This document shows, in pieces, positions 1 to 35,330 of a DNA stretch of 35,330 nucleotides. Origin of the DNA: Flavobacteriales bacterium (GTDB lineage Bacteria > Bacteroidota > Bacteroidia > UBA10329). The position numbers were made by a program, and so were the translations under genes. Below the pieces are notes generated by a model, which worked only from the letters and a program-made list of their open reading frames with translations, ran no database searches and was not told where the DNA came from. The stretch is taken from assembly GCA_016124845.1 (NCBI GenBank), contig WGMW01000061.1:1-35330 (forward strand). The letters are read 5' to 3'. Numbering within the stretch: position 1 is the first letter of the stretch; every line of letters starts with the position of its first letter.

Positions 1-837
1 GACGGAGCGACAGGTCCAACGGGCCCAACGGGCGCAGCTGGAACCAACGGAGTAGACGGAGCCACAGGCCCGACAGGACCGACAGGTGCGGCAGGCAGCA
101 ACGGAGTAGACGGAGCGACAGGTCCAACGGGAGCCGCGGGAACGAACGGAGTAGACGGAGCGACAGGTCCGACAGGCCCAACTGGAGCAGCCGGAACCAA
201 CGGAGTAGACGGAGCGACAGGCCCGACAGGCCCAACGGGTGCAGCCGGAACCAACGGAGTAGACGGAGCGACAGGCCCGACAGGCCCAACTGGAGCGGCA
301 GGAACCAATGGAGTTGACGGAGCCACAGGCCCGACAGGCCCAACGGGTGCAGCTGGAACCAACGGAGTAGATGGAGCTACAGGCCCGACAGGACCGGCAG
401 GTGCGGCAGGAAGCAATGGAGTTGACGGAGCGACAGGTCCAACGGGCCCAACGGGCGCAGCTGGAACCAACGGAGTAGACGGAGCGACAGGCCCGACAGG
501 CCCAACTGGTGCAGCTGGAACGAACGGAGTAGACGGAGCGACAGGCCCAACTGGAGCAGCCGGAACCAACGGAGTAGACGGAGCCACAGGCCCGACAGGA
601 CCGACAGGTGCGGCAGGCAGCAACGGAGTAGACGGAGCGACAGGCCCGACAGGCCCAACTGGTGCAGCTGGAACGAACGGAGTAGATGGAGCGACAGGTC
701 CAACGGGTGCCGCAGGAACCAACGGAGTAGACGGGGCGACAGGCCCGACAGGCCCAACTGGAGCGGCAGGAACCAATGGAGTTGACGGAGCGACAGGCCC
801 GACAGGCCCAACTGGAGCAGCCGGAACCAACGGAGTA
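1..837 (+). repeat. Tandem 54/45-bp collagen-coding repeat array
   Basis: Sixteen in-frame units fill bases 1-837: thirteen of 54 bases (18 residues, six Gly-X-Y triplets) and three of 45 bases (one GPT triplet fewer; at 109-153, 532-576 and 685-729). A degenerate partial unit follows from 838 to about 890. Some distant units are identical in DNA: 1-54 and 424-477; 55-108 and 577-630; 478-531 and 631-684. Others differ at synonymous third positions. The array probably continues upstream of the window. Confidence 0.95.
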
Positions 838-1719
838 GACGGAGCAACAGGACCAACAGGTGCCGCAGGTGCTACTGGTCCAACTGGTTCATTCGGTGTG
901 ACAGGAACTACTGGACAGACGATATACTATGATGGTTCTGATTGGGTGGCTACAGATAATCTCTACAATGATGGAACCAACGTGGGAATTGGCTCTGTAA
1001 GCCCTTCAGAAAAATTGGAAGTTGACGGAAATATTGAAATCGGTCAATACCGTCAAGTTCAGTCTTCTGGAGGAAGTTATATCTACTTGGGAGACACGGC
1101 AAAATTTGCGAGTAGCAATTACAGCATGTATCTCATCACGGGAGGAAGTACTACTGTGATGGAGTTGAATTCTGGTCTCGTGATTTCAAACAAGGATCTT
1201 TATGTAGCGAGTGGTCAGAACGTGGGCATCGGAGTAGAACCAGCAGAATCTGAGTTGCATGTAGTAGGAAACATCAAGCAGGTGGATGGTAGTCAGGCTA
1301 CGGGTTACGTGCTCGCCTCTGATTCGACCGGGGTGGGTACATGGACCGATCCTTCCACGCTGGGGGTACCGGATACATCACAGCCGGTTCCGATCAAACT
1401 TTGGGGTGATATCATCTATGTTCATCCTCATGACAATGCTTCTGGACAGGATTGGTCAACGGCAGTTTCCACTTGTGATAACCTGACGGCATTCGGCAAA
1501 TCTGACTGGTATCTACCATCACTTATGGAACTTGATGCCATTTACAAGCAATCATATCTGATCGGAGATCTTGAACAGAATCCAGATTGGTTGTACTGGA
1601 GCAGTACAGAATATGATGTAAGTAATGCTTATGCGTTAAGGATGGATTACGGACCACAGGACATTGATGATAAGACAGCATCATCCAAGTATCGTGTAAG
1701 ATGCATCAGAAAGAACTAA
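1..1719 (+). CDS. Collagen-like repeat protein with C-terminal DUF1566-type domain (5' end outside window)
   Basis: The reading frame is open from base 1, so the N-terminus lies upstream; 572 codons are visible. Residues 1 to about 295 are perfect Gly-X-Y triplets rich in [12 protein letters not shown] and GVD. These predict a collagen-like triple helix stabilised by Pro and Thr rather than hydroxyproline. A linker follows with two 'NVGIG..P..S..LEV/LHV' elements (about residues 325-345 and 410-425), a pattern seen in trimeric fibre stalks. Residues about 460-572 resemble DUF1566 (the Lcl C-terminal type): [21 protein letters not shown] and a terminal YRVRCIR. I infer an exported trimeric surface fibre with a globular tip. 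No T9SS sorting domain is present at the C-terminus. Only 25 bases separate it from the first head-repeat protein, so co-transcription is likely. The role is not proven. Confidence 0.85.
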
Positions 1720-1744
1720 GAGAAACCGAAGAAACAAGTAGGAT

Positions 1745-4258
1745 ATGAAAAACTTACTCAAAATATCGCTGAGTATCCTGTTCTGTTTTACAGGGTCTTT
1801 CTCGGTGTCAAATGCTCAAACCTTCAATGAATCATTGGGTACCGGTGCTGGTGCCAGCATTACGTCTGGAGATTATAACGTGCTAATTGGTGACAGTTCG
1901 GGACCATTTCTAAGTACAGGTAGTCGAAACATTATGGTAGGTTACACTGCCGGTTATAATCAGAAGACTGCTTCGGCAAATGTCTTCATCGGTTATTACG
2001 CAGGGGGTAATAATACCACTGGTAGCGATAAGATTCTTATCGGTGATTACGCGGGTGGTGGACATTCTACGGATGGTGGTAGTTCCTCAGACTGGGTCAT
2101 TATCGGTGCAGATGCTGGAGGTTATGCAACTACCGGTTCGGACCTCACATTTATTGGTGATGAGGCAGGGAAGGTTCATACTACTGGTTCTGACTGTACC
2201 TTTATTGGAGAAGATGCTGGTTATAATAACACGACTGCAAGTGATAATACGTTCATCGGTTCTGCTTGTGGTCGAAGCAACACGACCGGGTACCGGAATA
2301 CTGCAGTAGGTAATGAAGCTCTATATGATGTCAGTACCTCACATCATAACACGGCTATTGGTGATTCTGCTGGAACAGATGTAGGGGATGGTATTTACAA
2401 CACATTCATAGGTGCTGCTTCGGGTGCTGCCACGGAGCATGCTGACCGGAATACCTTTGTTGGAGCATACGCTGGTTGGGATAATAACCGAACGAATAAT
2501 ACCGATGATGCCAACGAGAATACCTACGTAGGTTTTTATTGTGGTTATTCCAATCGAGAAGGACAATACAATGTGGGAATGGGAGCCTATGCCGATTTTG
2601 GATATACTATCAGTGAACGAAATGTTTTTCTCGGAGCGTATTCCAATCTTCGCGGTGATGATAACGTGTTGCTGGGGTATTCGGCCGATGCGTACGTTGG
2701 CACCAGCACGAGCCGAACGATTCTTATTGGCTCGGAATCAAAGTCCAAAGATGATGATGCGTTGGCCATTGGATATCAGGCAAACATTGCCACGACTGAT
2801 TCGCGTTATTCTTCTGCCATTGGCAACTATTCTGAGAACAGTGCCCAGAAAACGCAGATATGGGGGCATAGTGCCAATGCTGCTGCTGAAGCAGATTTTT
2901 CAGTTGGCATCGGCCATGAGGTTAATTTGGATTCTCTTGGTGTCATCGCGTTGGGGTATCAATCGGCTGGGCAAGGGGATTACGGTATTGCCATCGGTTA
3001 TACTGCGGGTGTAACAGCCACTAAATCGGTTTCCATAGGATATGCATCTTCTGTTTCAGATACGGCAAGTGTTGGTATCGGCTCATCTGTATCAGTTGCT
3101 GGTAGTTCATCGGTGGCCATCGGAGCATCATCCTCTGCTGCCAATGCAAACGGTGTGGCCATCGGACATTCAACTGTACTTTCTGCAGACAGTGCTGTAG
3201 CAATTGGTTTCAGTTCATCGGTGTCGGGAGTGTATGGTATCGCCTTGGGGATTTCGGCACAAGCTTCTGGATCGGATGCCATTGCTTCAGGATATAACTC
3301 ATCGGCTTCTGGGGACCACTCACTTGCGATTGGGCAGCAAGCTAATGTTTCCGGAGACAACAGTTACCTCATTGGTTATCAGGCATCCACCACGGGAAAT
3401 AATACGGTGGGTATCGGTTATCAGGCGGCTCCTGATTCACTCGGTTCCGTTGCAATCGGCTCTGGTTCTCATACACAGGATTACTATGGCGTAGCGATTG
3501 GCTATTCTGCGCAAGTGTTGAACTCGGACAATGGTGTTGCTATCGGCTATCAGGCCAAGGTCAATAACAGCGCTGATTATTCTATTGCCATCGGATATTC
3601 TTCATTGGTGGGCTCGAACCATGCGAGTTCCATTGCCATCGGAAATAATGCTACGGCATCAAATGATAATGCGATTGCGTTCGGATACAACGCAACCGTT
3701 TCTGCGGACAACATGATCTCATTGGGGAACAGCAGTACGGAAACCATCCGTGGGTATGTGAACTTCACGGCTACCTCTGATGGGCGTTTTAAACGGAATG
3801 TTCAGGAAAATGTGGTCGGGCTCGAATTCATTAATCGACTTCGCCCCGTTACCTACAATTATGATGTGGATGCGATTGAAGCATTCTACGGAAGAGTAGT
3901 TCCTGCCGATCTGAGAGAGGCCGCGGATAGAAAAGAACGCCAGTTGATAACTGGATTCATTGCGCAGGAAGTAGAGGCTGCCGCCAAAGAGGTGGCCTAC
4001 GATTTCTCAGGTATTGACCTTCCGAATGACGACCAGGATCATTACGGTTTGCGCTATGCGGAGTTTGTGGTGCCATTGGTAAAGGCCACGCAGGAACTGA
4101 ACGCCAAAGTGGTTTCGCAGCAATTGGTGATCGACCGGCAGAAACAGACCATTGAGGAATATGAGGCTGCATTGAAGACAATGAAAGAGAAACTGAACGA
4201 CCTGAAAGCGCAAGCAGACAGGAACTCGGCCAGTTTCGGAATCAGCCAATCCAAATAA
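1745..4258 (+). CDS. YadA-head-like repeat protein with S74-type chaperone domain (copy 1)
   Basis: 837 residues, opening with a signal peptide (MKNLLKIS through SNAQ, cut before TFNESLG). Residues about 30-350 carry repeats of the form 'tGsdNtfIGd.AG..'. Residues about 365-665 carry YadA/Hep_Hag-like repeats 'vAIGy.a.vs...' with a period near 14 residues, the signature of trimeric left-handed beta-roll heads. At Ser678-Asp679 begins an S74-type intramolecular chaperone domain (SDGRFKRNV, then GLEFINRLRPVTYNYD). In tailspike and endosialidase relatives this chaperone cleaves itself off just before the SD dyad. The last 70 residues are a predicted coiled coil. No T9SS sorting domain, lipobox or YadA anchor barrel is visible. 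The start is ATG, 25 bases after the collagen-like gene. A homotrimeric surface fibre is inferred; the ligand is unknown. Confidence 0.85.
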   Translation: MKNLLKISLSILFCFTGSFSVSNAQTFNESLGTGAGASITSGDYNVLIGDSSGPFLSTGSRNIMVGYTAGYNQKTASANVFIGYYAGGNNTTGSDKILIGDYAGGGHSTDGGSSSDWVIIGADAGGYATTGSDLTFIGDEAGKVHTTGSDCTFIGEDAGYNNTTASDNTFIGSACGRSNTTGYRNTAVGNEALYDVSTSHHNTAIGDSAGTDVGDGIYNTFIGAASGAATEHADRNTFVGAYAGWDNNRTNNTDDANENTYVGFYCGYSNREGQYNVGMGAYADFGYTISERNVFLGAYSNLRGDDNVLLGYSADAYVGTSTSRTILIGSESKSKDDDALAIGYQANIATTDSRYSSAIGNYSENSAQKTQIWGHSANAAAEADFSVGIGHEVNLDSLGVIALGYQSAGQGDYGIAIGYTAGVTATKSVSIGYASSVSDTASVGIGSSVSVAGSSSVAIGASSSAANANGVAIGHSTVLSADSAVAIGFSSSVSGVYGIALGISAQASGSDAIASGYNSSASGDHSLAIGQQANVSGDNSYLIGYQASTTGNNTVGIGYQAAPDSLGSVAIGSGSHTQDYYGVAIGYSAQVLNSDNGVAIGYQAKVNNSADYSIAIGYSSLVGSNHASSIAIGNNATASNDNAIAFGYNATVSADNMISLGNSSTETIRGYVNFTATSDGRFKRNVQENVVGLEFINRLRPVTYNYDVDAIEAFYGRVVPADLREAADRKERQLITGFIAQEVEAAAKEVAYDFSGIDLPNDDQDHYGLRYAEFVVPLVKATQELNAKVVSQQLVIDRQKQTIEEYEAALKTMKEKLNDLKAQADRNSASFGISQSK

Positions 4259-4324
4259 TTGCAGTTGAACGAAATGACCTTCAAGATGCAACATTGGATT
4301 TCAAACAGCAACGTAGACCGAACA

Positions 4325-6847
4325 ATGAAAAAGGCAGGTAGACTCGTTCTGGTACTTAGTGGTTGTCTCGTCTTTTTTATTCCATTTGCAAGCTCGCAGA
4401 CCTTCAATGAATCGTTAGGAACAGGGGCCGGAGCAAGCATTACTTCCGGTGATTATAATGTGTTTATCGGTGATAGTGCAGGCGCCAGCGTAAGTACAGG
4501 AAGCCATCACATTATGATCGGTTTTGATGCTGGGCGCTACACCACCAGTGGCACATATGGAGATGTATTCATCGGCTATTATGCAGGTCTTTGGAACACT
4601 ACAGGTTATGATAACATAGCTATTGGTGATTATGCCTACGGTGGGGGAAACTCAGACTATGCTACAGGACGCTCTGGAAATTCAGATAATATCGTAATAG
4701 GCGCAGATGCAGGACGCTTGATGACCGCTGGGGCCTACGACAACACTTTCATTGGAGATGAGGCCGGTAAGAACCATACCACGGGTGATGACTGTACTTT
4801 CATTGGAGAAGATGCTGGCTACAACAATACCACCGCAAGCGACAATACGTTCGTTGGATCTGCCGCAGGTCGTAGTAATACAACAGGTTATCGGAACACA
4901 TCATTGGGGAATGAAGCCCTTTATGATGTTTCAACTGGGCACCATAATACGGCACTTGGCGATTCTGCCGGAACAGACGTAGGGCAGGGTATTTATAATA
5001 CGTTCATTGGTGCTGCCTCTGGTGCGGCCACCGAGTATGCTGACCGAAATACCTTTGTTGGAGCCTACGCAGGTTGGGATAACAATCGGACCAATGGTAC
5101 CAATGGTGAAGGTGAGGAGAACACGTATGTGGGATTTACTGCAGGTTACTCCAATCGGGAGGGAAACTATAACGTGGGTATGGGTGCTTATGCTGATTTC
5201 AACGGTACTGTGCGTTCAAGAAATGTATTTGTTGGAGCATATAGTGAGGTAAATGGGGATGATAACGTAGTGGTCGGCTATTCAGGCGAGGTACACACTA
5301 ATACCCGCTCAATCTCCATCGGATCATATTCAGATGTGCAGCATAATGATGCCTTGGCAATCGGCTACAACGCCAGTATTTCAAATTCTTCGCGCTATTC
5401 TTCAGCTATCGGAAGCAACTCGAATAATGATGCAACTAAAACCCAGCTTTGGGGAGCCAGTTCCGATGCGGCAGCGCAAGCCGATCAGTCAATAGGTATT
5501 GGTCACGAAGTGAACTTGGATTCCGTTGGGGTTATTGCATTGGGCTATCAGGCCGTAGGCCAGAGCGACTACGGGATTGCCATAGGTTATACAGCGTCTG
5601 TTACAAGAGAGAAGTCAGTTGCCATCGGGTATACTGCCTCTGTTTCAGATACGGCAAGTGTGGGTATCGGGTCAGCGGTTACTGTTACCGGTAGCTCATC
5701 GGTGGCCATCGGGGCATCTTCCTCGGTCGCTAATTTTCGCGGTGTTGCCATTGGGTATTCGACTGCGCTTACCGCGGATAGTGCAGTGGCCATTGGTTAC
5801 GGCTCTTCAGTCTCTGGTGCTTACGGAATTGCATTGGGTGTATTGGCACAAGCTACTACTGGTTCGGATGCAATTGCGGCCGGTTACACAGCCTCTGCCT
5901 CTGGAAACCACTCAGCTGCCATTGGTCAGGAAGCATCTGTTTCTGGAGATAAAAGTTACCTCATAGGCTATCAAACGACTACCACCGCTGATGAAGCTAT
6001 AGGTATCGGTTATCAGGCATCGCCAGATTCTATCGGTACGATCGCCATTGGTTCAGCGGCTACAGGTGAAGACATTTATGCCGTTGGCATTGGGCATACG
6101 GCCGAAGCGAGAGGGCCTTATTCTGTTGCAATTGGTTATCAGTCCCGTGTAAGTTATCTGGCTGATTATGGTATTTCAATCGGATATTCTTCCAATGTTG
6201 GGAACAACGATGATAACGCGATCGCAATCGGTAATAACGCTACTGCAAGCCATAGTAATACCATCGCATTCGGTTACAATGCAACTGTTTCTGCGGACAA
6301 TATTGTCTCCATGGGGAACAGCAGCACCGAGACCATCCGTGGGTATGTGAACTTTACTTCTACTTCAGACAGAAGATTTAAGCGAAATATTCAGGAGAAT
6401 GTTGTTGGTCTTGAGTTCATTACCAGATTGCGTCCCGTTACTTACAATTTCGATGTGGATGCGATTGAGGCATTCTACGGCCGAACGGTTCCTGCGGATC
6501 TTCGGGAAGCAGCAGATAGAAAAGAACGCCAGTTGGTAACTGGTTTCATTGCGCAGGAAGTGGAAGCAGCTGCCAAAGACGCTGGTTATGAGTTCTCAGG
6601 TATCGACATGCCAAACAGCGAGGAAGACCATTATGGCTTGCGTTATGCAGAGTTTGTGGTGCCTTTGGTAAAGGCTGCACAGGAATTGGATGCAGCCATC
6701 CAAGAGGGTGACATGACCTTGAATGCGGCTCAGAATTCACTTCGAACACAGACATCTGAATTGGATCAGATGAAAGCGGAACTTGCCGATCTTGAAAAGC
6801 AGATCAATGCCAATTCGCGGCAATTGGGCTACGGGTCGTCTCGATAA
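4325..6847 (+). CDS. YadA-head-like repeat protein with S74-type chaperone domain (copy 2)
   Basis: 840 residues from the ATG at 4325. An in-frame TTG at 4259 is possible, but it would put 22 polar residues ahead of an obvious signal peptide (MKKAGRLVLVLSG through SSQ), so I prefer 4325. The architecture matches copy 1: mature start TFNESLGTGAG, 'NNTTASDNTF'-type repeats, 'AIGY.A.VS' head repeats, an S74-type chaperone starting at Ser681-Asp682 (SDRRFKRNI) and a C-terminal coiled coil ending in RQLGYGSSR. The ends are very similar to copy 1, while the middle (about residues 285-420) has diverged. This is a clear tandem duplication, 66 bases apart. It likewise lacks any recognisable outer-membrane anchor. 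Other possible readings are a prophage tail fibre (no phage genes nearby) or a fibre carried by an unlinked anchor. Confidence 0.85.
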   Translation: MKKAGRLVLVLSGCLVFFIPFASSQTFNESLGTGAGASITSGDYNVFIGDSAGASVSTGSHHIMIGFDAGRYTTSGTYGDVFIGYYAGLWNTTGYDNIAIGDYAYGGGNSDYATGRSGNSDNIVIGADAGRLMTAGAYDNTFIGDEAGKNHTTGDDCTFIGEDAGYNNTTASDNTFVGSAAGRSNTTGYRNTSLGNEALYDVSTGHHNTALGDSAGTDVGQGIYNTFIGAASGAATEYADRNTFVGAYAGWDNNRTNGTNGEGEENTYVGFTAGYSNREGNYNVGMGAYADFNGTVRSRNVFVGAYSEVNGDDNVVVGYSGEVHTNTRSISIGSYSDVQHNDALAIGYNASISNSSRYSSAIGSNSNNDATKTQLWGASSDAAAQADQSIGIGHEVNLDSVGVIALGYQAVGQSDYGIAIGYTASVTREKSVAIGYTASVSDTASVGIGSAVTVTGSSSVAIGASSSVANFRGVAIGYSTALTADSAVAIGYGSSVSGAYGIALGVLAQATTGSDAIAAGYTASASGNHSAAIGQEASVSGDKSYLIGYQTTTTADEAIGIGYQASPDSIGTIAIGSAATGEDIYAVGIGHTAEARGPYSVAIGYQSRVSYLADYGISIGYSSNVGNNDDNAIAIGNNATASHSNTIAFGYNATVSADNIVSMGNSSTETIRGYVNFTSTSDRRFKRNIQENVVGLEFITRLRPVTYNFDVDAIEAFYGRTVPADLREAADRKERQLVTGFIAQEVEAAAKDAGYEFSGIDMPNSEEDHYGLRYAEFVVPLVKAAQELDAAIQEGDMTLNAAQNSLRTQTSELDQMKAELADLEKQINANSRQLGYGSSR

Positions 6848-6866
6848 CCCTTAATTTCTTGTTGAA

Positions 6867-7304
6867 ATGTTGCGCCTTGCAAAGCTCACTTTCTTGTTCT
6901 GTTTTTGCTGGAGCATTTCGGCTTTGGCTCAAACGTCAGATTCAACTTCCGTTCAGGTAGGATTTTCTGGCACGTTGACGCAGGCCACAGAACTGGCCCG
7001 TGAAAAAGGCATGAATTTCTTTGTGGTGGTTTGGGAGGATGAGGAAAGTCCTGCGTACAAAAACCTTGTAACGATACTGAGCGATTCAACAGTTATTCAA
7101 GCATTTGATGGGAAGGTTCTTCCACTTGTGGCTCAACGCACCACCTCAAACGGCATGAACTTGGAGAAACAGTTTGGATTTACGGAATTTCCAACAGCCA
7201 TGTTTGTGAGTTTGGAAGGTGAAGAACTCTACACGTTGGAGGCTCCAGCAAAGTTGGCGGCCGATCAGCTTATCGACCTCTACGAACGAAACGCCAGACC
7301 GTGA
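6867..7304 (+). CDS. Exported thioredoxin-fold protein lacking the CxxC motif
   Basis: 145 residues with an N-terminal signal peptide (about residues 1-22, ending ALAQ). The remainder looks like a thioredoxin fold: a strand FFVVVWEDEE where the active-site helix should begin, and a conserved cis-proline region EFPTAMFVS (Pro109). The redox CxxC expected after the first strand is replaced by EDEESPAY, so thiol-disulfide chemistry is unlikely and a structural or chaperone role is more plausible. The start is ATG, 19 bases after the preceding stop. Its stop overlaps the GTG start of the TMTC-like gene by four bases (GTGA), implying translational coupling and a shared task. The function is unknown. 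Confidence 0.75.
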   Translation: MLRLAKLTFLFCFCWSISALAQTSDSTSVQVGFSGTLTQATELAREKGMNFFVVVWEDEESPAYKNLVTILSDSTVIQAFDGKVLPLVAQRTTSNGMNLEKQFGFTEFPTAMFVSLEGEELYTLEAPAKLAADQLIDLYERNARP

Positions 7305-9187
7305 TCTTTCGGAGAATTTCCGAGCTGCCCAATTACGCCATTCACCTCATTCTCATGGTGCTGGCCGCAGCGGTCTATTACCCGATGATGAATGCCGAGT
7401 TTGTGAGGTGGGATGACACCCACTACATTCTGCAAAACCTTTTGGTGAGGCATTTTTCTTGGGAAGCAGTGAAGGACATTTTCACCACCAAGCAGGTAAT
7501 GGGAACTTACAGTCCGATAATCCTGCTTTCGTGGATGATAGATTACAAGATTGCAGGCTATGACCCGCGTTGGTTCCATGCCGTAAACTTCGGGTGGCAT
7601 CTGCTGAATATCACCCTTGTGTACGGCCTGATCAAGCGTTGGTTTGCAAATAAGGAGGTGGCGCTGGTTTCGACATTACTGTTTGCCGTGCATCCGATGA
7701 ATGTAGAGGTGGTGGCTTGGGCAACAGGTCGAAAAGACCTCATGTTCGTTGGTCTGCTTCTGCTATCGCTTTGGTTCTACCATAAGTATGCGATTGGAAA
7801 AAGACCTTTGGTCATTTACGGACTGACGCTGTTGTTCTTTGTGCTTGCCGTTCTGGCAAAGGCGGTGGCGGTCGTTCTGCCTGTCATTCTGCTGTTGTTG
7901 GATGTCTTTGTTTACCGCAAGAAATTCAGCTTCAAACTCGTATTGGAAAAGCTGCCATTCTTTGTGATTGCGTTGGCGGGTGGTATTTGGGCCATTGTCG
8001 CGCAGAAGGATGTGGGTGCCATCCAATCTGCCAACGACATTCCAGTTTGGATGACTCCTTTTCTGTTCACGTACCGAATAGCGCAATACCTCATCCGTTT
8101 CGTCTGGCCGCCATACCTCAGCAACTTTTATCCGTTCGATGAAATGCTCGGGCAAGGCCTGCCATGGTATGTTTTCGCCTCGCTTCCAGCGGTTCTGTTT
8201 CTATTTTTTCTTCTTTGGAGATACGGTCGCAAACTGCCGCTGACGTTTTTCGGTGTACTGTTCTTCACGGTCTGCCTGCTTCCCGTACTTCAACTCATTC
8301 CGCTTGGTAATTCGCTTATTGCCGACCGCTACGTGTACCTGCCATATATCGGCCTGTTCATTTCGCTGGTTCTGGTATTGGTGGAAGTGGGAAAAACGGC
8401 TTCCAAACCGATGAATCTGAGTTTGAACGTTATCGTTCTGGTGTGGATAATTGCCCTTGGATTCAGAGCCAATCTGCAGGCCAGGGTTTGGGAAAGCGAC
8501 CGTACGCTCTGGTCAAACTACATTGAACATTACCCTGATGACGACATGGGTTACGGAAAACTCGGCATTTACTATGCCGACCACGGTGAGATGGAAGAAG
8601 CAATGGATTGCTTTAACAAGGAAGTTGAAAAAGACCCTGATTTCTATTCGGGTTATACCAATCGCGGGTTGGCGTATGAAGAAATGGGCGATTTTGACCG
8701 CGCCTTTGCTGACCTGAACAAGGCCATCGAGCTGAGAGATGATTTTGCCATGTCCCGCATCAATCGCGGGTTGGCGTATTTGAATACTGGTCAGCTGCAA
8801 AAAGCATTGGCCGATCTTGAAAAGGCCATTGAATTGGAACCGCAGAACCCTGCCGCGCATTACAATTTGGCTTTGACCATGGAACGCCTCCAGAAAGTAC
8901 CAGAGGCACTTGATCATTACTCAAAGGCAATCGAGATCGACCCGAAAAATCCTGAACTCTATTACCATCGAGGCAGGTTGTATGCGCTGACATTTAAACT
9001 GAATGAGGGTTTGGCAGATATTGACCGCGCCTTGGAACTCAACGGCAATGACCCGAAGTATTACGTGCTGAGGTCGGAGATATACATTTCAAAGGGAGAT
9101 AAGCGGATGGCCAAGGAAAATGCGTTACAGGCCAAGGCCAGAGGCGGAGTTGTCTCCGAGCAATACATGCGGATGTTGGACGACTGA
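7301..9187 (+). CDS. TMTC-like multi-pass membrane protein with C-terminal TPRs (candidate GT-C glycosyltransferase)
   Basis: 628 residues from a GTG start that overlaps the upstream stop. The first TM helix (about residues 13-30) is followed by an acidic motif RWDDTHYIL (Asp38-Asp39) in the first extracytoplasmic loop, where GT-C transferases place catalytic or metal-binding acids. About ten further TM helices follow. HPMNVEVVAWATGRKD and ADRYVYLPYIG match the layout of animal TMTC O-mannosyltransferases (HP..xEAV...GR and RY.YLPS.G). Residues about 420-628 form about six TPRs (for example GYTNRGLAYEEMGDFDRAF). Known family: dolichyl-phosphate-mannose-dependent O-mannosylation. Inference: transfer of a polyprenyl-linked sugar to exported proteins. 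A paralogue lies at 10954. Confidence 0.75.
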   Translation: MIFRRISELPNYAIHLILMVLAAAVYYPMMNAEFVRWDDTHYILQNLLVRHFSWEAVKDIFTTKQVMGTYSPIILLSWMIDYKIAGYDPRWFHAVNFGWHLLNITLVYGLIKRWFANKEVALVSTLLFAVHPMNVEVVAWATGRKDLMFVGLLLLSLWFYHKYAIGKRPLVIYGLTLLFFVLAVLAKAVAVVLPVILLLLDVFVYRKKFSFKLVLEKLPFFVIALAGGIWAIVAQKDVGAIQSANDIPVWMTPFLFTYRIAQYLIRFVWPPYLSNFYPFDEMLGQGLPWYVFASLPAVLFLFFLLWRYGRKLPLTFFGVLFFTVCLLPVLQLIPLGNSLIADRYVYLPYIGLFISLVLVLVEVGKTASKPMNLSLNVIVLVWIIALGFRANLQARVWESDRTLWSNYIEHYPDDDMGYGKLGIYYADHGEMEEAMDCFNKEVEKDPDFYSGYTNRGLAYEEMGDFDRAFADLNKAIELRDDFAMSRINRGLAYLNTGQLQKALADLEKAIELEPQNPAAHYNLALTMERLQKVPEALDHYSKAIEIDPKNPELYYHRGRLYALTFKLNEGLADIDRALELNGNDPKYYVLRSEIYISKGDKRMAKENALQAKARGGVVSEQYMRMLDD

Positions 9188-9250
9188 TTCCCCACCGTAG
9201 GTGCATTCTCTATCTTGTAGCACTATTCACCGACCGAATTCCCGTCTGGG

Positions 9251-10957
9251 ATGCCCAAACAAAAGAACATACTGCTTGTAGGGTTAAGCATCCTTGCCAT
9301 GGCGCTGGTCTTTGCCAGCTTGGTCGACCCAGAATTTTGGTGGGGTATTCATTGGTTGGCATTTCTTCCAACGGAACTTAAAGTCGGATTTCTCCTGCTG
9401 GCAGCCGTTCCATTTTTGCTTTTGATCCCGAGCCTGAAGATTGATCGGTTACTCTCCAAGAGTTGGGCGAAATGGTCCGTTTTCAGTTTGCTTCTGCTCG
9501 GGGCACTTTTCATGTTCGATCACTTTCCCATTGTAATGGACATGTACGGGAATGCATATCAATATGTCGGTTTCCGTAATGAGATGTTCACCGCATACCC
9601 TGAACAGGCGATCGATGAACTGCTAACATTTGAACTGGTGCCTTCGGCTGGAAGAAAGACCATTCTGCACTCATACACGGTCATTTCCTATTATGCGGAA
9701 CTTGAATACGGAACCATCTTCAAGTGGGCAGGACTCATTTTCGAATTCCTTTTCATCGGTCTTTGGATCTGGTTCGTCCATGGAAAGGTCAAGCAACCAT
9801 TGTGGCAGATCATGTTGGTTATCATTGGAATTTTTGCACCGCTCACGCAAGTGTTCTATGATCACACCGAAACTTACGCGCCCTGTTTTTTCGCCATGCT
9901 GCTTTGGTTGGTGCTGATGGTTGCGCAGGTGCGTTCGCGCAATTCCAAACTGCTGTGGATGCTTGCCGTGCTGTATCTCATCAACGTGAAAATGCATCCC
10001 GTAACGGTGCTTCTGGGGCCTGCGCTTGCACTCGCCTTCGTTTATCAATATGCTTCGTCCAGATCATCATGGCTGTTCACTTGGAAAGGACTTTCAGGGG
10101 CGATCATTGCACCGATATTTTTGATGGGCGCGGTACTTTATTTCTTCATTCTCCATGATTATGATGATCCGCGTTTTTTGGAAGGTGTGACCGATGCCGA
10201 ACGGGTCTTTCTACCGCTTCTTTCCCCAGCACCTCCGCTTGACAGATACAACCTGCTCAGCTTAAACCACATTGCCGATTACGCGAACATGATGCTTCAT
10301 TGGTCCATTCCAGCTTGGCTTATTGTTGCTGGTGGGCTCGTGATAGTGGGTGCAAAAAGATTGTTCCACTCCGTGGAGAGCAAGCTCATATTCCTGACGC
10401 TCCTGCTGTTCGCATCCTTCTTCTTTGTGTTCAATCCGTTGCTTTCCATGCCCATGGATTGGGATGTTTTCTCATTCCCTGCCATTGTGCTATTGGTGCT
10501 CTCGGTATTGGTCGTAGAGCAGATTCAGGACGAACGAACAAGCAAGATCCTTGTTCCTGCGGCCATCTCCCTTCAGGTGCTGCTTATTCCCATGTTCCTC
10601 GTCAATGCAGATAAGAAAATGCTTTCCCAACGCTTGGAGAAGGTCGGGGTTCATGTCTTCAAAACGTATTATCTCCACTCGACCCGCATTCTTTTTGGTG
10701 CTTGGAACATGACCGAAAACGTGGATGAATACTTCAACAGAAAGCGGGCAATTGAAGATGAGTTACAACCGTTTGCCTTGCTTGGCAACGACCCGAAATA
10801 TGCGAATCTTTTGATGGATGACGGGTTTTACTATCTCCGTTACGGAAACGATCCCGCAAAGGCGCTCGGTTTTCTGAGGGAGGCACTTCGGTACAATCCG
10901 AGTTCGGTTGAAATACAAGAGTTGTTGCGGGAAGCACAGGCAAACGTGAACCGATGA
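9251..10957 (+). CDS. Multi-pass membrane protein, possible GT-C-like transferase (paralogue of 21883-23799)
   Basis: 568 residues with about ten to twelve TM helices and a soluble C-terminal tail with a single TPR-like helix pair (about residues 525-565). I do not recognise a named family. Conserved blocks shared with the protein at 21883 are a WG.H.LAFL opening, an E.YAP block (ETYAP), a long loop with PLLSPAPPLDRYNLLS, and MPMDWDVFSFPA. Conserved acidic and aromatic residues in loops are compatible with a GT-C-type membrane glycosyltransferase, but this is inference. The ATG start lies 63 bases after the previous gene, and the stop overlaps the next start by four bases (ATGA). A TATCTTG sequence 40 bases upstream of the start weakly resembles a Bacteroidota -7 box. 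Confidence 0.65.
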   Translation: MPKQKNILLVGLSILAMALVFASLVDPEFWWGIHWLAFLPTELKVGFLLLAAVPFLLLIPSLKIDRLLSKSWAKWSVFSLLLLGALFMFDHFPIVMDMYGNAYQYVGFRNEMFTAYPEQAIDELLTFELVPSAGRKTILHSYTVISYYAELEYGTIFKWAGLIFEFLFIGLWIWFVHGKVKQPLWQIMLVIIGIFAPLTQVFYDHTETYAPCFFAMLLWLVLMVAQVRSRNSKLLWMLAVLYLINVKMHPVTVLLGPALALAFVYQYASSRSSWLFTWKGLSGAIIAPIFLMGAVLYFFILHDYDDPRFLEGVTDAERVFLPLLSPAPPLDRYNLLSLNHIADYANMMLHWSIPAWLIVAGGLVIVGAKRLFHSVESKLIFLTLLLFASFFFVFNPLLSMPMDWDVFSFPAIVLLVLSVLVVEQIQDERTSKILVPAAISLQVLLIPMFLVNADKKMLSQRLEKVGVHVFKTYYLHSTRILFGAWNMTENVDEYFNRKRAIEDELQPFALLGNDPKYANLLMDDGFYYLRYGNDPAKALGFLREALRYNPSSVEIQELLREAQANVNR

Positions 10958-12837
10958 ACGGGAGGCAGCGAAGCATAGGAGCTGTTGCTCTGATTCTGGT
11001 CTGTACCATTGCCGCCATGTTTCCAACCCTGCTCAATGGTTGGACCAGTTGGGATGATAAGGTCTATGTGCTCGATAACGCCTTGATTCAGCACCTTTCG
11101 TGGGCAAACCTCAAAGCGATCTTCACCACGTTGGAAGTCAATGGAACGTATTCTCCGTTGGTGCTTCTGAGTTGGGCAGCCAACTATTGGATTGAGGGAA
11201 ATTCTCCGTTCGGCTACCATTTGCTCAACCTGTTGCTTCATGCAGCCAATGCAGTACTTGTTTTTCTATTTGTTCGCAGGCTGAGTGAAAGCCTGACCGT
11301 TGCCACGCTTGCAGCTCTCTTGTTCGGCATCCATCCCATGAATGTGGAGCCTGTGGCTTGGATAACAGGGCGGAAAGATGTTCTCTACGCGTTCTTCTCG
11401 CTGCTTTCACTTACCACGTATGTCAAATATGCGCAGCAGGGTTTCAAAAATCGAAGCTTGGTGTTTTGGTCGTGTCTGTTTTTGCTTTTCGCTTTGCTTT
11501 CCAAAGCCACAGCGGTTGTCGTACCCATTTGGATGTTGCTCATTGATCTGCGCTTCGCGGATCGATTGAACAAAAAGATCCTGTTGCAGAAGCTGCCATT
11601 TCTTTCCTTGGCCGGTGTTTTCGGACTGCTGGCCATCTATGCGCAGCAACAGACGCCAGCGCTCTCAACTGCTATTGATCGCTCATTCCTCCATTCTATT
11701 CTATCTGCGGGCTACAGCCATTTGATGTACTTTCTCAAAGCCCTGTTTCCGTTCCAATTGGCGGCATTTCATCCTTATCCGAAAGAAGGAATCACAACGG
11801 ATCTGCTATCGTGGTTCGGTCTGATTCTTTGGCTCGGAACCGCTTTCGCAAGTGCCTTTTGGTTCTCCAAAAACAAGCGGTCGTTGACTGCCTTTGGAGT
11901 GTTGTTTTTCCTCATCGGCATCTTTCCTGTCTCGCAGATCATTCCTGTCGGGGAAGCCGTTCTGGCCGATCGCTACGCATACCTTCCGTACATCGGTCTG
12001 TTCGTGGCTTCAGTAGTTTTTCTTGAACGTTTGATGAATCGCAATGGGATCAAACCAATGCTCATTCAGGTGACGATTCTTGGCTATGCGTTCTGGTTGG
12101 GTTTCAGCTCATTCCAAACTGCCAGAACGTGGGAGAATGATGACACGCTTTGGACGAATGTGATGCGGATCTATCCCGATTGTGCCAAGGCGTATGTGAA
12201 CCGAGGTTCATACTGCGCAAATAGGAATGAGACGGAGTTGGCGCTTTTGGACATGGAGAAGGCGCTGTCGTTGAATCCGAACATGCTCGAACTCCATCAA
12301 CAACTTGGATTGCTTTACCAACGACTTGAGCGGTTCGATGACGCGGAAAGATCGTTCACCAACGCGCTGAAACTGGATCCAACGTACGAACCTGCATTAT
12401 TGAACCGAGCCTTGAATTTCGCCTATCTGGGCAATTTGGAAAAAGCAATTACCGACCTCACGTTGGTTACGGTGGTCAACGAAAGCAACTCGCTGGCTTA
12501 CCTGAACCGAGGTGTACTTTATGAGCAAGTAGGTGCGATGAACTTGGCGATGGCTGATTACACAAAGGTGGTTGAACTGAAGCCGCTTGAACACGAAGGA
12601 TTCCAATATCGGGCCGTGTTGAATTTCAGGACAGGCGATCTGAATCAGGCGTTGCAAGATGCGTTGAAGTGGGAAGACCTACGGCCGAAAGATGCCAAGG
12701 CGCAACGCTGGCTTGCTCGCATCTATTTCAAATTAGATGATCTGGAGCTTGCCCGAACACATGCACGCAGGGCAGCAGAACTGGGCGGCCCATTGGAACC
12801 GCAGGAATTGGAGCAGCTCGGAACGGACCAACGCTAA
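10954..12837 (+). CDS. TMTC-like multi-pass membrane protein with C-terminal TPRs (second copy)
   Basis: 627 residues, a paralogue of the 7301 gene at similar length and with the same order of parts. TM1 is followed by SWDDKVYVLDN (Asp34-Asp35) in loop 1. HPMNVEPVAWITGRKD and ADRYAYLPYIG are TMTC-like signatures, and about ten TM helices are present. TPRs occupy residues about 410-620 (AYVNRGSYCANRNETELAL, AYLNRGVLYEQVGAMNLAM). The ATG overlaps the preceding stop (ATGA), so translation is probably coupled. The stop shares the tetranucleotide CTAA at 12834-12837 with the converging epimerase gene. The candidate role is glycosylation of exported proteins or glycans at the outer face of the inner membrane. 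Substrate and sugar are unknown. Confidence 0.75.
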   Translation: MNGRQRSIGAVALILVCTIAAMFPTLLNGWTSWDDKVYVLDNALIQHLSWANLKAIFTTLEVNGTYSPLVLLSWAANYWIEGNSPFGYHLLNLLLHAANAVLVFLFVRRLSESLTVATLAALLFGIHPMNVEPVAWITGRKDVLYAFFSLLSLTTYVKYAQQGFKNRSLVFWSCLFLLFALLSKATAVVVPIWMLLIDLRFADRLNKKILLQKLPFLSLAGVFGLLAIYAQQQTPALSTAIDRSFLHSILSAGYSHLMYFLKALFPFQLAAFHPYPKEGITTDLLSWFGLILWLGTAFASAFWFSKNKRSLTAFGVLFFLIGIFPVSQIIPVGEAVLADRYAYLPYIGLFVASVVFLERLMNRNGIKPMLIQVTILGYAFWLGFSSFQTARTWENDDTLWTNVMRIYPDCAKAYVNRGSYCANRNETELALLDMEKALSLNPNMLELHQQLGLLYQRLERFDDAERSFTNALKLDPTYEPALLNRALNFAYLGNLEKAITDLTLVTVVNESNSLAYLNRGVLYEQVGAMNLAMADYTKVVELKPLEHEGFQYRAVLNFRTGDLNQALQDALKWEDLRPKDAKAQRWLARIYFKLDDLELARTHARRAAELGGPLEPQELEQLGTDQR

Positions 12838-14144
12838 CGGTCCATCACCTCAAAACGACTGACACCGATCGATTTTCGGAAGTCATCATTGCTGTAAAAA
12901 ATGGCAAACTGGTAATGGCCTGGTTGTAACTGAAACGTGGCCTTGTGTTCGGAAACTCCGTTCTGAGCCTGCCATTTTTCCTCCTCAAAAAGTGCCTCAT
13001 CCCAATGATAACGGTAAAGAATATGCACCTCGCTTACTGTCGAATCAATCTCAACAAACAGGGTTTTCGGTCGGTCAACGAAGGTTTCCTGCGTGGTTAC
13101 AAATCCGTACCACGGAAATGGACGTACCGCTTTGCCCTCAATTTCCTTCGCCTCAAATGAATCGTAAACTACGTTATCTGAAAACTGTGTCTCTATTTCA
13201 GTCTTCGTGAGATTGCCTACAATAGAGAAGGGTTGATCAGTGAAATGAATCCACGGTCCCGAAGCATTCGGTTCCTTATTATACAGCATGGCACTCCAAA
13301 TGCACAGCTGCCGCAGGTAAAATGGGTCGGACAGCATTTGATGAAGTTGCATCAACTGGAATATCTGTAGCCGTATGTAGTGCGGACGATTTGGATAAAG
13401 TGGCCGTTGGTTGTACTTGGTCCACGAGCGTTGGTCGTAATATGGAAGCGCGGTTCGTAGGCTGACGAGGCACTCCTCCAAAATGCGGATGGCACGTGCG
13501 TCTGTGCGATAGATCAGGCAGTAGTCCATGAGCCCGAAAAGGCCGAACATGAACCCGTTCAACACCTCTGGGCTCTGCGGTGAGTTCGGGTACTCCTCTA
13601 TCCACAGAAGATTTTCGGGTGTTCGAGAGAGGCATCCGCCCTTTTCCTGCGGCATCAGTAGCGTGTAGGCCAATTTCTCCACGGTCGGATAGACGCTCGT
13701 GTCCTTTGTCACAGCCGCATATCGCAACAGAAAGCTGATGCCCAGTCCCTGTGCCATGCCCGAATACCAAGGTGGCTGCAGGTCATTGTGTTCCGTCAGG
13801 TACGGAAGTCCTATGCCCTTGCCATCAAACAGCTCATGCACAAGATTCTTGTCCAAGAAATACGATAGCTGGTTCTTCGCCTTCTGCAGATATTCCTCAT
13901 TTCCTGTCTGCTCGTATTCATTCAGGCAAAGAATGCCATAATAGCAGATGGAAACGGGATGATAATTGCCTTCGAGCTGGACGATGTTTCGCGCATCAAA
14001 CTGCTTGGACGTGTCGTTCTCAAATCCTTCAATGTCCAAGCGGTCTACCACGCAGGAATAGCGGGCCAACGGCTGGCCGAACACATGAATTCCTGAGAGA
14101 AGAACCCAACAGACAACGACCATGAAACCGACAATTCTCTGCAT
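12834..14144 (-). CDS. Exported D-glucuronyl C5-epimerase-like protein
   Basis: 436 residues with a signal peptide (about 1-23, ending VFGQ). Residues about 100-290 match the C-terminal catalytic domain of heparan sulfate D-glucuronyl C5-epimerase (Glce): WYSGMAQGLGISFLLR, WIEEYPNSPQSPEVLNGFMF, YDQRSWTKYN and PHYIRLQIFQL. The vertebrate enzyme's active site uses a Glu-Tyr pair and two later tyrosines; the counterparts here appear to be Glu184-Tyr185, Tyr244 and Tyr256. A beta-rich domain of unknown role follows (about 300-436). Expected chemistry: C5 inversion of D-glucuronate to L-iduronate within a polymer, here in the periplasm or at the surface. It is last in a minus-strand operon, three bases after the YfhO-like gene. 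Another uronate epimerase or a lyase-like activity remains possible. Confidence 0.75.
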   Translation of the reverse strand: MQRIVGFMVVVCWVLLSGIHVFGQPLARYSCVVDRLDIEGFENDTSKQFDARNIVQLEGNYHPVSICYYGILCLNEYEQTGNEEYLQKAKNQLSYFLDKNLVHELFDGKGIGLPYLTEHNDLQPPWYSGMAQGLGISFLLRYAAVTKDTSVYPTVEKLAYTLLMPQEKGGCLSRTPENLLWIEEYPNSPQSPEVLNGFMFGLFGLMDYCLIYRTDARAIRILEECLVSLRTALPYYDQRSWTKYNQRPLYPNRPHYIRLQIFQLMQLHQMLSDPFYLRQLCIWSAMLYNKEPNASGPWIHFTDQPFSIVGNLTKTEIETQFSDNVVYDSFEAKEIEGKAVRPFPWYGFVTTQETFVDRPKTLFVEIDSTVSEVHILYRYHWDEALFEEEKWQAQNGVSEHKATFQLQPGHYQFAIFYSNDDFRKSIGVSRFEVMDR

Positions 14145-14147
14145 CGG

Positions 14148-16709
14148 CTATGATTCGGTTGTTTCGGGCAAGTGCTCTTTCTTTCGGGCAAATAGGATTG
14201 AGCAACCGAAGATGGCAAGCAACCAAGTGCCTGACCCTGCGGCTGCCAACGGTTCTCCTTCTTTGAACGGTTTTGCTTCGTACTCGAATCGCACTTTGTG
14301 CAGACCAGGAGGTACGACAATTCCGCGCAGCAGGTAGTTGACGCGAACGTGTTCCACGGGCTCATCATCAATGAACGAATGCCAATAGTTGTTGCCCTGA
14401 TACCAGATTTCGGACATCACCAAAAGCTTGGTTCTATCGGTAGAAACGAGATAGGCGACCTTACCTGGCGATCTGGCGCTCAGCTCAACCTTGCTGAATG
14501 CGGAAGCTGCGGTATCAACACTTGCAAGTTGACTCTTGAAACGCTCATCAACTGTGACGAATTTCGCTCTGTCCAGCTTGCTTAGAAGCTCCATTTCTTC
14601 GTCAGGACCATTGACCCATGCGAGGGAATCGACAAACCAGGCAAACCCGTTGGCGGTGATGTTCTCGCGGAAGTCGTTCATGCCATATCCGACCTTGAAA
14701 AACCGCGCATTCAGCATATTGAGAATGGGAACTTCGGCCTGCCGAGAACCAGATTTGACCATTTGAATCTCACGGTCAAGGTAATGGTCGGTCAGATCCT
14801 GAAACCGTCTGAGTTTGGCCGCGTGGTTTCCACCGATGTTGTTGAAATAGTACGATGGTCGGGCATCCTGCATCACGGCAGCCGTCAGGTCGATCACTCG
14901 ATCACTTGCGAGTGCGATGCGGCTGATGGTAACATCCGCATCCGAAGGCGGTGAGGCTCTGATAAAATCTTCCGATTTGGCGAAGGTTGCACTTGTACTG
15001 TAAGGTCTGTCAACCAGTAGCAGATCGACCGTGGTCATTACGCCCAAAAGCAGAACGGCACGCGTACCACGAAGCCATCCTTTTATCCAAGAAAGCATGG
15101 CGATAACCACGATGATCAAAAGCACTGATCCACGGAACGCATCCGAACGCATCGCGCTTGCACGGTCGCTTCGGAGGGCTTCCAAAAGTCCGTCCACCAC
15201 CTTTTCGGGATTTCCCAGATGGATCAGTTGGTTGCGGAAATTCTCATCAATGCCAACTCCGTGAGTTTCTGCGCCATAATCCCACGAAAAATCGAAATAT
15301 GATGGGCCGATGAGCAAGAAGAACAGGAAGAACAGCGACAACGCGGCTCCACCACCGATCAGCACTTTCCTTTTTTGCTTGAGTTGCTCTGGGTCTTTCA
15401 GCAAACGATGCAGCCCATCAACCGACACCCAGGCCATCAGGCCAACGGCCAGGCCAAGCACCATGGACGGTGCGCGGAAACGATTGAAAAATGGGACGTG
15501 ATCGAACATCAGTTGATTGATGAAACCTGTGTTGTCGCCAAGCGCAATGATGAAGTACAGCATCAGCATCGCACCAATGGTGATTCTCAGTTTCTTGGAT
15601 CCGAACACCATTCCCAACAGGAAGAGACAGAACGCCACAATTCCGATGTACGTGGGCGATTCGTTCACAGGTTTTTCGCCCCAGAACAATGGCACAACCG
15701 CTTCATCTCCAGAAATTCTTGAACCCTGAAGCCCTGTGCGTTGGATGTATTTGTAAGATTCCGAATCCTTGCCGACCAGTTCATGTGCCGAACCTCCCAC
15801 GATGTGCGGAAGGATCAGCGAGCCCATTTCCATCAGGTCGTGACTGAAAATGTACGCGTACTCGCGGTCGAGGCCATTGCTCTGACCTTGACTTTCGGCA
15901 GTAAGTATGCGCTTGCCACGGACCGAATCTTTCGTGTAAGCGTAATTGGACCAAAGCATGGAAATGTTCGGAAGCACTCCGATGATCACCGCCAATAATG
16001 CGAGGCCAACAGCTTTCGGAATCACAATTCCATCTTTCTCCCGTAAAAGCTGAATGCCACGGACCATGCCGAGTACAAAACCTCCGAGCAGCGCGTAATA
16101 CGTGATCTGCAAGTGGTTGGTGGCCAAGTGCAACGCACCGAAAAGCACCATCAGAAAGAACCCGCGCAGAAACCTGCGGTCGAAAAGCAAGTACAGCCCG
16201 ATCAGTATTGGCAGCGCGGTGGCAATGGCCTTGACCTTGGATGAGTGTCCTGCCGTCATGTTTCCCACATTGATGGTGGACAGGCCGAAGACCAACGCGC
16301 CCAAGAGTGCCAGCCAGACGGGATAGCCCGACACGACCAACGCAATGTAAAGACAGAGCATCGGGAACATGAGATGCACGATCTGTGGTTGCGTCCATTT
16401 TTCGAGCGAATTGACAAACCCAGATGCCCGGTTGTTGGGATAAACGGGATAGATGAGCGTGGTGGGCATGCCACAATAGCTTCGATCGGTCCAATTGGTC
16501 AGTTCGCCAGTCTGCTCATAATGCGCTTTCACATCGCGCTTCATGCCCAAACTGTGCAGTTTGTCGCCCTGCATGATCATCTTTCCCTGAAAAGCGGATG
16601 GCACCAGAATAAAGCATGTAAGCAGCATGACAGCAACCGCCACCAAGTGCTTGACTGCGGCCATGCTGAACCGTTGGATGGCTGATGTATTTTGCTTTTC
16701 CTCAGTCAT
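14148..16709 (-). CDS. YfhO-family multi-pass membrane protein
   Basis: 853 residues. One TM helix lies near residues 20-40, followed by a large extracytoplasmic loop with the NWTDRSYCGMPT block (about 72-83) typical of YfhO proteins. About a dozen further TM helices follow to about residue 565. A soluble, probably extracytoplasmic domain (about 590-820) precedes a last TM helix and a charged tail. YfhO in Firmicutes is a GT-C-fold protein needed to glycosylate lipoteichoic acid; Bacteroidota members often sit in surface-polysaccharide loci. Here it overlaps the upstream lipoprotein gene by eight bases and is followed after three bases by the epimerase gene. It is probably a membrane glycosyltransferase using a polyprenyl-linked sugar, with the acceptor unknown. 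Confidence 0.8.
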   Translation of the reverse strand: MTEEKQNTSAIQRFSMAAVKHLVAVAVMLLTCFILVPSAFQGKMIMQGDKLHSLGMKRDVKAHYEQTGELTNWTDRSYCGMPTTLIYPVYPNNRASGFVNSLEKWTQPQIVHLMFPMLCLYIALVVSGYPVWLALLGALVFGLSTINVGNMTAGHSSKVKAIATALPILIGLYLLFDRRFLRGFFLMVLFGALHLATNHLQITYYALLGGFVLGMVRGIQLLREKDGIVIPKAVGLALLAVIIGVLPNISMLWSNYAYTKDSVRGKRILTAESQGQSNGLDREYAYIFSHDLMEMGSLILPHIVGGSAHELVGKDSESYKYIQRTGLQGSRISGDEAVVPLFWGEKPVNESPTYIGIVAFCLFLLGMVFGSKKLRITIGAMLMLYFIIALGDNTGFINQLMFDHVPFFNRFRAPSMVLGLAVGLMAWVSVDGLHRLLKDPEQLKQKRKVLIGGGAALSLFFLFFLLIGPSYFDFSWDYGAETHGVGIDENFRNQLIHLGNPEKVVDGLLEALRSDRASAMRSDAFRGSVLLIIVVIAMLSWIKGWLRGTRAVLLLGVMTTVDLLLVDRPYSTSATFAKSEDFIRASPPSDADVTISRIALASDRVIDLTAAVMQDARPSYYFNNIGGNHAAKLRRFQDLTDHYLDREIQMVKSGSRQAEVPILNMLNARFFKVGYGMNDFRENITANGFAWFVDSLAWVNGPDEEMELLSKLDRAKFVTVDERFKSQLASVDTAASAFSKVELSARSPGKVAYLVSTDRTKLLVMSEIWYQGNNYWHSFIDDEPVEHVRVNYLLRGIVVPPGLHKVRFEYEAKPFKEGEPLAAAGSGTWLLAIFGCSILFARKKEHLPETTES

Positions 16710-17409
16710 TCGGCAACAGTTCGTTCAGGTTGAATTCTTCGGTCACCAGTTCTCCATTCTCTGAAGGTTTCATCAGAAAGACCATGGTTTCTGCCTCCTC
16801 GTTCAGCGACCAGTCCAGCAGTTCCCCGTTCGGGCTGGTAACCTCAAGTTCCTTCCCCGAACCGACATCCACCAATCGAAGTCCGTTCGTTGATCGTTCC
16901 AAAATGAACAGATGGCGCTTGGCCGTTCGCTGGTAGTCAAATGACTGATATTCAACACCTTTTGGTAAAAGCCAACTGTACGTATCCTTTTCCTGATCGT
17001 ACTTGATAACGCCTGTGAACGGACCTTCAAATTCCACTTCCACCTTTCGTATCGGGTTCGGGTAGAATGGATTGCCAGATTCGAACGAAGTGCCTTGGAC
17101 CAAAATGTTGCGGTTGTTCATATACCACGGCCCGACCGTGATGATCCAATAGGGCGTTCCGCTCACACCAATGGGCCGTCCGAGGGAAGATGGTGTGAAA
17201 TCGGTGCCGAGGCGTTGGTTGATGGTTTCGACCGAGATCAGCGAATCGGTGTACGCCAAGAATGAAATGCGCGTGTGCCGCTCGGCCGTTTCCTCCTCTT
17301 TCCGAACGCCCTTTTCGGAGCATGAGGAAAGCATCGCAACGCAAAGAAGAAGCAGGCCGAAACCTGTTCCGATACTTGCGATGGCACGCTTCTGTGTGGT
17401 CTTTCTCAT
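16702..17409 (-). CDS. Lipoprotein of unknown function
   Basis: 235 residues from the ATG at 17409; an in-frame TTG directly before it is less likely. A hydrophobic signal (about residues 13-28) ends in a lipobox LSSC, giving Cys30 as the lipidated residue. The mature part is beta-rich with repeated short strands (for example YWIITVGPWYMNN, HLFILERS and LRLVDVGSGKELEV), resembling part of a beta-propeller or sandwich. No catalytic motif is recognisable. It sits between a multi-pass membrane protein and the YfhO-like protein and overlaps the latter by eight bases. I infer an accessory envelope subunit of the glycan locus. Confidence 0.75.
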   Translation of the reverse strand: MRKTTQKRAIASIGTGFGLLLLCVAMLSSCSEKGVRKEEETAERHTRISFLAYTDSLISVETINQRLGTDFTPSSLGRPIGVSGTPYWIITVGPWYMNNRNILVQGTSFESGNPFYPNPIRKVEVEFEGPFTGVIKYDQEKDTYSWLLPKGVEYQSFDYQRTAKRHLFILERSTNGLRLVDVGSGKELEVTSPNGELLDWSLNEEAETMVFLMKPSENGELVTEEFNLNELLPND

Positions 17410-17424
17410 CAACGAATCACAAAC

Positions 17425-18444
17425 TTACCTCAGTTTTTCACTCGCCCAAACCACAATTGCCTTGGCACTGATGACGTTTAGCGGAAACTCCAGCACCACA
17501 TGCATGAAACTCAGTGCCAGCGCCCCATAAAACCCAAGGCGATAATCGATGATGAACAGGGCTGAAAACGTCAGCCAGATGGCGAGAATGAGCCAAGCGC
17601 GCTTGCCTGTAAGTCCTTTGTGCCAACCGATAATGGCCGTTTTGGTGAACCAGTTGAAGTAATGATACATGTACGCGAAGGCCACAAATCGCTGAAGTTT
17701 CAACTCCCAGTCTCCGTAGAAATAGAACGCGTTCGAATCGGTGAGGCCGAGCAGTTGCCCAACGCGGATGCTCAATCTGTGAAAACCAGAGGCAAGAAAG
17801 TTCTCCTTTGTCTGGTCGGCAAACGCGTAGAAGGAATGATCCACATCCACCAGCGCAATGAATGCAGGCGCGAGCAGCATGAGAAGAACCGAAAGAAACC
17901 CGATGGCCGATTGCGACTTGATGGCACCGTAAAGCATGAACGTGAGCGTGAACAGATACACATGGATCAGCGTTGGAACCAACGCGCCAAGCAGGACCAA
18001 CTGTAATGGAAACAGGTTGGATGCGATGGCGATGCCCACTCCGAGCAACAGCCCGATGGTGCGTTTTACGGGGTCTTTGATCAATGCGAGAATTGCTGCC
18101 GACCAAATGGAAAGCAGCAGAAATTCGTTCGAATAACGGTCGATGTGAACGACCATTTGTGAGGGAATTCCGCTGGAAAGCAAACCCATGAAACCGAGTA
18201 CTTTGGGAACCGTGAGAACAGCTACGACAATCCCGACAATCCATAGCCAAATCGTTTTCCCGCTCACGTAGTAGTTTCTATCGCGCAACCAGTTTATTTC
18301 GGTGAGATAGTGCAGCGGACCCAAGAATGCGTACGCCACCAAGAACGATCCGAACGGCATCAGGTAGGCCAAGGCCAATGCCAGTAGGATCAGCCCAAGG
18401 TTGAGCAGATCGATTCGTTCCGTTCTTGATGCAATGGCGGTCAT
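17425..18444 (-). CDS. Multi-pass membrane protein with paired HxxxE motifs, unknown function
   Basis: 339 residues with about nine predicted TM helices. Polar residues inside or next to helices stand out: His45-x3-Glu49 (GPLHYLTEINW), His161 (LIHVYLF), His261 (YHYFNW) and His315-x3-Glu319 (FMHVVLEF). Such buried His/Glu residues recall membrane metalloenzymes such as the Brp/Blh carotene dioxygenases or lipid desaturases and hydroxylases, but I cannot assign a family. The gene overlaps the GT4 gene by four bases and is followed 15 bases later by the lipoprotein gene, so it belongs to the glycan operon. It could equally be a structural membrane component. Confidence 0.7.
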   Translation of the reverse strand: MTAIASRTERIDLLNLGLILLALALAYLMPFGSFLVAYAFLGPLHYLTEINWLRDRNYYVSGKTIWLWIVGIVVAVLTVPKVLGFMGLLSSGIPSQMVVHIDRYSNEFLLLSIWSAAILALIKDPVKRTIGLLLGVGIAIASNLFPLQLVLLGALVPTLIHVYLFTLTFMLYGAIKSQSAIGFLSVLLMLLAPAFIALVDVDHSFYAFADQTKENFLASGFHRLSIRVGQLLGLTDSNAFYFYGDWELKLQRFVAFAYMYHYFNWFTKTAIIGWHKGLTGKRAWLILAIWLTFSALFIIDYRLGFYGALALSFMHVVLEFPLNVISAKAIVVWASEKLR

Positions 18445-19523
18445 GCGTTTTCTATCATCTCAACAAATGCCTGTTTACGACTTTCCAAAGCATACTTCTC
18501 CATAATACGTTCTCGGGCTTGTATGGAAAGGTTGACAAGTTTTTCGCTTTGCAATGCGGTCAATACTAATTCGTTGAGGCTTTCCAAAGAACGTTCCGTC
18601 AAAATAAAACCTGTATCTCCAACGATCTCGGGCATTTCGTTCACCGCAGAAACGATCGGCACACAGCCGCAAAGCATCGATTCGGCAAGCGCACAACCGA
18701 ATCCCTCAAAAAGCGACAATTGCACAAAAAACACGCTTCGCTGAAAGTACCCCAAAAGTTCCGTTTGAGACATGTTTCCGACCACGGTCATGTTCTGCGG
18801 TAGCTTCACATTCGTTGGAACATCGCCAATAACCACGAAGGTTCTTTCTGAGAAACGTTCCGCCAGTTTCAAGAACAGTTCCCCGTCTCTTCGGGTAAAT
18901 TGTCCCGTTCCAATTACGGTAATGAAATCGATGTTCTTTTCAGCCTCTGAAAGCGGTTTCCAGAACTCGGAATCAAAGCCATACGGAATGACTTTGAGCG
19001 GGGTGTTCAGCTTTGGGAAATGATGCTTCACTCCCTGATCACCGATCAGATCGGTACTATATGGATCGGCCGAATGGATCAGCGAATTGCTGAGCGGAAC
19101 AACCGTAGTTGCGAGGCTGTAACTGAGACCGCATGCGAACTTGGGCAATGGTTTTCGCAACACTCCATATCCGATCTTCGGGGCGGCACAGCCATCGGTT
19201 CCTTGAACGATAATGAAGACAGGTTTCCTGAAAATCTTTCCAAGCAGTGTAGGAAGAACACTCCAATATCCACCGAACGAGCAAACAACAGCTTTGGAGG
19301 AAGAGAGATGCATCAACAGAAAAAAGAGTTGCGCAACCAGTTGGAACGGATTCATCCACTTTTTCGGCCAATCGTAGATGTTTTCAACCACCTCGTAGCG
19401 TGTGCGTAGCAGGTTGATGTCCGCTTGCACAAAGGTCGGTCGCTCTGGTGCTATGAAAATGATCCGTTCGATCTCTGAAATCTGAGTATGCGAAGGTAAC
19501 CTGTAACTGTACTCAGGTCTCAT
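18441..19523 (-). CDS. Glycosyltransferase family 4 (GT-B) protein
   Basis: 360 residues from the ATG at 19523; a TTG at 19565 would add 14 residues but would run into the divergent gene's upstream region. The GT-B fold is supported by an N-terminal Rossmann-like half with a glycine-rich turn (CSFGGYWSVLPTLLGK), the inter-domain block VIPYGFDSEFWKP, and the GT4 retaining signature EGFGCALAESMLCGCVPIVS with the E-x7-E pair that binds the nucleotide sugar. A hydrophobic stretch near residues 60-75 may attach it to the inner membrane. It should use an activated nucleotide sugar in the cytosol to extend a lipid-linked glycan. It is first in the five-gene minus-strand operon and diverges from a GT2 gene. 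Confidence 0.88.
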   Translation of the reverse strand: MRPEYSYRLPSHTQISEIERIIFIAPERPTFVQADINLLRTRYEVVENIYDWPKKWMNPFQLVAQLFFLLMHLSSSKAVVCSFGGYWSVLPTLLGKIFRKPVFIIVQGTDGCAAPKIGYGVLRKPLPKFACGLSYSLATTVVPLSNSLIHSADPYSTDLIGDQGVKHHFPKLNTPLKVIPYGFDSEFWKPLSEAEKNIDFITVIGTGQFTRRDGELFLKLAERFSERTFVVIGDVPTNVKLPQNMTVVGNMSQTELLGYFQRSVFFVQLSLFEGFGCALAESMLCGCVPIVSAVNEMPEIVGDTGFILTERSLESLNELVLTALQSEKLVNLSIQARERIMEKYALESRKQAFVEMIENA

Positions 19524-19573
19524 ACGAATGCAATGCCTTTGAGAACCTGTATCTTTCCTGCTCAATTTTGGCG
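19524..19573. promoter_or_regulatory. Short divergent intergenic region, likely promoters for both glycan operons
   Basis: Only 50 bases separate the GT4 and GT2 start codons. TATCTTTC at 19550-19557 resembles the Bacteroidota -7 consensus TAnnTTTG for rightward transcription, but I see no TTG at the usual -33 spacing. No clear leftward element is visible. If real, transcription of both arms probably starts inside or just across this gap, with short leaders. Confidence 0.3.
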
Positions 19574-20536
19574 ATGATCTCGATTGTTGTACCTGTTTTC
19601 AATGAAGCGGAGAATGTGGATGTTCTCTGCGAACGGCTCCGACAGGAGGCATTGAAGTGGGATGACGATTTCGAGACGATCTTCGTGAATGATGCCTCCA
19701 CAGATGGCACACGGGAACATGTTCTAAAGCAAATAGCTCAGGGATTTCCTGCCTCGTTGGTTCAGTTCTCCCGCAATTTCGGACATCAGGCGGCCATAAC
19801 TGCTGGGCTGGTGCATGCCAAAGGAGATGCGGTGGTTGTCATGGACGGTGATCTTCAGGATCCGCCAAGCGTTATCACGGAGTTCATCCAGCAATGGAAA
19901 AACGGCCACGATGTGGTCTATGGCATCCGCACCAAGCGCAAAGAAGGGTTTTGGCTGCGTTTCTCGTACGCGGCTTTTTACAACGTTCTGTCTGCTGTGG
20001 GTAACATTTCCATACCCAAAGACAGCGGAGATTTCTGTTTGATGGACCGAAAAGTGGTGGATGTGCTGGTCAGGGAAATGCCCGAACAGATACGTTTCGT
20101 GCGCGGGTTGCGGGCCTACGCTGGGTTCAGGCAGATCGGAGTGACATTCGAACGTTCTGAACGGATTCATGACACTTCGAAATACTCGGGCAAGAAATTG
20201 ATCGGTCTGGCTGCGGATGGCATTTTCGGCTTCTCCACCTTGCCACTTCGCATTGCCAGTTATTTGGGATTGTTGGTGGCACTCGGCTCGTTTCTGGTCG
20301 GTCTGTTTTTCATCTTTCATCGCATCTTGGACTTCAAGATCTTCGGGTATTCACCTGCAGATGTTCCAGGAATGGCATCCTTGGCGGTTGGACTTTTCTT
20401 CCTTTTCGGCATCACGCTTACCATTCTCGGAATCATCGGAGAGTACATCGGACGGATCTATTTGGAGGTGAAGAAACGGCCGCAGTACATCATTGAGGAA
20501 GTCATCAACCCTAACTCGGATTCGATTGGCAACTGA
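19574..20536 (+). CDS. GT2 polyprenyl-phosphate glycosyltransferase (GtrB/ArnC/DPM1-like)
   Basis: 320 residues starting MISIVVPVFNEAE at the ATG at 19574; a TTG six bases earlier is also in frame. The GT-A core shows the nucleotide-binding start VVPVFNE, the NDASTDGT loop, the metal-binding DGDLQDPP (Asp91-x-Asp93) and KDSGDFCLMDRKV, as in GtrB, ArnC and dolichol-phosphate-mannose synthases. Two C-terminal TM helices (about 225-255 and 265-290) anchor it to the inner membrane. Known role of the family: transfer of one sugar from a nucleotide sugar to polyprenyl phosphate, making the donor used by GT-C enzymes on the far side of the membrane. That fits the YfhO and TMTC-like proteins of this window. 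The following FAD gene overlaps its end. Confidence 0.88.
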   Translation: MISIVVPVFNEAENVDVLCERLRQEALKWDDDFETIFVNDASTDGTREHVLKQIAQGFPASLVQFSRNFGHQAAITAGLVHAKGDAVVVMDGDLQDPPSVITEFIQQWKNGHDVVYGIRTKRKEGFWLRFSYAAFYNVLSAVGNISIPKDSGDFCLMDRKVVDVLVREMPEQIRFVRGLRAYAGFRQIGVTFERSERIHDTSKYSGKKLIGLAADGIFGFSTLPLRIASYLGLLVALGSFLVGLFFIFHRILDFKIFGYSPADVPGMASLAVGLFFLFGITLTILGIIGEYIGRIYLEVKKRPQYIIEEVINPNSDSIGN

Positions 20537-21881
20537 GTCGGATATTCTTGTCATCGGTGGCGGAATTACGGGTATGAGCATGGCGTATCTGGCTGCTCGA
20601 AGTGGGAAAACCGTGACCGTTCTGGAAGCTGGCGAGAAATTCGGTGGACTGCTTGATACGTTTGAGATCGGTGGTACGCGGCTCGAAAAATTCTACCACC
20701 ATTTCTTCTTGGATGACAGGGAATTGCATTGGCTGCTGCACGAATTGGGGCTTTCGAATAACGTGATGTACCGCGAAACTTCCATGGGAATTTACCGCGA
20801 TGGGAAGATCCACGATTTCAATACGCCTACGGATCTGCTGCGGTTTTCTCCGCTCAATCTGTTGGATAAGGTCCGATTCGGTGCTACCAGTTTCCTGCTT
20901 GGGAAGTTTTACAACTGGAGGAAACATGAAGAGCGTTCGGCTTACGAATGGTTCAAAAAATGGTGTGGTGAACGCGTGACGGCCACTATTTGGGAACCGC
21001 TGCTCCGTGTGAAGTTCGGGGTGCATTACAAAGATGTTCCATTGGCATGGATGATCGGACGGCTGGGGCAACGGCTGAACTCACGCAAGAATGGAAAGGA
21101 AATGCTTGGCTATCTCGATGGCAGTCTGCAAGTGCTGAACGACCGATTGACCGAGCGATTGAGAACAATGGGCGTGCAACTGGTGGCTTCATCGCCAGTC
21201 ACGGAAATTCTGGTCGAAAACGGAAAAGTGAGCGGGGCAAAGACAGCAGCAAGTGAATTCAGAGCCAACCAAGTGATTGCCACCGTTCCGAATCAAGTGA
21301 TCGCTCAATTGATCAAACCGTTGAACGAAACTTTCGCGGCCAAACTCAATGAGGTGAAATATTTCGGAGCGTTCTGCACCATTTTGGAGCTTGACCGACC
21401 ATTGAGTCACGTTTACTGGCTGAACATGGCCGATGCCGATTTTCCTTTCGGTGGCGTTATCGAACACACCAATTTCATCGGAGCGAACAAGTATGGGAAC
21501 ACGCACATCGTTTATCTTTCAAGATACTTTACGGCTGAAGAGGAAATGGCCAAACTATCGGAAGAGGAATTGAAACAGACCATGTTGCAGGGCGTTCGAA
21601 AAGCGTTTCCCGAATTTTCGGAAAAGCATCTGAAGAACGTGCATGTTTTCCGAACGAATACAGCGGCCACGGTCTGCGACCTGAACTTCTCAACCAAGGT
21701 CAAAGCATGCCGATCGGAAATAGAAGGTTTTACCATAGCCAATATGATGCACATTTATCCTGACGAACGCAGCGTAAATAACGCCATCCGCGTGGCCGCA
21801 AATGTTTGCCAGTCGTTGGGCATGGATTGCGAGGAAGTTCCGTTGGGAAATTCATTATCAGGTCAGATTGGAATCAAATAA
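20526..21881 (+). CDS. FAD/NAD(P)-dependent oxidoreductase (amine-oxidase/UGM-like fold)
   Basis: About 451 residues. No ATG or GTG lies between the frame's opening and the Rossmann motif. The TTG at 20526, overlapping the upstream stop by 11 bases, is my preferred start; a TTG at 20493 would add 11 residues. The FAD-binding motif is DILVIGGGITGMSMAYLA, followed by VLEAGEKFGG, the pattern shared by amine oxidases, protoporphyrinogen oxidase and UDP-galactopyranose mutase. A second conserved block, KFYHHFFLDD, lies near residue 55, and an FAD-contacting C-terminal stretch (MMHIYPDERSVNNAI) ends the domain. Tight coupling to a GT2 gene suggests it modifies a nucleotide sugar or a polyprenyl-linked sugar. 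The exact reaction cannot be read from the sequence. Confidence 0.8.
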   Translation: MATESDILVIGGGITGMSMAYLAARSGKTVTVLEAGEKFGGLLDTFEIGGTRLEKFYHHFFLDDRELHWLLHELGLSNNVMYRETSMGIYRDGKIHDFNTPTDLLRFSPLNLLDKVRFGATSFLLGKFYNWRKHEERSAYEWFKKWCGERVTATIWEPLLRVKFGVHYKDVPLAWMIGRLGQRLNSRKNGKEMLGYLDGSLQVLNDRLTERLRTMGVQLVASSPVTEILVENGKVSGAKTAASEFRANQVIATVPNQVIAQLIKPLNETFAAKLNEVKYFGAFCTILELDRPLSHVYWLNMADADFPFGGVIEHTNFIGANKYGNTHIVYLSRYFTAEEEMAKLSEEELKQTMLQGVRKAFPEFSEKHLKNVHVFRTNTAATVCDLNFSTKVKACRSEIEGFTIANMMHIYPDERSVNNAIRVAANVCQSLGMDCEEVPLGNSLSGQIGIK

Positions 21882-21882
21882 C

Positions 21883-23799
21883 ATGGGTTTCAATCTCAAA
21901 AAGGAAAATCTGACCGTCACCGCCTTGGGGCTTGCGCTTTGGGGGCTTTACGCATTCGCCACGGCATTTCCCGATTCGCTTTGGGGATTGCATCATCTCG
22001 CTTTTCTCAGCCCTGTAGCTAAAGCAAGTTACCTTTCGTTGTCCTTCATGTTGGTGCTTTCAGGTCTTTTCGACCTTCCATCTTTCCAATTTAAAAACCG
22101 ATGGCGATGGCTTGCGGTGGTCACGGTTCCGATTCTCTGTGGTCTTGCATACTATCACTTTCCGTTTGCGGCCTCACTTACAGGAGATGCCGAATTGTTC
22201 AACCAGAAAATGGGCGAACGCACCACAGAGTTCTATCCGCTTTTTGTGGAAAAACTGCTGTCTCCGAACATCTTTCATCCGAAGACAGGCAACACCACCG
22301 TGCTCAGCGGCATTCGCTTGATGTCCTACTATTTCGGCATTACGCACCATGAAGCTTATCGCTGGTTGGGAGCAGCTTCAGGTGTGCTGTTCATTTTCCT
22401 GTGGTTTCTGTTGTTGATGGGCTTGGAGCTGAACGGAAGCAAATTCATGGTTGCTTCCATCATTGGTGTCTTCGCACCATTTTCGCAGTTCTTTTTCGGG
22501 TACGAAGAGATCTATGCGCCCACGTATCCTGTGCTGCTCGCGTTTCTGATTACACACGTCATCTCATTCCGTAAACCGAGTATCGGATGGCTGCTGGTGC
22601 AACTGTTTTTAGCCTTCCTCTGCATGAAATTCCATGCCGTGTTTGTGCTGCTTTTCCCATCGGTTCTCTTGTCAACCGTGTTTGTCATTTCCAAAAAGTT
22701 GAACCGCCCAACTGCTTGGTTCACTTGGCGAAAGATCTCGTTGTTTGTGTTGCTGCCGATCACCATCGCAGGGCTTTTTGTCTACTTCTTCATTACCAAG
22801 GATTACAATGATCCAGGGTTTCTGGGTGATGATGTGAACATCTACGAGCGGCTTTTCCTGCCCATCGTCAGTCCGCCCGCGCCTTTGGACCGCTACAACC
22901 TTTTCAGCTTCAATCATGCGTTGGATTATTTCAACATGCTCTTCCAATGGTTGGGCGGAAGTATGCTCGTGTTACTTGCTGTGTTTATTGTCCTCAGGAA
23001 AAATGTTCGTTGGAACTGGCCAGAATTGGTCAGCGTTGGACTTGCTTCCATCCTGTTCCTCATGATCTATTTCGCGTACAACCCGTTGATGTCAATGCCT
23101 TATGACTACGACCTGTTTTCAATTGTGGGTCCTGTTTTTCTGGTGTTCATTGTGCTGGTGCTGAAAAATGACACATCGAAGCAATCCATGAACTGGATCG
23201 GTCCAACGCTTGGTATCTGTCTGCTTGCGTTGCCAATGTTTCAGGTCAATGCATCAGCTTCCGCGCTATCGTTTCGGTTAGAAAATGTGGGCGAACATGT
23301 GTTCAGAACCTACTGGATCCGTTCGGCAGGGGACATCCGATCAGCGATTGAACTTTCTGTTCACCCGCAGGAGAGATTCCAACGATTTGAATCGGTTATT
23401 GACCATTTGGAACCGTACGCGACCAAAGGAAATGACACGGAATATGCCCACCTACTTCTGGAATTGGGCAAACTCTATCGACAACCGAAAGGAGATTACC
23501 AATCCGCTCTTGCTTGCCACCAAAAAGCCAAGGAATATGATGCCGACTTTCTGGCCAACTACATTGGTCTGATGGAATGCAATTACATGCTTGGGCGCTA
23601 CCGCGAAGCATTCAATTACAGCATGGTTCTGGTGCAACACAACTTTCCTTCGGAACAACAGGCATTACGGATTGCCATTGAATGTTCATATCAGGCGCAA
23701 GAGCTGGGATTGACCGAGGAACTTTGCAAGCGCTTCCTGAGCAAATGGAACGATTCTGATATCAGAGAGCATTTGGTGTATCTCTCCGAACGGAACTAA
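21883..23799 (+). CDS. Multi-pass membrane protein with C-terminal TPR-like tail (paralogue of 9251-10957)
   Basis: 638 residues from the ATG at 21883, one base after the preceding stop; an upstream in-frame ATG at 21802 would read through the end of the FAD gene and is rejected. About eleven TM helices are present. Blocks shared with the 9251 product are LWGLHHLAFLSP, EEIYAP, PIVSPPAPLDRYNLFS and MPYDYDLFSIV. The tail (about residues 525-638) contains TPR-like helix pairs (EYAHLLLELGKLY and ANYIGLMECNYMLGRY). A GT-C-type membrane transferase is a reasonable guess, not proven. Its stop shares CTAA at 23796-23799 with the converging sulfotransferase gene. Confidence 0.65.
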   Translation: MGFNLKKENLTVTALGLALWGLYAFATAFPDSLWGLHHLAFLSPVAKASYLSLSFMLVLSGLFDLPSFQFKNRWRWLAVVTVPILCGLAYYHFPFAASLTGDAELFNQKMGERTTEFYPLFVEKLLSPNIFHPKTGNTTVLSGIRLMSYYFGITHHEAYRWLGAASGVLFIFLWFLLLMGLELNGSKFMVASIIGVFAPFSQFFFGYEEIYAPTYPVLLAFLITHVISFRKPSIGWLLVQLFLAFLCMKFHAVFVLLFPSVLLSTVFVISKKLNRPTAWFTWRKISLFVLLPITIAGLFVYFFITKDYNDPGFLGDDVNIYERLFLPIVSPPAPLDRYNLFSFNHALDYFNMLFQWLGGSMLVLLAVFIVLRKNVRWNWPELVSVGLASILFLMIYFAYNPLMSMPYDYDLFSIVGPVFLVFIVLVLKNDTSKQSMNWIGPTLGICLLALPMFQVNASASALSFRLENVGEHVFRTYWIRSAGDIRSAIELSVHPQERFQRFESVIDHLEPYATKGNDTEYAHLLLELGKLYRQPKGDYQSALACHQKAKEYDADFLANYIGLMECNYMLGRYREAFNYSMVLVQHNFPSEQQALRIAIECSYQAQELGLTEELCKRFLSKWNDSDIREHLVYLSERN

Positions 23800-24764
23800 A
23801 CTGCGTTCTGCCGGCTTTGCTCAATTCGAGCGTACAATTCCTGATTTCTTTGAATCACGGCATCGATTTCGCTGATCTCTTTCTGACTTAGAAGTTCCTT
23901 CCATTTGGTCAATGAATCTCCAGAGGTTGATGTGTTTCGGTGCTTCAGATTCAATTGCTGGATTCTTTGTTCCTCGCTTCGATGCGCTTCTTGCAGGTTG
24001 AGAAACCGAAAAACGTTAGCCATGGTGCTTGCCTGATCATTCACCAACTGCTCGTAATTCAGGATCAGAATACGATCACTGAGCGCAGAAATCGCATTCA
24101 ACGCCAGTTCATTCAGCCTGAACCACATTTCCACTATCTCGGTCATTGATGGAATAGCTCCTTGCGCCAAATTCACTTCAAAACGCGTGTTCCAGCAACC
24201 TTCAGAGTTTGCTGGGAAAGAGTACTCCGTTCGACTGTGCTTCAGACTTTCCTCAAAAAAGTACTTCGTGCTGGAACTGTACCCGAAAACATCCCGAATG
24301 ATGATGATGAACTTGGCTTCAGGGAAAAGCGCATTCGCATATTCCAATTTGTTCATCAGGTGCGGAGACTTGTTCATCGGAACGATGTGCTTCCAATCAT
24401 AGTTCATCCTTCCGTGTCCTTCGTCCCAGTAGGTGTTCAACCGCATCAATTTGCGCTTCATTCCCTGTCCATCACGAACAAAATTTGCAATGTAATCGGT
24501 CAATTGATAGGTGAACGTTGGGTTCGCATTTGCTGCGGTCAGATGATCGCACGTGCCAAGCATTTTGGCTCCTCCGATGGCAGTCCAAACCTCATTCATT
24601 TCCGCGCCTATCCGCAACAATTGCGGGTGCGTGTGCAGCAGATTGCTGAGCAGGGTTGTCCCGCTGCGCATGCAACCAGTAATAAACAATGGCCCGTTCG
24701 CGTGCACCGCCTCAGGCTGTCCCTGACTGCCCAATAAGTTCCTCAACAAAGGCGACAACTTCAT
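23796..24764 (-). CDS. PAPS-dependent sulfotransferase family protein
   Basis: 322 residues from an ATG at 24764, with no signal peptide, so cytosolic. The 5'-phosphosulfate loop is FITGCMRSGTTLLSNLL (about residues 27-43), the P-loop-like motif of sulfotransferases. KSPHLMNKL and FPEAKFIIIIRDVFGYSSS follow, carrying the 3'-phosphate-binding Arg157 and Ser163. This layout is typical of the Sulfotransfer_3 type and of glycan and amino-acid sulfotransferases. Expected reaction: transfer of sulfate from PAPS to a hydroxyl or amine. It converges on the FAD and membrane-protein operon with a 4-base stop overlap. Together with the C5-epimerase gene it suggests a sulfated uronic-acid glycan, but sulfolipids or small molecules are possible targets. 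Confidence 0.85.
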   Translation of the reverse strand: MKLSPLLRNLLGSQGQPEAVHANGPLFITGCMRSGTTLLSNLLHTHPQLLRIGAEMNEVWTAIGGAKMLGTCDHLTAANANPTFTYQLTDYIANFVRDGQGMKRKLMRLNTYWDEGHGRMNYDWKHIVPMNKSPHLMNKLEYANALFPEAKFIIIIRDVFGYSSSTKYFFEESLKHSRTEYSFPANSEGCWNTRFEVNLAQGAIPSMTEIVEMWFRLNELALNAISALSDRILILNYEQLVNDQASTMANVFRFLNLQEAHRSEEQRIQQLNLKHRNTSTSGDSLTKWKELLSQKEISEIDAVIQRNQELYARIEQSRQNAV

Positions 24765-25309
24765 TTGAGTCTAAACAAACGAAAAATGTCGATAAGCTGC
24801 TTCTTGTATTGAGCTGTTGGTTTATGAGAAGCACGTTTCAGCGGTGTGGTTGATGACCATGTTATTGTGCAACCACCTCTGAATACATCGGCCCAAGTTT
24901 CGGGCCTTCAGTATTGAAAACGTCATTTTTTGAAATTGGAATGACATTCAACGAGTTTTGTTTTCAGGCTGATAGTGTGCTTTGATCCATCTTTTTCAGA
25001 TTCTTCCAAACCTGACAGTACCCGGTTTTTGTTGCGCTGAACCTGAGTCAATACGAGGGCATGGAAGAAGCCGCTGATTATCCGGGATAGTTCGACTTTT
25101 CTCTTATCCCATTCTGTACATACAGATAACTGAAGCATGATTAAGATAGAGCCGCGAGTTCGCATATTAATATGTAATTAGTAAAAGTTCAAAAGGCATC
25201 GATCGTCTGAAATGAGGCAACCAAGGCGGCTTTCGGTAGTTTATATGACCAAGCATCAACAGAAATTTTGATAGCTTCGACCACTTTGCGATAAACCAAA
25301 AAAAATTGA
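24765..25309. other. 545-base intergenic region between divergent genes
   Basis: This stretch separates the divergent sulfotransferase and giant T9SS-protein genes. I see no convincing coding sequence: an 80-codon minus-strand frame at 24923-25165 has an unremarkable composition and no recognisable features. It must hold promoters for both flanking genes. Weak -7-like elements occur (the minus-strand reading TTCGTTTG about 13 bases before the sulfotransferase ATG, and CCACTTTG near 25281-25288), neither with a good -33 partner. An AT-rich palindrome lies at 25163-25174. Confidence 0.5.
25163..25174. promoter_or_regulatory. Perfect 12-base AT-rich palindrome CATATTAATATG
   Basis: CATATTAATATG is a perfect palindrome in an AT-rich patch about 136 bases upstream of the giant T9SS-protein start and 399 bases upstream of the sulfotransferase start. 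It could be an operator for a dimeric regulator, but a palindrome of this composition can also occur by chance. Confidence 0.25.
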
Positions 25310-28300
25310 ATGCCAACCCCGACCATTCAAAGATCAGTTAGTAGCGTGTGGACCATTGCATTCGTCATGGTCTGTTTTTTTTCCGCAAGGTCTCAGAACG
25401 CCTCATCTGGCTGGGTTCATGCCATGGAGGATCAGAAGGCCTTTATCGAGAACAGGTCGCAGTTTGATGGTCTGAACAGAACAGACGACCAGATTTTATA
25501 CGCTATCGACCATGGAGATACCAAGATCTTCTTTACCGAAAAAGGGATTACTTATCTGTTCACCGAGACCGAGAAGAAAAGCGAAGAGGAACTTGAATCG
25601 GAGCATCCGGATTGGGAGAAACTAAGCCACGCAGAGCGAGAGCGGCTGGAACACGAAGTGGAAGCGACAACGGATGTTGTTCACATGCTTTGGGTTGCGC
25701 CAAGTTCAGAGTTGAAGGTTGTGTCGGAAGACAAACGCGAAGACTATTACAACTATTCGGTCGGAGATCATTCCATTGATGGCATTCCCGCGTTCAAGCG
25801 GATCAAGTACCAAAATGTGTTCGATGGTATTGATGTGCTTTTCGAGTTCCATCCTGAAGACGGCATCAAATATTCGTTCATTATCCGACCCGGAGCGGAT
25901 CCATCACAGATCGCCATGCGCTATGAAAGCGTCAATGGGCAGCAGTTGGATGAGGATGGCACGTTGCATCTTCCAACGGTTTTTGGCGACATTCTGGAAC
26001 ACGCGCCTGTCAGTTTTTACAAGGATGGCGGCCAAAAGATCCCTTCAGGGTTTGTGCTCGATGGCAACATCATCCATTTCCAGTTGGATAATTATGATCC
26101 TTCCCGATCGGTGGTTATCGACCCTTGGGTGCAAACGCCAACGTTGGCAAGCTCAAACAGTGTTTGGGAATGTGACGTAGATCAATCCAGCAACGTTTAC
26201 ATCATTGGAGGGGAAAATCCGCTTAAGTTGTTGAAATACAACTCAGGCGGTGCGTTGCAATGGACCTTCTCCACCGCCTATGACACGGTGGGTGGCGATT
26301 GGCTGGGATGTATGGCAACGGATTTCAATGGCAACAGTTTTGTGTCCAACGGTTCAAGTGCCGCATTGACCAAAGTAAACTCGGCCGGTTCGCAGCAGTT
26401 CAACGTGAACGGTGCCGGGCTGAGTGACGAGTACTGGACGATCTCATTCAACTGCGATCAGACAAAGTTGATCATCGGGGGAACTACTGCATCGGGCCTG
26501 TTCGACCTGAAAGCCGGTATTTTCGATGTCAGTCCGTCTAATGGAAGCATTCTGAACACGCAGGCGGTTGCAATAGGCAGTACGACTTCTTTCCCGCCAA
26601 CGGTCCAAGAGGTTCGCTCGCTATCGCCAAGTAAAAATTCGCGATACTATTTCTTGACGCATGACACCATTGGAGCGATCGATCAGAGTTTTTCCCCGTG
26701 CTATAGCGGTGAGCCCATCTTCAAGGAAGATCATGGCTATCACCTTGGTTACAAGATGGAGAATTATCGTCCCAATAACGGCAATGCCGGGATCCGGGCC
26801 ATCCGCGCCAACGACAGTTTTGTGTATACCCACAATGGAACGACAGTGCATAAACGGTCGTTGATCAATGGTGCAATACTCGGCAGCGCAACCATACCTG
26901 GCGGTCAGTCCTCTACAAGTTTGGGTTTGAATGTGATCAGCAACTGCGGCATTGATATCGATGATTGCGGGAATGTGTACGTGGGCTCAACAAATGGTGT
27001 TTACAAGTACGATGCGAACCTGAACCTGATCACATCCTCCTCCACCAGTTTTAAAGTGTATGCCGTAAAGGTGAACTATAATGGTGAGGTGGTGGCCTGC
27101 GGCTCGACCGGCACCAATGCTGACGTGAACAGGACCGGTTACGTACAATCGTTGGCCATGAGTGCCTGTGCGCCATTGGAGAATATTTGCTGCGACCCGA
27201 ACATCTGTCCTGCGGGGCCATTCTGCCAAACAGACGCACCCGTTACGCTAACCGCGGGAGACCCCGGTGGCGTTTGGGCCGGAGATGGAATTACCAATTC
27301 CTCTACGGGTGTTTTCGACCCATCAGTGGCAGGCCCAGGCGTGCATACCATCAGTTACACACTTCCTTGTGGAGCCGATTCCATTTACATTTCAGTAAGT
27401 GCCTGTACTCCTTTGGAAGTCTGCCTCGAGAACAACGGGGATCTCACAGTTCTCAACGGAACAGGGCCGTACACATGGGATGAATGGGTTACCGGAATTT
27501 CCACCCCCATTACCAATCAAGCTGAGTGTGAAGCATGTGGTTACACATGGGTTCCATTTGTCAACACGTGTTCGGGAGGAACCACTTGTGCAAGCTCAGC
27601 TGGCTGGTCCAATTTTGCCACAGGAACTACGGTCACACCAACCAATTATCCTGTCCGAGTGGTGGATGCCGTTGGCGATTCGCTGGTGATAAATGACCCG
27701 AACACCTTGACGCCATGTACCCAATGCGCGCTGCCAACGGTTACCTACACTACGCAGGATCCTGCATGCGAGGGCGGTGCAGATGGTTCCATCGATCTGA
27801 CGGTAACGGGGGCTTCCACCTACGATTTTGCTTGGGATAATTCGGCCACTACTGAGGACATCAGTAACCTGACCGCAGGAGGCTACCAAGTGACCATCAC
27901 CGATCAGACCGACCAGACCTGCGATACCACATTTACCGTTACACTGAATGACGGTACGTCCCCGACCATTTCGGGCATTAGCATTACAGACGCTTCCTGC
28001 GGTAATGCGGATGGCCAGATAGATGTAACGGCTGCAACGGCCACACAGTTCAGTTCGGATGGCGGAACGAATTTTCAAGCAAGCGGCAGCTTTCCGGCTT
28101 TGGCTGCCGGTTCGTATGATATTGTTGTGGAAGACGCCAACGGCTGTCAGGCCGATTCCACGGTTTCCGTCAATAACGCCAACGGACCGAGCATCGATAA
28201 CCTCGCCTCAACCGACCCTAACTGTGGGGCAAGCGATGGTACCATCGACATTACAGCAAGTGGCGGAGCAACTCCGTTGCAATACAGTATCGACAATGGG

Positions 28301-30340
28301 GTCACATTCCAATCTTCAGGCTCATTTACAGGGTTGAACGCAGGCAGTTTTGATATTGTGGTGGAGGATGCAAATGGTTGTCAGGCGGTGGATCAGATCG
28401 ATCTGAACAGCAGCGGTGGCCCGACCATCGATAACGTTTCAACCACCGATGCAACCTGTGGTGTTTCCAACGGACAGATCGACATTACAGCATCAGGCGG
28501 TACGCCTCCGTTGTCTTATAGCATCGACAATGGAACAACCACGCAAACCACTTCCAGTTTTACGGGGCTGGCTGCTGGAACGTATGATGTAGTGGTGGAT
28601 GACGGGCAGGGCTGTCCGGCCACGCAGCAGGTGACGTTGAACAGTTCGGGTGGCGCGACCATCGACAATGTGGCGGTAACGGATGCAACCTGTGGTCAGG
28701 CCGATGGTCAGATAGACATTACCGCAAGCGGTGGAACAGCTCCATTGCAGTACAGTACAGACAATGGTCTGACCTTCCAGAACGGTTCGCAATTCACGGG
28801 TCTTTTGGCAGGAAACTACGACCTCGTGGTAGAAGATGCAAGCGGTTGCCAGACCACGCAATCGGCCTCGGTGGCCAATGGCGGTGCTCCTACCATTTCC
28901 AGCATCACACCAACAGATGCGCTTTGCAAAGGCGACTGCAATGGCAGCATTGATGTGGTTGCCGTGGGTGCCACACAATACAGCATCGACAATGGAACCA
29001 CCTTTCAGGCAACGGGAACCTTTACAGGGATCTGCGCAGGAACCTACGATGTAGTGGTGGACGATGGCGCGGGCTGTCAGGCATTTGGTCAGGCAGTTGT
29101 GGGTGAACCCGCTGCGGTCACGGCAAGCTCCACGTCAACAGATGCCACCTGTTCGGGCGCATGCGATGGAACAATTACGGTGAATGCAGGAGGTGGTGTT
29201 TCTCCATATCAGTATAGCATCGACAACGGCTCCAGTTTCCAAGGTTCCGGAAACTTTGCTTCGGTGTGCGATGGTAGCTATTCTATCGTGGTGGAAGACG
29301 CCAACGGTTGTCAGCAGACGGCCAATGAAACGGTCAACGTTCCGAACCCGATCACATTCAATTTCTCAACGGTGGATGTCACCTGTTTCAATGATTGCGA
29401 TGGCTCGGCCTCCGTTACGGTGGCTGGAGGAACTTCGCCCTATTCGTACAGTTGGTCGAGCCTTACAGGAACGGGTTCTACTCAGAGCGCGGTCTGTGCC
29501 GGAACGTACACACTTACCATTACGGATGATAGCGGATGTAGCGTTGACACCACATTCCAGATAACGCAGCCTGCCTTGGTTGCCATTGAGAATGTGCTGG
29601 TAACAGCAGAAGGATGCGAAGGCGACTGCGATGGAAGTATCATTATCCAGTCATCAGCAGCCAATGCTTTCAGTATTGATGGTGGCGATACATTTGAACC
29701 CACAGCCGATTTCCTCGATCTGTGTTCGGGAGATTACGCCATTATGGTTCTGGATACCATAAGCGGTTGCGGAAATTCAGATTCAGTTGCCGTGGCTCCT
29801 GGAGCGCATGTGGTGTCCGATTTCGTGCCGCGACCAGATGTAGTGAGCGAATTCGATTCGGAGATCCTGTTCGACAATAACTCCATCGGGGCAACAATGT
29901 ACGAGTGGCATTTCGGTGATGAGAACTTCTCGTATGATGAGAATCCGAGCTACGATTTCCAAAATGAGCCGGGAACGTATCTGGTGTGTTTGGTGGCAGA
30001 TAACGGACTGGGTTGCATTGATACCTCCTGCAAGTATGTGGATGTGACACCGATTTTCACCATTTACGTTCCGAACGCATTCACCCCAGATGTCACCACG
30101 GGCAAGAATGATGTCTTTTTACCCATCATTGGTGGCGATTATCCTGACACGTATCACCTCCAGATCTTTGACCGTTGGGGTGAGCGGGTATTTGAAACCA
30201 ACAACATTGATACGGGTTGGGACGGCACCTACAAGGACAAGCAAGTGCAGAAAGGGGTCTATGTGTGGATGATCGAAGTGGAGAAGGTCGAAGGTGGCTT
30301 CAACCGCAAGTTCGTAGGGCACGTTTCGGTGGTGAGATGA
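25310..30340 (+). CDS. Giant T9SS type B-exported surface protein with SprB repeats and PKD domain
   Basis: 1676 residues. An N-terminal signal peptide (about 1-28, ending FFSARSQ) leads into a conserved N-terminal domain starting KAFIENRSQFDG (about 45-270), of the kind found in many Bacteroidota surface proteins. Residues about 275-610 are beta-propeller-like (GNSFVSNGSSAALTKVNS). An Ig-like segment (about 625-700, GGVWAGDGITNSSTGVFDPS) and a cysteine-rich stretch (about 705-815) follow. Nine SprB-type repeats span 820-1487. A PKD-like domain (about 1505-1583, YEWHFGDE) and a gliding-motility-type CTD (about 1585-1676, IYVPNAFTPD and QIFDRWGERVFE) finish the protein. The CTD directs export by the type IX system and surface attachment. 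It is probably an adhesin or gliding-related filament; its partner is unknown. It is transcribed alone. Confidence 0.9.
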   Translation: MPTPTIQRSVSSVWTIAFVMVCFFSARSQNASSGWVHAMEDQKAFIENRSQFDGLNRTDDQILYAIDHGDTKIFFTEKGITYLFTETEKKSEEELESEHPDWEKLSHAERERLEHEVEATTDVVHMLWVAPSSELKVVSEDKREDYYNYSVGDHSIDGIPAFKRIKYQNVFDGIDVLFEFHPEDGIKYSFIIRPGADPSQIAMRYESVNGQQLDEDGTLHLPTVFGDILEHAPVSFYKDGGQKIPSGFVLDGNIIHFQLDNYDPSRSVVIDPWVQTPTLASSNSVWECDVDQSSNVYIIGGENPLKLLKYNSGGALQWTFSTAYDTVGGDWLGCMATDFNGNSFVSNGSSAALTKVNSAGSQQFNVNGAGLSDEYWTISFNCDQTKLIIGGTTASGLFDLKAGIFDVSPSNGSILNTQAVAIGSTTSFPPTVQEVRSLSPSKNSRYYFLTHDTIGAIDQSFSPCYSGEPIFKEDHGYHLGYKMENYRPNNGNAGIRAIRANDSFVYTHNGTTVHKRSLINGAILGSATIPGGQSSTSLGLNVISNCGIDIDDCGNVYVGSTNGVYKYDANLNLITSSSTSFKVYAVKVNYNGEVVACGSTGTNADVNRTGYVQSLAMSACAPLENICCDPNICPAGPFCQTDAPVTLTAGDPGGVWAGDGITNSSTGVFDPSVAGPGVHTISYTLPCGADSIYISVSACTPLEVCLENNGDLTVLNGTGPYTWDEWVTGISTPITNQAECEACGYTWVPFVNTCSGGTTCASSAGWSNFATGTTVTPTNYPVRVVDAVGDSLVINDPNTLTPCTQCALPTVTYTTQDPACEGGADGSIDLTVTGASTYDFAWDNSATTEDISNLTAGGYQVTITDQTDQTCDTTFTVTLNDGTSPTISGISITDASCGNADGQIDVTAATATQFSSDGGTNFQASGSFPALAAGSYDIVVEDANGCQADSTVSVNNANGPSIDNLASTDPNCGASDGTIDITASGGATPLQYSIDNGVTFQSSGSFTGLNAGSFDIVVEDANGCQAVDQIDLNSSGGPTIDNVSTTDATCGVSNGQIDITASGGTPPLSYSIDNGTTTQTTSSFTGLAAGTYDVVVDDGQGCPATQQVTLNSSGGATIDNVAVTDATCGQADGQIDITASGGTAPLQYSTDNGLTFQNGSQFTGLLAGNYDLVVEDASGCQTTQSASVANGGAPTISSITPTDALCKGDCNGSIDVVAVGATQYSIDNGTTFQATGTFTGICAGTYDVVVDDGAGCQAFGQAVVGEPAAVTASSTSTDATCSGACDGTITVNAGGGVSPYQYSIDNGSSFQGSGNFASVCDGSYSIVVEDANGCQQTANETVNVPNPITFNFSTVDVTCFNDCDGSASVTVAGGTSPYSYSWSSLTGTGSTQSAVCAGTYTLTITDDSGCSVDTTFQITQPALVAIENVLVTAEGCEGDCDGSIIIQSSAANAFSIDGGDTFEPTADFLDLCSGDYAIMVLDTISGCGNSDSVAVAPGAHVVSDFVPRPDVVSEFDSEILFDNNSIGATMYEWHFGDENFSYDENPSYDFQNEPGTYLVCLVADNGLGCIDTSCKYVDVTPIFTIYVPNAFTPDVTTGKNDVFLPIIGGDYPDTYHLQIFDRWGERVFETNNIDTGWDGTYKDKQVQKGVYVWMIEVEKVEGGFNRKFVGHVSVVR
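27767..29770 (+). repeat. Nine SprB-type repeats within the giant T9SS protein
   Basis: Each unit of about 70-85 residues runs from a 'C-x3/4-(D/N)G(S/Q/T)I' opening to a closing 'GxY..v..D..GC'. First cysteines occur in CEGGADGSI, CGNADGQI, CGASDGTI, CGVSNGQI, CGQADGQI, CKGDCNGSI, CSGACDGTI, CFNDCDGSA and CEGDCDGSI. Repeats 1-5 have two cysteines in the unit; repeats 6-9 have four. Repeats 3-5 are the most alike in both protein and DNA, pointing to recent duplication. Confidence 0.9.
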
Positions 30341-30422
30341 TGCTGTAGCGTTCGTTCAACTTCTGGAAACGTGGCGGTGCCAAACTGATAATATTCCCTT
30401 CAGATTCAGGATCTATTGAAGC

Positions 30423-30440
30423 ATCAACTTCGTTGTTGAT
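30423..30440 (+). promoter_or_regulatory. Small inverted repeat upstream of the acyltransferase operon
   Basis: ATCAAC, a six-base loop, and GTTGAT form a perfect 6-bp stem 14 bases before the ATG at 30454, flanked by imperfect GAA/TTC pairing. It could be an operator or a leader hairpin; it is too weak and lacks the T-run of a terminator. The evidence is the base pairing alone. Confidence 0.25.
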
Positions 30441-30453
30441 ATTCTGAACCTGC

Positions 30454-32091
30454 ATGGGCATTCCGCTTCAAGTCGCGACCGATAGGCCGCAACAGACCGA
30501 AACATTCATCCGATCATTTCTTGATGCATCGCGCATCAGAGTTCAGGTTGCAGAATCGGAACTGGGCCGTGTTCCCGCCACAGGCGGATGCGTGATCCTT
30601 GGTAACCGATTGTTCGGACCTGCCGACCCCATTCTCCTCATCCATGCCATCTCATCAGTGCGGAAGGATGTGGTCGTGCTCACATCTTACAACTTCAGAG
30701 CATATCCCGAATTGCAGGACTGCATAACGTTTTTGAACATTGAAGACACCGAAGAGAAGCTGCTGCTTCAGTTCGAGGCATTGCTAAAGAAAGACAAAGT
30801 GGTGGTTGTGTTTCCTGCGCGGCAGGGAACCATCAGCCGCATAACGGCCAATATTGCCTTGGACAAACGCTGGCATCCGAAGTTGCTGAAGGTGCTTTTC
30901 CTCCTGCGTCAGCCCATCATTCCCGTTTATCTGCGTACCGATTCCATCATCAGTCTCGTTCATTCCAAAACGTTCTCTTTCGATAGGATGACCTCCTTTT
31001 TCAAGGACTTGAATGCGAAAGAAAAGAACGTCAACATCCGCATTGGCAAGCCGATAACCGATGAGGTGAAACGCACGTTCTTCCGTGCCGATCATTTCGG
31101 GAGATATGTTCGCGCCAAGCTCTATGCGCTGGGAAGTCCGTTGCAAGTGAATGCCTTCTTTTCGGCTACGCGGAATTCGCAAAGCATGGTGGAGCGGCAA
31201 CCGATAGGAACGGCCATTGACGGGGCTATTTTGGAGAAGGAATTGGCTGCGCTGCCATCCAAAAACCGTTTGCTGTCGCAAGGAAACTTTGATGTGCTGA
31301 TAGCCGCAGCGCAAAGTGTGCCGATGACATTGAAGGAGATCGGACGGCAGCGCGAGATCACCTTCCGAACGGTTGGAGAAGGAACAGGCGAAGCCTTGGA
31401 CCTGGATGAGTACGACATGTACTACCATCAACTCATTCTTTGGGACAGGGAAGCGCGCAAGATAGCAGGAGGTTACCGCATCGGGTTCGGACACGAGATC
31501 ATGGAACTGTACGGCAAGCGCGGGTTCTACCTGCATTCGCTGTTCAAGTTCAAGCGGCCGTTCAATAAGATATTGGAGCAATCCATTGAGCTGGGAAGAT
31601 CTTACGTGACACCCGAATACCAAAAGGCGCGCCTGCCGCTTTTCCTGCGTTGGAAAGGCATTCTGGCCGTGCTGCTGCAAAACCTCGGTTACCGCTACCT
31701 CATCGGTCCTGTCAGCATCAGCAACGAGTATTCGAGCTTCTCGCGGCAGCTCATCGTGGCCTTTATCAAGAAGTATTACTGGAACACGGATCTGGCGCAG
31801 CACGTGAAGCCGCGCAAGGCATTCCGACCTGCCAAACGCGACCTCGACATCGAGGCCATTGTGGATCAACTCGGGCAGGAAATGACGGAGATAGACCGCG
31901 TGATCGAGGAAGTGGAGCCACACAATTTCAAGCTGCCTGTGCTCATCAAAAAGTACATCAAGCAGGAGGCGAAGATCATCGGGTTCAATGTCGATCCGAG
32001 CTTCTCGAACGTATTGGACGGACTCATTCTCCTCGATATGATGGACATTCCGATCGAGACATTGGAAAACCTGAACCGCGACCTGAACTGA
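30454..32091 (+). CDS. OlsF/GlsB-like N-acyltransferase with degenerate N-terminal PlsC-like domain
   Basis: 545 residues. Residues about 25-235 align in layout with a lysophospholipid (PlsC) acyltransferase domain, but motif I reads NRLFGPAD (51-58): the catalytic His of HX4D is Arg, and the motif III region reads PARQGTISR (121-129) without the usual Glu-Gly. Residues about 300-475 are a GNAT-type N-acyltransferase like OlsB and GlsB: DEYDMYYHQLILWDREARKIAGGYRIG, ELGRSYV and YRYLIGPVSISNEYSSFS. A helical tail (about 485-545) ends the protein. OlsB, OlsF and GlsB enzymes N-acylate ornithine or glycine with 3-hydroxy-fatty acyl-ACP to make membrane lipids. The gene is followed one base later by an intact PlsC, which could supply the O-acylation. 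Which amino acid is used cannot be read from the sequence. Confidence 0.8.
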   Translation: MGIPLQVATDRPQQTETFIRSFLDASRIRVQVAESELGRVPATGGCVILGNRLFGPADPILLIHAISSVRKDVVVLTSYNFRAYPELQDCITFLNIEDTEEKLLLQFEALLKKDKVVVVFPARQGTISRITANIALDKRWHPKLLKVLFLLRQPIIPVYLRTDSIISLVHSKTFSFDRMTSFFKDLNAKEKNVNIRIGKPITDEVKRTFFRADHFGRYVRAKLYALGSPLQVNAFFSATRNSQSMVERQPIGTAIDGAILEKELAALPSKNRLLSQGNFDVLIAAAQSVPMTLKEIGRQREITFRTVGEGTGEALDLDEYDMYYHQLILWDREARKIAGGYRIGFGHEIMELYGKRGFYLHSLFKFKRPFNKILEQSIELGRSYVTPEYQKARLPLFLRWKGILAVLLQNLGYRYLIGPVSISNEYSSFSRQLIVAFIKKYYWNTDLAQHVKPRKAFRPAKRDLDIEAIVDQLGQEMTEIDRVIEEVEPHNFKLPVLIKKYIKQEAKIIGFNVDPSFSNVLDGLILLDMMDIPIETLENLNRDLN

Positions 32092-32092
32092 T

Positions 32093-32848
32093 TTGCAAAC
32101 GCTCCGCGGAATTTATCGGCTTTTCGGGTTTCTCATCCTCACCTGCATCTGCATTGCCAAGATCCTCGTGCTTGCCGTTGTGAAGGGAAGGGACGTGAAA
32201 CGCGCCATCAACCTACGCAGAAAGTTGGCGCAACAACTGGTGCGTTTTCTGAATGTGCAGGTTGAAGTAACGGGAACCGTTCCAACGGACGGCATCTTAG
32301 GTGTCACGAACCATCGCTCGTACATCGATTCCATCTGCATTTTCAAGAATTTGGATGCCTGCCCCGTGGTGAAGGCCGAGGTGGGCAAATGGCCCATTAT
32401 CGGTTTCGGGCTGCGACATTCAGGAACCGTTTTCGTTGACAGAAAAAGCAAGGAAAGCAGAAGACGCACGCGTCAGCAGATCGCGGATTTTGTGAAGCAA
32501 GGGATTTCCACTATTGTGTTTGTGGAAGGCACCACGTATGTCGGGCCCGAAACGGGGGAATTCCGCCCAGGTACGTTCATGACGGCCGTGGAAGGCGGTT
32601 TTGCGGTCATTCCTATTGCTATCGAGTTTGAGAAGCAAGACATGGCGTGGGTCGGAAAGGACACCTTCATCCCGCACTTCATGGAGGTTTTCGGCAAATG
32701 CAGGGAATCGCGTGTAAAAGTGGCTTTTGGAGACCCGATAAAGAGCGATGATTGGGAAACGCTGCGCGATGAGAGCCAAGCGTGGATCAGCGCCAAACTG
32801 TTTCAGATGCGGGCGGAGTTCGACCGTGGCTCAGAAACGCAACGTTGA
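32093..32848 (+). CDS. 1-acyl-glycerol-3-phosphate-type (PlsC/OlsA/GlsA-like) acyltransferase
   Basis: 251 residues from a TTG one base after the upstream stop; no ATG or GTG is available and the length fits the family. A hydrophobic N-terminal segment (about residues 10-30) probably inserts in the inner membrane. Motif I is intact as NHRSYID (His74-x4-Asp79) and motif III is present as FVEGTTYVG (Glu145-Gly-Thr). Later blocks are RPGTFMTAVEGGFAVIPIAIE. PlsC enzymes transfer an acyl chain from acyl-ACP or acyl-CoA to a hydroxyl; in aminolipid synthesis OlsA and GlsA esterify the 3-hydroxyl of the N-acylated amino acid. Coupling to the OlsF/GlsB-like gene supports that role, although ordinary phosphatidate synthesis is possible. 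Its 3' end overlaps the converging gene by 18 bases. Confidence 0.85.
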   Translation: MQTLRGIYRLFGFLILTCICIAKILVLAVVKGRDVKRAINLRRKLAQQLVRFLNVQVEVTGTVPTDGILGVTNHRSYIDSICIFKNLDACPVVKAEVGKWPIIGFGLRHSGTVFVDRKSKESRRRTRQQIADFVKQGISTIVFVEGTTYVGPETGEFRPGTFMTAVEGGFAVIPIAIEFEKQDMAWVGKDTFIPHFMEVFGKCRESRVKVAFGDPIKSDDWETLRDESQAWISAKLFQMRAEFDRGSETQR

Positions 32849-33691
32849 GATTACAGGCAGGTGGTCTGACGGATAGTTCTTCCCGTCATTCTCATCCAAA
32901 ATGCTGTATGTGCTGCACTTCAGTTGTTTGGAGTAGAACACATGGTCGATGCGTTCACCTTCGTTCTCGCCAACGGCAAACCCGCGCCCCGTTGTTTTCG
33001 GACCGCTCTTGTAGCACGAGAAAGCATCCGAGAACTCCGAAGTAATGGTCTTGTACGGTTCGCTATCGGGACTGAAGTTGAAGTCACCGATAAGCACAAT
33101 TGCATCATCCTGCGCCATTTCCTTGGCCTTCTTTATTATCAGTTTGGCACTTTCCTGCCGCGCCTTCTTTCCCTTGTGGTCGAAGTGCGTGTTGAAAACC
33201 CACACGGCTTTGCCCGTCTGTTTATCGATGAGCTGTGCGTAGGTGCAGATGCGTGTAATGGCCGCATCCCAGCTTTTGCTACCCGGCATTTCGGGGGTTT
33301 CGCTCAGCCAGAACGTGCCGTTGTCGCGTAGGTTGAAGCGGTCCTTTCGGTAATAGAGCGGGCTGTATTCGCCTTTCTCCCAGCCGTCATCGCGGCCCAC
33401 GCCAATGCGACCGTAAGCGGTAAGCAGACTGTCCATGAATTCGGTCTGCTCCTTCAATGCTTCCTGAAGTCCCACTACATCAGCCTGTTGCGAAAGCACC
33501 AGTTTCAGCACCTTCTCCTGGCGGTTGGGCCATGCATTCTCGCCATCCTTGGGGTTGTTGTAGCGGATGTTGTAGGTCATCACCTTCTGGGCATTCTGCG
33601 CCAATGAACTGCTATGGGAAACGAGCAGTGAAAGGCCGATGAGCAACGCGGCCTTCGTACGGAATAAACGCAAATGTAGGTGCTGCATCAT
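32831..33691 (-). CDS. Exported endonuclease/exonuclease/phosphatase (EEP) family protein
   Basis: 286 residues with a signal peptide (about 1-31, ending SSLAQ). EEP catalytic motifs are in order: MTYNIRYNN (Asn41), GLQEA (Glu77), NTHFDHKG (His169), IGDFNFSP (Asp203, Asn205), RIDHVF (Asp249, His250) and SDHLPV (Asp276, His277). The fold covers DNase I-like nucleases, sphingomyelinases and inositol phosphatases; the short exported form in Bacteroidota is usually annotated only to family level. Action in the periplasm or outside on nucleic acid or phosphodiesters is expected. Two adjacent ATGs start the gene. The first 48 or so codons and 72 upstream bases are duplicated at 34342-34552. Its end overlaps the PlsC-like gene by 18 bases. 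Confidence 0.88.
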   Translation of the reverse strand: MMQHLHLRLFRTKAALLIGLSLLVSHSSSLAQNAQKVMTYNIRYNNPKDGENAWPNRQEKVLKLVLSQQADVVGLQEALKEQTEFMDSLLTAYGRIGVGRDDGWEKGEYSPLYYRKDRFNLRDNGTFWLSETPEMPGSKSWDAAITRICTYAQLIDKQTGKAVWVFNTHFDHKGKKARQESAKLIIKKAKEMAQDDAIVLIGDFNFSPDSEPYKTITSEFSDAFSCYKSGPKTTGRGFAVGENEGERIDHVFYSKQLKCSTYSILDENDGKNYPSDHLPVISTLRF

Positions 33692-33763
33692 TTGGATGTG
33701 AAATTAAGGGAATACCGCAATTGGCGATTTGATGCCGCCACATGGTCATCGAAACTTAACGGT
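33553..33763. repeat. 211-base direct repeat, copy 1 (5' end of the EEP gene)
   Basis: This copy covers the upstream region and first 46 or so codons of the EEP gene. It aligns without gaps to 34342-34552, an offset of 789 bases. The non-coding half around 33715-33763 is almost unchanged between copies, while the coding half has scattered substitutions. Confidence 0.9.
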
Positions 33764-33830
33764 TACTTTTGGTTGAGGTTAGTATTAGGTCACCGTTTTA
33801 AACATATTGTTGCTCGTCACCCTTCGACTT

Positions 33831-34154
33831 TCAGTTCGTTACTGTGTATAATAATCCCCAAAGGAGAAGTCCGAGTATAGCACTTAGAGACGCGAAGTAC
33901 AGTTTTCCTTCATCCCACCAGCGCTTTTTCGCCTGAGGTTTCCAACTATAAATTCGCAGATATATGTGAGTGCCAATTACCAAAACAGAACATGGAAACA
34001 ACAACAAGGAAAACAACGCCCAAAATTCTGCTCCGTCAGGTAACAAGTGAAAAATTGCTGAGTCGAGCAATTGAAGAAAAAGGAAGAAATACGGCAATAA
34101 CAATAGGATGAAAGTCAATCGCCTCAAATTTGTAGCTGTGTTTGCCGAATTCAA
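33831..34154 (-). CDS. Small membrane protein, unknown function
   Basis: Up to 107 residues, from a TTG at 34154 that follows a stop two codons upstream; the exact start is uncertain. Three hydrophobic segments are predicted: about residues 13-35 (LTFILLLLPYFFLFLQLL), 42-68 and 85-105 (LYFASLSAILGLLLWGLLYTV). A charged loop KPQAKKRWWDEGK lies between the second and third. The composition looks like a genuine membrane protein rather than a chance frame, and no gene lies on the opposite strand. It sits between the two copies of the 211-base repeat, so it may have arrived or been trapped by that rearrangement. No family is recognised. Confidence 0.5.
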   Translation of the reverse strand: MNSANTATNLRRLTFILLLLPYFFLFLQLLDSAIFHLLPDGAEFWALFSLLLFPCSVLVIGTHIYLRIYSWKPQAKKRWWDEGKLYFASLSAILGLLLWGLLYTVTN

Positions 34155-34229
34155 TATTCAGAATCAATCTGATGGAAACATTTTACACTAAATATAACAC
34201 ATTGATTAATAGCTGCGACCATATCAGAT

Positions 34230-34331
34230 TCAATACAAGGATCCGAAGCCTTTGGGAGAATCTGTTTCGGGTCGCTCATTCAGCATCGAATCCAATTCAT
34301 TGCATTTCGGGCAGATCATCAGGTATGCCAT
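34230..34331 (-). CDS. Mini-ORF with a CPKC motif, possible 3' remnant of a lost gene
   Basis: Thirty-three residues beginning MAYLMICPKCNELD and ending KGFGSLY. The CPKC looks like half of a zinc ribbon. The frame stays open for five more codons into the repeat (reading QPKGP). It begins exactly where homology to the EEP gene ends (34341/34342). It may be the remnant C-terminus of another gene joined there, or chance. No other evidence of expression. Confidence 0.25.
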   Translation of the reverse strand: MAYLMICPKCNELDSMLNERPETDSPKGFGSLY

Positions 34332-34480
34332 CGGCCCTTTAGGTTGTTGTAGCGGATGTTGTAGCTCATCACCTTCAGGGCATTCTGCGCCAATGAACTG
34401 CTATGGCAAACGAGTAGCGAAAGGCCGATGAGAAACGCGACCATCGGACGGAATAAACGCAAGGGTTGGTGCGGCATCAT
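34319..34480 (-). pseudogene. Truncated duplicate of the EEP gene 5' end
   Basis: A 53-codon frame starting with two ATGs. It reads like the EEP signal peptide and first motif (LRLFR, FLIGLSLLVCHSSSLAQ, VMSYNIRYNN), then leaves homology after NN and ends at a TGA (LKGRWHT). The signal peptide and motif I are kept and all later catalytic motifs are absent, so it cannot be an active EEP enzyme. It has about a dozen residue differences from the intact gene and no internal stop, so the duplication is not brand new. If expressed it would release only a short peptide. Confidence 0.75.
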
Positions 34481-34552
34481 GTAGCGGTGAAATTAATGGA
34501 ATACCGCAATTGGCGATTTGATGCCGCCACATGGTCATCGAAACTTAACGGT
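34342..34552. repeat. 211-base direct repeat, copy 2
   Basis: Gapless counterpart of 33553-33763, including the EEP upstream region. Homology ends sharply on the left at 34342, apart from a possible gapped GCCATC extension, and on the right after AACTTAACGGT at 34552. No target-site duplication, transposase or inverted ends were seen, so a mobile element is not supported. Confidence 0.9.
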
Positions 34553-34614
34553 GAGTTTCTGTCTTCAGGTTGCCACAGTTACCATTACATGGAAAAGGTC
34601 GATTGAAGGCCAGG

Positions 34615-35190
34615 TCACTCTTTCACTACTTTGCTTATTTGCGGTTTTCCGTTGATAGTGTAAGCTTCAATCAGATACATACCAGTAGGTAGGGAAGAGA
34701 GGTCGGTCTGCCAACGGTTGAAGGAGTCTCTTTGCAGGGACTGAAGCCTTCGGCCAGCAAGGTCGGTGAGCCATACTTGAGTAAGTGGAGTGTTGGCCTT
34801 CACAGTGACCGTATTCTGAACGGGATTGGGATAGATATTCGCTTTAGGTTTTTCTACTGAACCTACATCTACATACCCTGTGTAGGTGTAGTAATAATCA
34901 GTAATGCTGATACAATCTGCACTGTCTGAACTCATTTTGATCCAAGCGTCAATTAACCTTATCTGGTCGGTGATTTTCACAAAGAGGTATTTGTTCGACT
35001 GACCAAACCAATACCCTTCAATATGATCGAGTGTTGGTACTACTACATCCGTTTCCCGACTGTAAAGGGTGACCGTTTGATCTGACATTGCGGTTGTATC
35101 CAGATCGTAGTTCACGCTGTCTGAAACTTCAGCAAATGTTGTGGTTCCTGCGGTTGCTATGCGAGTTTCTCCTACCGGGGACATTTGCAT
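34615..35190 (-). CDS. Fragment of a T9SS type A cargo protein (C-terminal sorting domain, no signal peptide)
   Basis: 191 residues. Residues about 115-191 are a type A T9SS sorting domain: ANIYPNPVQNTVTV, VWLTDLAGRRLQSL, SLPTGMYLIEAYT and a terminal ISKVVKE. The upstream 110 residues (IEGYWFGQSNKYLFVKITDQ) are not recognised. T9SS cargo must first pass the Sec system, yet no signal peptide is present, and a TAG stop lies five codons before the ATG. I therefore read it as the 3' part of a larger secreted protein whose 5' part was lost, or whose frame is broken near 35190-35205. It lies beside other rearrangement scars. Confidence 0.65.
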   Translation of the reverse strand: MQMSPVGETRIATAGTTTFAEVSDSVNYDLDTTAMSDQTVTLYSRETDVVVPTLDHIEGYWFGQSNKYLFVKITDQIRLIDAWIKMSSDSADCISITDYYYTYTGYVDVGSVEKPKANIYPNPVQNTVTVKANTPLTQVWLTDLAGRRLQSLQRDSFNRWQTDLSSLPTGMYLIEAYTINGKPQISKVVKE

Positions 35191-35330
35191 ACGCGCGTCT
35201 CCCTATAACGGATGGCAAGATAATTGAAACCCTTACAAATAAAGGATTGTAGCATGAATTTGATAGCGATACATAGAAAATACAATACACAGAAAAAGTG
35301 TATTCAATTACTGGAAGAAATACGCTGGAA
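35191..35330. other. Right-hand edge, no gene recognised
   Basis: These 140 bases are AT-rich and contain stops in all frames that could extend the T9SS fragment. I see no promoter, repeat partner or signal-peptide coding here. It may be the junction where the missing 5' part of the preceding fragment was lost. Confidence 0.4.

Follow-up and report, generated by a model that had tools for sequence, protein, structure and literature searches.

A predicted exported GLCE-type C5-epimerase and a PAPS-type sulfotransferase in a candidate surface-oligosaccharide locus of Bacteroidota

Introduction

The window analyzed here, the entire contig 61 (35,330 nucleotides; WGMW01000061.1) of the 4.36-Mb genome of a Flavobacteriales bacterium of the phylum Bacteroidota (GCA_016124845.1), carries a gene for a relative of the animal D-glucuronyl C5-epimerase GLCE and a gene for a sulfotransferase of the PAPS-dependent type. 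In the initial annotation, these two genes were taken to bracket a surface-glycan locus that may make a sulfated, iduronate-containing glycan, with the epimerase labeled heparosan type. The question is whether the two enzymes would act on one glycan and, if so, what kind of glycan this would be.

Organization of the locus

The named genes were confirmed as open reading frames in the positions assigned to them. On the minus strand, the genes for a family 4 glycosyltransferase (GT4), a seven-segment membrane protein, a lipoprotein, a YfhO-like protein, and the epimerase follow one another with junctions of -4, +12, -8, and +3 bp. This spacing of five same-strand genes indicates one transcript, a predicted operon with GT4 as its first gene and the epimerase as its last. 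The GT4 gene (18441 to 19565; PF00534) is listed with a TTG start, and the true start is probably downstream of it. It overlaps by 4 bp the gene for the seven-segment membrane protein (17425 to 18444), which was assigned from its open reading frame and hydrophobic segments. The small lipoprotein (16702 to 17412), with the lipobox LSSC, was recognized from its open reading frame and hydrophobic N terminus, and a Pfam scan placed it in no convincing family. The YfhO-like gene (14148 to 16709) lies 3 bp upstream of the epimerase gene (12834 to 14144).

A plus-strand unit encodes a GT2 resembling the polyprenyl-phosphate sugar transferases PgfS and ArnC (19568 to 20536; PF00535; NF047588, 2.4e-65, below the curated cutoff), an FAD-dependent oxidoreductase of the PRK07233 type (20493 to 21881; NF005560, 6.4e-141, above the cutoff), and a membrane protein with a C-terminal TPR-like region, a putative GT-C enzyme by Pfam scan and hydrophobic segments (21802 to 23799). 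The GT4, GT2, and FAD-enzyme identities given initially were thereby borne out. The sulfotransferase gene (23796 to 24764, minus strand) is convergent with this unit and overlaps the GT-C gene by 4 bp. Both of the supposed bracketing genes are present, but they do not form a simple bracket: the epimerase ends an operon, and the sulfotransferase is a separate gene outside it. Scans for promoters and terminators gave results at or below chance, and no polymerase or flippase was recognized in the window.

Elsewhere in the window, collagen-like repeats occupy the left end of the contig (1 to 900), which probably breaks there, and two adjoining paralogues combine YadA-head repeats with a C-terminal Peptidase_S74 chaperone domain (1745 to 6847). 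Three consecutive membrane proteins resembling the GT-C/TMTC type follow (7301 to 12837), two of them with clear C-terminal TPR repeats. Just past the sulfotransferase are a 1,676-residue SprB-repeat protein with a CHU_C type IX secretion signal (25310 to 30340) and an OlsF/GlsB-like aminolipid synthase succeeded by an acyltransferase (30454 to 32848).

Relation to a conserved carB-YfhO locus

The YfhO-like protein, itself below the Pfam threshold, has approximately 30% identity over approximately 830 residues to the YfhO encoded on contig 9 (PF09586), and the initial identification holds. It is the second copy in the genome, has approximately 10 hydrophobic segments, and is a putative periplasmic GT-C glycosyltransferase; YfhO of Bacillus subtilis has been proposed to be a GT-C enzyme acting outside the cytoplasm (PMC5836110). 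A YfhO homologue is found in all nine genomes of the genus.

Comparison across Bacteroidota revealed a conserved gene order, carB-DUF4834-YfhO-GT4-flippase-GT4/methyltransferase, for which no description of the carB-DUF4834-YfhO-GT4-flippase part was found in the open-access literature searched, which is not proof that there is none. Loci of this type (L147 at 2220 to 14603, L196, L197, L206, and L207) carry variable guest genes, among them sulfotransferases, a methyltransferase, and an epimerase. In the main YfhO locus of the genome, a different Sulfotransfer_3 gene is located between GT4 and the flippase, as it is in two relatives from the genus. The GT4 subfamily of the window, present in 66 of 395 genomes of the class, is the gene common to epimerase and sulfotransferase neighborhoods. 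The window region may be an accessory copy of this conserved surface-oligosaccharide locus.

The epimerase and its relatives

The epimerase has 436 residues, begins with a signal sequence, and carries a C5-epim_C domain (PF06662; E value, 3.4e-32; 111.9 bits against a curated cutoff of 23.3 in a Pfam scan); no other PF06662 protein was found in the genome. In a sequence search of the PDB, GLCE of zebrafish and humans matched at 5e-14 to 1e-13, and with the secreted epimerase family as a profile the GLCE matches were at 8e-22 to 1e-20. The protein has EEYP (183 to 186) and PHY (254 to 256), as named in the initial annotation, and KYNQR (243 to 247). The catalytic residues of GLCE are E499, Y500, N510, Y560, and Y578 (PMC13308652). 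In a HMMER alignment, these correspond to E184, Y185, N196, Y244, and Y256 of the window protein; among 31 relatives, Y185 is found in more than 90% and the other four are invariant. The offset that places GLCE residue numbers on the alignment was set from what we take to be the human numbering.

None of the eight other genomes of the genus has a strong orthologue, and a related protein was found in 21 of the 395 genomes of the class, the query included. A single-protein query of the genome contigs gave no match; an alignment-based scan found 80 loci, 16 of which encode secreted-type proteins from Bacteroidota (15 with 519 to 606 residues and 1 cut off by the end of a contig). A tree built from 31 sequences groups the window epimerase with 15 of these 16 (support, 97/97). 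Extra matches in a phylum-wide scan were confined to short open frames of 322 to 336 amino acids. Short-form C5-epim_C proteins of approximately 310 to 370 amino acids (L030 to L046) were also observed, several among polysaccharide genes.

Flanks of up to 10 kb a side were searched for a conserved set comprising carB, DUF4834, YfhO, a GT4 with the motif YYWPPSGG, flippase, the window GT4, and methyltransferase. A YfhO homologue was found near 6 of the 16 secreted relatives, the window GT4 subfamily (E value, ≤1e-8) near 7, and at least one gene of the set near 10; in one case (L063), the epimerase lies between the small carB-linked open reading frame and YfhO. The remaining 6, some of them on short contigs, have no gene of the conserved locus in their flanks. 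Neither YfhO nor the window GT4 was found near any of 81 short forms (0 of 64 loci; 0 of 17 Bacteroidota neighborhoods). Comparing secreted relatives with Bacteroidota short forms, Fisher's exact test gave a P of 0.007 for YfhO and a P of 9e-5 for any locus gene, both too small because of shared ancestry, the second with a hand-tallied count at a cutoff of 1e-8, looser than the 1e-30 of the control. Judged by these gene contexts, Bacteroidota contain a predicted secreted subgroup of GLCE-type proteins that is tied to the conserved glycan locus.

The sulfotransferase and its pairing with the epimerase

The sulfotransferase belongs to the Sulfotransfer_3 family (PF13469; E value, 3.8e-24) and is predicted to be cytosolic. 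Its PAPS-binding motifs are intact, as first described: G30-x-x-R33-S34-G35-T36 and R157/S165 do not vary among nine orthologues. It is not conserved at the genus level, and clear orthologues with 36 to 47% identity are present in eight other genomes of the class. Four of these eight lie inside a carB-DUF4834 (small open reading frame)-YfhO-GT4 locus, two are beside a flippase, and the remaining two are on short contigs. In two genomes (G094 and G053), no more than approximately 1.5 kb separates the gene from a member of the GT4 subfamily of the window. On this distribution, sulfotransferases appear to be recurrent guests of the YfhO-GT4-flippase locus type.

Conservation of the epimerase and sulfotransferase as a pair, which the initial annotation had suggested looking for in related genomes, was not borne out. 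No sulfotransferase was detected by phmmer or profile in flanks of up to 10 kb a side of the 16 secreted epimerase relatives, and a conserved pair was rejected on this count. Among strong matches, the query genome is the only one with both genes. The exceptions both concern short forms: at locus L043, a sulfotransferase lies at a distance of 4.5 kb, and one other short-form genome gave a weak profile match (E value, 1.5e-5). At the level of the gene pair, the two thus scarcely co-occur in relatives, but the broader idea survives because both belong to one locus type. Each appears to be an optional decoration of a single glycan system, independent of the other, and the query genome combines them.

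A less likely but real possibility is that the two enzymes serve different targets. The epimerase would act on the glycan made by its operon and the sulfotransferase on a capsule, a protein tyrosine, or a lipid, and the closeness of the genes would reflect a coincidental clustering of accessory functions. The separate transcription units and the missing pairing in relatives are in keeping with this, as is the finding that the closest solved structures are protein-tyrosine sulfotransferases, so that the acceptor could be a protein. A distinct capsule-type locus on contig 22, with two sulfotransferases and PAPS genes, points the same way. On the other side are the recurrence of sulfotransferase orthologues in the YfhO-GT4-flippase locus type and the two other genomes in which the gene adjoins the same GT4 subfamily. 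Action of both enzymes on the same molecule would accordingly have the locus type in its favor and the missing pairing and the tyrosine-sulfotransferase resemblance against it.

Fold and predicted role of the epimerase

Modeling against GLCE structures, as proposed at the outset, gave a match to the fold of the GLCE catalytic domain. The AlphaFold model (mean pLDDT, 86) superimposes on the human GLCE-substrate complex 6I01 with a Z score of 29.6 and 2.3 Å over 253 residues, and that of a longer relative (L066) superimposes on GLCE with a Z score of 29.0 and 2.4 Å over 254 residues. The next different fold is a GH8 glucanase, with a Z score of 17.3, so that GLCE is 12 higher. In the model, the alpha/alpha barrel starts soon after the signal peptide and extends to approximately residue 291; the N-terminal beta-hairpin and beta-sandwich domains of the animal enzyme are missing, and a beta-rich region is located C-terminally.

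These architectural differences, and the presence of both hydrolases and sugar epimerases among related alpha/alpha barrels, would fit a protein that has the GLCE fold in another role, either epimerizing a different uronate (e.g., an N-acetylhexosaminuronate or a methylated uronate) or working on glycans from the environment, as a lyase or a scavenging enzyme. We regard this as unlikely: all five GLCE catalytic residues are kept, GLCE stands well above the next fold, and the neighbors are biosynthetic, with no degradation genes recognized among those identified in the vicinity. Conserved residues and modeled fold together suggest that the window epimerase is probably a working GLCE-type C5-epimerase, which would act in the periplasm on an exported glycan.

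Proposed pathway

The genome is predicted to encode PAPS synthesis, with cysC located on contig 22 next to cysD and cysN and with cysQ nearby; CysD, CysN, and CysQ score above their curated cutoffs. UDP-GlcA is likely supplied by a TuaD-like nucleotide sugar dehydrogenase on contig 8, the best candidate for UDP-glucose dehydrogenase (539.1 bits, below the equivalog's cutoff of 700). The same stretch of contig 22 (L052 and L053) is a candidate sulfated capsule locus that combines cysQ, cysC, cysD, and cysN with GDP-fucose genes, two Sulfotransfer_3 genes, polymerase/flippase-like genes, a sugar dehydrogenase, and export genes; profile searches found no second epimerase there or in the other loci of this genome that were examined.

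Our best explanation is that the GT4 would contribute, in the cytosol, to the assembly of a polyprenyl-linked oligosaccharide that contains uronic acid. The sulfotransferase would use PAPS to sulfate a glycan of the same system before export, and the glycan would be flipped. In the periplasm, YfhO would add or transfer a sugar, and the epimerase of the GLCE type would then turn a glucuronate of the exported glycan into iduronate. The acceptor may be a protein O-glycan, a lipid, or a polysaccharide. Taken as a whole, from accessory locus copy to periplasmic epimerization, we give this scheme about an even chance of being correct.

The initial annotation saw a puzzle in this topology, in that sulfation would have to precede epimerization, the reverse of the animal order, or act on another molecule. 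The contrast between an exported epimerase and a cytosolic PAPS-type sulfotransferase stands. In heparan sulfate synthesis, however, N-sulfation itself precedes epimerization (PMC13308652). The puzzle is weaker than first stated, since cytosolic sulfation before flipping and periplasmic epimerization after it are self-consistent.

The idea of a sulfated iduronate glycan gains from the GLCE-type residues and fold, the locus type, and the PAPS genes; what found no support are a conserved pair and a heparosan substrate. That a true heparan- or heparosan-like sulfated polymer is made is very improbable even with a GLCE-type enzyme, a sulfotransferase, PAPS, and likely UDP-GlcA available, given that no heparosan synthase or N-deacetylase/N-sulfotransferase was recognized among the window genes scanned, that the glycosyltransferases are GT4 and polyprenyl-phosphate-type GT2, and that the solved structures nearest to the sulfotransferase belong to enzymes other than those of heparan synthesis. 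The heparosan-type label is therefore unsupported. The company of YfhO, flippase, and GT4 genes points instead to a lipid-linked oligosaccharide. The product of the epimerase is most likely iduronate within an oligosaccharide that has been flipped and is linked to a lipid or a protein.

Comparison with known systems

The window protein shares with animal GLCE (PDB 6HZZ, 6I01, and 4PXQ) the catalytic alpha/alpha barrel and the five catalytic residues. Both are secretory proteins, and the predicted target, glucuronate inside a chain, is the same. They differ in the N-terminal hairpin and beta-sandwich domains, which are features of animal GLCE and not of the wider Pfam family, and in the beta-rich region that follows the barrel of the window protein; identity is approximately 25%. 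Among bacterial C5-epimerases, activity has been demonstrated for that of Bermanella marisrubri alone (Raedts 2013, cited in PMC13308652), and this enzyme has been inferred to share the GLCE mechanism (PMC13308652). Compared by description, both proteins are bacterial; the one from the window is set apart by its place in a secreted subgroup of Bacteroidota that is linked to a YfhO glycan locus.

In Halobacterium salinarum, a protein N-glycan with both sulfate and iduronate is made with an epimerase, Agl32, whose active site is unrelated to that of GLCE (PMC13308652). The glycan proposed here from genes alone would likewise be a prokaryotic surface glycan with iduronate and sulfate. The GLCE catalytic residues are all missing from Agl32, whose substrate is the lipid-linked glycan prior to export, whereas the window enzyme is of the GLCE type and predicted to be exported.

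The protein O-glycan of Bacteroidota contains glucuronate in its common core (PMC12871550), and its LFG locus likewise comprises a flippase and variable glycosyltransferases. The LFG is anchored by metG and wzx, whereas the conserved locus type of the window is anchored by carB-YfhO. Identity with the LFG by way of metG was rejected, as the metG of this genome, on contig 4, has no recognized flippase within approximately 9 kb. A word search of the O-glycosylation review (PMC12871550) found mention of neither sulfate nor an epimerase.

Implications

With a single bacterial D-glucuronyl C5-epimerase of shown activity according to a 2026 paper (PMC13308652), the Bacteroidota subgroup adds candidates, which may also be of use in heparin-related biocatalysis. 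Whether bacteria put iduronate into surface glycans can be asked with the specific genes identified here, some of which belong to cultured species; Mariniphaga anaerophila and Tangfeifania diversioriginum are cultured relatives with the epimerase close to the conserved locus. Sulfotransferases emerge as recurrent parts of the same glycan locus. Tentatively, we suggest that some Bacteroidota may make a sulfated iduronate surface oligosaccharide, possibly on proteins, by means of an epimerase of the GLCE type in the periplasm and a sulfotransferase in the cytosol, both of them optional in a conserved YfhO-GT4-flippase locus. If true, this would amount to heparan-type chemistry carried out by bacteria on a short glycan, in parallel with the archaeal Agl32 pathway but independently of it.

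Follow-up and report, generated by a model that had tools for sequence, protein, structure and literature searches.

Which cysteines pair with which in an array of SprB-type repeats is the question raised by the protein encoded in the window analysed here, a stretch of 35,330 nucleotides that constitutes contig C61 of a 4.36 Mb genome. SprB-type repeats (PF13573) are very common, with a match in 346 of the 395 genomes of the class, and build long adhesins, the gliding adhesin included. One long gene of the window carries nine such repeats, all with an opening and a closing cysteine and the last four with two further cysteines. The predicted domain order of its product is a start resembling a signal peptide (judged by eye), DUF7948, a cap domain, the nine SprB repeats, a PKD domain and a type B T9SS sorting domain, with a region without a Pfam match between DUF7948 and the repeats. 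The features are as follows.

25310..30340, + strand: whole gene, 1,676-aa surface protein, predicted to be secreted from its sorting domain (ORF call and Pfam/TIGR matches)
25442..26128, + strand: DUF7948 domain (aa 45–273; Pfam PF25778, E 3.9e-49)
27404..27727, + strand: cap domain or 'repeat 0' (aa 699–806), with Ig-like AF2 strands, AB-loop cysteine C705, an FG turn without a closing cysteine, and weak profile matches
27767..27997, + strand: repeat 1, two cysteines, opening C820 and closing C871
27998..28222, + strand: repeat 2, two cysteines, C897 and C946
28223..28456, + strand: repeat 3, two cysteines, C972 and C1024
28457..28690, + strand: repeat 4, two cysteines, C1050 and C1102
28691..28924, + strand: repeat 5, two cysteines, C1128 and C1180
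28925..29149, + strand: repeat 6, four cysteines, opening C1206, A C1210, B C1242 and closing C1256
29150..29383, + strand: repeat 7, four cysteines, C1281, A C1285, B C1320 and C1334
29384..29614, + strand: repeat 8, four cysteines, C1359, A C1363, B C1396 and C1410
29615..29770, + strand: repeat 9, four cysteines, C1436, A C1440, B C1472 and C1487
29879..30028, + strand: PKD domain (aa 1524–1573 matched; PF18911)
30065..30286, + strand: CHU_C / type B T9SS sorting domain (aa 1586–1659; PF13585 54.8 bits, TIGR04131 42.8 bits, both above cut-off)

The array scores 166.3 bits with PF13573, against a curated cut-off of 28, over seven stretches, and the nine repeats are contiguous. The C-terminal CHU_C / Bac_Flav_CTERM sorting domain marks the protein as T9SS type B cargo, and the T9SS translocon SprA_N is present in the genome. 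A PorP/SprF-like carrier gene often adjoins the gene of a type B cargo, though not obligatorily; the genome has 11 PorP_SprF matches, none of them on contig C61, and a distant PorP/SprF-like partner for the window cargo is possible. Counting the array itself, 112 places in the genome resemble it. Two downstream genes (window 30454–32848) resemble OlsF, a bifunctional ornithine-lipid synthase, and OlsA, a lyso-ornithine-lipid acyltransferase, with scores below the equivalog cut-offs, and at 34615–35190 on the reverse strand lies a gene for a 191-aa protein with a C-terminal type A T9SS sorting domain (Por_Secre_tail).

The nine window repeats were made into a profile, which was searched on the open frames of 191 loci (set 1), comprising the window, other parts of its genome, genome stretches that PF13573 or the window protein had matched, and 79 named loci; the profiles and queries behind set 1 were thus related to the window. 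A held-out set of 60 loci was taken from the best PF13573 matches in genomes other than those of the set 1 stretches and scored with the set 1 profile; it excludes frames identical to set 1, though a named set 1 locus could still come from a held-out genome. Repeat matches without an aligned Gly or Tyr column, or too close to the end of their ORF, were dropped, leaving 2,701 of 2,845 in set 1 (144 dropped) and 1,096 of 1,156 in the held-out set (60 dropped). Some stretches of the same genome overlap (e.g. L016/L017 and L020/L021), and a few repeats, in truncated frames, may have been counted twice. Hereafter, C1 is the opening cysteine and Cc the closing cysteine; A is the residue before [DN]G and B the residue four before the Tyr column. 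For neighbouring repeats, TT, TF, FT and FF denote presence or absence of C1(n) and Cc(n+1), respectively.

Bases 27767–29770 run from the opening cysteine of repeat 1 (C820) to the closing cysteine of repeat 9 (C1487). The cysteine table of an earlier note on this DNA, with two cysteines in each of repeats 1–5 and four in each of repeats 6–9, proved right residue for residue, and its opening loops and Gly-x-Tyr turns match the window exactly. A feature absent from that note is that the opening loop is one residue shorter in repeats 2–5 (CxxxDG vs CxxxCDG), repeat 1 having the long loop without the extra cysteine. With four cysteines at each position in nine repeats, perfect agreement of A and B has a chance of 1 in 126, and the pattern in the window alone is thus only moderately surprising. 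Among 3,797 repeats from 251 loci, both cysteines were present in 459, neither in 3,310, A only in 26 and B only in two (set 1: 298, 2,382, 21 and 0; held-out: 161, 928, 5 and 2), so that 459 of the 487 repeats with either cysteine have both. The window pattern is thus not due to chance, and the covariation that the note had described in one protein is general. Sixteen of the 28 discordant repeats have no separate opening cysteine, so that their A is a displaced C1; 11 are alignment shifts by eye; and only one, in L323, is real, with B present and its extra cysteine elsewhere.

A–B is also the strongest within-repeat coupling in the coupling analysis (z 36 in set 1 and 25.9 in the held-out set). 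Couplings 21–48, 22–47 and 19–51 (profile numbering), which link strand B to strand E, form an antiparallel ladder with sums of 69, 69 and 70, and A–B (17–52, sum 69) falls in the same register, suggesting that A and B face each other and form a disulfide inside the repeat. The proposed bond between the extra cysteines is thus supported by their near-exceptionless covariation and by the strand B–E couplings that place them opposite each other, and an A–B disulfide within the repeat is very probable.

In calling the extra pair a second disulfide, the same note implied that the opening and closing cysteines of one repeat form the first, and this part was not supported. In set 1, C1 and Cc of the same repeat were independent (2,701 repeats; odds ratio [OR] 1.5 [1.48], p 0.29), as they were in the held-out set (p 0.11). 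Between neighbours, C1(n) and Cc(n+1) were strongly associated in set 1 (TT 2,204, TF 13, FT 70 and FF 36; OR 87, p 1.5e-40; interior repeats only, OR 236) and in the held-out set (TT 945, TF 0, FT 20 and FF 10; p 1.5e-16), with a pooled OR of 124 (n = 3,298, p 1.4e-55). All 10 held-out Cc losses, which come from five ORFs, were preceded by a C1 loss. When Cc states were shuffled within runs of set 1, 35 double losses were observed vs 12.9 expected (0 of 2,000 shuffles as high), and same-repeat double losses were depleted (four observed vs 14.1 expected). The held-out shuffle gave nine vs 3.6 (0 of 1,000 as high); counted by ORF, it gave a non-significant four vs 2.6 (119 of 1,000 as high), and replication by ORF thus rests on few cases. 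Of 47 interior repeats lacking Cc, 42 come after a repeat lacking C1 (base rate 106/2,945) and three lack their own C1. With one vote per ORF across both sets, interior Cc loss was accompanied by a missing C1 in the preceding repeat in 18 of 19 ORFs, in the same repeat in two and in the following repeat in six. Each of the two cysteines thus pairs, by covariation, with the neighbouring repeat.

Mean-field direct coupling led to the same assignment. C1(n)–Cc(n+1) ranked first of 6,069 inter-repeat pairs (z 11.8 in set 1, 11.1 in the held-out set and 12.6 pooled), whereas same-repeat C1–Cc ranked only 182–829 of 5,256 (z 0.5–1.6 over the same three samples), C1(n)–Cc(n+2) had z 0.4 and a random partner from the same run z 2.8. 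After removal of the four set 1 ORFs richest in double losses, C1(n)–Cc(n+1) still ranked first (z 7.3), and same-repeat C1–Cc climbed to ranks 71 and 162. Spacing from Cc(n) to C1(n+1) is near fixed at 25–26 residues (SD 1.2, n = 3,053), whereas that from C1 to Cc varies (median 52, SD 4.0, n = 3,431). The rule has exceptions. In the pooled sample, C1 was present with the next Cc missing in 13 cases, and 90 repeats lacking C1 were followed by a repeat keeping Cc, many of them with C1 displaced outside the scored C1 window. Among 68 interior repeats with no AB-loop cysteine at all, the next Cc was missing in 36 and kept in 32, suggesting that some Cc are unpaired or have another partner.

The reverse offset, Cc(n)–C1(n+1), was also considered. 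Its OR was 3.1 in set 1 and 7.6 in the pooled sample without ends, and it was strong only in the held-out set (OR 38, 14 double losses; rank 2, z 7.7). L316 and L318, whose arrays show alternating loss of C1 and of Cc, account for nine of these 14 cases, and the other five are two-repeat runs with Cc missing from the first repeat and C1 from the last. Both kinds would be expected from a C1(n)–Cc(n+1) link, although alternating arrays alone cannot separate the two offsets. Direct bonding of Cc(n) to C1(n+1) was rejected. Periodic arrays echo at other offsets as well (k = +4, OR 41; period 3 in L118 and L069). Most likely, to judge from these covariations, C1(n) and Cc(n+1) form an inter-repeat disulfide. 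As a separate observation, loss of the joint pair is itself periodic, at every third joint (about 250 aa) in L118 and L069 and at every second joint in L316 and L318, as if hinges had been set at even distances.

The predicted fold is compatible with this assignment. An AF2 model of repeats 6–8 (74-row alignment) had a mean pLDDT of 97.7 and a pTM of 0.82; its alignment (A3) includes 73 of 79 listed triples, all chosen to keep C1 and Cc, and AF2 is thus no independent test of the presence of these cysteines. In the first repeat of the model, the strands are A 2–9, B 19–26, C 30–32, E 44–48, F 51–58 and G 64–71; Cc (63) sits before strand G and C1 (13) past strand A. Strand A couples in parallel to the far end of G (11–74 and 14–76 in profile numbering). 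Since Cc starts strand G and C1 lies beside its far end, the strand order suggests that C1 and Cc of the same repeat are separated by about 10 extended residues, roughly 30 Å, one at each end of predicted strand G. Covariation, coupling and strand order thus all led to the rejection of a same-repeat C1–Cc bond. Among solved structures, the closest relative is GhpA, grappling hook protein A of Aureispira (profile E 2.2e-77), which came from the profile search; a PDB sequence search with the array alone gave weak matches only. All eight GhpA entries (9flp, 9fls, 9flu, 9flv, 9flw, 9flx, 9fly and 9g8b) superpose on the predicted three-repeat model over 212–218 of 230 residues at 4.0–5.8 Å, with VIA Z of 7.9–8.8, a Z near 8 alone being common, whereas titin, fibronectin and NCAM-type rows mostly need 7–14 Å on the same model. 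Since the superposition spans three repeats, the domain-to-domain arrangement appears to be similar too.

If bonding crosses the joints, the first Cc and the last C1 of an array should be partnerless unless a neighbouring domain supplies a cysteine. In set 1, Cc was missing from 28 of 262 first repeats vs 39 of 2,061 interior repeats, and C1 from 45 of 262 last repeats vs 87 of 2,061 interior repeats; the held-out set showed the same trend (first repeats without Cc, 17/91 vs 8/884; last repeats without C1, 26/91 vs 19/884). The FG window of the next domain has a cysteine in 210 of 236 arrays that keep the last C1 vs 24 of 41 that have lost it (p 9e-6; control window, p 0.13). The AB window of the previous domain has one in 192 of 258 arrays that keep the first Cc vs nine of 29 that have lost it (p 5e-6), the control window for this end running the opposite way (p 0.0014). 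In the window protein, the cap and PKD domains appear to supply the end partners, and the array ends fit the cross-joint model. The proposed links are listed below.

27422..27922, + strand: proposed end link, cap C705 to repeat 1 closing C871, span 166 aa, both cysteines invariant in the 14-row alignment
27767..28147, + strand: proposed link of repeats 1 and 2, C820 to C946, span 126 aa, from covariation and coupling
Other proposed joint links: C897–C1024, C972–C1102, C1050–C1180, C1128–C1256, C1206–C1334, C1281–C1410 and C1359–C1487, spans 127–130
29615..30016, + strand: proposed end link, repeat 9 C1436 to PKD FG-loop C1569, span 133, from the array-end test

The span of 133 residues at the PKD end is close to the 126–130 of the eight in-array joints. 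The cap domain has no Pfam family match; its AF2 model has Ig-like strands with a mean pLDDT of 90 and a pTM of only 0.49. In the alignment with its homologues (A4; 13 of 15 listed homologues, 14 rows), C705 lies just before strand B and the FG turn is without a cysteine. The cap (27404–27727) is also a conserved, cysteine-rich domain in its own right, with C705, C740, C743, C754, C803 and C806 invariant in the same 14 rows.

Two further readings of the window pattern, a stiffening of the membrane-proximal half of the filament and a division into two repeat lineages, were not supported. In mixed arrays, four-cysteine repeats lie nearer the C terminus in only 29 of 74 (mean shift −0.02), and a C-terminal bias was thus rejected; last repeats are of the four-cysteine type in 14 of 353 cases vs 459 of 3,797 overall, and such repeats turn up all along arrays and in varied arrangements. 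When A and B were masked, only two-cysteine repeats appeared among the ten best matches of each of repeats 6, 7 and 8, and they made up nine of the ten for repeat 9. The nearest repeat in another ORF is of the four-cysteine type for 280 of 459 four-cysteine repeats vs 182 of 3,338 others, suggesting that the state is partly inherited. The label needs 48 changes vs 59.7 when shuffled on a 177-row tree that was built from few columns and is poorly resolved, 102 of its 174 inner branches being open. The four-cysteine state has thus switched many times with some inheritance, the tree showing switches but not their number. Among named loci, four-cysteine repeats are mostly from Flavobacteriales (81 of 697 repeats), and also from Saprospirales, Chitinophagales and others. 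Two named loci fall elsewhere. L235 (Glaciecola amylolytica THG-3.7 chromosome, CP034120.1), from a named gammaproteobacterium, has an SprB array with four-cysteine repeats and a type B T9SS-like C terminus, reflecting either a mislabelled genome or transfer. L205, from a MAG named Chloroflexi (RFGV01000045.1), has SprB repeats and a CHU_C-like end, possibly through a binning error.

Three other explanations were weighed against cross-joint pairing. A C1–Cc disulfide inside each repeat, with A–B as a second one that stiffens the C-terminal half and marks one of two repeat lineages, would agree with the covariation of A and B, with the presence of both C1 and Cc in most repeats and with the contiguous four-cysteine repeats on the C-terminal side of this one protein. 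However, C1 and Cc vary independently within a repeat and hardly couple, the predicted fold separates them by the length of strand G, four-cysteine repeats show no C-terminal bias, and repeats 6–8 are nearest to two-cysteine repeats, all of which makes this explanation very improbable. Still less credence is given to the idea that array ends and inherited periodic super-repeats, rather than a contact, give rise to a spurious association of C1(n) with Cc(n+1). Double losses are indeed concentrated in few ORFs (7 of 36 in L118 and 7 of 36 in L069), and arrays of period 2 or 3 echo at other offsets; yet the association was strong in interior repeats alone, was never reached in the within-run shuffles of set 1, held under one vote per ORF and kept first rank without the four richest ORFs, and the held-out Cc losses all followed C1 losses, albeit in five ORFs and with the by-ORF shuffle as high in 119 of 1,000.

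The contact across the joint may also be real but its cysteines reduced or metal-bound, the covariation then reflecting packing or a metal site. DsbA, DsbB and VKOR gave no match at E 1e-3 in this 98.94% complete genome, and VKOR was found in two of 39 relatives, which would suit this alternative. Against it stand the near-invariant cysteine pairs of an exported protein, gained and lost together, and the top couplings, in which neither C1 nor Cc has a prominent His or Asp partner. Moreover, Bacteroidota form envelope disulfides, as between SprF and GldK of the gliding machine, according to the portion of PMC12635249 available to us. This alternative is thus unlikely, though less so than the other two. 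Since Bacteroidota form such disulfides all the same, another oxidant is likely, and how the bonds are made becomes a question in this genome, which is rich in secreted repeat proteins with cysteines but gave no match to a canonical disulfide oxidase.

Returning to cross-joint pairing, we propose the following scenario, which we regard as likely for this array. Each SprB repeat would be an Ig/PKD-like beta sandwich in which C1, in the AB loop at the lower end of repeat n, bonds Cc, in the FG turn at the upper end of repeat n+1, and in which A in the AB loop and B in the EF loop form the internal disulfide of four-cysteine repeats. The covalent path C1(n)=Cc(n+1)–strand G–linker–strand A–C1(n+2)=Cc(n+3) would then trace two interleaved rails, the B-to-F core of each repeat being a rung between them, and the whole a two-railed ladder. 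As successive rail disulfides are only about 25–26 residues apart per two repeats, the chain would hardly lengthen under load, even with unfolded cores. A residue in an extended chain spans 0.36 nm; the stretch limit of the rails would be about 4.7 nm per repeat with unfolded cores, whereas a free 77-residue repeat could reach about 28 nm. The A–B bond would brace the rung and add no rail; in repeats 6–9, it would cut the shortest covalent path between C1 and Cc to about 18 residues, against about 50 without it. The cysteines are presumably oxidised, with a mechanical role in a T9SS surface adhesin. With less assurance, we lean towards extending the scenario to Bacteroidota SprB-type arrays in general, as two-railed covalent ladders in which the G–linker–A segments and the joint disulfides bear the load and the cores lie off the tension path. 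If so, the filaments would be almost inextensible, and evolution could tune them joint by joint through loss of the C1/Cc pair, as in L118, L069, L316 and L318.

The pairing rule turns thousands of sequences into testable structural predictions. It accounts for the near-fixed cysteine spacing across the linker and suggests a filament that bears load without unravelling. It also implies that two cysteines in one repeat should not be assumed to be bonded to each other.

Among known systems, the array resembles the SprB repeat family (PF13573) of Bacteroidota T9SS adhesins in its profile score and in its setting with a type B sorting domain. With SprB of F. johnsoniae, the window protein has only the repeat family in common; the other domains differ, as presumably does the size. 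A contact model of PF13573 is listed in the available part of PMC8078820. No description of cysteine pairing in SprB repeats was found in the literature searched, which included the accessible part of PMC12618676, and the four-cysteine subtype and the proposed cross-joint pairing of PF13573 repeats are described here on the basis of sequence. GhpA is similar to the array in fold and in domain-to-domain arrangement, and the GhpA domains that were inspected also carry an opening and a closing cysteine; it differs in being much longer (5,898 aa) and has 18–26% identity to the three-repeat model. The SprF–GldK disulfide, as described in the accessible sections of PMC12635249, is likewise a load-bearing connection in the same cell-surface system, but it joins two periplasmic proteins rather than adhesin repeats. 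Cross-linked arrays of Ig-like domains in Gram-positive adhesins, such as the giant adhesin of Mobiluncus, are also long, covalently stabilised Ig-like chains. In these, as far as the available text of PMC10619420 describes them, the ester, isopeptide and disulfide cross-links are intradomain and the domains have a flexible linker, whereas in the window array the main cross-link would lie between domains.
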